NCBI GenBank assembly: GCA_948144175.1
Contig: CANXME010002584.1
Span: 62,001-126,000, forward strand
Source of the DNA: Closterium sp. NIES-65
Taxonomy: Eukaryota > Streptophyta > Zygnematophyceae > Desmidiales > Closteriaceae
Direction of reading: 5' to 3'
Length of the DNA: 64,000 nt
In this document: positions 1-64,000 of the stretch, in pieces
How positions within the stretch are numbered: the first letter of the stretch is position 1
Layout: every line of letters begins with the position of its first letter
Program-made: the position numbers and the translations under genes
Notes under the pieces: generated by a model
The model's database searches: none
The model's input: the letters and a program-made list of their open reading frames with translations, nothing else
Told to the model about the DNA's origin: nothing

Positions 1-1
1 G

Positions 2-424
2 GTGGACCCGCTGGTGGCGGAGCTGCCCCTCATCGGCGCGCTCTACGCCTGGTCCGCGCGCCTCACCCTGCTACCCGCTGTGAGCACCTGGCCGCCTCTT
101 CTCCCTCGCGCTAACATGTGTGAAGAGAGCGTGCCTTTCAGAAGGAAATTCAGGGGAAAATGCACGAGTTTCTGCGTGCAATGCATCATGTAGTACTTGT
201 CTCTCATGCCGGTTGTGTCGCACACTGCACGTGGCTTGTTCTAACCCCCACTGCCCCGTCCTTGCCCTGTCATGCAGGTGTTGTCGCACGCCATGACCGC
301 CGGCAATGCCGTCTACCGGATGGGGCTGCCAGGGATCTGGGTGGCATCTGCTGTCCTGTCTGGCGTGCGGCAGGCTGTCACGAGCATCCTGCATGTGGTG
401 TTCTGGGTGCCCAAGCGACGCTAG
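2..424 (+). CDS. 3' end of an unidentified membrane-type protein (last two exons)
   Basis: Partial gene that enters from the left edge. I read two exons, 2-79 and 278-424, joined in phase 0 by a GTGAGC donor and a CATGCAG acceptor, ending at a TAG. The joined 74 residues are hydrophobic and contain PLIGALYAWSARLTLLP and GLPGIWVASAVLSGVRQ, ending in FWVPKRR. This looks like the tail of a multi-pass membrane protein or a membrane-bound enzyme with a basic C-terminus. I do not recognise the family. It lies tail-to-tail with EIN2, separated by a minisatellite. The exon call rests on open frame, splice consensus and amino-acid composition, not on a recognised homologue. Confidence 0.5.
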
Positions 425-770
425 CACGGCACGCCTGCCAGCATGCATGGCACTGGATTCCTTGTACAGGCCACTGTTGCTTATCATATCCAAACCGTAT
501 TGAACAGGCTGTTTACTGGGGCCACACAGGTGCTGTTCAGGGTGTCCAAGGAACATGTCAGCAGGCATGGCATGGCATGGGTTTAGCATGCCATGGTGCT
601 TGATTCTTTGTACAGCTCTCTGCTGTTTGCGAACATTGTATACTGTTTGCACCACATTGTACAGTATGCATACAGTGCATGCGGTATACACACAAGGCTA
701 TGAGCCCTCTCGTGTTAGTGACATTGCCCTGGTGTTGTATCGATCAAGCATGTGAGAATGGGAGCAGACA
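425..770. other. intergenic, 3' flank of the left gene
   Basis: No gene seen. It contains scattered CATGG/GCATGGCATGG motifs and two diverged copies of a segment ending in TTGTACAG (near 461-470 and 606-616), which suggests a small old duplication. Short open frames here have no recognisable content. Confidence 0.4.
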
Positions 771-1592
771 AATGTGGTGGCTATGCTAGGCCAGTGAAGT
801 TGTAATGTGGTGGCTATGCTAGGCCAGTGAAAGTTGTAATGTGGTGGCTATGCTAGGCCAGTGAAAGTTGTAATGTGGTGGCTATGCTAGGCCAGTGAAA
901 GTTGTAATGTGGTGGCTATGCTAGGCCAGTGAAGTTGTAATGTGGTGGCTATGCTAGGCCAGTGAAAGTTGTAATGTGGTGGCTATGCTAGGCCAGTGAA
1001 AGTTGTAATGTGGTGGCTATGCTAGGCCAGTGAAAGTTGTAATGTGGTGGCTATGCTAGGCCAGTGAAGTTGTAATGTGGTGGCTATGCTAGGCCAGTGA
1101 AAGTTGTAATGTGGTGGCTATGCTAGGCCAGTGAAAGTTGTAATGTGGTGGCTATGCTAGGCCAGTGAAAGTTGTAATGTGGTGGCTATGCTAGGCCAGT
1201 GAAAGTTGTAATGTGGTGGCTATGCTAGGCCAGTGAAAGTTGTAATGTGGTGGCTATGCTAGGCCAGTGAAAGTTGTAATGTGGTGGCTATGCTAGGCCA
1301 GTGAAAGTTGTAATGTGGTGGCTATGCTAGGCCAGTGAAAGTTGTAATGTGGTGGCTATGCTAGGCCAGTGAAAGTTGTAATGTGGTGGCTATGCTAGGC
1401 CAGTGAAAGTTGTAATGTGGTGGCTATGCTAGGCCAGTGAAAGTTGTAATGTGGTGGCTATGCTAGGCCAGTGAAAGTTGTAATGTGGTGGCTATGCTAG
1501 GCCAGTGAAAGTTGTAATGTGGTGGCTATGCTAGGCCAGTGAAAGTTGTAATGTGGTGGCTATGCTAGGCCAGTGAAAGTTGTAATGTGGTG
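771..1592. repeat. 34-bp minisatellite, 24 copies
   Basis: Tandem array with core GGTGGCTATGCTAGGCCAGT. Most units are 34 bp. Units 1, 5 and 9 (starting 771, 906 and 1041) lack one A and are 33 bp, giving a four-unit higher-order repeat at the left end followed by 15 uniform 34-bp units and a partial copy. Sequence identity between units is nearly complete, so the array is young or actively homogenised. It lies between the convergent 3' ends of the left gene and EIN2. Confidence 0.95.
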
Positions 1593-1785
1593 TCATATAA
1601 ACCTTAGGCGAAGAAGCAACTACCATAAGCAATCCTGCAAGTATATACCTACTGCTGTACTTGCGTGTGCCTGACTCAATTTGAGCCTGTGCAAGTCATT
1701 GTTTACCTGCTCCACTACGCTGCACTACCATTCATCCTGCTACACGTCTCAAAAAGACCATCTTGGTGACATGTATCATCACACC
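1593..1785. other. EIN2 3' flank
   Basis: About 190 bp of non-repetitive, moderately AT-richer sequence between the minisatellite and the EIN2 stop. It probably holds the EIN2 3' UTR and polyadenylation region. No other feature is seen. Confidence 0.4.
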
Positions 1786-3852
1786 TCAGTACCTTCTTCC
1801 CCCTCCCCCCCCTCCGCCCCCACCTCCGCCTCCTCCTCCCCCTCCACCTCCCTGTCCCCCCGACGGCCTGCCTCCCAACCGCCTCTTATACCGCTTGAGC
1901 ACGGAGGCGAGGTTCTCCTTGCCCTTGGGGAACGCCACGTCCCCCGCAGCCGTGCCCGTGCGTCCTTTTCTCGCCCCCACCGCCACCTCCACCTCCCTGA
2001 TCCGCTCCAGGAACAGAGCTGGCGACGCCGGCTTGGGCTGGCCCGGGGGTGCGCCGAGCGGCCAGGAGGGGTTGGCGAGAGGGAGTTGCGAACCGAGCAT
2101 GGCGGAGAGCAGCGCGCCGTGGAACACCGGCTGCGCGGAGAGGGCTGGGAGGTTGGCTCGGTCGCCGTAGCACTGGCAGAGGCGCGGCGTGGTGCGGGGA
2201 CGGAAGAATGCCGGATCCAATATACCCTGGGGGATGCAGGGGCAGGGGGAGGGGGAGGGGGGGAGCGGGGAGGGAAGGGAAAGAGGCGGACGGGGGGAAG
2301 AGGGGGGGGAGGGATAGGGAGGGAAGGTGGAGAACGGGGAGAGGGGGGGAGGGGAGTAATGTGGGCAATGTGGACAGAGAGGGATGGGGTGATGTGCTGG
2401 GCATGTGTGGGTTCATTCATACAGCACATCTCACCTGCAGGCGGTTGAGCACATAGGTGTATTTGCCCCATAGCTCTGGGCGGCTCTCCAGCTGAGACAG
2501 CTCCAGCACGCGATGCACACACCACACTCCAAACGACACCACCAGCAGCGGCCCCCACACACACTGCGCCCCACACCCCCATATTGACGGCGGCAGCTCC
2601 ATCTCCCCCTCCTTCCCCCCCCCTCCCTGCCCCCCCTGCGCCTGCCCCTCCAAAATCCCCCCCCACTTCCCGCTCCCGCTGCCCCCACCGCCCCCTCCGC
2701 CCAGCCCCACAGCCACAGCAGCGGCAGCATCCCCTGCAAGTCGTTTCTCCCGGTAGGCCACAGCAGCAACCAAGTCCTCATCACTGCCCGTGTCGTACCG
2801 GAACAGCCAGTCACTGCCGTCTAGACGTAGCAACCGGTGCAAGCACACTCTCAGTCTGTCCATCCGCCGCTCTTCCTCGGTTTGCACGTGGGGTTTCGCC
2901 GGGGGTGGTGAGGGGGATGGTTTGGGTGGGGACTGGTTGGGTGCGGTGGAGGGAGAGGCGGCGAGAGGGGTGGAGGAGGAAGGGGAGGAGGAGGCGGGGG
3001 AGGAGGAGAGGGAGGAGGAGAGGGGGCCGGAGTGCGTGCCAAAGAGCATGTCACGCGGGTTGCTGGCCCACAGGGAAGAGTGAGCGGTGCTGCTGCTGGT
3101 GATGCTGCTGCTGCTGCTGGTGCTGGTGCTGGTGCTGTGCTGGACGTCCTGTGCGGGCTGGTGGCGGCGGGAGGGAGGGCCGATGGGCTTCACTGCACCC
3201 ATGCCATGCAAGCCCTGCCCCTGCCCCTGCCCCTGCCCCTGCCCCTGCCCCTGCCCCTGCCCCTGCCCCTGCCCCTGCCCCTGCCCCTGCCCCTGCCCCT
3301 GCCCCTGCCCCTGCTGATGCAGCAGGTGCTGCTGCCCCTGCTGCTGCCACTCCATGTGGTTACCACCGGCCCCTCCAAACGCACTGCCACTGCCACTGCT
3401 GCTGTCTCCGATCCACCCGCCTTCTCCTCTCCCCGCCCCCACTGCCCCTCCCCCCCACGGCGCCCCTGCAGGCGCAGGGGGGGAGGGGTGGCGCGGGAAG
3501 GGGAAGCCGGGGGGAGCGGAGGGGGAGGCCTGCAGCAGGTGGTGCATGGGGGCGTGCGGGTGCCCCTGGGGGTGGCCCTGGGGGTGGCCCTGGGGGTGGC
3601 CCTGGGGGTGATCGTGGTCGTGCGCATGGGAAAGGGGGTTGGTGCCTCGCATGGCGTCCGGGGGAGCGAAGCTCGCATAGCTCTGTGCCAATTGGTCTAG
3701 ATGCTCGTTCCTGCCCATGCCCATGCCCATGTCCATACCCATATTCATATCCATGCCCATGTTCATGCCCATGCCCCTGTGCAATCCTTGATCCATGCCC
3801 ATCCCCATGTCCATGCCCATGCCATCCATGCTGTTCCCACGCTGCAGCCATA

Positions 3853-3913
<61 letters not shown>

Positions 3914-4001
3914 CGGCTGCTGCTGCTGCTGCTGCCACGGCTGCTGCTGTTGCTGCTGCGAGTGTGGGTGCGGCTGGGAGGAGAAGAACGAGGAGGAAGG
4001 G

Positions 4002-4036
<35 letters not shown>

Positions 4037-5493
4037 CTGCTGGTGCTGCTGCTGTTGCTGGTACAGAGGTGTGAAGGGAGCAGCAGCAGCGGCACCCAGC
4101 AGCCCAGCAGCAGCAGACATCCCAGACACACCCATCGCCACCGACCCAACCGCTCCAAACGCCCCCCGCCCTCCCCCCAGCCCCATTCCGCCTCCCCCTC
4201 CCCCGCCCGCCCTCCCCCCGCCCCCCCCATAGCCCTGCGCGAGCAGATCCGCGTACAGGTTGGGGGTGGAGCGACTAGGGCCCTCCACGTCCCTGTGAGG
4301 GCCGCCAGGGGCGGGGGAGGCGGAGAGGGAGGAGAGCGAGGGGAGGAAGGGGGGTGCGGTGAGCAGCGACTGCTGCTGCTGGGGGGGCAGGTCGGAGAAC
4401 TTGGGGAGATGCGCAAGTGTGCTGTACTGGCGCGCGGAGGGGGAGGGGTGGGCGGCGGAGGAGGCGGACAGGAGGGGGGACATTGCGGTGGGGGGGCGGG
4501 AGAGGGCGGGGCGGGTGGAGAAGGGGTCGCGGGAGAGGAAGGGGTCGTGGAGAGGGGGCGGGGGGGAGGAAGCATCAATGGAGGAGCGGCGGTGGGCGGT
4601 GAGGGCGAGGGGGTCGGGGAGAGTGAGGGAGGCGGTGAGAGAGAGGGAGTCGGGGAGGGGATCGGGGGAGAAGAGATGATCCTCTGGAGGGAGGGCGGGT
4701 GGGAAGGGGGGTGCTCCGTTGCCCGCATTGCCTGCTGCACCCCCCACCGCTGCTGCACCTCTCCCACCTGCTGCTGTACCCCCACCACCACCATAGCCAC
4801 TGCCAGCACTGCTCGCAGCACCGACAGCAGCGGCAGCAGCAGCAGTGGCAGCAGCAGCAGTGGCAGCGGCAGCAGTGGCAGTAGCAGCAGTCCCAAGCAT
4901 GCTGGAGCGAGCACCAGCGCCCACTCCAATCCCTCCCACCCCTCCACCCCCACTCCCATCCGCCCCGCCTCTCTTCCCCTTCCCCCCATCCCCTCCCCCC
5001 TTCCCCCCCGCCTTGCTGCTCCCCCCCGCGGGGCGGGCAGCGGGCAGGGGAACGGGCTGGCCGTGCAGGTCAAACAATCCTCCCCAGAACTCGTCCAGAA
5101 TGGCTGCAAACTGTCTCCTCGCACCCCTGCCCAGCCCAGACACACGTGACAGGCTGCCGCTCCCACTGCCGCCCATGCTGCCGCTGCCGCCCATGCTGCC
5201 GCCCATGCCACCCGCCCCAGACGGCAGAGCACTCAGCCCATCGCCGTCACTGCCCCTCGCGGCAGCTGCAGCGGCGGATGCGAGCAGTGAGGAGTGCTGG
5301 CGCGGTTGGGAGTGGTGCAGAAGGTCAGAGAGGGATCCAGACCCGCAGGGGCTGCCTATGCTGCTGCGCGCACCAGTGAAGGGCGCAGCCTGGGCGGACG
5401 GGGGGGAGGGCGTGCGGGGCATAGGGGCAGGGAGGAGGAGGGTGGAGTCGGGGAGAGGTGGGGACTTGGACAGGGCTGACCGAGCCACGTGGG

Positions 5494-5543
<50 letters not shown>

Positions 5544-8500
5544 GGATGGGTGTGATTCTGCTGCTGCTGTGGTTTGTTTGCCTCCACCCTCCCACCCGCC
5601 ACACCTGCTCTCACTCTTCCTGCTGTTGCGGCTTGTGTTACTGCTGCTGATGCTGCCACTGCCATGGATGCTGCCATGACTGGTGGTGGGGCTCCTGCAA
5701 CAGCAGAGGGAGCAGCAACCGCACCCCCCTCACCTCCACTCCGCCTCACCTCTCCTCCCGGCTCTGCAACCCCTCCCATGGCAACCACCCGCTTCTCCTG
5801 CTCCTCCACCTCCATCTCCCCTGCGCCCTCCGCCCCTGCCTCTGCTTCCACCCCTGCCCCCACTTCCCCACCCACCACTGCTTCCGCTGCTGCACCTCCC
5901 TCCGCTCCCGCCCTTCCCTCCGTGCCCCCCTTGCCCTCCGCCTCTCCCCCACCGCCTTCCTCCACCCGGTGCCTCTTCGCCTCCCCTGCGCCCTCACCCT
6001 CCAGCCCCTCCTCCGCTGCCTCCCTCTCCCCCCGCCTCTCCCCCTTCCCCACGGGCACAACAGAACCCTCCGCCTGCTCGCCCATCCCACTGCCGCCACC
6101 ACCACCACCACCACCCGCGCCCATCCCCCCTTCCCCAGCCCGCGCTTCCCCTCCGCCCAGGGGCGTCTGGGAGTGCGCCACTGCTTCCATGGGCACCCTT
6201 CCCGCCCCCCCACCCGGCGCCTCTGGCGGCCCATCCAGGTTAGTCTGCCCTCGCCCCTCTTCCACGCCTTCTCCTTGCTGCTCCACTGCCCCGTCCTCTC
6301 TACCTTCTTGGCCCTTCCCTTCCTTCCCTTTCCCTTCCTCCCCTTCATCCCCACCCTCTACATCCTTACCCTTTTCCCCATCGGGGCGGCCTTCTAGCCT
6401 GCCCGCGCTACCCTCTTCTTCTGCTCCCGCAGCTCCCTCCGCCTCCCCAACGTCCATGGCCTCTCGTGTCACTGCCTCCTCCCCCCCACCTCCCTCCACC
6501 ACCGCTTTCTCTCCCCCTCGCTGCTCCCCACCCACTTCCACCTCCGCTTCCTCCTTTCTCTCTGCTTCCCTCCCCCCCGGCCCTTCTGCTTCCCCTGCCA
6601 CCTCCAATTTCCCCTCGCCTTTCTCCTCCCTCCCCCCCTCCTCTCCCGTCTCCCCCTTCCCCTCCATGCCCCTACCGCCCTCCTCCATGGCTTCCCCAAT
6701 AGCCCCCAAGGCCTCCACACTCCCGTTCTTCCCCGCCTCTCCATGAGCCTTCTCATTGCCTTGCTCTCTCGCTTCGTTATCTGCTTCTCCACCGTCCCCA
6801 CTCTCCTCTCTCTCCCCGCCTCCCTCCCCTCGCTCCTCTCCCTTTACTTTTTCCGCTCCTTCCCCTCCCTCGCCTCCCTGCCCCGCACGCCCTGTCGCCG
6901 TACCTGCCCTCTCTACCACGCGCATCCCCGCACTCACCTCAGCCGCACCTACCACGCCCTCCCCCCTCGCCGCCTCCCCACGCTCCCTGCCCGTCTGCTC
7001 GTTGCCCATCTCCCCTCGCTCGCCCGTCTCCCCACGCCCCGCTGTTTCCCCCCCAATGTCCCCTGCGCCGGCACCACTATCGCCCAGCCCAGTGCCCCCG
7101 CCTGTGCCATGGCGTACACCCGCCACGCCATCCGCCAGAGTCACCGCTCTGTCAAACGGAACCACCACCTCTCCTTCCTTCTCGCCCTCGCCTCCGCCCC
7201 CCTCCCCACCATTCTTCCCCTCCTCGTCGCTCTCCTCCTGCTCTGTCTCCGCGCTTCCCTCTCCTCGCATCACCCCCTCCCTCTCAGCACACGAAGCCTT
7301 CTCAGCAGACGAAACCATGTCAGCTGATGAAACTGCTTCAGCAGATGAAACCATGTCAGTTGATGAAACTGCTTCAGCAGATGAAACCATGTCAGTTGAT
7401 GAAACTGCTTCAGCAGATGAAACCATGTCAGTTGATGAAACTGCTTCAGCAGATGAAACGTTCACAGAAGATCGAACCTTCGCAACAGATGAAATCGGCG
7501 CGGGTGCAACCAGTGCAGCTGCAACGGGGGCGGGGGCAATTGGTGACGGTACAACCGGTGCAGGGGCAGGCAGCAGCACAGGGTCGCCCACACGCCCTTC
7601 GCCCGCCACTGCCGGTGCCACCACCGCTTGTTGAGGCGCCTCAAAACCCGGTGCCACCACCACCTCTCCCCCTACCACACCCTTTTCGCCCTCTCCCCTC
7701 CTCTCCTCCCCTGCCTTCCCACCTGCAGCAACAGCTGCTGCTGCTGCCGCTGCCGCACCTGTTGCGGCTGCGCCTGCTGCTGCTGTGGCCGTTGCTGCAG
7801 CTGCCACAGCACACAAGGAGACAGCGAGGTGCTCTGCACGTGGCGAGCCTGCTAGCGCCTGAGGGCCCCCTTCCCTCGCCTGCCACTGCTGCTCGCCACC
7901 TGCTCTTGACAACATGCTGGCTCTCTCAGCCCCCTGCCTGCCCCTCTCCCCCTCCCTGCCACTTCCCCCCTGCACGCCCACACCTGCGCCCACACCTGCG
8001 CCCACACCTGCGCCCACACCTGCGCCCATTCCTCCGCCCACCTCCCTCTCCGCCACACACCCCGACACGGACGCTGCTCGCTGCACTCGCATGCGCTCCC
8101 CTCCCACTCCCCCTCCCCCTCCCCCTCCCCCTCCCACTCCCACTCCCACTCCCACTCCCACTCCACTCATACCGCCACCGCCACTGCCACTGCTGCTACC
8201 ATACCCACCCACCCCCTCTGATACCACACCCCTCACGCCCTCCCCCACCTCCCCCCTGTCCCCCCCATGCTGCCACTGCTGCCCCCCCACGCGCCTCCTC
8301 AGTGCACTGTTCCACGACCCCCCCTCCGCGCCCTCCCCCTTCTCCTCCGCCCTCTCCCCCCCTCTCTCCGCGCCAGGGAGCAACACAGGCAGCGGCCCAG
8401 ACACAGGGGACGCGGAGGGGCGGGGCAGCTCCCATGTCCCCCCCGCGCCCGCCCTCCCCTCCCTCTCCGCCCCCCACCGCGCCTCCCCTCCCCGCCTGTC

Positions 8501-11382
8501 CTGCGCTGCTGCCAGTGGCAGGGGGCGGGGGCGGCGGAGAGAGGTGGGGGCGGAGGCGGAGGAGGGGGAGGGCGCGGAGAGGGAGGCGGAGGCGGAGTGG
8601 GAGAGCAGCAGGCGGCGCTGCTGCTCGTCCTCCGACCGCAGTGGCAGCAGCATGAGCCAAAGCAGCCCGCCCAGCATGCCGCCCACCAGCGCCGTCCCGC
8701 CAAACACCGCCACTAGCTGCCGAACGTTGCGCCACACAGCGGACGGCGACAGCCCCACGGCCAGCCCCTCCCCGTCGTCCTCCTCTCCTCCCCCCGCGGA
8801 CAGAAACTCCCCCGCCACCACCCACTCCCACAGCCCCATTCCCCCGATATCATCCCCATCCGCGCCCCCTGCGACGGCCTCTGCTGTGGCGAAGCGTAAG
8901 AGTGCGTCCCCGAGGAACCAGACAGAGAGGGCGCACGCGGAGAGGCACGCCACCCAGCTTACGAGCTCCAGCGCGGGGCCAACGCGGTGGCGCCCCATGA
9001 GCGCGGGGGACGCCGCCAGGCGCACCAGGGGGACGGCTGCTAGGGGGAGCAGGAGGGCTAGGAGGAGCTGCGAGTGCGAGAGGAGGGAGAGCGTGGCGGC
9101 GTCATCGAGAATGAGGGAAAGGAGGAGCAGGAGGGGGAGGGTGAGGGCGCGGGTGAGGAGGAAGCGGTGCCAGGGGCGCAGGTGCACGTGGGCGAAGGTG
9201 GAGGCGGAGAGCTGGCCGGCATAGGCGTTGGTGGGGGTGGAGAGGTGGAAGGAGGAGAGGAGAGCGAGGGAGGCGAAGGTGGGAGCCACGTTGCTGTTCA
9301 CCACCTGCTCCACCAGCCGGTACACGCCCCACAGCCGCACCACCCGCCGCTCCCCACCCCCCTCCACCCCTTCAAACCCTTCCCCATCTTCCTGTCCGTC
9401 TGCCCCTGCCCCGTCCACCCCTGCGCCCTGCCCCACGGCGGAGGCCCCTAGGAGCAGCGCGAGCGTGGCGGCAGCAGCGAGCAGCTGGGAGCGGATGAAA
9501 TCGCGGCGGTACTGCTGCTGCTGGGGGGACAGCGGGTGGAGGGAGGCTGAGGGGGAGAGGGAGGCGGAGGAGGGGGACGCGGGGACGAGGGGATGGGTGG
9601 CGGAGGGGTGGAAGGCGGAGGCGGAGGCGTCACGAGGGGAGGATGGCGCGCCAGGTGGCGGTTCCATGAGGTCGTGCGCATTTGGGTCGTCCTGGGAGGT
9701 GGGAAAGGAGGAGAGAGAGAGGGCACCCTTGGATGAAGGCACTTACATGATTGATTCATATGCGGGGCCTTCATGCTTCAACATGCTGAGTGCTGAGAAA
9801 GAGGGCACGCAGGTGGAGCACAAGGGTGCGAGGGCACAAGGGTGCGAGGGCACAAGGGTGCGAGGGCACAAGGGTGCGAGGGCACCATTGGTTTCTCAAG
9901 CCACCCACCTGCAGCACGAGTGCGGAGAGCAGCAGGAAGCGGTGGGGCAGGGCGAGCGCGCCGATGGCGGCGAGCACAAGGTGCAGCGAGGCGGGCGGCA
10001 CTGCTGGCAGCAGCGCGGCTGAGAGCGACGAGAGCAGGAAGGCGGGCCCTGCGAGGAGGGATTGCAGGGCCGCGCAGAGCAGCGCGAGGAGTGCGCACGC
10101 CACACATGCTGACACCGCCTGGTGCGCCTGGGGGGGGAGTGGGAGGGGGCAGGGAGAGAGGAGGGGAGTGGAAGGGAGAACGAGAGGAGTGCTAGGGTGT
10201 GAGAGGAAGTGGAGAAGCGGGAGTGAGACTAAAAGGAGGAGAGGAGCAGCACGGAGCGACAGTGACGCACACAGGCACACACACATTGGAATGCACAAGC
10301 AGAAACAGGCAGGCAGGGAGGCAGGCAGAATAGCTCTCATAGCGCCCATCCCATCCCGTCCCCGTCCCCCCACCTGCGGCAACGGCAGTTGGAGCAGCAA
10401 CACGCCCGAGCCCGCGGCGAGCAGCAGCGCCGCCTTGAAGGGCACCCCTAGCAGCTGCTGTAGCGCCACCGCGCTGCCTAGTACCTGGGGGATGGGGAAG
10501 GGGGGGGGGGCGGGGGGAGACGGGAAGGATGGGGGACGGGAGGGATGAGCGAGCAGCAGCAGCGCCGCCTTGAACGGCATCCCCGGCAGCTGCTGTAGCG
10601 CCACCGCGTTGCCTAGTCCTTGGGGGATGGGGAAGGTGTGTGGAACAGTGAGGAGAATGGGGAGATAACGGGGGGAAGGGGTGGGAAGGAGGGGGCGAGT
10701 GTGGTGTGTGCAGCGAGTGTGTGTTGTGGTGGAAGGTGGGGTGGTGTGTGTGCGAAGCGAAAAGGACGCGAGGGGGTGAGTGGGAGAGGGCGATGGGAGC
10801 AGGGAGTGGCGAACGTACGGTGACGAGGTCGAACCAGAGCACGGACGCCTCGCAGATGACCCACACCAGCCGGCAGAACGCGCGCGGATACTCGCGCACG
10901 ATCACCTGCGCGCCGCGCACGTGGTCACGCGCGGGGGGAAGCGGGGGGGGTTGGGGGGAAATGGGAGGGGATGGGGGGGAAGGAGCAGCGAAGGGGAGGA
11001 TTGGCAGCGGGCAATACGGCGAAAGACGCGATCTGATTGGCGAAAATCTTCGCAGGCGAGAGGAGAGCGTGCCGGGTGGACGAGGAAGCGCGGAGCGACG
11101 AAACCCATGGATCAGGGCAGGAAAGCCTAAATCAGTTCTTATAAGGCAGCGCGGCGGCGCGAGGCTCACGAGCGGCAGCGACTGGCGCGTGGCGAAGGCG
11201 ACGCGCATGGCGAGGAGGTTGAGCAGCAGCGCGAGGCCGTGCGCGAAGGCGAAGGCCCACGCGAGCTGCGCGCCGAACTGCGACCCCGCCTCCGCCATCG
11301 TCGCCACGCTCCCCGCGTTGAACGACCCCGCAGCCAGCGCGAGCGTCGTCCCCAACACCGCCTGGATCCGCCACAGCGCCAT
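1786..11382 (-). CDS. EIN2: EIN2 homologue, ethylene-signalling NRAMP-like protein (6 exons)
   Basis: EIN2 sits in the ER membrane; on ethylene perception its C-terminal part is cut free and enters the nucleus to activate EIN3-type factors (family knowledge). Exons, all in phase 0: 11382-11170, 10905-10819, 10484-10374, 10127-9909, 9691-2435 and 2226-1786, giving about 2775 residues against about 1294 in Arabidopsis. Residues 1 to about 555 form an NRAMP-like multi-pass domain (for example LGRV-type helices and RLAASPALMGRHRV, matching EIN2 RIASSRQIMGVHKI). Conserved C-terminal blocks are GLGRGARRQFAAILDEFWGG (about 1725-1750), SFGVWCVHRVLELSQLESRP, ESRPELWGKYTYVLNRLQ, GRTGTAAGDVAFPKGKENLA and the nuclear signal LKRYKRRL (about 2739-2746). 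Between them lie very long low-complexity segments: poly-Q, Gly-Gln, Met-Gly, Ala and Glu-Gly. The protein ends in a run of about 18 glycines and RRY. I chose the start at the first ATG before the first NRAMP helix. No breaks are seen. Confidence 0.93.
3213..3313 (-). repeat. Gly-Gln hexanucleotide repeat in EIN2 exon 5
   Basis: About 16 copies of a six-base unit (CCCTGC on the plus strand), coding for alternating Gly and Gln in EIN2. The period is a multiple of three, so length changes keep the frame. Confidence 0.9.
3565..3835 (-). repeat. Gly-His-Pro-Gln and Met-Gly repeats in EIN2 exon 5
   Basis: Two in-frame coding repeats. One is a 12-bp unit at 3565-3609 coding four Gly-His-Pro-Gln copies. 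The other is a CCCATG-rich stretch at about 3714-3830 coding Met-Gly/Met-Asp/Met-Asn repeats, an unusual methionine-rich segment. Both belong to the disordered middle of EIN2. Confidence 0.85.
3854..4062 (-). repeat. CTG/CAG triplet runs (poly-Gln) in EIN2 exon 5
   Basis: An uninterrupted (CTG)19 at 3854-3910 is followed by shorter CTG runs to about 3960 and again at about 4003-4062. On the coding strand these are CAG runs giving poly-Gln blocks broken by Pro-Trp and His. They are likely to be length-polymorphic. Confidence 0.95.
5495..5542 (-). repeat. (CTG)16 triplet run (poly-Gln) in EIN2 exon 5
   Basis: Sixteen uninterrupted CTG triplets on the plus strand, giving a poly-Gln block in EIN2 upstream of the conserved GLGRGARR segment. 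Confidence 0.95.
7305..7465 (-). repeat. 36-bp coding minisatellite in EIN2 exon 5
   Basis: About four copies of a 36-bp in-frame unit with core GCTTCAGCAGATGAAACC. It codes for repeats of the type SSAEAVSSTDMV, serine-rich and acidic, within the disordered middle of EIN2. Confidence 0.9.
9822..9885. repeat. 17-bp tandem repeat in EIN2 intron 4
   Basis: About four copies of a 17-bp unit (GGGTGCGAGGGCACAA plus one base) in the intron between EIN2 exons 4 and 5. It is unrelated in sequence to the 17-bp satellite at 50-64 kb. Confidence 0.85.
10548..10640 (-). pseudogene. duplicated fragment of EIN2 exon 3 in intron 2
   Basis: This segment repeats the first two thirds of EIN2 exon 3 together with part of its acceptor-side intron (compare 10420-10505). 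It reads GNAVALQQLPGMPFKAALLL against GSAVALQQLLGVPFKAALLL in the real exon. An AG still precedes it, but I see no matching donor; the copy runs into the pyrimidine tract of the real exon 3. It is most likely an exon relic from a local ~130-bp tandem duplication. Confidence 0.75.
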
Positions 11383-12161
11383 GGCGGAAAAAAAGGGAGC
11401 TGCTGGAAGGTTGTCGCGAACAAATCTAATGTGCCGTCGTTAGGGGGTTTGCCATCGAGAGGGGATGCGGCGGTGTGAGTGGATGTGCCCGCGACGGGCA
11501 CATTCCCGGCCACTGGCGCATGGCGGGTGCGCGGCGACAGGGAAAATGGGAATGACGAGCACTACTAGATAATCGTAACTACGCCAAATGGTCTAGTTAT
11601 GGAGAGGTGGACGGCTGAAAGTGATAATAACGAAGAGGGATGAGAGGAGGGGGTGTGAGGGATGTATCATGTGGAAGGCTGACACACGGAACTCCTGATA
11701 GAATTTTGGGCGACGGTCAGCGATTTTCGCTAGAAACGTGACATTACCAAACCAATTCCCGAGGGAAGAAATGCTTCCTCGAACCAACGCCTTGTTCTAT
11801 TCCGAGAAAGCATAGAGTGGTGGAGCGAAATGGAGGTTTCCGAGACGAAGTCACTTTTATCGCGTACACCTCATTCACCCAAACTGACTGCTGCTCACCC
11901 TCTCCCTCCCCCCACCACAGTACCATCGCATCGCACATCTCTCCCTAATCTTTCGAATCTCGATTTATCAGCCATCGCCTGCGTGTGCCGCTTCGTCAGA
12001 CAAATCCCCTCTCCCTTTACTTCCCTCGTCTGGATCCCCCGACTCACGCTCGATTCTCTCGCGATCTCCACGACCCGCGCGCCAATCTCGTTGCCTACTC
12101 TCGCAATCCAATAAATTCGTCGTCGTCGCGTTAAAAGCGAGTGAGTGAGCGCGCGTTCAGC
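11383..12161. promoter_or_regulatory. shared divergent upstream region of EIN2 and RPN8
   Basis: About 780 bp separate the EIN2 start codon (minus) from the RPN8 start codon (plus). The region is less GC-rich than the genes, with AT-richer stretches near 11560-11700. I see no clear TATA box at a convincing distance from either start and no gene of its own. Both 5' UTRs and promoters must lie here unless there are upstream non-coding exons. Confidence 0.6.
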
Positions 12162-15100
12162 ATGGGGAAGGCGGTGGCGATTGAGAAGGTGGTGGTGCAT
12201 CCGCTGGTGCTGCTGAGCATCGTGGATCATTACAACCGCGTCGCCAAGGACACGCACAAGCGCGTGCTCGGCGTGCTGCTCGGCGAAACGGCGCGCGGCC
12301 GCATCGACGTTACTAACAGCTACGCAGGTTAGGGTTGAGTGGGTCGCGGCGGGAGAGGGTTGTTAGGCGCCTGACAGAGCTGTCAGGCGTGGGTGTGGGG
12401 GATCAGCGTGAATCAATGATCCCGATCTGATCAGCGCGAATCTCTGAGTTTGCGCCAGCTTTCGTGACTGCGTGCTCTCAGTCGCTGTAATTCGCGCGCT
12501 GCCGTTGCGTCCCACAAAACCATGCCCTACTCCTTACCTGTTCTGTCCTGCTGTGGTACTGTATGGTGCTGCGTGGTGCTGCGTGGTGCTGCCTGGTGGC
12601 GTCCGTCCGAGCATGGTGCTGTGTGGTGCGCGTGTGGGTGTACGTGGTGCGTGGCTGGGTGGTGTGGTGGCAGTGCCATTCGAGGAGGACGACAAGGATG
12701 CGAGCATCTGGTTTTTGGATCACAACTACCACGAGGCCATGTTCGCCATGTTCAAGAAGATCAACGGTGCGCCGCCCTGCCGCCCTGCTGCCCCGCTCCA
12801 CGCTCGTTCCCCGCGCATCACTTGCCCGACGCCCACTCGCACCTGGCTTGCACGAGGCTTATTCGTTCTCGCCCGTCACAAGCTGCTGCTTGTTTCACGC
12901 CCGCAGTTCGTGAATGCGCCTCACACTCACCCATCATATGCCCTCGTGCATCCCATCTGCATGTGTGCCCCCCCGCCCCACCCCACTCCCTGCGGTGCGG
13001 TGCGGTGCGAGCAGCCAAGGAGCGAGTGGTGGGGTGGTACTCGACGGGTCCCAAGATCCGCGAGAGCGACCTCGACATCCAGGAGCTCTTCTATAAGTCA
13101 GTCGCCCATCCATCCATCCATCCATCCACCCATGCACCCATCCATCCACTCATCCACCCATGCACACATGCACCCATCCCTCCACTCATCCACCCATGCA
13201 CACATGCACCCATCCCTCCACTCATCCACCCATGCACACATGCACCCATCCATCCACTCATCCACCCATGCAGACGTGCGCCTATCAACCGTCCACGCAT
13301 ACCCATGTACCCGTCTGCCTATTGCACCCCTCACCCTACCCCAGCAACTGCAGCGACCCAGTGCTGGTGATCATACACGTGCACTGCACCCATCCATCCG
13401 CCCCTCCACCTATCAGACACATCACCCGCGCCCCCATGCGCTCTACCAACCCCCCCCCACCCATGTGCCCATCCACCCATGTGCCCATGTGCGCCCACTT
13501 CCATCCCACAGCTACTGCAGCGGCCCCGTGCTGGTGACCATACACGTGCTGGTGACCATACACGTGCTGGTGACCATACACGTGCTGGTGACCATACACG
13601 TGCTGGTGACCATACACGTGCTGGTGACCATACACGTGCTGGTGACCATACACGTGCTGGTGACCATACACGTGCTGGTGACCATACACGTGCTGGTGAC
13701 CATACACGTGCTGGTGACCATACACGTGCTGGTGACCATACACGTGCTGGTGACCATACACGTGCTGGTGACCATACACGTGCTGGTGACCATACACGTG
13801 CTGGTGACCATACACGTGCTGGTGACCATACACGTGCTGGTGACCATACACGTGCTGGTGACCATACACGTGCTGGTGACCATACACGTGCAGCCTCGTG
13901 AGCTGCTTATCCATCCGCTCCGCCTCCTCACCCATCCAACCCACCACCCGTGCGCCCATCCGCCCTTGCCCGCATGTGCGTGCCCTCCATCCTCCATCCC
14001 GCAGCTACTGCAGCGACCCAGTGCTGGTGATCATCGACGTGCAGCCTCACAAGCTGGTCATCCACCCCCCCACTCACCCATCCACCCCCCTACTCATCCG
14101 CCCATCCAACACCCTACTCGTGCGTTTATGCCCCCATGTGTGCCGCCCCCTTCAACAGCTACTGCAGCGACCCCGTGCTGGTGATCATCGACGTGCAGCC
14201 GCGTGAGCTGGCCATCCCCTCACAGGCCTACTGCACCGTCGAGGACGTCAAGGAGGTGCGCAGCCGTGGGTAGCGGAGTGTGGCGTAGCTCAGGCGAGGT
14301 GGGGAGTGATGAGGCGTGGCGAGGGGGTGATGAGGGGTGATGAGGCGTTGCACACAAAGCAGTGTATGGACTTCTTTGTGAGCCCTTTGTTGTGCTGTTG
14401 CGAGCATGGCACTGCCCTGCATGGTTGCAAGCAGGTCGCTGTGTTGTATGGCTCATTCGTTGCCGCATGGTTGCAAGCAGGTCGCTGTGTTGTATGGCTC
14501 ATTCGTTGCCGCATGGTTGCAAGCAGGTCGCTGTGTTGTATGGCTCATTCGTTGCCGCATGGTTGCAAGCAGGTCACTGTGTTGTATGGCTCATTCGTTG
14601 CCGCATGGTTGCAAGCAGGTCGCTGTGTTGTATGGCTCATTCATTGCCGCATGGTTGCAAGCAGGTCGCTGTGTTGTATGGCTCATTCGTTGCCGCATGG
14701 TTGCAAGCAGGTCGCTGTGTTGTATGGCTCATTCGTTGCCGCATGGTTGCAAGCAGGTCGCTGTGTTGTATGGCTCATTCGTTGCCGCATGGTTGATGTC
14801 ACCTCGCATCGCATGGCATGGCATGGTGGAATGGCATGGCATCTGGTGGCATTACATGGCGTGACATGGCGTGACATGGCATGGCGTGACATGGCATGGC
14901 GTGACATGGCATGGCGTGACATGGTGTGGCATGGCATGACATGGCATGGCATGGCATGGCATGGCATGGCATGGCATGGCATGGCATGGCATGGCATGGC
15001 ATGGCATGGCATGGCATGGCATGGCATGGCATGGCATGCATGGAGCAGGACGGCACGCAGAAGAGTCAGAAGGCGTTTGTGCACATCTCATCGGAGATCG

Positions 15101-16833
15101 GCGCATACGAGGCGGAGGAGATTGGTGAGTGGATAAATTATATGGTGCAGATGGTTGCGGAGGGTGGGAAGGCAGCGGGGTGGTATTATAGTGATGTACG
15201 CGCAACTCCTTTACACCTCCGTCTTTTCCTCCTTGTGTGTCACCTCCCCGTTCCCCCCCCCATTACCCTGCCCTCCCTCGTGTCTCATGCCCCTGGCCCC
15301 ATCGCCACGTGCCCCCTCACCCGCCCTCAGGAGTGGAGCATCTGCTGCGCGATGTGAAGGACGCCACCATCACCACCCTCGCCTCTGAGGTGCGCGCATC
15401 CATGCCCGCCCTGCCACGCGCACTCCAGCAATCACTGTAGCGATGCTCTCATGCGTCGCATGCCTAATCACTGCTCCTTCATTTCTGGAACATCTTTCTC
15501 ATGCACACTGTGCTACTTTGCATGCTCGCCGTGCTCCCTTATATCCCCCCTGCTCTCTTGTGCCCCCCCCTCCTCCCCGCCATCCCCCCCCCCCCCCCCC
15601 CCCCCCCCCTCCCCGCTTCCCAGGTGAGTGATTCAAGTCAATCAAAGAATGCTCCCCATGCCCCCTTGTGCTCCCCATGCCCCCTTGTGCTCCCCATGCC
15701 CCCTTGTGCTCCCCATGCCCCCTTGTGCTCCCCATGCCCCCTTGTGCTCCCCATGCCCCCTTGTGCTCCCCATGCCCCCTTGTGCTCCCCATGCCCCCTT
15801 GTGCTCCCCAACCCGCCCACCTCCCCTCGTCCCCCTCGCATCCCCCAGGTGAGCGCCAAGCTGGTGGCGCTCAAGGGCTTGGAGTCGCGGCTCCGGCAGC
15901 TGCGCTCATACCTGGATCTGGTGGCAGCAGGGCGGCTGCCCCTGCGGGCGGACATCCTGTATGGCGTGCAGGACGCCTTCAACCTGCTGCCCAACCTCAA
16001 CGTCGACGACCTCGTCAAGGCCTTCGCTGGTGAGTTCTGCACCGCACCGTGCTGCACTGCACCGCACTGCACTGAGCTGCACTGTACTCCACTGCACCGC
16101 ACTGCACTGTTATGCAGGCGGACATCCTGTACGGCGTGCAGGACGCCTTCAACCTGCTGCCCAACCTCAACGTGGACGACCTCGTCAAGGCCTTCGCTGG
16201 TGAGTTCCCTCCGCTCCCTTCACTGCACTGCACTGCACTGCACTCAACACTGCCCAAGAGTCAGTGCGCGTCATGACAATATGTGCCTCATTTAGTTTAC
16301 GCATCCCGTTTGTTTCCTGCCCTGCTCCTCCCTGTCTGTTGGCGTGGCATGGCACCCATGGCACTGATGGCATGGCATGGCACTGATGGCACTGATGGCA
16401 CTGATGGCATGGCATGGCATGGCAGTGCGCACGAACGACATGACGCTGGCGGTGTATGTGGCATCGCTGGTGCGGTCCATCATCGCGCTGCACAACCTCA
16501 TCAACAACAAGGTCTGTGCCCTAGCGCCCCTTTCCCTCCTGCATGCACTCGCGTTGCCATCACATGTGCCCATGCTCCCATCCATGCCATCCCATGTGTG
16601 GCGCACCTCCTCCACCCATCACCCTTGCATGCTGCCACACCTACATCAGCAATCTGTACCCTTGCTTCCACGCCCACACCTCTCATCTCCCTTCACTCCT
16701 CCTCTCGCACTGTGCCCCTCTGTGCTCCTCTGTACCCTCGTCACTGGCATGGCAGGTGGTGAACAAGGAGGCGGAGAAAGCAGTGGACTCAACTGCTGCA
16801 CCAGCACCACCCGTCTCCTCTGCTGCTTCCTAG
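12162..16833 (+). CDS. RPN8: RPN8/PSMD7, 26S proteasome lid subunit (9 exons)
   Basis: RPN8 is a non-catalytic MPN-domain subunit of the 19S lid that pairs with the deubiquitinase RPN11. Exons: 12162-12327, 12674-12766, 13015-13096, 14159-14255, 15049-15124, 15331-15389, 15849-16029, 16426-16511 and 16756-16833. Phases agree at every junction and the total is 305 residues (Arabidopsis RPN8A has 308). Recognised blocks are [121 protein letters not shown] and [13 protein letters not shown]. The zinc-binding JAMM motif of active MPN proteins is absent, as expected for RPN8. The start ATG has context AGCATGG. The introns are rich in minisatellites and exon-derived repeats, listed separately. Confidence 0.96.
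13100..13275. repeat. CATC/CATGCA-rich 36-bp repeat in RPN8 intron 3
   Basis: It begins as a CATC tetranucleotide run and continues as three to four copies of a 36-bp unit (core CACCCATGCACACATGCACC), directly after the exon 3 donor. Non-coding. Confidence 0.85.
13342..13386 (+). pseudogene. partial copy of RPN8 exon 4 (copy a)
   Basis: An AG-preceded segment matching the first ~36 bases of RPN8 exon 4 (CAACTGCAGCGACCCAGTGC against CTACTGCAGCGACCCCGTGC in the real exon). It then diverges into CATCC-rich sequence. It lies in intron 3 and lacks the rest of the exon and its donor. Confidence 0.8.
13508..13915 (+). repeat. 18-bp minisatellite grown from an RPN8 exon 4 copy (copy b)
   Basis: It starts with an acceptor-like CACAG and the exon 4 beginning CTACTGCAGCGGCCCCGTG. 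It then carries about 20 tandem copies of CTGGTGACCATACACGTG (about 13530-13889) and ends with CAGCCTCGTGAGCTG, which is the next part of exon 4. The unit corresponds to the codons LVIIDV of RPN8, changed to LVTIHV. So one exon copy was amplified internally. Every unit contains the palindrome CACGTG. Confidence 0.93.
14002..14066 (+). pseudogene. partial copy of RPN8 exon 4 (copy c)
   Basis: The closest of the three copies: GCAG acceptor, then CTACTGCAGCGACCCAGTGC and the codons for VLVIIDVQP, then Lys-Leu-Val-Ile. It diverges into C-rich sequence before the second half of the exon. The real exon 4 begins at 14159, about 155 bp downstream. Confidence 0.85.
14421..14794. repeat. 46-bp minisatellite in RPN8 intron 4, 8 copies
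   Basis: Eight nearly identical 46-bp units (core GCAAGCAGGTCGCTGTGTTG), starting at 14421 and every 46 bases after. The reading frames across it are incidental. Confidence 0.95.
14809..15043. repeat. ATGGC pentanucleotide repeat in RPN8 intron 4
   Basis: Degenerate at first (CATGGCGTGA units, 14860-14930), then a clean run of about 19-20 ATGGC copies at 14941-15040. It runs directly into the exon 5 acceptor (GGAGCAG at 15042-15048) in place of a pyrimidine tract. Confidence 0.93.
15579..15812. repeat. poly-C tract and 19-bp minisatellite in RPN8 intron 6
   Basis: A long C run (about 15586-15610) is followed by eight copies of CTCCCCATGCCCCCTTGTG starting at 15652. Both lie in the C-rich stretch before the exon 7 acceptor and may serve as an extended pyrimidine tract. 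Confidence 0.92.
16118..16199 (+). pseudogene. duplicate of the 3' part of RPN8 exon 7, with splice sites
   Basis: 82 bases nearly identical to the end of exon 7, coding for [18 protein letters not shown] and onward. It is preceded by a TTATGCAG acceptor and followed by the same GTGAGTT donor. At 82 bases, inclusion after exon 7 would shift the reading frame. It is therefore either a skipped relic or a frame-disrupting cassette exon. It lies in intron 7, 88 bp after the exon 7 donor. Confidence 0.88.
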
Positions 16834-17245
16834 GCTGCATGCTTCCTTGTTACTCATACGTTTTTTGCAATGTTTTGAGATGGGACTGGCAAAATTCACA
16901 TGTACGGAATAACTATCATATCTCACATGTCTTATAAATAACTGCTAAGGTCTCTAGTAGTATGAATCGAATGTACAAACTGGTACCACACGTGACTTGT
17001 GCAAGACATAGCATCCACCAGTCCTGGCAGCATGCAGCTGCGGTGGTCCCTTGCACCGTCCTGGGTGCGCCCACCAGGCAGAGGCAAGCAGCAGGCAGCA
17101 GCAACGAGCACCAGCCACGCATCAAAATTGTGGACCTCCATGAGGGGAGGCAGAGGGGGCAGGAGAGTGGTGGCAGGGGAAGGGTCAGGGCGGAGGATGG
17201 GTGGGAAAGGAACGGGTGGGGGGCCTCCAGCCGCCTGCGTTCTTG
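16834..17245. other. convergent 3' intergenic region (RPN8 / CYP28)
   Basis: About 410 bp between the RPN8 and CYP28 stop codons, which face each other. The left part (16860-16990) is AT-richer and probably carries both 3' ends. No gene, RNA or repeat is seen. Confidence 0.5.
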
Positions 17246-19118
17246 TCACTCCAGCAGCCCGCAGTCCTGGATGACGATGGCTTTAAGAGGGCGGTTCCAC
17301 GTGCCGCGGCCCTTGGCGGCGCGGTCGTCACCCAGCAGAGCAGCGAAGTCGTTGAACTGGCGGATGCGGTCGCTGGGCTGGAAGGTGGGCACTGCTGCCA
17401 CCGCTGCCACCACCTCCATGCCTGCTCCGTGCTCCCCCACAGGGCGCATGCCAAGGGCCATGAGGTGAGGCGGAGAAGAAGAGCATGGGGGTGAGGGGGG
17501 AGGAGAGCATGGAGGGGGGAGGAGGAGAGATGATCAGGTTGAATTCAGAGGAAGCAGGGCAGGAGTGGAAGCAGGTGGGATGGGGAGAAGGGAGCGGAAG
17601 GCACGGGGTGGTGCGGCATGAATGCGCTCAGCCCCTGCTATGCCCTCACACCCAGCCGCCGCTCTCTCCCACCCCCGCCATCTCCACCCACCCCTCCCAG
17701 CATGCGCTTCATATCCCCCGTGGTTCCTTCACTTTGAACCCAGAACCCCACACCCAATGCACCACACCACACTCACCTGCCAGCACGGTGCCAAACACAA
17801 TGTTGTCGCCATCCAGCTGCGTGGCCGGGCCAGGACCTGGTGGGGTGAGGCGGGAGAGAGAGGAGGGGGGGGGATGGGGAGAGAAAGAGGAAATGTGAGG
17901 AGGCAGCGAGCCGTAACATGTGTTCAACGCGAAGTCCGTGTGGAGCTGAGTCACGGGGCCAGGGCTGATGGGGGAAAGCCGGTGACAGATGACAAGGGAA
18001 GGGGCTTTGAGACGAGGGGGCAGGGCGTGAGGGGGAAGGCGTGTGCCTCACAAGAGGTAGGCCGCGGAGCAGAGTGGAGAGGATAGGGCGTGCAGGGGGA
18101 AAGGATGGCCAATGAGGGAAGGAGGCAGCAGATGAGGGGGGAAGGCGGCACATGAAAGCGACGAAGAGAGCAACGAGCAAGAGATGGATGATTTCCCCCT
18201 CCTCCCCCTCTTCCCCCCCTCCCCCTCTTCCCCCCACCGTCTCACCCCCCTACTGGACGTTTCCCTTTCCTCCACACCTCGCCCCCCTTCCCTCCCACCC
18301 GTGGTGATGAGGAATTCGACGTTGCGGTAGTTGCTGCGGGCGCGCGCGCGCTCGTCGTCGTTGTTCTCCCCCACGCACAGCGACAGCGTGCCGGGCCGCA
18401 GGTGGCTCAGCGCGAACGACGCCGCCGCCACCGTGTCGCGGTTCGGCGGAAGCAGCGTCGGCGGAGCCACGTCCCCGCGCGCCACCTGCCCCTGATGCCC
18501 CGCCTGCACGTACTGCCCGGGCAGCGAGCGGTGGATCACGCTCCCCCGGTACGTCGACCCCGCGTCGCCCGCCACCATGCGCACGAACTGCGCCACTGTG
18601 TCGGGCGCCGCGCGCCCGTACAGCCCCAGCACGACGCGCCCGAGCGGCTCGCCGTCGGCGCAGATGAGCGCGTCGTCGCCCAGCGTGCGGTCGAGGCGCA
18701 CGGCCGTGGGGCACACGGCGAAGTCGAGGAACGCGCGGTGCGTCACCGTCGTGTCGGGGGCCGCCGGCGACGCGGCGAGCGACGGTGACGGGGAGAGGAG
18801 CGCGGCGGCGGAGAGGGAGGGGGGGAGCAGCGCGAGGGAGAGGAGGGCGTCCCGGCGGGATAGACACGTGTCGCGCTGCTGTCGTCCCTCGAGATCGTCG
18901 TGCGACGATAATTGCGCGCGCGGTGCGGCAGCACGGTCAGCGCGCGGCGGTCGGCAGACGGCACGGGGATTCGAGAGGAGGCTGGCGGGCAGGGACGGGG
19001 TGAACGCGGGTCTGGGGAACGGCTTGGCGTGGGCGCTGCGGCGCGGAGGCGCGTGAGGGCCGAGGGGGCGGCGTGGGAGAAGGCACTCGCTGCAGGCGGA
19101 GATGGAGGCGGCGGTCAT
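17246..19118 (-). CDS. CYP28: thylakoid-lumen cyclophilin, CYP28-like peptidyl-prolyl isomerase (3 exons)
   Basis: A cyclophilin-type prolyl isomerase expected in the chloroplast thylakoid lumen. Exons: 19118-18299, 17836-17777 and 17421-17246 (phases 1, 1, end), giving 351 residues. The N-terminus is a serine/arginine/proline-rich transit region, then a twin-arginine signal SRRDALLSLALLPPSLSAA with a hydrophobic core and an Ala-rich cleavage region. The mature part has FLDFAVCPTAVRLD, PLGRVVLGLYGRAAPDTV, YRNVEFLITTG, LDGDNIVFGTVLAG, and the C-terminal PSDRIRQFNDFAALLGDDRA and GTWNRPLKAIVIQDCG. These blocks match Arabidopsis CYP28 (At5g35100) from memory. The catalytic Arg/Phe of classic cyclophilins is replaced, as in several lumenal members, so isomerase activity is uncertain. 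No breaks seen. Confidence 0.88.
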
Positions 19119-19868
19119 GGCGGCTGGCAGATAATGGCGGCGGACTGTTGCGATGCGATGCGGTGCGCGGTGATCGCTGCGGAATGTGGAATGGGATAGA
19201 GCGTGTCCCCTTGGATGGTGCAGCTGTTGCGGTGAGAGATGGGTGAATGTCAATGAAACACGTATATCACAGTTTCGAGTTCCCATTGTAAGGCTGCTGC
19301 TACACTTACAAGTCTGTTCTGTAATGGGTGATAATTTGAATGAAATGAAGTAGCTCAATTCAAAATCTCTTTCGCTGAAGCATCGCCAGGTCACCCGTCA
19401 ACAAACGTACCCATTGGCTGCCGAGCTTCAGTCTTGGCGCGCATAACCCAATCCCCGACGTTCAAGTCAGTCTCACACGCTTGTGCCGAGCCTGAGGCGA
19501 TCGCCGAAGCTGACGCTGATGCTGCGAGGGCAGCAGCTGACGGGGCACCCCCCTCACGATTCCTCCATCCAGCACAGTGTGTCGCGGAGGGGCGGCATGC
19601 TGCTCCCCCGTTCAAGGCCAACTGTGGCGTGCGAGCGCATGGCATGGCGCGCGCGACTTGGAAGTTGGAAATGTGCGCCCATCAACCGAGTGGTGTAGTG
19701 ATTGCTGTTGCTGGCATAGTGAACGAGGGATTTCTGCTCTCTGCTCCCATTTCAGCTTCTCCAGCCAACGACGGCAGCGAAACTATTTCCAAACTTGCCC
19801 TGCGTAGCCTGCTGCGCTTCCCAATCTCCTTCCACGCTTGCCTCTGCGTCTTTTGGCTACTGCCAGCC
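19119..19868. promoter_or_regulatory. shared divergent upstream region of CYP28 and the AT-hook gene
   Basis: About 750 bp between divergent starts. Part of it (19220-19420) is AT-richer. The second half stays open in frame with the AT-hook gene back to about 19434, so an upstream start such as the ATG at 19644 is possible, but the predicted residues there are not conserved-looking. No other gene is seen. Confidence 0.45.
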
Positions 19869-22082
19869 ATGGACGGCCATTTCCGCTGGCGCGCCTCCGC
19901 GTCGCCGCCGCACTTGAGTCGCGACGACGGGGACAGCGACGATCTGGATGACACTGCCGCGCCGTGTCGCAAAGGGTCCTTGCCGACCCCTCCTTTACTC
20001 CGCGCTCCCTCCTCCACCGTGACACCCGCCGCTGCGTCTGGCCCCGGGAGACGCGCGGCGGTGCAGCGCGAGCTGGAGCGGATGGCGCGGCTGCGCGCGG
20101 TGCTTGACGCGCGAGAGGTGGAGGTGCTGGCGGTTCTCGACTCCGCCTTCACGTGGCTCCGCTGCGCCGCGCAGCCCTGCGTGCCAGATGCCGCGCAAGC
20201 CGCAGACGAGTGCGCGGAAAGCTTGTACGACGGGCGACGGCAGGCGGGACTCGCCACAGTGGTCCTCGCGGACGACGATGACGATGGCGCCGCCGCTGTT
20301 GCCGCGGCTGTTGACTATTCCGCTCCGCCTGCTGCTGCGCTTCTCGCACGTCGCTCGTTTACGTCGCCCATCGGCGACGGACGGAGGAACGGCGCGCGGC
20401 CAGCCAATGGTGGCGGCCAACTGCACTCTGCCGTTCGGCCCGTCGCCCAGTATTCGCTGGCTGGCGGGGACGAGGGCTCTCTTCCCGCCCAGGCGTCGCA
20501 GGCGGCAGCTGTCGTTGCGGGCTGCGCGCCGAGCGCAGGAACTCACACCGTGGGCGGCGGCGTCGTGGTGCGAGCGGAGGAACGGGAGGAGGGAGGAGAG
20601 GTGGTGGTGAAGAGGAAGCGAGGCCGGCCCAAGGGCAGCGGCAAGAAGGGGTCGCTCGCCGCGCTCACTCCGTCGCACGCCACGCCCTTGATTCGCATTC
20701 CGGCCTCTGCTCGTCTTCCGTCCCCCGCCTCAACGCCGCGCGCGCTCTCGAACGCCGCCACTGCGTCTCCTGCAGATGCCAAAACTGGCGGCGACGGGAG
20801 CGGCGAAGAGGAAGCGATGAAATGGGGAGAGCGGCGCGAGGTTGGGCGCGACGAGATCAAGGAAGGCCGCGCGATGGTTCAGTTCCAGGACAGCGCGGGG
20901 GCGGCGGAGTGGCAGAGAGCGGGCCGTCCAGGAAATGGGAACAGTGAGCAGCGCGGCGAGGGCGAAGCGGAGACCTGGCGGATGAGCGCGTGTGGCGCTA
21001 GCCGCCCAGTCGGACCCGCGGACGGCGGTGGTCCTGGCCGCCCTGCAGCAGTGAGGGCGGGGCTGCATGGCAGCGCGCAGCGGACGGGCGGCGTCGAGGG
21101 GCGGGGCAGCAAGGGACCGTTGGGCGGCGGTGCCGGAGTGGGGGCGAGCGGCAGGGGGCGGAAGAGCAAAGGGCCTACAGGGAGGCCGCGAGGCAGGCCG
21201 AGGGTTGTTGGCGTGGAAAAGAAGGGGTGCGCAGATGGGTCCAGGCAGTGGCAGGAGCGGGCGCAGGAAGGACAGGCGGTTAAGCGGGTGGGGGGCGCTG
21301 GGGACAAGGCAGAAGGCGGCACGGCTGATGGCTACCCAGTGTGGGCCGTGGGCGACGGTGAGGGCCGTGCGGAGGAGGGCACAGGGGGGAGGGCGGAAGG
21401 GGGACCCGTGTACCTGAGCGACCCGGAGCAGCGGCACGGGCGCATGCTGGCGAGTGACGTGGCGGCTGTGGCGGGTGGCGGCACAGGCGCCTCCAGCGCG
21501 CCCCCCACGCCCAGCGCCGCCCTTGGCGCCTGCTGTGTAGGCACGTGCACGTGCACGTGCACGGGTATGGGCACGGGCATGGGCACGGGCACGGGCACGG
21601 GCATGGGCATGGGCACGGGCACGGGCATGGGCACGGGCATGGGCACGGGCACGGGCATGGGCACGGGCGTGGACGACGCTGCAGAGGCGCTGGAGTCAGT
21701 ATGGGGAGAGGCAAGTGGTTCACATGGGGCTGCTGCGATGGGCAGTGCGGATGGGCTGCTACTGGATGACATGCAGGCGGGGTGGCTGCATGGCGTGGGT
21801 GGGCTGGCTGGTGCGCATGGCATTCAGCATGGGGGGGTGCCGGTGGCAGGAAAGAGGGTGGAAGAGGGGGGGAGGGATGGTGGGGGATGTGTGGCAAAGA
21901 AGATGAGGGTGTCACACGGTGGGGAGGGTAGTGGTGATGGGGGCAAGGAGGGTGTTATGGGGCGGGGTGTGTGGGGCAGCTGCAGTGAAGTGGCATCCCA
22001 TGCAGACTGGAGGCCTTCAAGCGCTCTGGCTTTGGTGGGGGTGGGTGCGGGAGCCCTCTCAGGATCACATCCACCTGCCTGA
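19869..22082 (+). CDS. AT-hook DNA-binding protein, family not identified
   Basis: Single open exon of 737 residues from the ATG at 19869 (context GCCATGG). Residues about 61-95 (AAVQRELERMARLRAVLDAR) form a likely amphipathic helix or short coiled coil. Two AT-hooks follow: KRKRGRPKGSGKKG at about 248-261 and GRPRGRPR at about 437. The remainder is Gly/Ala/Arg-rich and disordered, with a Met-Gly/Thr-Gly repeat at about 564-602 and a short basic motif KKMRVSHGG near the C-terminus. AT-hooks bind the minor groove of AT-rich DNA, so a chromatin or transcription role is likely. I see no PPC domain, so it is not a classic plant AHL protein. An alternative start at 19644 would add 75 residues. Downstream introns cannot be excluded. 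Confidence 0.7.
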   Translation: MDGHFRWRASASPPHLSRDDGDSDDLDDTAAPCRKGSLPTPPLLRAPSSTVTPAAASGPGRRAAVQRELERMARLRAVLDAREVEVLAVLDSAFTWLRCAAQPCVPDAAQAADECAESLYDGRRQAGLATVVLADDDDDGAAAVAAAVDYSAPPAAALLARRSFTSPIGDGRRNGARPANGGGQLHSAVRPVAQYSLAGGDEGSLPAQASQAAAVVAGCAPSAGTHTVGGGVVVRAEEREEGGEVVVKRKRGRPKGSGKKGSLAALTPSHATPLIRIPASARLPSPASTPRALSNAATASPADAKTGGDGSGEEEAMKWGERREVGRDEIKEGRAMVQFQDSAGAAEWQRAGRPGNGNSEQRGEGEAETWRMSACGASRPVGPADGGGPGRPAAVRAGLHGSAQRTGGVEGRGSKGPLGGGAGVGASGRGRKSKGPTGRPRGRPRVVGVEKKGCADGSRQWQERAQEGQAVKRVGGAGDKAEGGTADGYPVWAVGDGEGRAEEGTGGRAEGGPVYLSDPEQRHGRMLASDVAAVAGGGTGASSAPPTPSAALGACCVGTCTCTCTGMGTGMGTGTGTGMGMGTGTGMGTGMGTGTGMGTGVDDAAEALESVWGEASGSHGAAAMGSADGLLLDDMQAGWLHGVGGLAGAHGIQHGGVPVAGKRVEEGGRDGGGCVAKKMRVSHGGEGSGDGGKEGVMGRGVWGSCSEVASHADWRPSSALALVGVGAGALSGSHPPA
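21541..21672 (+). repeat. GGGCAC/GGGCAT hexanucleotide repeat in the AT-hook gene
   Basis: About 20 in-frame six-base units coding for alternating Thr-Gly and Met-Gly, preceded by a short GTGCAC run. It is another frame-preserving coding repeat in this window. Confidence 0.9.
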
Positions 22083-22480
22083 AGATCAGAGCCAGGAATG
22101 AGAGGCTCCCGTCTCTGTGCCTTAGCAGTCTTGTTCTCACCGCGCTGGTCTTTCTAGAGAATGAATAAATGCAAGACTGGTGCTCTAAGGTTTTCCCCTA
22201 AATAAACATTTCCCTGATGACCTAGTGGAATGTTTGACTTACTATTACGGGTGCAATGGAATGGATCGAAGTAATAGTGAGTACATTCTTTTGTGGACAC
22301 TTGTGTCTCATGGCAATGAGACAAAAGGGGTTTTCCCCTAGATAAACATTTCCCTGATAACCTAGTGGTATGTTTGACTTACTATTAAGGGTACATTCTT
22401 GTGTGGACACTTTTGTCTCATTGCCATTCTTCTCGAGTCGCGTCGAAACATTTTGTCAATCTCGCGTAACAAAATTTAAA
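22083..22480. repeat. AT-hook gene 3' flank with a ~100-140-bp tandem duplication
   Basis: AT-richer sequence following the AT-hook stop. Two direct copies start with GGTTTTCCCCTA at 22189 and 22329 and share AAACATTTCCCTGAT and TGTTTGACTTACTATTA. The first copy carries an extra ~31 bp and a perfect 8-bp hairpin (TGTCTCAT/ATGAGACA, about 22303-22322). It may be an old non-autonomous element; no family is recognised. Confidence 0.6.
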
Positions 22481-22703
22481 TGTATCACGTTACTTCGCGA
22501 CCAGGCGAAATTTGCAGTTGTGCGCAGCTGTTACGAGTGCAATTGAGTGAACGAACGAGAATTGCACTATCGAAGCAAGAGTACAATGAGCAAAGGCATG
22601 AGCGAATAATATATAGCGAAAATACAGTGGTAACGGTAATGGACTGTGGTTGTCGCGCGACGGGCCTGGGACTGTGGTTGGGAAAAAGTGTCGGGGTCCG
22701 GAG
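22481..22703 (-). repeat. gypsy 3' LTR, outer part
   Basis: The part of the gypsy LTR on the far side of the hAT. It starts with TGTATCACG on the plus strand and ends at the hAT target duplication. The flank at its outer end is AT-rich (TTTAAA). Confidence 0.7.
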
Positions 22704-22714
22704 CAGGGCTGACG
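22704..22714 (+). repeat. hAT left terminal inverted repeat
   Basis: CAGGGCTGACG, the exact reverse complement of the right end. The next bases on the two sides do not match, so the perfect repeat is 11 bp. Confidence 0.95.
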
Positions 22715-22924
22715 TTTCGTTTTAAGACTCCCTGATTCCAGTAAAAAAATTGTCCCTCTATTATGAGGGGACATTTTTCGCAAGGTAGCTACCCTGATAG
22801 CTCAGTGTCACACGAAGTCCAACCCTGACCGGACAGGGTTCACAGCTCAATAACAGGGTTGCTATTAACAATGCACTATTTTCAGTAATAAGACAAGTGC
22901 ATGCAGTTTCCTACTCTATCTAGT

Positions 22925-25900
22925 CTAGTGCACGGGCTTGTCTATGAAGTACACCTCCTCCACATCCTCATCGTCCGACAGGAATGGATTGTCCTCCCCT
23001 TCCTCCTCCCCCACAATCTCTTGATCGTCGTCAAAGGCCTGTTCTACTTCATCGTCCTCCTCCTCCTCCTCATCCTCATTCTCCCGGGCATTTTGAGCAG
23101 CCACATCTTCACCCTCCTTCTGCTTCCCTTTCCTCTCCCTCTCTGCTACAGCCAGCTTCAAGCTCTTCGCAGGGCGCCTAGTACGCAGGGACCTCCACAC
23201 CTCCAGTGCCTCCGGCCAGTCGATCTCATACTTGAGGAGCGATATCTGCATCAGCTCCCCCAGACGCGCGTTGCACAACGCTCCTCGCACCCAGGACTTG
23301 ATGACGTTCTGCCTGGAGAACCCCCTCTCGCACTCCACGGTGGAGAGAGGGAGCACAGCCAGCGCCTGCCACAGCAGGATGAGGTTGGGCCATCTCCTGC
23401 CAGGCACATGCGTACACACAACACAACGGAATTAGCTAGCAATCAACAAGATTGTAAAACCATGGACGCAAAGTAAAGGCTACCTCTTGGAGTCTGCGCT
23501 CCCAAGGAAGTTGGAGAGGCCCTGGGTGAAGCTCTCCATCTCATGGTGTGCCTCCATGATCGCGCAGAAGGTTGGAAGCTCCCTCTCTGCTGCTTTGATG
23601 TCGAATCCCGGCAGCTTGTTGCGGAACAACTTGCTGCACCCGTTCAGCCACTCCTTACACTTCTTCTCTCGCTGGGCCTTGATCTTCGGCCACTTGCCTG
23701 CCCTGAACAGCTTCGTCGGCCCCAGCTTCCCAAGGTCATCCAGTCGGTTGGTGAGGTTGTCCACGCAGTCACGGGCGAATTTGCGGCACAACTTCACGCA
23801 GTCTGCGTAGGTGCTTCCGTGTTTGTGTCCCTTCAGCTTCCGCTCATGCATGGTGTACAGGTGGTTGATCGGGCGCCCAGCACCGTCCACGCCGCGCACC
23901 CGGACCTGCTTGCCTCCACCCTCCTTGTGGACTTTGAGGAAGGTCACCAGCCAGCTCTTCCCTTCGCCCCCGAAAGGTTTCTCTGGCGTCAAGTAGCGCT
24001 CCACCAGGTCACTCGTTGTGGACTCGATCATCTTCGCAATCTCCGTCACGTCCAGCTGTGGCAGAGCAGGGGTAAACAAGAGGGAGAAGGATGAGCAACA
24101 GTGCAGTTACGAGCCTCACGTAGCAACGTCATACAAACATGCGACCTCACCTCTCGTCTCTGGAAGCAGCGGTTGAGGTCGTTCATGTCAGCCAAGATGT
24201 CGGCCAAGAAAAACAAGCAGAACTGAAACTTGTAGCAGGTGACAATCTCGTACGCCTTGTGATTGTGCTCCCACAGCAGAACGATGCAAGCGCCGAGGAC
24301 CTTGCACAGCCTGGCCACCGCATCTCCTCGAGACAGCCACCGCACCGTGTGTATGCCTTGGACTTCCAGGTTGGTCTTGTAAATCACACGCTGCAGGTAC
24401 TTGAACCGCTGACTCCACACGCTGGAGTTTCCGAGCAGAGTCGCCACAGTGCGCACCACCTTGTCGACCATGTCGAGATCCGGGTTTGACTCAGCGGCGT
24501 CCTTCACAGCCAACGCCTCACTGTGTAAAGCAGGGAACAAATATTATGGTTTGTTAGTAAACTAATCATCGTAGATAACATGCTACAATATTGATCAACT
24601 CACATACCGATGGGCGATGCAGTGGCATGAGAACAGATGAGGGACGTGTTCATGTAGACGCGCCACCAATCCGTTGTCTCTCCCGGTCATGACCGACGCC
24701 CCGTCCGTGCTGATGCCGACGATCTTGGACACATCGACGGCAGCGGAGCGAAGATGGTTCAGCAGCACCTCAAACAAGGACCCTGCATCACACCGCTCGA
24801 CCGTCAGCAAAGTGAAAAACTCGCATGCAACTTGGCGGTTCTTCAGATATGTAAGGTACACAATCATGTGTTTCCCTCGCGTGCGGTCAGTGCTCTCGTC
24901 GCACTGGATGCCCAGGAACGGTGATGCTAAGACGTGGTCCATCTGCACCCGGGTGAGGTAAGTGCTCATGCTGTGGACCATCTGCTGGAAGCCGTAGCTG
25001 CAACAAAGGACAGAGAAATTATCAGTACACGATAGTCAAGCAAGTTATTTGACGTGAATGTTTAAATTTGCAAGCAATTTGAACCGTCACTAACTGCGTG
25101 AGATAAACGCCGTACGACTGCCGGGGAATGTCTGGCGTGTCCTGCTCCGCAAGATGCCGCATCAGCTTAGGAAACATGCTAATCGGCGCGTCGCACTGGC
25201 ACAGGAACTGAGTCGACCGCATCAGCCGTATCGCGCGGCGGCCCTCGACGTCGGAGTTGATGAAGTCCGAAATCACCTGCTGACCCTGGCGGATTCCCGC
25301 CGCAATCTTCATCTGGCGGTCCACCGCCGCCATGTGTGCCTCCGTATGCTCGTGCGCCCGGAACGCCTGCGTCTGCAAGTCACGGCCTCCGTCGTCTCCA
25401 TGCATGGCGTACCTCGTGTTCCCTTTACCGTACGACATGCACACGCTGCACTTCACGTACGGGAAACCGTCCTTGGTTTTCCCAAACACAAGCCAGGAAA
25501 AATATCCAGCCCACTTCGTCTCGTAATTAATACTCGTCTCCAGGTACATCTGCTCTCGCAGCTGCGTCTTGGTGAGTGCCGGCGAGCCGGTATCCGCGCG
25601 CAGCGGGATGTCACCTTCTTCCGGCAGCTCAGCTTCTTCCTGTGCAGGCTCATCGGGCTTTTCCGGCGGTGGAATACGGCGGCCTCCCACCAGCAGAGTA
25701 CTCTGCGCCCACTTTCCAGATCGCGCACGCTTGGGAGCGGAAGTAGCCGACGGCGGGCCAACGGACACCCGCACCGTGCTTGGAGTAACACTGGGCGAGG
25801 GCGGTGGAGGATTTTTGCTGCAGCCAGCAACAGCCGGAGGGAGAGTGAACGGGACGGGAATAGGAGAAGCAGTAGGAGTAGGGGTTACTACAACGGCAGA

Positions 25901-26086
25901 ATCGTGAACGGTAGATCTAGGCGGTTCAGGTGTGACGGGAGCAGCCGTAGATCTAATAAAATCTAGCCCAGAGCGGGGAGCATCCGAAGCTTTCTCCGGA
26001 TGGGACGGCGCTGTTGTTTTCGCTCTTACAGGCGGCTCGTCGGGGCCAGTGTCCGGAGGAGCTTCGTCGGCCGGCATGGCCTCCAT
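22925..26086 (-). CDS. hAT transposase (5 exons, 931 residues)
   Basis: Exons: 26086-25095, 24997-24608, 24520-24151, 24055-23484 and 23396-22925, with consistent phases (2, 2, 0, 2) and total length 2796 bases including the stop. Domain order: a proline/serine-rich N-terminus; a TTF/BED-like zinc finger at about residues 210-265 (CSVC followed by HEHTEAH); the RNase-H-like core with first acidic residue in GIQCDESTD (about D364) and second in GISTDGASVMTGR (about D429); the CHCIAHREA segment; an all-alpha insertion; and the C-terminal hAT dimerisation region with LPLSTVECERGFSRQNVIKS. It ends in a strongly acidic tail. The core resembles the DUF4371/ZNF862-type hAT group. No stop or frame break is seen once the introns are removed. 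The ~700 bp from 26087 to 26797 would hold its promoter. Confidence 0.93.
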
Positions 26087-26786
26087 TGGTGGCTAAACTG
26101 AACGAGAGAAAATTGGGACAATGAAGGCACGTAATGGAGATAACACACTAGTGAACAAAGGAACGTTGGCTGCTGGTATGGGGAGGGAAGGGGAGGTTGG
26201 AGATGGCGGGAGCACGAAACCACCGCGCCGCGATTCCACGGACTTGATGGCAACATTCCTAGATGAATTCGTCCTTGCATTCAAGGCCGAATTCATTCAA
26301 GGACTCCTTGGCTCCCACCGCATGCTGTGTACAGACCATTCTGGCCAATGGCAGACACATGCTGTGCACTGTGCGGTGCGCGTGGCTGCACCGTCTCATT
26401 GAGTTGGCTGCGTTGGCGTGGTTGCCAGCTGCAATGTACAGCACGTAAGTGGTGTCCTTTGTCGGTATTACGTCACTCACGGGCGCGTGAGTGATGTACC
26501 TCACATGGGGCCACTCGAAGAAATGATTACGCACAAGGGGGTTATCGAAACGAAACTTCTAGGAAAGTTCGTCCCAATACCCTCGCATTCAGGGTCCACG
26601 GAACGCATACTCTGCATTGACAGACTCGGCAAGTATACTACCCTGAGCCTAGTTACAAGAATTCAGAGTCCGTTAAGTGCCTACTCTGATAGGATCAGAG
26701 TTCACAAAATACAAAACCTGAGTTTGCAGGGACCACCAAGTCATAAGCCTGTAATCACCCTGAAATCAGGGTAATTACCCTGATAT

Positions 26787-26797
26787 CGTCAGCCCTG
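26787..26797 (-). repeat. hAT right terminal inverted repeat
   Basis: CGTCAGCCCTG, pairing with the left end at 22704-22714 and followed by the target duplication GTCCGGAG. Confidence 0.95.
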
Positions 26798-26805
26798 GTC
26801 CGGAG

Positions 26806-26980
26806 GCCCGGAGCGCGGGTTACCCGCCGAGCCGTGAGGTCGGGGTGCAATGTGCGAAGGTGGCGGGCGGATTGTCGGCGCGAGGGTCGCAAGTGGTACG
26901 GTAATTGTGTTGACTGTGGTGCTACAGTGATGTACGCGTTAAGCAGGGATGCGAAGTAAGGAAAAGGAATTTTCCTTACA
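26806..26980 (-). repeat. gypsy 3' LTR, inner part
   Basis: The part of the gypsy LTR next to the element body. On the minus strand it begins TGTAAGGAAAATTCC just after the purine tract, and it ends where the second copy of the hAT target duplication stops. Confidence 0.75.
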
Positions 26981-28342
26981 CTACCCCCCCTCATAAGGAG
27001 GTCCTCCTTACGAAAGTGCGTGTACATCCCTGAAATTGCGGCTGCGCAGATACTCGGTGAGGATGGGGTGGTTTTCGATTCTGTCCAGGGGAACCCAATT
27101 GTCTTCGGTGGGTGTACGGTCTTTCCAGCGGAGTAAGAACTCGATCCTTCGGGCTCCTCGAGGGTCGGGAACTCTGTGACTCAGGATTTTCTCGGGGGTG
27201 ATGATTGGTTCAGTTGGTGGTCTTGTCATGCTGGCTGGGCGATTGCGTGGCAGTTGGCTTGTGGACGGGACGTAAGGGCGAAGTAGGCTGACGTGGAATG
27301 AGGGGCTGACGTACCAGTCAGCAGGGAGGAGGAGGTGGGCGGTGACGGGTGTAAGCATGTGGCTTATGCGAAATGGCCCGCAGTATCGCGGGCGGAGTTT
27401 CGGGGTGATGGGCAGTCGGAGGTTCTGAGTGTCAAGTAAAACTAAGTAGTCGGGCTGGTAAGTGACAGGTCTGCGGTGGCGGTCGGCGTTGCGTTTAGCG
27501 ATGATGTTCGATTGTTTTATTGCGTCTACTGCCCGGGTCCGTGCTGCTTGTAATATTTCGGCGAACTGTTGTGCTCGTGGTACTGGGTTGTCGGGATTCG
27601 GGGTCATTGGTACTGTCGGGTCTTGTCCGTAGTTTAGGTAAAATGGTGACTGTGGGGTCGTGGCGGATGGCGAGTTGTTGTACGCGAATTCGATTAGTGG
27701 CAGTTGCTGTTCCCACGTGGTCGGGTCGTCACACGTGGCCCTGATGAGTTGTTCCATGGTCTGATTTTTCCGTTCTGTCTGTCCGTCGGTTTCGGGGTGG
27801 TATGATGAACTGAACTGTAGTCGCGTGCCGAACTGCTGCCACAGGTTTCGCCAGAAGTTGCTGGTGAATTTCGTATTGCGGTCGCTGATGATCGCGGCTG
27901 GTATCCCGTGCAGTCGAACGACGGTGGAGATGAAGAGGCGTGCTGTTTCTTCGGCTGTAATTGATTTTTTGCAGGCTGCGAAATGTGCCATTTTCGTCAG
28001 TCGATCGACGACGACGAGGATCGCGTCGTTCCCACTCACCCCGGCTGGTAACCCCGTAACGAAGTCCATCGTCACCTGCTGCCAAGCACGTTCTGGGGGT
28101 GGTATCGGCTGCAACTGTCCCGCCGGCCGCTGTCGTGATGATTTCATGAGCTGACAAGTGGGACACGATGCCACGTGTCGTTTTACGTCGGTCAACATTT
28201 CGGGCCAGTAATAATACCGCTGCAGCTGCTGGCATGTTTTTTCTACTCCGAAATGCCCCGAGATGACTCCGTCGTGTGCCTCCTGTAACAGTAATTCTCG
28301 AAGCAGTGTATACCCAGGCACCCAGATGCGGTTGTGAAGAAA

Positions 28343-28458
28343 TGAGGAATGAATGAACTAGCAAGCAGGTGGATACAAGTAGGAAAACCTAAAAGTGTTG
28401 TACCCTATATCGTCTACCCCACTGCAGCCTACACAGACTATAGCATATGAGTTTGACA
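28343..28458 (-). repeat. putative copia 3' LTR
   Basis: About 116 bp between a purine-rich tract (GCCTATGGGGGTG on the minus strand) and the gypsy integrase sequence. On the minus strand it begins TGTCAAACTCAT and ends with CTCA. The outer boundary is inferred from where gypsy-type sequence resumes. Confidence 0.5.
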
Positions 28459-31400
28459 CACCCCCATAGGCAAAGTGGGGGAGAACAAGAGGTCACAAGA
28501 CCAGTCAAGCAAAGCAAAGCAAGCTCAGGGTGGATCACAACGTCACCGTACAATCCGAGCACAAGAGCAGGGCCAAAAGGCCAGTTCACATGCAAGATCA
28601 TATATAAAGGTAAACAGGCAAGTGCAGGTATAGAAAGATCACAGTACAAGCAAGGTCAAGAAGTGAGCAAGTGAGGCCAAGTAGGCACAAGACCTAGCAT
28701 CATACAGAAGCGCTGATGATCACCAGGCGGAAGTGCCTTGGTAAAGATATCAGCAGTGTTGGCCTCAGAGGCCACGTAAGCAAGGCGCAACTGACCACGC
28801 TGCTGCAGCTCACGAGCAAGGAAGTAGCGGAGAGCAATGTGCTTCGTTCTGTGCTCCAGTCTATGCTCCCGACACAAGGCCAGCATGGCCTTGTTGTCTG
28901 CGTACAGATTTGGAGGAGAACGAGGCGGCTCTCCTAGGTCACTCAGCAGGTAGGTGAGCCAGCGTAGCTCCTGTGCAGCCATGGCCCCCGCGTAGATCTC
29001 AGCCTCACAGCTGGAGCCGAGAACAGAAGACCAGCGGGTAGACCGCCACGAAACAGAGCCGGAGCCAAGGCTGAAGGTGTAACCCTGTGACGACCGCTGC
29101 AAAGCCTGGCCGTCAGCCCAAGAAGCTTCAGCGTGACCTGTGAGGACCACTCGACGTCACCCTCCAAGCACTAGCCCCATGCCCGACGTACTGCACAAGT
29201 AGCGCAACACCCTCTTCACTGCAGCCATGTGCTCTGGTCGGTGTCTCCCAGGAGCAACATAGCGTGCCAAGATGCTAAGAGGGTATGCAAGGTCAGGTCG
29301 TGTGCAGGTCATCAGGTACATGAGGCAGCCAACAAGCTCTGGGTACGGGCCACTCGGCTCTACGGACTCATCCGAAGGCAGAGCTGAGAGCGAGTGGCGA
29401 GTAGACAAAGGAGTGGCCTGAGGCGAGGAGTACGTGAAGTCTAAGCGTTGAAGGGCTTGCTGCACCATGTGTGACTGAGTCAGGGTAATGGTGCGCTGTG
29501 CTCTGTCCCGGGTGATCTGCAAGCCAAGATAGCTGCGTAGTTCACTCAGGTCTGTGCACGTGTGTCTCTTCTGCAGCTCGGACTTCACGTGGGCGAGTCC
29601 AGCAGTGTCAGCAGTAGCAAAGACCAAGTCGTCGACGTACACGAGGATGTAGAACGGCGGCAAAGAGGTGTCGGTGCGCAGAAACAGCGATGAGTCGGCT
29701 GTAGAAGGAGCAAACCCAAGAGCCGCAAGTGTAGTCCTCAGTGTGTCGTGCCACTCACGGGGCGCCTGGCGGAGACCGTAGACTGGCCGCCGGAGGCTCC
29801 ACTGGGTACCAGGAAGAAACGACCGAGTGAAGCCAGGTGGGCGGCGCAGCCAGATCTCCTCGTGCAGGCTGCCCTGCAGGAAAGTTGTGCTGAAGTCAAG
29901 AGAGTGAAGCTCATAGTCGCGCTGAGCGGCTATGTGCAGCAGCACCCAAAGAGTGGTCATCTTCGGGGTGGGAGAGAAGGTCTGAAAGTAGTCAACTCCT
30001 TGCCGCTGACTGAAGCCTTGAGCCACGTAACGCGCCCTGAAGACAGGCGGAGAACCCGACGGCCGCTTCACCCTGAAAATCCCTATGCCACTAACGATGT
30101 TCTCCCCAGGTGGGGGAACCTCGTCGACGTAGGTGCCTGTGGACTTCCAGGAAGCCATCTCTGCGTCCATGGCTGACTGCCACTGAGAGGAGTAGGGACC
30201 CTCGATCGCCTCAGCGTACGATCGAGGAGTCGGGATGTCTGGTGCATCCGAGTCTCCCTCAGGGGCAATCAGCGTGGACAGGAGATGAGGCAAAGCAGCA
30301 GCAAAACACTGGAACTCCTCCTGCCTGTCCTCAAGGACGTCCGTGCTAAGAGCTCACTCACCCCCGACGGACGGAGGACAGACAGACTCAGACTCAGCAA
30401 CAAGAGTAGCAGCGTAGTCTAGACGACAGCGAGCAGCAATGTCGACAAGCTCAGCAACTAAGGCAGACGCAGCAGTGGACTCAAAGGAAGGTCAGTGACA
30501 ACAGTAGCCAGGAGACGCGTGACAGTAGGACTGGCAGCAGGACGAGAGTCAGACTCCGGGTCAGCAAGGACAGGAAGAGAGGACTCTGGAGGAGACGGCA
30601 ACGGGACACGCAGAGGAGCAGTAGAAGGGCACAGTGCCATCTGGTGTGTGCCTGGGACCGAAGGAGGACGCGGTTGTGGAGCACGACTACTAGTGCGAGC
30701 AGCACGAACAGGCGACGCAGGACGAGACACAGGCTCACAACGCTCAGCAAGACCTCCAGTAGGACCAGTGTAGGGAGAAGGAGCAGGTAGGGGGGAGGCG
30801 GGCTGTAACTCTGACCGCGACTGGACATGCTGTGGACACTCTAAAGGAGGAGCAGGACCAGTAGAGGGCGGGAGACCAAGAACCTGCTCAAGGAGCGGAA
30901 CAAAGTACGGCCGCGGCCGCGCAGCGCCTCCAGAACCAGCAGGGATAGTACCAGTACCCCCATCGGCAGCACTAGTGCCAGCAGCACCTCCAGCTCCAAC
31001 AGCGCCAACTCCAGCACCCTCAGACGCACCAGCGCCAGCAGAACCTCCAGCGCCAACACCCCCAGCAGCTCCAGCTCTAGTGGCTTCAGCTCTCGCAGCA
31101 CCAACTTCAGCAGGACCGTCATCAGCACCCCCAGGCCCATTAGCTCCAGTACCGCCAGTACGAGCACCTCCAGGACCAGTGGCTCCAGTAAATCGAGTGC
31201 CGACCCCAGGGCCAGCAGTAACAGCAGCACCTCCAGCTCCAGCAGCACGGCTCCAGCGCCGGGCAAACCACTCGCGCAGCTCCTGTGGAGAGGGTAGCTC
31301 CCGCCTTGACGAAGCACCCGAAGGGGCCCCAAACCCAGCACCGCCAGAGGCCACACGAGCAGACCCTGCACCCCCAGACTCCGCACCTCTAGGCTCAGCA

Positions 31401-32262
31401 CCCCCAGGCTCCGTACCCCCAGACCCCGCACCCCCAGGCTCATCACCCCCAGGCCCAGCACCCCCAGACTCAGCACCCCTAGGCTCAGCACCCCCAGACT
31501 CAGCACCCCCAGGCTCAGCACCCCTAGTAGTACGAGAGTCAACAGCTACCTCGACAGGCTCGACTGCGTCTACCTGGGACACACCTGACGGGGCAAGACC
31601 CTGAGGGCGGAGGGGGTCTACCAGGGGGGGACCTGGCGCAAGGAAGAGCGGGGGGGGGGGGGGAGGGGTGCAGTGCGGTAGGGGGAAGAGACGGTAGTAA
31701 GGAACCGACTCGTCAAACGTGACGTCCTGGGAGGACAGAACACGGCGCGAGGTGGGGTGGTAAAACTGCCAACCAGGCGCGTCAGGGGGGAAGCCAAGGA
31801 AGAAGCAGGGAACCGCACGGGGGGACAGCTTGTCCGCAGACAAGTCGCGGACAAACGCCCGAGATCCCCAGACACAAAACGCAGACGCATCGCCAACCTT
31901 CCCGGTCCACCGTAAGGTGGGGGAGGTCTCCGGCAAGGAGACCCGGGGCTAAAGGTTGATCTGATGCGCCACGTACAGAACCGCAAACGACCACAGAAAA
32001 AGGGAAGCAGCGGCATGGATCATAGACGTACGAGCGACGTCCATGACCATGCAAATGCGGCGCTCAGCAAGCCCATGTTGCTGTGGAGAGGCCGGAAGCG
32101 TGAAGGTCTGGCGGATGCCCTGTGCACGACAGAAGGCTCCCTGAAGGGCAGAGGAAAACTCGCCGCCTCTGTCAGAGTGAAGACGCAGAACAGGAAAGTC
32201 CGAGCCGAAACTCTCTCGGAGCTGGAGACGAGCTGCGCGGATCCAGTCGATCAACACCTCGA
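28343..32262 (-). mobile_element. Ty1/copia LTR element fossil
   Basis: A minus-strand copia remnant. Visible parts, in element order, are: the second half of the integrase core (up to about 32262); the integrase C-terminal region with FLGFPPDAPGWQFYHPTSRR; a long Gly/Ala/Pro/Glu-rich linker (about 30.5-31.6 kb) with imperfect repeats such as GGAESGGAEPRGAES; reverse transcriptase with the YVDDLVFA motif; RNase H; a purine tract; and a short 3' LTR (about 28343-28458). The gag, protease and 5' LTR are missing because the element is cut at the satellite. It is broken, with that truncation and about three interruptions in the coding region. Its 3' LTR lies directly against the gypsy remnant. 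With one LTR its age cannot be estimated. Confidence 0.88.
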
Positions 32263-35200
32263 CCCATTCTCCCACTTTCTATCACACCGCCCCATTCTCC
32301 CTCCTTCCATCACCCCGCCCCATTCTCCCGCTTTACATCACCCCGCCCCATTTTCCCGCTTTCCATCACCCCGCCCCATTCTCCCGCTTGCCATCACCCT
32401 GCCCCATTCTCCCACTTTCCATCACCCCGCCCCATTCTGCCTCCTTCCATCACCTCGCCCCATTCTCCCTCCTTCTATCACCCCGCCCCATACTCCCGCT
32501 TTCCATCACGCCGCCCCATTCTCCCGCTCTCCATCACCCCAACCCATTCTCCCGCTTTCCATCACCCCGCCCCATCCTCCAGCTTTCCATCACCCCGCCC
32601 CGTTCTCCCGCTTTCCATCACCCCGCCCCATTCTCCCGCTTTCCATCACCCCACCCCATTCTCCCCACTTTCCATCAACCCGCCCCATTCTCCCTCCTTC
32701 CATCACCCCGTCCCATTTTCCCTCCTTCCACCACCCCGCCCCATTCTCCCGCTTTCCATCACCCCGCCCCATTCTCCCGCTTTCCATCACCCCGCCCCAT
32801 TCTCCCGCTTTCCATCACCCCGCCCCATTCTCCCGCTTTCCATCACCCCGCCCCATTCTCCCGCTTTCCATCACCCCGCCCCATTCTCCCACTTTCCATC
32901 ACCCCGCCCCATTCTCCCTCCTTCCATCACCACGCCCCATTCTCCCTCCTTTTATCACCCCGCCCCATACTCCCGCTTTCCATCACGCCGCCCCATTCTC
33001 CCGCTCTCCATCACCCCACCCCATTCTCCCCCTTTCCATCACCCCGCCCCATCCTCCAGCTTTCTATCACCCCGCCCCGTTCTCCCGCATTCTATCACCC
33101 CGCCCCATTCTCCCGCTTTCCATCACCCCACCCTATTCTCCCCGCTTTCCATCACCCCGCCCCATTCTCCCTCCTTCCATCACCCCGTCCCATTTACCCT
33201 CCTTCCACCACCCAGCCCCATTCTCCCGCTTTCCATCACCCCGCCCCATTCTCCCGCATTCATTCACCCCGCCCCATTCTCCCGCTTTCCATCACCCCGC
33301 CCCATTCTCCCGCTTTCCATCACCCCGCCCCATTCACCCGCTTTCCATCACCCCGCCCCATTCTCCCGCTTTCCAACACCCCGCCCCATTCTCCCGCTTT
33401 CCATCACCCCGCCCCATTCTTCCACTTTCCATCACCCCGCCCCATTCTCCCGCTTTCCATCACTCCACCCCATTCTCCCTTCTTCCATCACCCCTCCCCA
33501 TTCTCCCTCCTTCCATCACCCCGCCCCATTCTCCCGCTTTCTATCACCCCGCCCCATTCTCCCGCTTTCCATCACCCGCCCCATCCTCCCACTGTCCATC
33601 ACCCCGCCCCATTCTCCAGCTTTCCATCACTTCGCCCCATTCTCCCGCTTTCCATCACCCCGCCCCATTCTCCCGCGTTCTATCACCCCGCCCCATTCTC
33701 CCTCCTCCCATCACCCCGCCCCATTCTCCCGCTTTCCATCACCCCGCCCCATTCTTCCGCTTTCCATCACCCCGCCCCATTCTCCCGCTTTCCATCACCC
33801 CGCCCCATTCTGCCGCTTGCCATAACCCCGCCCCATTCTCCGGCTATACATCATCCCGCCCCATTCTCCCGCTTTCCATCACCCCGCCCCATTCTCTCGC
33901 TTTCCATCACCCGCTCCATTCTTCCGCTTTCCATCACCCCGCCCCATTCTGCCGCTTGCCATAACCCCGCCCCATTCTCCCGCTTTCCATCACCCCGCCC
34001 CATTCTCCCGCTTTCCATACCCCCGCCCCATTCTCCCTCCTTCCATAACCCCGCCCCATTCTCCCTCCTTCCATCACCCCATCCCATTCTCCCGCTTTTC
34101 ATCACCCCGCTCCATTCTCCCTCCTTCCATAACCCCGCCCCATTCTCTCTCCTTCCTTCACCCCGCCCCATTCTCCCGCTTTCCATCACCCCGCCCTATT
34201 CTCCCTCCTTCCATCACCCCGCCCCATTCTCCAGCTTTCCATCACCCCGCCCCATTCTCCCTCCTTCCATCACCCCGCCCCATTCTCCCTCCTTCCATCA
34301 CCTCGCCCTATTCTCCCGCTTTCCATCACCTTGTCCCATTCTCCCGCTTTCCATCACCCCGCCCCATTCTTCCGCTTTCCATCACCCCGCCCCATTCTGC
34401 CGCTTGCCATAACCCCGCCCCATTCTCCGGCTATACATCCTCCCGCCCCATTCTCCCGCTTTCCATCACCTCGCCCCATTCTTCCGCTTTCCATCACCCG
34501 CTCCATTCTTCCGCTTTCCATCACCCCGCCCCATTCTGCCGCTTGCCATAACCCCGCCCCATTCTCCCGCTTTCCATCACCCCGCCCCATTCTCCCGCTT
34601 TCTATCACCCCGCCCCATTCTCCCTCCTTCCATAACCCCACCCCATTCACCCTCCTTCCATCACCCCACCCCATTCTCCCGCTTTTCATCACCCTGCCCC
34701 ATTCTCCCTACTTCCATCACCCCGCCCAATTCTCCTGCTTTCCATCACCCCGCTCCATTCTCCCGCTTTACATCACCCGCCCCATTCTCCCGCTTTCCAT
34801 CACCCCGCCCCATTCTGCCGCTTGCCATAACCCCGCCCCATTCTCCCGCTTTCCATCACCCCGCTCCATTCTCCCTCCTTCCATAACCCCGCCCCATTCT
34901 CTCTCCTTCCATCACTCCGCCCCATTCTCCCGCTTTCCATCACCCCGCCCTATTCTCCCTCCTTCCATCACCCCGCCCCATTCTCCAGCTTTCCATCACC
35001 CCGCCCCATTCTCCCTCCTTCCATCACCCCGCCCCATTCTCCCTCCTTCCATCACCTCGCCCTATTCTCCCGCTTTCCATCACCTTGCCCCATTCTCCCG
35101 CTTTCCATCACCCCGCCCCATTCTCCCGCTTTCTATCACCCCACCAAATTCTCCCGCTTTCCATGATCCCACCCAATTCTCTCGCTTTCCATCACCCCGC

Positions 35201-38200
35201 CCCATTCTCCCGCTTTCCATCACCCCGCCCCATTCTCCGCTTTCTATCACCCCACCCCATTCTCCCGCTTTCCATCATCCCGCCACATTCTCCTTCCATC
35301 ACCCCGCCCCATTCTCCCACTTTCCATCACCATGCCGCATTCTCCCGCTTTCCATCACCCCGCCCTATAATCACGCTTTCCATCAACGCATCCCATTCTC
35401 CCGCATTCCATCACCCTACCCCATTCTCCCGCTTTCCATCTCCCCGCCTCATTCTCCCGCTTTCCATCACCCAACCCCATTCTCCCTTCTTCCATCACCC
35501 CGCCCCATTCTCCCTCCTTCCATCACCCCGCCCCATTCTCCCGCTTTCTATCACCCCGCCCTATTCTCCCGCTTTCCATCACCTGCCCCATCCTCCCGCT
35601 GTCCATCACCCCGCCCCATTCTCCCGCTTTCCATCACCTCGCCCCATTCTCCCGCTTTCCATCACCCCGCCCCGTTCTCCCGCGTTCTATCACCCCGCCC
35701 CATTCTCCCTCCTCCCATCACCTCGCCCCATTCTCCCGCTTTCCATCACCCCGCCCCATTCTTCCGCTTTCCATCACCCCGCCCCATTCTCCCGCTTTCC
35801 ATCACCCCGCCCCATTCTGCCGCTTGCCATAACCCCGCCCCATTCTCCCGCTTTCCATCACCCCGCTCCATTCTCCCTCCTTCCATAACCCCGCCCCATT
35901 CTCTCTCCTTCCATCACCCCGCCCTATTTTCCCTCCTTCCATCACCCCGCCCCATTCTCCAGCTTTCCATCACCCCGCCCTATTCTCCCTCCTTCCATCA
36001 CCCCGCCCCATTCTCCAGCTTTCCATCACCCCGCCCCATTCTCCCTCCTTCCATCACCCCGCCCCATTCTCCCTCCTTCCATCACCTCGCCCTATTCTCC
36101 CGCTTTCCATCACCTTGCCCCATTCTCCCGCTTTCCATCACCCCGCCCCATTCTTCCGCTTTCCATCACCCCGCCCCATTCTCCCGCTTTCCATCACCCC
36201 GCCCCATTCTGCCGCTTGCCATAACCCCGCCCCATTCTCCGGCTATACATCCTCCCGCCCCATTCTCCCGCTTTCCATCACCCTGCCCCATTCCGCCGCT
36301 TGCCATAACCCTGCCCCATTCTCCCGCTTTCCATCACCCCGCTCCATTCTCCCTCCTTCCATAACCCCGCCCCATTCTCTCTCCTTCCATCACCCCGCCC
36401 CATTCTCCCGCTTTCCATTACCCCGCCCTATTCTCCCTCCTTCCATCACCCCGCCCCATTCTCCAGCTTTCCATCACCGCGCCCCATTCTCCCTCCTTCC
36501 ATCACCCCGCCCCATTCTCCCTCCTTCCATCACCTCGCCCTATTCTCCCGCTTTCCATCACCTTGCCCCATTCTCCCGCTTTCCATCACCCCACCCCATT
36601 CTTCCGCTTTCCATCACCCCGCCCCATTCTCCCGCTTTCCATCACCCTGCCCCATTCTGCCGCTTGCCATAACCCCGCCCCATTCTCCGGCTATACATCC
36701 TCCTGCCCCATTCTCCCGCTTTCCATCACCCTGCACCATTCTGCCGCTTGCTATAACCCTGCCCCATTCTCCCGCTTTCCATCACCCCGCTCCATTCTCC
36801 CTCCTTCCATAACCCCGCCCCATTCTCTCTCCTTCCATCACCCCGCCCCATTCTCCCGCTTTCCATCACCCCGCCCTATTCTCCCTCCTTCCATCACCCC
36901 GCCCCATTCTCCAGCTTTCCATCACCGCGCCCCATTCTCCCTCCTTCCATCACCACGCCCCATTCTCCCTCCTTCCATCACCTCGCCCTATTCTCCCGCT
37001 TTCCATCACCTTGCCCCATTCTCCCGCTTTCCATCACCCCACCCCATTCTTCCGCTTTCCATCTCCCCGCCCCATTCTCCCGCTTTCCATCACCTCGCCC
37101 CATTCTCCCGCTTTCCATCACCCCGCCCCATTCTCCCGCGTTCTATCACCCCGCCCCATTCTCCCGCTTTCCATCACCCCGCCCCATTCTCCCGCTTTCC
37201 ATCACCCGCTCCATTCTTCCGCTTTCCATCACCCCGCCCCATTCTGCCGCTTGCCATGACCCCGCCCCATTCTCCCGCTTTCCATCACCCCGCCCCATTC
37301 TCCCGCTTTCCATCACCCCGCCCCATTCTCCCTCCTTCCATAACCCCGCCCCATTGTCCCTCCTTCCATCTCCCCATCCCATTCACCCGCTTTCCATCAC
37401 CCCACCCCATTCTCCCGCTTTCCAACACCCCGCCCCATTCTCCCGCTTTTCATCACCCCGCCCCATTCTTCCACTTTCCATCACCCCGCCCCATTCTCCC
37501 GCTTTCCATCACTCCACCCCATTCTCCCTTCTTCCATCACCCCTCCCCATTCTCCCTCCTTCCATCACCCCGCCCCATTCTCCCGCTTTCTATCACCCCG
37601 CCCCATTCTCCCGCTTTCCATCACCCGCCCCATCCTCCCGCTGTCCATCACCCCGCCCCATTCTCCCGCTTTCCATCACTCCACCCCATTCTCCCTTCTT
37701 CCATCACCCCGCCCCATTCTCCCTCCTTCCATCACCCCGCCCCATTCTCCCGCTTTCTATCATCCCGCCCCATTCTCCCGCTTTCCATCACCCGCCCCAT
37801 CCTCCCGCTGTCCATCACCCTGCCCCATTCTCCGGCTTTCCATCACCTCGCCCCATTCTCCCAATTTCCATCACCCCGCCCCATGTTCCCGCGTTCTATC
37901 ACCCCGCCCCATTCTCCCTCCTCCCATCACCCCACCCCATTCTCCCGCTTTCCATCACCCCGCCCCATTCTTCCGCTTTCCATCACCCCGCCCCATTCTC
38001 CTGCTTTCCATCACCCCGCCCCATTCTGCCGCTTGCCATAACCCCGCCCCATTCTCCGGCTATACATCATCCCGCCCCATTCTCCCGCTTTCCATCACCC
38101 CGCCCCATTCTCCCGCTTTCCATCACCCACTCCATTCTTCCGCTTTCCATCACCCCGCCCCATTCTGCCGCTTGCCATAACCCCGCCCCATTCTCCCGCT

Positions 38201-41200
38201 TTCCATCACCTCGCCCCATTCTCCCGCTTTCCATACCCCCGCCCCATTCTCCCTCCTTCCATAACCCCGCCCCATTCTCCCTCCTTCCATCACCCCACCC
38301 CATTCTCCCGCTTTTCATCACCCCGCCCCATTCTCCCTACTTCCATCACCCCGCCCAATTCTCCTGCTTTCCATCACCCCGCCCCATTCTCCCGCTTTCC
38401 ATCACCCCGCTCCATTCTCCCTCCTTCCATATGCCCGCCCCATTCTCTCTCCTTCCATCACCCCGCCCCATTCTCCCGCTTTCCATCACCCCGCCCTATT
38501 CTCCCTCCTTCCATCACCCCGCCCCATTCTCCAGCTTTCCATCACCCCGCCCCATTCTCCCTCCTTCCATCACCCCGCCCCATTCTCCCTCCTTCCATCA
38601 CCTCGCCCTATTCTCCCGCTTTCCATCACCTTGTCCCATTCTCCCGCTTTCCATTATCCCGCCCCATTCTTTCGCTTTCCATCACCCCGCCCCATTCTGC
38701 CGCTTGCCATAACCCCGCCCCATTCTCCGTCTATACATCCTCCCGCCCCATTCTCCCTCTTTCCATCACCTCGCCCCATTCTCCCGCTTTCCATCACCCG
38801 CTCCATTCTTCCGCTTTCCATCACCCCGCCCCATTCTCCCGCTTTCCATCACCCCGCCCCATTCTCCCGCTTTCCATCACCCCGCCCCATTCTCCCTCCT
38901 TCCATAACCCCGCCCCATTCTCCCTCCTTCCATCACCCCACCCCATTCTCCCGCTTTTCATCACCCCGCCCCATTCTCCCTACTTCCATCACCCCGCCTA
39001 ATTCTCCTGCTTTCCATCACCCCGCCCATTCTCCCGCTTTCAATCACCCGCCCCATTCTCCCACTTTCCATCACCCCGCCCCATTCTGCTGCTTGCCATA
39101 ACCCCGCCCCATTCTCCCGCTTTCCATCACCCCGCTCCATTCTCCCTCCTTCCATAACCCCGCCCCATTCTCTCTCCTTCCATCACCCCGCCCCATTCTC
39201 CCGCTTTCCATCACCCCGCCCTATTCTCCCTCCTTCCATCACCCCGCCCCATTCTCCAGCTTTCCATCACCCCGCCCCATTCTCCCTCCTTCCATCACCC
39301 CGCCCCATTCTCCCTCCTTCCATCACCTCGCCCTATTCTCCCGCTTTCCATCACCTTGCCCCATTCTCCCGCTTTCCATCACCCCGCCCCATTCTCCCGC
39401 TTTCTATCACCCCACCAAATTCTCCCGCTTTCCATGATCCCACCCAATTCTCTCGCTTTCCATCACCCCGCCCCATTCTCCCGCTTTCCATCACCCCGCC
39501 CCATTCTCCGCTTTCTATCACCCCACCCCATTCTCCCGCTTTCCATCATCCCGCCCCATTCTCCTTCCATCACCCCGCCCCATTCTCCCACTTTCCATCA
39601 CCATTCCGCATTCTCCCGCTTTCCATCACCCCGCCCCATAATCTCGCTTTCCATCAACGCATCCCATTCTCCCGCTTTCCATCACCCTGCCCCATTCTCC
39701 CGCTTTCCATCTCCCCGCCTCATTCTCCCGCTTTCCATCACCCAACCCCATTCTCCCTTCTTCCATCACCCCGCCCCATTCTCCCTCCTTCCATCACCCC
39801 GCCCCATTCTCCCTCTTTCTATCACCCCGCCCCATTCTCCCGCTTTCCATCACCCGCCCCATCCTCCCGCTGTCCATCACCCCGCCCCATTCTCCCGCTT
39901 TCCATCACCTCGCCCCATTCTCCCGCTTTCCATCACCCCGCCCCATTCTCCCGCGTTCTATCACCCCGCCCCATTCTCCCTCCTCCCATCACCTCGCCCC
40001 ATTCTCCCGCTTTCCATCACCCCGCCCCATTCTCCCGCTTTCCATCACCCCGCCCCATTCTGCCGCTTGCCATAACCCCGCCCCATTCTCCCGCTTTCCA
40101 TCACCCCGCTCCATTCTCCCTCCTTCCATAACCCCGCCCCATTCTCTCTCCTTCCATCACCCCGCCCCATTCTCTCTCCTTCCATCACCCCGCCCTATTC
40201 TCCCTCCTTCCATCACCCCGCCCCATTCTCCAGCTTTCCATCACCCCGCCCCATTCTCCCTCCTTCCATCACCCCGCCCCATTCTCCCTCCTTCCATCAC
40301 CTCGCCCTATTCTCCCGCTTTCCATCACCTTGCCCCATTCTCCCGCTTTCCATCACCCCGCCCCATTCTTCCGCTTTCCATCACCCCGCCCCATTCTCCC
40401 ACTTTCCATCACCCCGCCCCATTCTGCGGCTTGCCATAACCCCGCCCCATTCTCCGGCTATACATCCTCCCGCCCCATTTTCCCGCTTTCCATCACCCTG
40501 CCCCATTCTGCCGCTTGCCATAACCCTGCCCCATTCTCCCGCTTTCCATCACCCCGCTCCATTCTCCCTCCTTCCATAACCCCGCCCCATTCTCTCTCCT
40601 TCCATCACCCCGCCCCATTCTCCCGCTTTCCATCACCCCGCCCTATTCTCCCTCCTTCCATCACCCCGCCCCATTCTCCAGCTTTCCATCACCCCGCCCC
40701 ATTCTCCCTCCTTCCATCACCCCGCCCCATTCTCCCTCCTTCCATCACCTCGCCCTATTCTCCCGCTTTCCATCACCTTGCCCCATTCTCCCGCTTTCCA
40801 TCACCCCGCCCCATTCTTCCGCTTTCCATCACCCCGCCCCATTCTCCCGCTTTCCATCACCCCGCCCCATTCTGCCGCTTGCCATAACCCCGCCCCATTC
40901 TCCGGCTATACATCCTCCCGCCCCATTCTTCCGCTTTCCATCACCCGCTCCATTCTTCCGCTTTCCATCACCCCGCCCCACTCTGCCGCTTGCCATGTCC
41001 CCGCCCCATTCTCCCGCTTTCCATCACCCCGCCCCATTCTCCCGCTTTCCATCACCCCGCCCCATTCTCCCTCCTTCCATAACCCCGCCCCATTCTCCCT
41101 CCTTCCATCTCCCCACCCCATTCACCCGCTTTCCATCACCCCGCCCCATTCTCCCGCTTTCCAACACCCCGCCCCATTCTCCCGCTTTCCATCACCCCGC

Positions 41201-43362
41201 CCTATTCTCCCTCCTTCCATCACCCCGCCCCATTCTCCCGCTTTCCATCACTCCACCCCATTCTCCCTTCTTCCATCACCCCGCCCCATTCTCCCTCCTT
41301 CCATCACCCCGCCCCATTCTCCCGCTTTCTATCACCCCGCCCCATTCTCCCGCTTTCCATCACCCGCCCCATCCTCCCGCTGTCCATCACCCTGCCCCAT
41401 TCTCCCGCTTTCCATCACCTCGCCCCATTCTCCCGCTTTCCATCACCCCTCCCCATGCTCCCGCGTTCTATCACCCCGCCCCATTCTCCCTCCTCCCATC
41501 ACCCCACCCCATTCTCCCGCTTTCCATCACCCCGCCCCATTCTTCCGCTTTCCATCACCCCGCCCCATTCTCCTGCTTTCCATCACCCCGCCCCATTCTG
41601 CCGCTTGCCATAACCCCGCCCCATTCTCCGGCTATACATCATCCCGCCCCATTTTCTGCTTTCCATCACCCCGCCCCATTCTCCCGCTTTCCATCACCCG
41701 CTCCATTCTTCCGCTTTCCATCACCCCGCCCCATTCTGCCGCTTGCCATAACCCCGCCCCATTCTCCCGCTTTCCATCACCTCGCCCCATTCTCCCGCAT
41801 TCTATACCCCCGCCCCATTCTCCCTCCTTCCATAACCCTGTCCCATTCTCCCTCCTTCCATCACCCCACCCCATTCTCCCGCTTTTCATCACCCCGCCCC
41901 ATTCTCCCTACTTCCATCACCCCGCCCAATTCTCCTGCTTTCCATCACCCCGCCCCATTCTCCCGCTTTCCATCACCCGCCCCATTCTCCCGCTTTCCAT
42001 CACCCCGCCCCATTCTGCCGCTTGCCATAACCCTGCCCCATTCTCCCGCTTTCCATCACCCGGCCCCATTCTCCCGCTTTCCATCACCCCGCTCCATTCT
42101 CCCTCCTTCCATAACCCCACCCCATTCTCTCTCCTTCCATCACCCCGCCCCCTTCTCCCGCTTTCCATCACCCCGCCCTATTCTCCCTCCTTCCATCACC
42201 CCGCCCCATTCTCCAGCTTTCCATCACCCCGCCCCATTCTCCCTCCTTCCATCACCCCGCCCCATTCTCCCTCCTTCCATCACCTCGCCCTATTCTCCCG
42301 CTTTCCATCACCTTGTCCCATTCTCCCGCTTTCCATCACCCCGCCCCATTCTTCCGCTTTCCATCACCCCGCCCCATTCTCCCGCTTTCCATCACCCCGC
42401 CCCATTCTGCCGCTTGCCATAACCCCGCCCCATTCTCCGGCTATACATCCTCCCGCCCCATTCTCCCGCTTTCCATCACCTCGCCCCATTCTCCCGCTTT
42501 CCATCACCTGCTCCATTCTTCCGCTTTCCATCACCCCGCCCCATTCTGCCGCTTGCCATAACCCCGCCCCATTCTCCCGCTTTCCATCACCCCGCCCCAT
42601 TCTCCCGCTTTCCATCACCCCGCCCCATTCTCCCTCCTTCCATAACCCCGCCCCATTCTCCCTCCTTCCATCACCCCACCCCATTCTCCTGCTTTTCATC
42701 ACCCCGCCCCATTCTCCCTACTTCCATCACCCCGCCCCATTCTCCCGCTTTCCATCACCCGCCCCATTCTCCCGCTTTCCATCACCCCGCCCCATTCCGC
42801 CGCTTGCCATAACCCCGCCCCATTCTCCCGCTTTCCATCACCCGGCCCCATTCTCCCGCTTTCCATCACCCCGCTCCATTCTCCCTCCTTCCATAACCCC
42901 GCCCTATTCTCTCTCCTTCCATCACCCCGCCCCATTCTCCCGCTTTCCATCACTCCGCCCTATTCTCCCTCCTTCCATCACCCCGCCCCATTCTCCAGCT
43001 TTCCATCACCCCGCCCCATTCTCCCTCCTTCCATCACCCGGCCCCATTCTCCCTCCTTCCATCACCTCGCCCTATTCTCCCTCTTTCCATCACCTTGCCC
43101 CATTCTCCCGCTTTCCATCACCCCGCCCCATTCTCCCGCTTTCTATCACCCCACCCCATTCTCCCGCTTTCCATCATCCCACCCAATTCTCTCGCTTTCC
43201 ATCACCCCGCCCCATTCTCCCGCTTTCCATCACCCCGCCCCATTCTCCTGCGTTCTATCACCCCACCCCATTCTCCCGCTTTCCATCATCCCGCCCCATT
43301 CTCCTTCCATCACCCGCCTCATTCTCCCGCTTTCCATCACCCCGCCCGTTCTCCCGCTTTCC
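32263..43362. repeat. 28-bp satellite array, first block (about 396 units)
   Basis: Tandem 28-bp unit with core TTCTCCCGCTTTCCATCA followed by CCCCGCCC. All copies are in one orientation. Common variants change the centre to CTCCTTCCATCA or TTCCGCTTTCC, or ATCACC to ATAACC. The plus strand is pyrimidine-rich and nearly G-free; the minus strand carries GGGGCGGGG and GGG in each unit. Longer blocks of ordered variants recur (see findings). The array begins abruptly inside copia integrase sequence. The many long open frames here come from the repeat and are not genes. Confidence 0.97.
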
Positions 43363-44234
43363 TGTTAGAGACTAAGGACGGAGTCTACGAAGATTAGGTG
43401 CCTAAGATTCTCAAAATCGTTGGCTTAGAATTCTGGACAGAAAAGTCGATTTCACAAGAAACGCCGTCGACAAAACGTTCACGGTCAAAACTTCACTAAA
43501 CTCGGATTTTTTGTATCTTTACTCCATGGCTACAATTCGCAAGTTAAACCATACGAAAAGGTGAAGTATTTCTTGATTTATCAATTTCGGCGCACTAGGG
43601 GGTATGCTGCCATGGAATCTTAACTCTGTCAAAAAGTTCTCATAATTACACAATCACTACACAAGAGAGTTAGAGTGGCAATAAACCAGGTGGGAGGGAT
43701 GAGGAGGACGAGAGGGAAGGTCCCAAGAGAGTCCCCAACCAAGGAAACCCCATGCCACAGAATTCCCTTCTCCATAGGCAACCCCACTTTCACTTTTGTC
43801 ACTTTCCAACCCATGCCATCCACCTTGTCCGACTTGGCCACACTTGCCAACCTGGTTTGGCTCCTCCCAACCACTTGGCAGCATCTACAGTGATGTTGAC
43901 GAATTTCCCAACCCCCAAAAGTCTGTACCCCATATTGAGCCAACCCCACAACTTCCCATAGTCACCACAACCAAATATCAAAAGCATACGAACTCCAACG
44001 TTCGTAACTTTCTTGTTCGTGCTCCGATTGAAGGGATACTTGGTTCGTCGGAAAGCTCTTGAGCAGAGGAGTCACTTCAGATATCTGCTCAAGCCAAATA
44101 ACATTCACACACACTCAGAAAAACCAAACCACATCAAACAGAAATTCTTGCACACGCTCACACCACGCATGCAACGCACGAACATATGATGGGAGGCAGA
44201 CAGACGTGAATGCAGATGATAGCATCACATAACA
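43363..44234. mobile_element. solo LTR inserted in the 28-bp array
   Basis: 872 bp of unique, AT-richer sequence interrupting the array. It begins TGTTAGAGAC and ends CATAACA (TGTTA/TAACA ends). A 5-bp target duplication TTTCC flanks it at 43358-43362 and 44235-44239, taken from the satellite unit (CTTTCC | ATCACC). No internal coding region is present, so it is best read as a solo LTR left by recombination between two LTRs. The family is not identified and the orientation is unknown. Confidence 0.8.
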
Positions 44235-47200
44235 TTTCCATACCCCGCCCCATTCTCCCTCCTTCCATCACCCTGCACCATTCTTCCGCTTTCCATCACC
44301 CCGCACCATTCTTCCGCTTTCCATCACCCCGCCCCATCCTCCCGCTTTCCATCACCCCGCCCCATTCTCCCGCTTTCCATCAACCCGCCCCATTCTCCCG
44401 CTTTCCATCAACCCACCCCATTCTCCCGCCTTCCATCACCCCGCCCCATTCTCCCTCCTTCCATCACCCCGCCCGATTCTCCCGCTTTCCATCACCGTGC
44501 TCCATTCTCCCGCTTTCCATCACCCCGCCCCATTCTCTTGCTTTCCATCACCCCGCCCCATTCTCCCTCCTTCCATCACCGCGCCCCATTCTCCCTCCTT
44601 CCATCACCCCACCCCATTCTCCCTCCTTCCATCACCCCACCCCATTCTCCCTCCTTCCATCACCCCGCCCGATTCTCCCGCTTTCCATCACCCCGCTCCA
44701 TTCTCCCGCTTTGCATCACCCCGCCCCATTCTCCTGCATTTTATCACCTCGCCCCATTCTCCCTCCTTCCATCACCGCGCCTCATTCTCCCTCAATCCAT
44801 CACCCCACCCCATTCTCCCTCCTTCCATCACCCCGCCCCATTCTCTCACATTCCATCACCCCGCCCCATTCTCCTGCTTTCCATCACCCCGCCCCATTCT
44901 CCCGCTTTCCATCACCTGCCCCATTCTCCCGCTTTCCATCACCCCGCCCCATTCTCCCTCCTTCCATCACCCTGCTCCATTCTCCCGCTTTCCATCACCC
45001 CGCTCCATTCTCCCGCTTTCCATCACCCCGCTCCATTCTCCCGCTTTCCATCACCCCGCCCCATTCTCCCTCCTTCCATCACCTCGCCCCATTCTCCCTC
45101 CTTCCCTCACCCCGCCCCGTTCTCCCGCTTTCCATCACCCCGCCCCATTCTCCCGTTTTTCATCACCTCGCCCCATTCTCCCGCATTCCATCACCCCGCC
45201 CCATTCTCACGCTTTTCATCACCCTGCTCCATTCTCCCGCTTTCCATCACCCCGCCTCATTCTCCCGCTTTCCATCACCCCGCCCCAGTCTCCCGCTTTT
45301 CATCACCATGCACCATTCTCCCGCTTTCCAACACCCCGCCCAATTCTCCCGCATTCCATCACCCCGCCTCATTCTCCCGCTTTCCATCACCTCGCCCCAT
45401 TCTCTCGCTGTCCATCACCCTGCCCCAGTCTCCCGCTTTTCATCACCCCGCCCCATTCTCCCGCCTTCCATCACCCTGCACCATTCTCCCACTTTCCATC
45501 ACCCCGCCCCATTCTTCCGCTTTCCATCACCCCGCCCCATTCTCCCGCTTTCCATCACCCCGCCCCATTCTCCCGCTTTCAATCACCTAACCCAATTCTC
45601 CCGCCTTCCATCACCCCGCCCCATTCTCCCGCCTTCCATCACCCCGCCCCATTCTCCCTCCTTCCATCACCCCGCCCGATTCTCCCGCTTTCCATCACCC
45701 CGCTCCATTCTCCCGCTTTGCATCACCCCGCCCCATTCTCCTGCATTTTATCACCTCGCCCCATTCTCCCTCCTTCCATCACCGCGCCCCATTCTCCCTC
45801 AATCCATCACCCCACCCCATTCTCCCTCCTTCCATCACCCCGCCCCATTCTCTCGCATTCCATCACCCCGCCCCATTCTCCTGCTTTCCATCACCCCGCC
45901 CCATTCTCCCGCTTTCCATCACCTGCCCCATTCTCCCGCTTTCCATCACCCCGCCCCATTCTCCCTCCTTCCATCACCCTGCTCCATTCTCCCGCTTTCC
46001 ATCACCCCGCTCCATTCTCCCGCTTTCCATCACCCCGCTCCATTCTCCCGCTTTCCATCACCCCGCCCCATTCTCCCTCCTTCCATCACCTCGCCCCATT
46101 CTCCCTCCTTCCCTCACCCCGCCCCGTTCTCCCGCTTTCCATCACCCCGCCCCATTCTCCCGTTTTTCATCACCTCGCCCCATTCTCCCGCATTCCATCA
46201 CCCCGCCCCATTCTCACGCTTTTCATCACCCTGCACCATTCTCCCGCTTTCCATCACCCCGCCTCATTCTCCCGCTTTCCATCACCCCGCCCCAGTCTCC
46301 CGCTTTTCATCACCATGCACCATTCTCCCGCTTTCCAACACCCCGCCCAATTCTCCCGCATTCCATCACCCCGCCTCATTCTCCCGCTTTCCATCACCTC
46401 GCCCCATTCTCTCGCTGTCCATCACCCTGCCCCAGTCTCCCGCTTTTCATCACCCCGCCCCATTCTCCCGCCTTCCATCACCCTGCACCATTCTCCCGCT
46501 TTCCATCACCCCGCCCCATTCTTCCGCTTTCCATCACCCCGCCCCATTCTCCCGCTTTCCATCACCCCGCCCCATTCTCCCGCTTTCAATCACCTAACCC
46601 AATTCTCCCGCCTTCCATCACCCCGCCCCATTCTCCCGCCTTCCATCACCCCGCCCCATTCTCCCTCCTTCCATCACCCCGCCCGATTCTCCCGCTTTCC
46701 ATCACCCCGCCCCATTCTCCCGCTTTCCATCACCCTACCCGATTCTCCCGCATACCATCACCCCAGCCCATTCTCCCTCCTTCCATCACCACGCCCCATT
46801 CTCCCTCCTTCCATCACCCCACCCTATTCTCCCTCCTTCCATCACCCCGCCCGATTCTCTTGCTTTCCATCACCCCGCCCCATTCTCCTGCTGTCTATCA
46901 CCCCGCCCCATTCTCCTATTTTCCATCACCACGCCCCACTCTCCCGCTTTCCATCACCGCGCCCCATTCTCCCTCCTTCCATCACCCTGCCCCATTCCCC
47001 CGCTTTCCATCACCCCGCCCCATTCTCCCGCTTTCCATCACCTAACCCCATTCTCCCGCCTTCCATCACCCCGCCCCATTCTCCCGCCTTCCATCACCCC
47101 CCCCCATTCTCCCTCCTTCCATCACCCTGCCCGATTCTCCCGCTTTCCATCACCCCGCTCCATTCTCCCGCTTTCCATCACCTCGCCCCATTCTCCCACT

Positions 47201-50082
47201 TTCCATCACCCTGCCCCATTCTCCCGCATTCCATCACCCCGGCCCATTCTCCCTCCTTCCATCACCACGCCCCATTCTCCCTCCTTCCATCACCCCACCC
47301 CATTCTCCCTCGTTCCATCACCCCGCCCCATTCTCTCGCTTTCCATCACCCCGCCCCATTCTCCTGCTGTCCATCACCCCGCCCCATTCTCCCGCTTTCC
47401 ATCACCCCGCCCCATTCTCCTGCTTTCCATCACCCCGCCCCATTCTCCCTCCTTCCATCACCCTGCCCCATTCTCCTGCTTTTCATCACCCTGCCCCATT
47501 CTCCCGCTTTCTATCACCACGCCCCATTCTCCTGTTTTCCATCACTCAGCCCCATTCTCCCGCTTTCCATCACCCCGCCCCATTCTCCCGCTTTCCATCA
47601 CCCGGCCCCATTCTCCCTCCTTCCATCACCCCGCCCCATTCTCCCGCTTTCCATCAGCCCGCACCATTCTCCTGGTTTCCATCACCCCGCCCCAATCTCC
47701 CGCTTTCCATCACCCCGCCCCAATCTCCCGCCTTCCATCACCCCGACCCATTCTCCCTCCTTCCATCACCCCGACCCATTCTCCCTCCTTCCATCACCCC
47801 GCCCCATTCTCCCGCTTTCCATCACCCCGCTCTATTTTCCCACTTTCCATCACCCCGCCCCATTCTCCCGCTTTCCATCACCCCGCCCCATTCTCCCGCT
47901 TTCCATCACCCTGCCCCAATCTCCCGCCTTCCATCACCCTGCCCCATTCTCCCTCATTCCATCACCCCACCCCATTCTTCCGCATTCCATCCCCTGCTCC
48001 ATTCTCCCGCTTACCATCACCCCGCCCAATTCTCCCACTTTCCAACACCCCCACCCCATTCTCCCGCTTTCCATCACCCCGCCCCATTCTCCCGCTTTCC
48101 ATCACCCCGCCCCATTCTCCTGTTTTCCATCACTCAGCCCCATTCTCCCGCTTTCCATCACCCCGCCCCATTCTCCCGCTTTCCATCACCCCGCCCCATT
48201 CTCCCTCCTTCCATCACCCTGCCCCATTCTCCATCTTTCCATCAACCCGCCCCATTTTCCCTCCTTTCATAACCCTGCCCCATTCTCCCGCTTTCCATCA
48301 CCCCGCCCCATTCTCCCGCTATCCATCACCCAGCCCTATTCTGCCGCTTTCCATCACCCCGCACCATTCTCCCGCTTTCCATCACCGCGCCCCATTCTCC
48401 CGTATCCCATTACCCCCCACATTCTTCCGCTTTCCATCACCCCGCCCCAATCTCCCGCTTTCCATCTCCCGGCCCCATTCTACCGCTTTCCATCACCCCG
48501 CCCCATTCTCCCGCTCTCCATCCCCCTGCCCCATTGTCCCGCTTTCTATCAACCCACCCCATTCTCCCACATTCCATTACCCCTCCCCATTCTCCAGTTT
48601 TCCATCACCCCGCCTCATTCTCCCTCCTTCCATCACCCCGCCCCATTCTCCCTCCTTCCATCACCCCGCCCCGTTCTCCCGCTTTCCATCACCCTTCACC
48701 ATTCTCCCGCTTTCCATCACCCCGCCCCATTCTCGTGCATTCCATCACCCCGCCCCATTCTTCCACTTTCCATCACCCCGCCCCTATCTCCCGCTTCCCA
48801 TCACCCCGCCCCATTCTCCCGCCTTCCATCACCCCGACCCATTCTCCCTCCTTCCATCACCCTGCCCCATTCTCCCGCTTTCCATCACCCCGCTCTATTT
48901 TCCCGCTTTCCATCACCCCGCCCCATTCTCCCGCTTTCCATCACCCCGCACCATTCTCCCGCTTTCCATCACCCCGCCCCATTCTCCTGCATTCCATCAC
49001 CCCGCCCCATTCTTCCACTTTCCATCACCCCGCTCCAATCTTCCGCTTTCCACCACCCCGCCCCATTTTCCCGCCTTCCATCACCCCGACCCATTCTCCC
49101 TCCTTCCATCACCCTGCCTCATTCTCCCGCTTTCCATCACCCTGCTCTATTTTCCCACTTTCCATCACACCGCCCCATTCTCCCGCTTTCCATCACCCCA
49201 CCCCATTCTCCCGCTTTCCATCACCCCGCCCCATTCTCCCGTTTTCAACTACTCAGCCCCGTTCTCCCGCTTTCCATCACCCCGCCCCATTCTCCCGCTT
49301 TCCATGATCCCGCCCAATTCTCCCTACTTCCATCACCCTGCCCCATTCTCCAACTTTCCATCACCCCGCCCCATTTTCCCTCCTTCCATCACCCCACCCC
49401 ATTCTCCCTCCTTTCATCACCCCGCCCCATTCTCCCGCTTTCCATCACCCAGCACCATTCTCCCGCTTTCGATCACCCCACCCCATTCTCGTGCATTCCA
49501 TCACCCCGCCCCATTCTTCCACTTTCCATCACCCCCCCCCAATCTCTTGATTTCCATCACCTCGCCCCATTCTCCCGCTTTCCATCACCCTGCCCCATTC
49601 TCCCGCCTTCCATCACCTTGCCCCATTTCCCCTCCTTCCATCACCCCGCCCCATTCTTCTGCATTCCATCACCCCGCTCAATTCTCCCACTTTCCATAAC
49701 CCGGCCCAATTCTCCTGTTTTCCATTACTCAGCCCCATTCTCCCGCTTTCCATCACCCCGCCCCATTCTCCCGCTTTCCATCATCGCGCCCCATTCTCCC
49801 TCCTTCCATCACCCTGCCGCATTCTCCATCTTTCCATCACCCCGTCCAATTTTCTCTCCTTCCATCACCCCGCCCCATTCTCCCTCCTTTCATCACCCCG
49901 CCCCATTCTCCCGCTTTCCATCACCCCGCCCCATTCTCCCGCTATCCATCACTTCGCCCTATTCTGCCGCTTTCCATCACCCCGCACCATTCTCCCACTT
50001 TCCATCACCGCGCCCCATTCTCCCGTATCCAATTACCCCGCCCCATTCTTCCGCTTTCCATCACCCCGCCCCAATCTCCTCC
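44235..50082. repeat. 28-bp satellite array, second block (about 209 units)
   Basis: The same 28-bp family and orientation as the block before the solo LTR, so one array was split by that insertion. This block contains a ~1.0-kb segment duplicated in tandem (about 44.65-45.6 kb and 45.66-46.6 kb) and looser variants towards 48-50 kb. The long open frames across it are products of the unit. Confidence 0.97.
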
Positions 50083-50088
50083 CCATTC

Positions 50089-50270
50089 TAGACCAAGCAA
50101 GCTCTTGCACTAGGCACGCTTCTGGACCAAGCAAGCTCTTGGACCAGGCAAGCTCCTAGACCAGACACGCTCCTGGACCAGGCAAGCTCCTGGACCAGGA
50201 AAGCTCCTGGACCAGGCAAGCTCCTAGACCAGGCAAGCTCCTGGATGAGGCAAGTTCCTGGACCAGGCAA
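50089..50270 (-). repeat. 17-bp satellite, short inverted block
   Basis: About 11 units of the 17-bp satellite in minus orientation (CAAGCTCCTGGACCAGG on the plus strand). It directly abuts the 28-bp array, then flips orientation at about 50271. Confidence 0.9.
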
Positions 50271-53200
50271 GAGCTTGCATGGTCCAGGAGCTTGCCTGGT
50301 CCAGGAGCTTGCCTGGTCCAGGAGCTTGCCTGGTTTAGGAGCTTGCCTGGTCCATGAGCGTGCCTGGTGCACGAGTGTGCCTGGTCCAGGAGCTTGCGTG
50401 GTCTAGGAGCTTGCCTGATCCAGGAACTTGCTTGGTCTAGGAGCTTGCCTGGTCCATGACCTTGCCTTATCCAAGAGCTTGCCTGGTCCAGGAGCTTGCC
50501 TGATCCACGAGCTTGCCTGGTCTAGGAGCGTGCCTGGTCCAGGATCTTGCCTGGTCCAGGAGCGTGCTTGGTCCACGAGTTTGCCTGGTCCACGAGCTTG
50601 CCTGGTCCAGGAGCTTGCCTGGTCTAGGAGCTTGCCTGGTCTAGGAGCGTGCCTGATCCAGGAGCTTGCATGGTTCAGGAGCTTGCCTGGTCCAGGAGCT
50701 TGCCTGGTCCAGGAGCGTGCCTCGTCGACGAGCCTTCCTGGTCCAAGAGCTTGCCTGGTCCAAGAGCGTGCCTGGTCCACGACCGTACCTGGTCCAGGAG
50801 CTTGCCTGGTCCAGGAGCTTGCCCGGTCAAGGAGCTTGCCTCGTCCAAGAGCGTGCATGGTCCAGGAACTTGCGTGGTCCAGGAGCTTGCTTGGTCTAGA
50901 AGCCTGCGTGGTCAAAGAGCTTGCCTGGTCGAGGAGCGTGCCTGGTCCAAGAGCTTGCGTCGTCCACGAGCTTGCCTGGTCCAGGAGCTTGCTTGGTCCA
51001 GAAGCGTGCCTGGTCCAAGAGCTTGCCTGGTCCAGGAGCGTGCCTGGTTCAAGAGCTTGCGTGGTCCAGGATCTCGCCTGGTCCAGGAGCTTGCCTGGTC
51101 CAAGATCGTGCCTGGTCCAGGAGCGTGCCTGGTCCATGAGCGTGGCTGCTCCATAAGCTTGCGTGGTCGAGGAGGTTGCCCAATCCAGGAGCTTGCCTGG
51201 TCCAAGAGCTTGCCTAGTCCACGAGCGTGCCTGGTCCAAGAGCTTGCCTAGTCCAAGAGCGTGCCTGGTCCACAAGCGTGCCTGGTTCAAGAGCTTGCCT
51301 GGTCCACGAGCTTGCCTGGTCCAGGAGCTTGCCTAGTCCAGGAGCTTGCCTGGTCCACGAGCTTGCCTGGTCCAGGAGCTTGCCTGGTCTAATAGCTTGC
51401 TTGGTCCAGAAGCCTGCCTGGTCCAAGAGCTTGCCTAGTCCAGGAGCAAGCCTGGTCCAAGAGCTTGCATGGTCCTGGAGCTTGCCTGGTCTAGGAGCTT
51501 GCCTGGTCCAAGAGCGTGCCTGGTCCACGAGCGTGCCTGGTCCAGGAGCTTGCCTGGTCCAGGAGCTTGCTTCGTCTAGGAGCGTGCCTGGTCCACGAGC
51601 CTGCCTGGTCCAAGAGCTTGCCTGGTCCAGCAGCGTGCCTTGTCCACGAGCGTGCCTGGTCCAGGAGCTTGCGTGGTCCAGGAGCTTGCTTGGTCCAGAA
51701 GCTTGCCTATTCCAGGAGCTTGCCTGGTCCAAGAGCTTGCCTGGTCCAGGAGCTTGCCTGGTCCACAAGCCTGCCTGGTCCAAGAGCTTGCCTGGTCCAG
51801 GAGCGTGCCTTGTCCAAGAGCTTGCGTGGTCCAGGAGCTTGCCTGGTCCAAGAGCTTGCCTGGTCCAGGACCTTGCCTGGTCCAGGACCTTGCCTGGTCC
51901 AGGAACTTGCCTGGTCCACAAGCCTGCCTGGTCTAGGAGCTTGCTTGGTCCACAAGCTTGCCTGGTCCACGAGGTTGCCTGGTCCAAGAGCTTGCGTGGT
52001 TTAGGAGCTTGCCTGGTCCATGAGCTTGCCTGGTCCAGGAGCGTGCCTGGTCCACGAACTTGCCTGGTCCAGGAGTTTGCCTGGTCTAGGACCTGGCCTG
52101 GTCTAGGAGCTTGCCTGGTCCAGGAGCGTGCCTGGTCCAGGAGCGTTCCTGGTCCACGAGCTTGCGTGGTCCATGAGCTTGCCTGGTCTAGGAGCGTGCC
52201 TGGTCCACGAGTTTGCCTGGTCCAGGAGCTTGCCTTGTCCAGGAGCTTGCTCGGTCCAGGAGCTTGCCTGGTCCAGAAGCCTACGTGGTCCAAGAGCTTG
52301 CCTGGTCCAGGAGCGTGCCTGGTCCAAGAGCTTGCGTGGTCTAGGAGCTTGCCTGGTCCAGGAGCTTGCCTGGTCCATGAGCGTGTCTGGTCGAGGAGCT
52401 TGCGTGGTCTAGGAGCTTGCCTGGTCCAGGAGCTTGCCTGGTCCACGAGCTTGCCCGGTCCACGAGCTTGCCAGGTCCAGGAGCTTGCCTGGTCCAGGAG
52501 CTTGCCTGCTCCAGGAGCGTGCCTGGTCCACAAGCGTGCATGGTCCAGGAGCTTGCCTGGTCCAGGAGCTTGCCTGCTCCACGAGCGTGCCTACTCCACG
52601 AGTGTGCGTCGTCCAAGAGCTTGCCTGGTCCAGGAGCATGCCTGGTCCAGGAGCTTGACTAGTCCAAGAGCTTGCCTCGTCCACGAGCCTGCCTGGTCCA
52701 AGAGCTTGCCTGGTCCAGGAGTGTGCCTGGTCCACGAGCGTGCTTGGTCCAAGAGCTTGCCTGGTCCAGAAGCTTGCCTGGTCCAGGAGCTTGCCTAGTC
52801 CAGGAGCTTGCCTGATCCACGAGCTTGCCTGGTCTAGGAGCTTGCCTGGTCCAGGAGCTTGCCTGGTCTAATAGCTTGCTTGGTCCAGAAGCCTGCCTGG
52901 TCCAAGAGCTTGCCTAGTCCAGGAGCAAGCCTGGTCCAAGAGCTTGCATGGTCCTGGAGCTTGCCTGGTCTAGGAGCTTGCCTGGTCCAAGAGCGTGCGT
53001 GGTCCACGAGCGTGCCTGGTCCAGGACCTTGCCTGGTCCAGGAGCTTGCCTCGTCTAGGAGCGTGCCTGGTCCACGAGCCTGCCTGGTCCAAGAGCTTGC
53101 CTGGTCCAGCAGCGTGCCTGGTCCACGAGCGTGCCTGGTCCAGGAGCTCGCGTGGTCCAGGAGCTTGCTTGGTCCAGAAGCTTGCCTATTCCAGGAGCTT

Positions 53201-56200
53201 GCCTGGTCCAGGAGCTTGCCTGGTCCAGGAGCTTGCCTGGTCCACAAGCCTGCCTGGTCCAAGAGCTTGCCTGGTCCAGGAGCGTGCCTGGTCCAAGAGG
53301 TTGCGTGGTCCAGGAGCTTGCCTGGTCCAAGAGCTTGCCTGGTCCAGGACCTTGCCTGGTCCAGGACCTTGCCTGGTCCAGGAACTTGCCTGGTCCACAA
53401 GCCTGCCTGGTCCAGGAGCTTGCTTGGTCCACAAGCTTGCCTGGTCCACGAGGTTGCCTGGTCCAAGAGCTTGCGTGGTTTAGGAGCTTGCCTGGTCCAT
53501 GAGCTTGCCTGGTCCAGGAGCGTGCCTGGTCCACGAACTTGCCTGGTCCAGGAGTTTGCCTGGTCTAGGACCTGGCCTGGTCTAGGAGCTTGCCTGCTCC
53601 AGGAGCGTGCCTGGTCCAGGAGCGTTCCTGGTCCACGAGCTTGCGTGGTCCATGAGCTTGCCTGGTCTAGGATCTTGCCTGGTCTAGGAGCGTGCCTGGT
53701 CCACGAGTTTGCCTGGTCCAGGAGCTTGCCTTGTCCAGGAGCTTGCTCGGTCCAGGAGCTTGCCTGGTCCAGAAGCCTACGTGGTCCAAGAGCTTGCCCG
53801 GTCCAGGAGCGTGCCTGGTCCAAGAGCTTGCGTGGTCTAGGAGCTTGCCTGGTCTAGGAGCTTGCCTGGTCCAGGAGCGTGCCTGGTCCAGGAGCTTGCC
53901 TGGTCTAGGAGCTTGCCTGGTCCAGGAGCTTGCCTGGTCCACGAGCTTGCCCGGTCCACGAGCTTGCCAGGTCCAGGAGCTTGCTTGGTCCAGGAGCTTG
54001 CCTGCTCCAGGAGCGTGCCTGGTCCACAAGCGTGCGTGGTCCAGGAGCTTGCCTGGTCCAGGAGCTTGCCTGCTCCACGAGCGTGCCTACTCCACGAGTG
54101 TGCCTGGTCCAAGAGCTTGCCTGGTCCAGGAGCATGCCTGGTCCAGGAGCTTGCCTAGTCAAGGAGCTTGCCTCGTCCACGAGCCTGCCTGGTCCAAGAG
54201 CTTGCCTGGTCCAGGAGTGTGCCTGGTCCACGAGCGTGCTTGGTCCAAGAGCTTGCCTGGTCCAGGAGCTTGCCTGGTCCAGGAGCTTGCCTGGTCCAGG
54301 AGCTTGCCTCGTCCAAGAGCTTGCTTGGTCCAGAAGCCTGCCTGGTCCAAGAGCTTGCCTGGTCCAGGAGTGTGCCTGGTCCAAGAGCTTGCGTGGTCCT
54401 GGAGCTTGCCTGGTCTAGGAGCTTGCCTGGTCCAAGAGCGTGCCTGGTCCACAAGCGTGCCTGGTCCACAAGCCTGCCTGGTCCAAGAGCTTGCCTGATC
54501 CAGGAGCGTGCCTGGTCCAAGAGCTTGCGTGGTCCAGGAGCTTGCCTGGTCCAAGAGCTTGCCTGGTCCAGGACCTTGCCTGGTCCAGGACCTTGCCTCG
54601 TCCAGGAACTTGCCTGGTCCACAAGCCTGCCTGGTCCAGGAGCTTGCTTGGTCCATGAGCTTGCCTGGTCCAGGAGTGTGCCTGGTCCACGAGCTTGCCT
54701 GGTCCAGGAGTTTGCCTGGTCCAGGACCTGGCCTGGTTTAGGAGCTTGCCTGGTCCAGGAGCGTGACTGGTCCAGGAGCGTCCACGAGCTTGCGTGGTCC
54801 ATGAGCTTGCCTGGTCTAGGATCTTGCCTGGTCTAGGAGCGTGCCTGGTCCACAAGCGTGCGTGTTCCAGGAGCTTGCCTGGTCCAGGAGCTTGCCTGCT
54901 CAACGAGCGTGCCTGCTCCACGAGTGTGCCTGGTCCAAGAGCTTGCCTGGTCCAGGAGCATGCCTGGTCCAGGAGCTTGCCTAGTCCAGGAGCTTGCCTC
55001 GTCCACGAGCCTGCCTGGTCCAAGAGCTTGCCTGGTCCAGGAGTGTGCCTGGTCCACGAGCGTGCTTGGTCCAAGAGCTTGCCTGGTCCAGGAGCTTGCC
55101 TGGTCCAGGAGCTTGCCTGGTCCAAGAGCTTGCTTGGTCCAGAAGCCTGCCTGGTCCAAGAGCTTGCCTGGTCCAGGAGCGTGCCTGGTCCAAGAGCTTG
55201 CGTGGTCCTCGAGCTTGCCTGGTCTAGGAGCTTGCCTGGTCCAAGAGCGTGCCTGGTCCACAAGCGTGCCTGGTCCAGGAGCTTGCCTGGTCCAGGAGCG
55301 TGCTTGGTCCACGAGCCTGCCTGGTCCAGGAGCGTGCTTGATTCACCAGCTTGCCTGTTCCAGGAGTTTGCCTGGTCCAGGACCTTGCCTGGTCTAGGAG
55401 CTTGCCTGGTCCAGGAGCGTGCCTGGTCCAGAAGCGTTCCTGGTCCAGGAGCTTGCCTGGTCCATGAGCTTGCCTGGTCCAAGATCTTGTTTGGTCCACG
55501 AGCGTGCCTGGTCCACGAGTTTGCCTAGTCCAAGTGCTTGCCTTGTCCAGGAGCTTGCCCGGACCAGGAGCTTGCCTGGTCCAGGAGCTTGCGTGGTGCA
55601 GGAGCGTGCCTGGTCCAAGAGCTTGCCTGGTCCAGGAGCTTGCCTGGTCCAAGATCTTGCCTGGTCCAGGAGCTTGCCTGTTCCAGGAGCTTGCCTGGTC
55701 CAGGAGCTTGCCTGGTCCACGAGCTTGCCCGGTCCACGAGCTTGGCTGGTCCAAGAGCTTGCCTAGTGCAGGAGCTTGCCTGGTCTAGGATCTTGCGTGG
55801 TCCTGGAGCGTGCCTGGTCCACGAGCTTGCCTGGTCCATGAGCTTGCCTGGTCCAGGAGCTTGCCTGGTCCAGGACCTTGCCTGGTCTAGGAGCTTGCCT
55901 GGTCCAGGACCTTGCCTGGTCTAGGAGCTTGCCTGGTCCAGGACCTTGCCTGGTCTAGGAGCTTGCCTGGTCCAGGAGCGTGCCTGGTCCAGGAGCTTGC
56001 CTGGTCCAGGAGCTTGCTTGGTCCAGGAGCTTGCCTGGTCTAGGAGCTTGCCTGGTCCAGGAGCTTGCTTGGTCCAGAAGCCTGCCTGGTCCAAGAGCTT
56101 GCCTGGTCCAAGAGCGTGCCTGGTCCAAGAGCTTGCGTGGTCCTGGAGCTTGCCTGGTTTAGGAGCTTGCCCGGTGTAGGAGCGTGCCTGGTCCACGAGC

Positions 56201-57318
56201 GTGCTTGGTCCAGGAGCTTGCCTGGTCTAGGAGCTTGCCTGGTCCAGGAGCGTGCCCGCTCCACGAACGTGCCTGGTCCAGGAGCTTGCCTGGTCCAGAA
56301 GCTTGCCTGGTCCACGAGCGTGCTTGGTCCATCAGCTTGCCTGGTCCACGAGCTCGCTTGGTCCAGGAGCTTGCTTGGTCCAGGAGCTTGCCTGGTCCAG
56401 GAGCTTGCCTGGTCCAGGAGCTTGCCTGGTCTAGGAGCTTGCCTGGTCCAAGAGCTTGCTTGGTCCAGAAGTGTGCCTGGTCCAAGAGCTTGCCTGGTCT
56501 AGGAGCGTGCCTGGTCCAAGAACTTGCATGGTCCTGGAGCTTGCCTGGTCTAGGAGCTTGCCTGGTCCAAGAGCGTGCCTGGTCCACGAGCATGCCTGGT
56601 CCAGGAGCTTGCCTGGTCTAGGAGCTTGCCTGGTCCAGGAACGTGCCTGGTCCAAGAGCTTGCGTGGTTTAGGAGCTTGCCTAGAACAGGAGCTTGCTTG
56701 GTCCAGGAGCGTGCCTGGTCCACGAGCTTGCCTGGTCCAGGAGTTTGCCTGGTCCACGACCTTGCCTGGTCTAGGAGCTTGCCTGGTCCAAGAGCGTTGC
56801 TGGTCCACGAGCTTGCCTAGTCCATGAGCTTGCCTAGTCTAGGATCTTGCCTGGTCGAGGAGCGTGCCTGGTCCACGAGTTTGCCTGGTCCAAGAGCTTG
56901 CCTTGTCAGGAGCTTGCCCGGTCCAGGAGCTTGCCTGATCCAGAAGCCTACGTGGTCCAAGAGCTTGCCTGGTCTAGGAGCGTGCCTGGTCCTGGAGCTT
57001 GCCTGGTCCAGGAGCTTGCCTGGTCCAGGAGCTTGCTTGGTCCACGAGCTTGCCCGGTCCACGAGCTTTCCTTGTCCAGGAGCTTGCCCTGTCCACGAGC
57101 TTGCCTTGTCAACGAGCTTGCCTGGTCCACGAGCTTGCCTGGTCCACGAGCTTGCCCGGTCCACAAGCGTGCCTGGTCCACGAGCTTGCCTGGTCCACGA
57201 GCTTGCCCGGTCCACGAGCTTGCCCAGTCCACGAGCTTGCCTGGTCCACGAGCTTGCCCGGTCCACGAGCTTGCCAAGTCCACGAGCTTGCCCGGTCCAC
57301 GAGCTTGCCCGGTCCACA
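50271..57318 (+). repeat. 17-bp satellite, forward block (about 415 units)
   Basis: Tandem CCTGGTCCAGGAGCTTG with common variants at the AGG/AAG/ACG triplet and at CTTGCC/CGTGCC. Each unit contains the near-palindrome CCTGGTCCAGG. A 1479-bp higher-order repeat (87 units) is visible at 51391 against 52870. It is non-coding; the unit has no stop in any frame, which produces long repetitive open frames. Confidence 0.97.
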
Positions 57319-60300
57319 AGCTTCTGGACCATGCAAGCTCCTGGACCAGGCAAGCTCCTAGACCAAGCAAGCTCCTGGACCAGGCAAGCTCCTGGACAAG
57401 GCAAGCTCCTGGACCAGGCAAGCTTCTGGACCAGGCAAGCTCCTGGACCAGGCACGGTCGTGGACCATGCACGCTCCTGGACAAGGCAAGCTCTTGGACC
57501 CGGCAGGCTCGTGGACCAGGCAAGCTCCTGGACCACGCAAGCCCCTGAACCAGGCACGCTCCTGAACCAGGCACGCGCTTGGACCAGGCAAACTCGTGGA
57601 TAAGGCACACTCCTGGACAAGGCAAGCTCCTGGACCAGGCACGCTCCTAGACCAGGCAAGCTCTTGGACCAGGAAAGCTCATGGACCAGGCAAGCTCTTC
57701 GACCAGGCAAGCAAATGGACCAAGAAAGCTCCTGGACAAGGCAAGCTCCTGGACCTGGCACGCTCGTGGAACAGGCAAGCTCCTGGACCAGGCAAGCTCC
57801 TGGACTAGGCAAGCTCCTGGACTTGGATAGCTCCTGGACCAGGCAAGCTCCTGGACCACGCAAGCTCTTGGACTAGGCAAGCTCCTGGACCAGGCAAGCT
57901 CTTGGACCGGGCAAGCTCCTCGACCAGGCACGCTCCTGGACCAGGCAAGCTCCTTGACTATGGAAGCTCCTGTACCAGGCAAGCTCCTAGACCAGGCATA
58001 CTCTTGGACCAGGCACGCTCTTGGACCAGGCAAGCTCCTGGACCTGGCAAGCTCCTGGACCAAGCAAGCTCCTGGACCAGGCAAGCTCCTTGACCAGGTA
58101 AGCCACCGAACCATACAATCTCTTTGACCAGGCAAGCTCCTGGACTAAACAAGCTCTTGGACCAATCAAGCTCCTGGACCAGGCAAGCTCTTGGACCTTG
58201 CACGCTCCTAGACTACGCAAGCTCCTGGACTAGGAAAGCTCCTAGACCAAGCACGCTCCTGGACCAGGCACGCTCCTACACCAGGCAAGCTCCTGGACCA
58301 GACAAGCTCCTAGACCAGGCAAGCTTCTGGACCAGGCAAGCACCTGGACCAGGCAAGCTCGTGGACCAGGCAAGCTCGTGGACCAGACAAGCTCTTGGAC
58401 CATGCAAGATCTTGGACCAGGCAAGCTCTTCAACCAGGCAAGCTCTTGACTAGGCAAGCTCTTGGACCAGGCAAGCTCCTAGACCAGGCAAGCTTTTAGA
58501 CTAGGCTAGCTCCTAGACCAGGCAAGCTCTTGGACCAGGCAAGCTCCTAGACCAGGCAAGCTCCTGGACCACGCATGCTCCTGGACCAGGCAAGCTCCTG
58601 GACATGGCAAGCTCCTGGACCAGGCAAGCTCCTGGAGCAGGCGAGCTTCTAGCCCAAGCGAGCTCTTGGACCAGTCACACTCGTGGACTAGGCAAGCTCT
58701 CGGACCAGGCAAGCTCGTGGACCAAGCAAGCTGTTGGAACATGCAAGCTCCTTGACCAGGCAAGCTCCTGGACCAGGCGAGCTCTTGAACCAGGAATGCT
58801 CCAGGACCAGGAAAGCTCCTAGATCAAGCAAGCTCCTCAACCTGGCAAGCTCCTGGACCAGGCACGATCCTGGAACACGCAAGCTCCTGGACGAGGCAAG
58901 CTCGTGGACCAGGCAAGCTCCTGGACCACGCAAGCTCCTGGACCAGGCAAGCTCCTGCACCAGGCAAGCTCCTAGACCAGGCAAGCTCCTGGACGAGGCA
59001 AACTTCAGGACCAGGCAAGCTGTAGGACCAGGCAAGCTTCTGGACAAGGCAAGCTCTTAGACCAGGATAGCTCCTGGACCAGGCAAGCTCCCGGAATAGG
59101 CACGCTCCTGGACCATGCAAGCTCTTGGACCAGGCAAGCTCCTAGACCAGGCAAGCTCTAGGACCAGGCAAGCTCCTGGACCACGCAAGCTCTTGGACCA
59201 GGCAAGCTCTTGGACTAGGCAAGCTCCTTGACCAGGCAAGCTCCTGGACCAGGCACGATCGTGGACCATGCACGCTCTTGGACCAGGCAAGCTCTTGGAC
59301 CAGGAAGGCTCGTGGACAAGGCAAGCTCCTGGACCAGGCAAGCTCCTGGGCCAGGCAAGCTCTTGGACCATGCACGCTTTTGGACTAGGCACGCTCTTGG
59401 ACCAGGCAAGCTTGTGGATCAGCCACGCTCCTGGACCAGGCAAGCTCCTGGACCTGGCAAGCTCCTGGACCAGGCAAGCTCTTAGACTTGGAAAGCTCCT
59501 GGACCACGCAAGCTCCTGGACCACGCTAGCTAACGGACCAAAGCTCCTGGACAAGGCATGCTCCTGGACCAGGCACGCTCGTGGAAAAGGCAAGCTCCTC
59601 GACCAGGCAAGCTCCTTGACCAGGCAAGCTCCTGGACCAGGATAGCTACTGGACCAGGCAAGCTCCTAGACCAGGCAAGCTCCTGGACCAGGCACGCTCC
59701 TAGACCATGCAAGCTCCTAGACCAGGCAAGCTCCTGGACCAGGCAAGCTTCTGGACCAGGCAAACTCATGGACGAGGCACGCTCTTGGACTTGGCAAGCT
59801 CCTGGACCAGGCAAGCTCCTAGACCAAGCAAGCTCCTGGACCAGGCAATGTCCTGGACCACGCAAGCTCTTGGACAAGGCAAGCTCGTGGACCAGGCAAG
59901 CTCCTGGACCAGGCAAGCTCTTGGACCAGGCAAGCTCCTGGACCAGGCAAGCTCCTGGACCAGGCAAGCTCCTGGACCAGGCAAGCTCTTGGACCAGGAA
60001 AACTCCTGGACCAGGCAAGCTCCTGGACCAGGCAAGCTAACGGACCAAGAAAGCTCCTAGACAAGGCAAGCTCCTGGACCAGGCACGCTCGTGGAAGAGG
60101 CAAGCTCCTGGACCTGGCAAGCTCCTAGACCAGGCAAGCTCGTGGACCGGGCAAGCTCCTGGACCACGAAAGCTCTTGGACCAGGCAAGCTCTTGGACCA
60201 GGCAAGCTCTCGGACCAGGCAAGCTCCTTGACCAGGCAAGCTTCTGGACCACGCAATCTCCTGGACCACGCAAGCTCTTGGACTAGGCACGCTCCTGGAC

Positions 60301-63300
60301 CAGGCAAGCTCTTGGACCAGGCAGGATTCTGGACGAAGCAAGCTCTTGGAACAGGCAAGCTGCTGGACCAGGCAAGCTCCTGGACAAGGCAAGCTCTCGG
60401 ACCACGCAAGCTTCTGGACCAGGCAAGCTCCTAGAACAGGCAAGCTCGTTGACAAGGCAAGCTCCTAGATCAGGCAAGCTCCTCGACAAGGCACGCTCAT
60501 GGACCATGCACGCTCTTGGACCAGGCAAGCTCTTGGACCAGGCAGGCTCGTGGACCAGGCAAGCTCCTGGACCAAGCAAGCTCCTGGACCAGGCAAGCTT
60601 CTGAACCAGGCACGATCCTGGACCAGGCACGCGCTTGGACCAGGCAAACTCGTGGATAAGGCACACTCCTGGACAAGGCAAGCTCCTGGACCAGGCACGC
60701 TCCTAGACCAGGCAAGCTCCTGGACCAGGCACGCTCCTAGACCAGGCAAGCTCTTGGACCAGGAAAGCTCCTGGACCAGGCAAGCTCTTCGACCAGGCAA
60801 GCAAATGGACCAAGAAAGCTCCTGGACAAGGCAAGCTCCTGGACCTGGCACGCTCGTGGAACAGGCAAGCTCCTGGACCAGGCAAGCTCCTGGACCAGGC
60901 AAGCTCCTGGACTAGGATAGCTCCTGGACCAGGCAAGCTCTTGGACCACGCAAGCTCTTGGACTAGGCAAGCTCCTGGACCAGGCAAGCTCTTGGACCGG
61001 GCAAGCTCCTGGTCCACGCAAGCTCTTGGACCAGGCAAGCTCTTGGACGAGGCAAGCTCCTGGACCAGGCAAGCTCCTGGACTACCCAAGCTCTTGGACC
61101 AGGCACGCTCCAGGACCAGGCAAGCTCTTGGACCAGGCAGGCTTCTGGACCAAGCTCTTGGACCAGGCAAGCTCTTGGACCAGGCAAGCTCCTGGACCAG
61201 GCAAGCTCCTGGACTAGGCACGCTCGTGGACCATGCACGCTCCTGGACCAGGCAAGCTCATGGACTAGGCAGGCTCGTGGACCAGGCAAACTCCTGGACC
61301 GGGCAAGCTCCTGGACCAGGCAAGCTCCTTGATCACGCAAGCTCGTGGACCAGGCAAGCTCCTGGACCAGGCACGCTCGTAGACCATGCACGCTCCTGGA
61401 CCAGGCAAGCTCTTGGACCAGGCAGGCTCGTGGACCAGGCAAGCTCGTGGACCAGGCACGCTCCTGGACCAGGCAAGGTCTTCGACCAGTCAAGCTTCTG
61501 GACCAAGCAAGCTCCTGGTCCAGGCAAGCTCGTGAACCAGGCAAGCTCCTGGACCAGGCAAGCTCCTGGACCACGCAAGCACTTTGACCAGGCACGCTCG
61601 TGGACCAGGCAAGCTCTTGGACCAGGCAGGCTTGTGGACCAAGCAAGCTCCTGGACGAGACAAGCTCCTGGACCAGGCAAGCTCTTGGACCAGGCAAGCT
61701 CTTGGACCAGGCAAGCTCATGGACCAGGTAAGCTCCTGGACCAGGCAAGCTCCTGGACCAGGCACGCTCGTGGACCAGGCACGCTCTCGGACAAGGCAAG
61801 CTCTTGGACCAGGCAGGCTCGTGGTCCAGGCATGCTCCTGGACCAGGCAAGCTCCTGGACCCGGCAAGCTCCTGGACAAGGCAAGCTCTTGGACCAGGCA
61901 CGCTTATGGACTAGGCACGCTCCTGGACCAGGCAAGCTCTTGGACAAGGCAAGCTCCAGGACCACGCAAGCTCTTGGACCAGGCACGCTCATGGCACAAG
62001 CAAGCTCTTGGACCAGGCACGCTTCTGGACCAAGCAAGCTCCAGGACCAGGCAAGCTCCTAGATCAGGCAAGCTCCTGGACCATGCAAGCTCTTGGACCA
62101 GGAAAGCTCCTGGACCGGGCAAGCTCCAGGACCAAGCAAGCTAACGGACCAAGAAAGCTCTCGGACAAGGCAAGCTGCTGGACCAGGCACGCTCCTGGAA
62201 CAGGCAAGCTCCTGGACCAGGCAAGCTCCTGGACCAGGCAAGCTCCTGTACCAGGCACGCTCCTCGACCAGGCAAGCTCCTAGACAAGGCAACCTCCGTT
62301 ACCTGGCAAGCTCCTGGACCATGCAAGCTCGTGGACCAGGCACGCTCCTCGACCAGGCAAGCTCTTGGACCAGGCAAGCTTCTGGACCAGGAATGCTCCA
62401 GGACCAGGCAAGCTCCTAGACTACGCAAGCTCCTGGACCAGGCAAGCTCTTGGACCAGGCAAGCTCCTGGACCAGGGAAGCTCCTGGACCAGGCAAGCTC
62501 CTGGACTAGGCAAGCTCTTGGACAAGGCAAGCTCCTAGAACACGCAAGCTCCTGGACCAGGCACGCTCCTGGACCAGGCAAGCTCCTAGACCAGGCAAGC
62601 TCTTCGACTAGGCACGCTCCTGAACCAGGCAAGCTCTTGGACAAGGCAAGCTTCTGGACCAAGCAAGCTCCTGGACCAGGCGCAAACCTGGACCAGGCAC
62701 GCTCCTGGTCAAGGCAAGCTCCTGGACCAGGCAAGCTCTTGGACAAGGCAAGCTCGTGGACCAGGCACGCTCCTGGAATAGGCAAGCTCCTGGACCAGGC
62801 AAGCTCCAGGACCAGGCAAGCTCTAGGACCAGGCAAGCTCCTGGACCAGGCAAGCTTTTGAACCAGGCATGCTCCTGGACCAAGCAAGCTCCTAGACAAG
62901 GCAAACTTCTGGACTAGGCAAGCTCTTGGACCTGGCAAACTCGTGGACCAGGCACGCTCTTGGACCAGGCAAGCTCTTGGACCAGGCAAGCTCCTGGACC
63001 AGGCACGCTCCAGGACCAAGCAAGCTCCTGGACCACGCAAGCTCTTGGACCAGGCAAGCTCTTGGACCAGGCAAGCTCGTGGACCACGCAAGCTCCTGGA
63101 CCAGGCAAGCTCCTGGACTAGGCAAGCTCTTGGACCAGGGACGCTCCTGGACCACGCAAGCTCCTAGACCAGGCAAGCTCTTGGACTAGGCACGCTCTTG
63201 AACTAGGCAAGCTCTTGGACCACGCAAGCTTGAGGACCAAGCAAGCTCCTTTACCAGGCACGCTTGTGGACCAGGCACGCTCCTGGACCAGGCAAGCTCT

Positions 63301-64000
63301 TGGACCAGGCAAGCTCCTGGACCAGGCAAGCTCCTGGACCAGGCAAGCTCCTGGACCACGCAAGCTCTTGGACCAGGCACGCTCCTGGACCAGGCAAGCT
63401 CTTGGACCAGGCAAGCTTCTGGACCAAGCAAGCTCCTGGACCAGGCAAGCTCCTGGAACAGGCAAGCTCCTGGTCCAGGCAAGCTCCTGGACCAGGCAAG
63501 CTCCTAGACCTGGCAAGCTCCTGGACTAGGCAAGCTCCTAGACCACGCAAGCTCTTGGACCAGGCACGCTCTTGGACCAGGCAAGCTCTTGGACCAGGCA
63601 GGCTTCTGGACCAAACAAGCTCCTGGACCAGGCAAGCTCCTGGACCAGGCAAGCTCCTGGACCGGACAAGCTCCTGGACCAAGCAAGCTCCAAGACCAGG
63701 CAAGCTCCTGAACCAGGCACGCTCGTGGACCAGGCACGTTCCTGGACAAGGCAAGCTTTTGGACCAGGCAGGCTCGTGGACCAGGCACGCTCTTGGACCA
63801 GGCAAGCTCCTGGACCAGGCAAGCTCCTTAACTAGGCAAGCTCCTAAACCAGGCACGCTCGTGGACCAGGTACGCTCCTGGACCAGGCAAGCTCCTGGAC
63901 AAGGCAAGCTCCTGGACCACGCAAGCTCATGGACCAGGCAAGCTCATGGACGAGGCAAGCTCTTGGACACGGAACGCTTCTGGACCAAGCAAGCTCCTGG
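57319..64000 (-). repeat. 17-bp satellite, reverse block (about 393 units, continues past the window)
   Basis: The same 17-bp family in the opposite orientation (CAAGCTCCTGGACCAGG on the plus strand), starting at a palindromic junction around AAGCTT at about 57318-57323. Ordered variant blocks recur about 3.06 kb apart (57598 against 60654). It runs to the right edge of the window. Confidence 0.97.

Follow-up and report, generated by a model that had tools for sequence, protein, structure and literature searches.

EIN2 is the step between the ethylene receptors and the nucleus in plants, and in Arabidopsis it is a protein of 1294 aa. The window analyzed here, a stretch of 64,000 nucleotides on contig C2286 of Closterium sp. 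NIES-65, contains an EIN2-like gene with a predicted product of 2775 aa, which raises the questions of whether a single protein of this length is really encoded and how it could have reached such a size. From the comparisons described below, the gene is very probably an intact EIN2 in which micro- and minisatellites expanding in frame have enlarged two interdomain linkers, so that low-complexity sequence makes up about half of the 2775 residues.

Gene Model and Identity of the Long EIN2

The gene has six minus-strand exons from 11382 to 1786, exactly as in the model of the sequence-only reading. Exon 1 (11170..11382) begins the Nramp-like membrane domain and is followed by exon 2 (10819..10905), exon 3 (10374..10484), exon 4 (9909..10127), the very large exon 5 (2435..9691; 7257 nt, aa 211–2629) and exon 6 (1786..2226; aa 2630–2775 plus the stop codon). 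All introns are GT..AG, each exon has a length divisible by 3, and the phase is 0 throughout. The large exon, which had been read as open across many repeats, has no stop in its own frame (17–40 in each of the remaining five) and behaves as one coding exon. A frame open by chance was rejected, its 2419 aa comparing with a maximum of 622 aa (any of three frames) in 200 first-order Markov simulations of the exon-5 strand; ORFs of up to 650 aa are present in the other frames of the exon itself.

The identification as EIN2 is supported. The Pfam Nramp family (PF01566) matches both halves of the membrane part (E 3.7e-44, 151.7 bits vs. a cut-off of 29.8), and after this domain come ~2200 aa carrying the EIN2 blocks. 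The conservation of the NRAMP-like domain, GLGRGARR, SFGVWCVHRVL and LKRYKRRL, proposed from the sequence alone, is borne out by this match and by a single ordered set of the three C-terminal motifs, one of each in the usual EIN2 order. Block A (5024..5176, minus strand, aa 1716–1766; GSGSGSLSRVSGLGRGARR...FDLHG) adjoins the region of Arabidopsis S645/S655, and blocks B–C (2435..2869, minus strand, aa 2485–2629) contain SDWLFR and SFGVWCVHRVLELSQLESRPELWGKYTYVLNRLQ. LKRYKRRL (1876..1899, minus strand) is both nuclear localization signal and ETR1-binding peptide. The last 30 residues, which end with it, are identical at 30/30 positions to the N30P peptide used in ETR1-binding work (PMC5832771).

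DPGN in TM1 and PHN in TM6 form the Nramp metal site. In the long EIN2 the former reads NAGS (exon 1) and the latter PHR (exon 4); the bryophyte rows shown retain DPGN, and the TM6 motif is also variable in land-plant rows (Sphagnum PRR, Ceratodon PHT). Metal transport is thus unlikely, and these two motifs together with the EIN2-type C-terminal domain do not fit a metal-transporting Nramp.

Intron 2 contains a partial tandem copy of exon 3 (10548–10622) with no GT donor seen directly after it, and a similar piece is found in the second long copy on contig C2008 (see below); it is probably a relic exon. Immediately beyond the 3' end of the gene there is a 34-bp array of 24 copies (771–1592). 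Elsewhere in the window, gene pieces matching JAB/MPN and MitMem_reg (12448–16292), with long and presumably intronic tandem arrays between them, probably belong to the proteasome subunit RPN8, and a minus-strand open frame at 18051–19397 has a cyclophilin-type match (E 5.8e-08). Mobile-element remnants follow at 24598–31948 (an integrase with chromodomain, a Ty1-type reverse transcriptase and a DUF4371-like piece below the cut-off). Then come a tandem array of ~18 kb with a 28-bp unit and extreme strand skew (32255–50079) and, at 50271–64000, a 17-bp array of ~7 kb, directly after which the unit is repeated in reverse-complement form up to the end of the window.

Size and Relatives Among Known EIN2 Proteins

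Of 216 proteins compared, those with missing or doubled anchors were left out; in the remaining 124 homologues, each with one full anchor set, the median length is 1312 aa and the longest protein has 1839 aa. More than twice the length of the Arabidopsis protein, as the first reading had it, is correct for a product of 2775 aa, but Arabidopsis alone overstates the jump, Spirogloea having EIN2s of 1728–1839 aa and Closterium itself a short paralogue of ~1878 aa. The distance between GLGRGARR and SDWLFR is 773 aa vs. a maximum of 591 in homologues, and the later block distances are in the range of the others. The one longer match (P0121, 2459 aa) has doubled anchors, as if two EIN2 models had been fused, and was discarded as an equally long EIN2. 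At the lengths searched, ~270 to 4230 aa, no public protein model of the long gene was seen among the matches listed (in one search the best 120 of 677); the best of them is P0001 of the same strain (E 1.9e-63) and the top match named EIN2 is a Selaginella EIN2-like protein (E 8.9e-48). The papers found on low complexity in Closterium have titles that do not concern EIN2.

With the land-plant proteins (Arabidopsis, Marchantia, and Physcomitrium) the long EIN2 shares the Nramp-like N-terminal domain, the GSLSRLSGLGRxARR block, the SDWLFR block, the FGVWCxHRVL-WGKYTYVLN block and GRTGTAAGDVAFPKGKENLASVLKRYKRRL at the terminus. It differs from them in its roughly double length, the excess being low-complexity, in the absence of the TM1 DPGN and in an S645 context that cannot be recognized. 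Spirogloea muscicola (P0002, P0003, and P0123), another zygnematophyte, likewise exceeds land plants in spacer length and has a TM1 motif that is degenerate, although its EIN2s are only 1–3% low-complexity by the strict measure (see below). In a tree of 18 EIN2-like rows without an Nramp outgroup, whose three Closterium rows differ in composition, the long EIN2 and the short EIN2 of NIES-65 group with 100/100 support.

Low-Complexity Spacers

The additional length is found in two low-complexity stretches, both on the minus strand: spacer 1 (5177..8626, aa 566–1715), which links the membrane domain to the GLGRGARR block, and spacer 2 (2870..5023, aa 1767–2484). By the strict measure (12 aa/2.0 bits), on which we relied for EIN2 and which flags 33% of the membrane part too, the long EIN2 is 51% low-complexity; for 159 other proteins >1000 aa the median is 1.2% and the highest value 29%. 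After masking, 1366 residues are left in the long EIN2, 1473 in the C2008 copy and 1261 in the short paralogue, and the same procedure leaves 1364 in Marchantia paleacea and 1299 in Arabis. The masked protein therefore matches ordinary EIN2 lengths, pointing to an EIN2 of ordinary size that has been padded, and the proposal that low-complexity sequence enlarged the spacers is upheld.

Within spacer 1 there is an in-frame 36-bp tandem array of SSAEAVSSTDMV repeats (7302..7459, minus strand) and within spacer 2 a perfect array of 17 copies of a 6-bp unit (3213..3314, minus strand), coding for (GQ)n. The GQ run has 32 residues in the window copy vs. 26 in the C2008 copy, and since repeat numbers are unequal between the long copies the arrays are still changing. 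Periods that are multiples of 3 were found in 43/47 coding rows of tandem arrays vs. 4/13 rows taken as noncoding, hand-counted rows of which the overlapping ones describe the same arrays and hence are not independent. GC3 is 0.65 in spacer 1 vs. 0.85 in the membrane part, and the codon-position GC of the spacers departs from that of the conserved parts, so that composition alone cannot decide their coding status.

A Second Long Copy and Evidence for Translation

A search of the genome (874,075,685 bases in 2400 contigs) recovered a second long EIN2 on C2008 (92472–102155), with six matching in-frame exons, identical junctions and a product of 2764 aa, 88% identical to the window copy over 2667 aligned residues. 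The large exon is without stops in both long copies, and the splice sites are conserved. Between the two, all 31 indels of exon 5 in a DNA-only alignment are multiples of 3, compared with 5/31 in introns 1–5 plus the 3' flank (Fisher p 1.6e-12), where the alignment is poor for intron 4 and for the 3' flank, and with 3/12 in the introns alone; no indels occur in the 5' flank. Identity is 90% in exon 5 and 48% in intron 4, which can hardly be aligned. There is also an excess of synonymous changes in spacer 1 (p 1.8e-9) and in spacer 2 (p 3.6e-12). Indels restricted to multiples of 3 and the synonymous excess together indicate that the spacers look translated rather than spliced out, and on balance we regard them as translated. 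Slippage in arrays with units of such lengths would alone partly predict indels of this kind, and these units are also what coding constraint would be expected to leave.

Selection on the long EIN2 is strongly purifying in the C-terminal blocks (Ka/Ks 0.03 between the long copies) and weaker in the spacers. Spacer 2 has a Ka/Ks of 0.27, with 0.11–0.16 in two of its four parts, and spacer 1, some parts of which are only 68–71% identical, one of 0.54, a value that hinges on how the repeats are aligned. The 0.18 of block A comes from three changes only.

The two copies have diverged in a mosaic fashion: identity is 98–100% in the 5' flank, exon 1 and introns 1–3, and the sequence from intron 4 onward is clearly more diverged, Ks being 0.028 in exons 1–4 and 0.262 in the C-terminal blocks. 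This pattern would be accounted for by recombination or by a conversion tract with its boundary close to intron 4. The near-identity was also seen as a match of positions 1–2941 of the C2008 locus L009 to 9909–12853 of the window. Gene duplications have been published for the Closterium species complex, and the presence of two long copies fits them (PMC10407611).

The Short Class and Other Families of the Ethylene Pathway

NIES-65 also has a short EIN2 class, represented by near-identical copies on C105 and C2242 of ~1878 aa by open frame, which in the large exon differ by two indels (105 and 6 nt). C105 encodes most segments of the public protein P0001 at 99–100%. The short class has in common with the long one the genome, the blocks, the richness in low-complexity sequence and the islands EGPSRSTPNL and YSTLxHLP. 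It is 59% identical to the long class over a C-terminal match of 243 aa, and it differs in an extra intron ahead of the large exon (in the P0001 model) and in an end peptide of 30 aa that is not identical. The P0001 model (1619 aa), whose annotation drew on RNA-seq hints, has 249 and ~573 nt removed from a continuously open large exon, and the second cut deletes an island also found in other EIN2s. At this locus (L023, C105:42001–52000) the model thus clips conserved coding sequence, and it reads into the last intron.

Matches to ETR1_N, to the EDR1/CTR1 family and to EIN3 were found in the genome. The longest frames of seven EIN3 loci are 38–54% low-complexity by a looser measure (20 aa/2.6 bits), which also flags the Leu/Ala-rich membrane part of EIN2. 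Among 19 RWP-RK matches, 17 are in open frames of 71–316 aa and two in frames of 895–896 aa, which shows that not every family has long frames. An expansion confined to EIN2 can be discarded, given the low-complexity richness of the EIN3-type frames and of the short EIN2 paralogue. Judging by this small set of families (EIN3, short EIN2, and RWP-RK), the padding of EIN2 would be the extreme of a wider tendency.

Position of the Expansion Relative to Cleavage and Nuclear Entry

The expansion had been placed in the part of EIN2 that is phosphorylated, cleaved and moved to the nucleus in Arabidopsis. This applies to spacer 2, which is beyond block A and would travel with the C-terminal fragment after an Arabidopsis-like cut. 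It does not apply to the larger spacer 1, which is on the membrane side of this cleavage-adjacent block, so that the bulk of it would remain attached to the membrane domain. Those short motifs that matter most for regulation are largely conserved, with the exception of the S645 context, which in the sequence comparison was not recognizable in either Closterium class nor in Spirogloea; an Arabidopsis-like cleavage is accordingly only a possibility. In contrast, GGSGSGSLSRVSGLGRGARR corresponds to the S655 region and the S655 context GSGSGSLSR is kept. Spacer 2 also has two conserved islands on the minus strand: RQYSTLAHLP (4403..4432), the counterpart of REYSTLSHLP in the short paralogue, and EGPSRSTPNLYADL (4244..4285), common to the long EIN2 and the short paralogue, which in our reading resembles the Arabidopsis S757 site TPGSIDSLYGL.

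Phosphopeptides of Arabidopsis EIN2 are given in PMC8657928, and the details of its cleavage and phosphorylation are described as debated in PMC4283510. In moss (PMC12290401), the ABA response of ein2 mutants was restored by a Chara EIN2, which makes complementation practical, and also by a version of EIN2 whose nuclear signal had been disrupted, which suggests that not every function of EIN2 needs nuclear entry.

Probable Origin of the Long Linkers and Alternative Explanations

The most likely way for the linkers to have grown is slippage, and such growth would be tolerated because the linkers join independent modules. They are probably disordered tethers, with a length free to vary provided that neither the short motifs nor the C-terminal domain is lost. 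The protein itself probably functions like land-plant EIN2. Its Nramp-like part would serve as an ER anchor without metal transport, a CTR1-type kinase would phosphorylate serines in the vicinity of GLGRGARR, and the C-terminal portion would be released and enter the nucleus through LKRYKRRL.

Two readings would deny that so long a protein is made or kept. The spacers could contain unrecognized introns or exitrons with GT–AG ends and lengths divisible by 3, leaving a mature protein nearer 1500–1900 aa, and it is true that the public model of the short paralogue, annotated with RNA-seq hints, drops two stretches from an open exon. However, the second of these cuts removes a conserved island, the indels of exon 5 are multiples of 3 in all 31 cases compared with 3/12 in the introns of the same gene, both spacers have a synonymous excess, and exon 5 has kept 90% identity where intron 4 has 48%, for which we consider this reading unlikely. 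Far less probable still is that the locus is a duplicate in decay, no longer selected and with a frame that its composition happens to keep open. GC-rich low-complexity DNA has few stops, as the other-frame ORFs of up to 650 aa illustrate, and parts of spacer 1 have just 68–71% identity; yet the large exon is without stops in both copies, the splice sites are kept and the C-terminal blocks have a Ka/Ks of 0.03, a value that together with the intact second copy led us to reject a pseudogene.

A third possibility adds to the expansion of linkers in an intact EIN2, namely that the longer linkers are adaptive and bring new regulatory behavior, e.g., condensate formation or changed cleavage. The constraint on spacer 2 (0.27, and 0.11–0.16 in half of its parts), the length kept in both long copies and the maintenance of separate long and short classes speak for it, whereas the largest spacer has the weakest constraint and the similar enrichment in EIN3-type frames fits a genome-wide mutational tendency, so that we find it doubtful. 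A role for the added linker length is nevertheless possible. We would put forward, tentatively and with low confidence, that Closterium EIN2 has split into long and short classes and that the linkers of the long class form a partly constrained, disordered tether of ~1870 residues with phospho-islands, which might hold and release the nuclear fragment differently from a metal-blind, Nramp-derived anchor.

Significance

The absence of the long gene among the listed models and the short model deprived of a conserved piece suggest that repeat-masked annotation can lose or clip such proteins. With long and short EIN2 classes in one alga, two copies each, a direct test of linker length is possible. 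The natural variant, with its very long in-frame linkers, lost metal-site motif and unchanged short motifs, also brings out what evolution preserves in EIN2, namely the C-terminal domain together with the GSLSRxSGLGRGARR block and a handful of islands.
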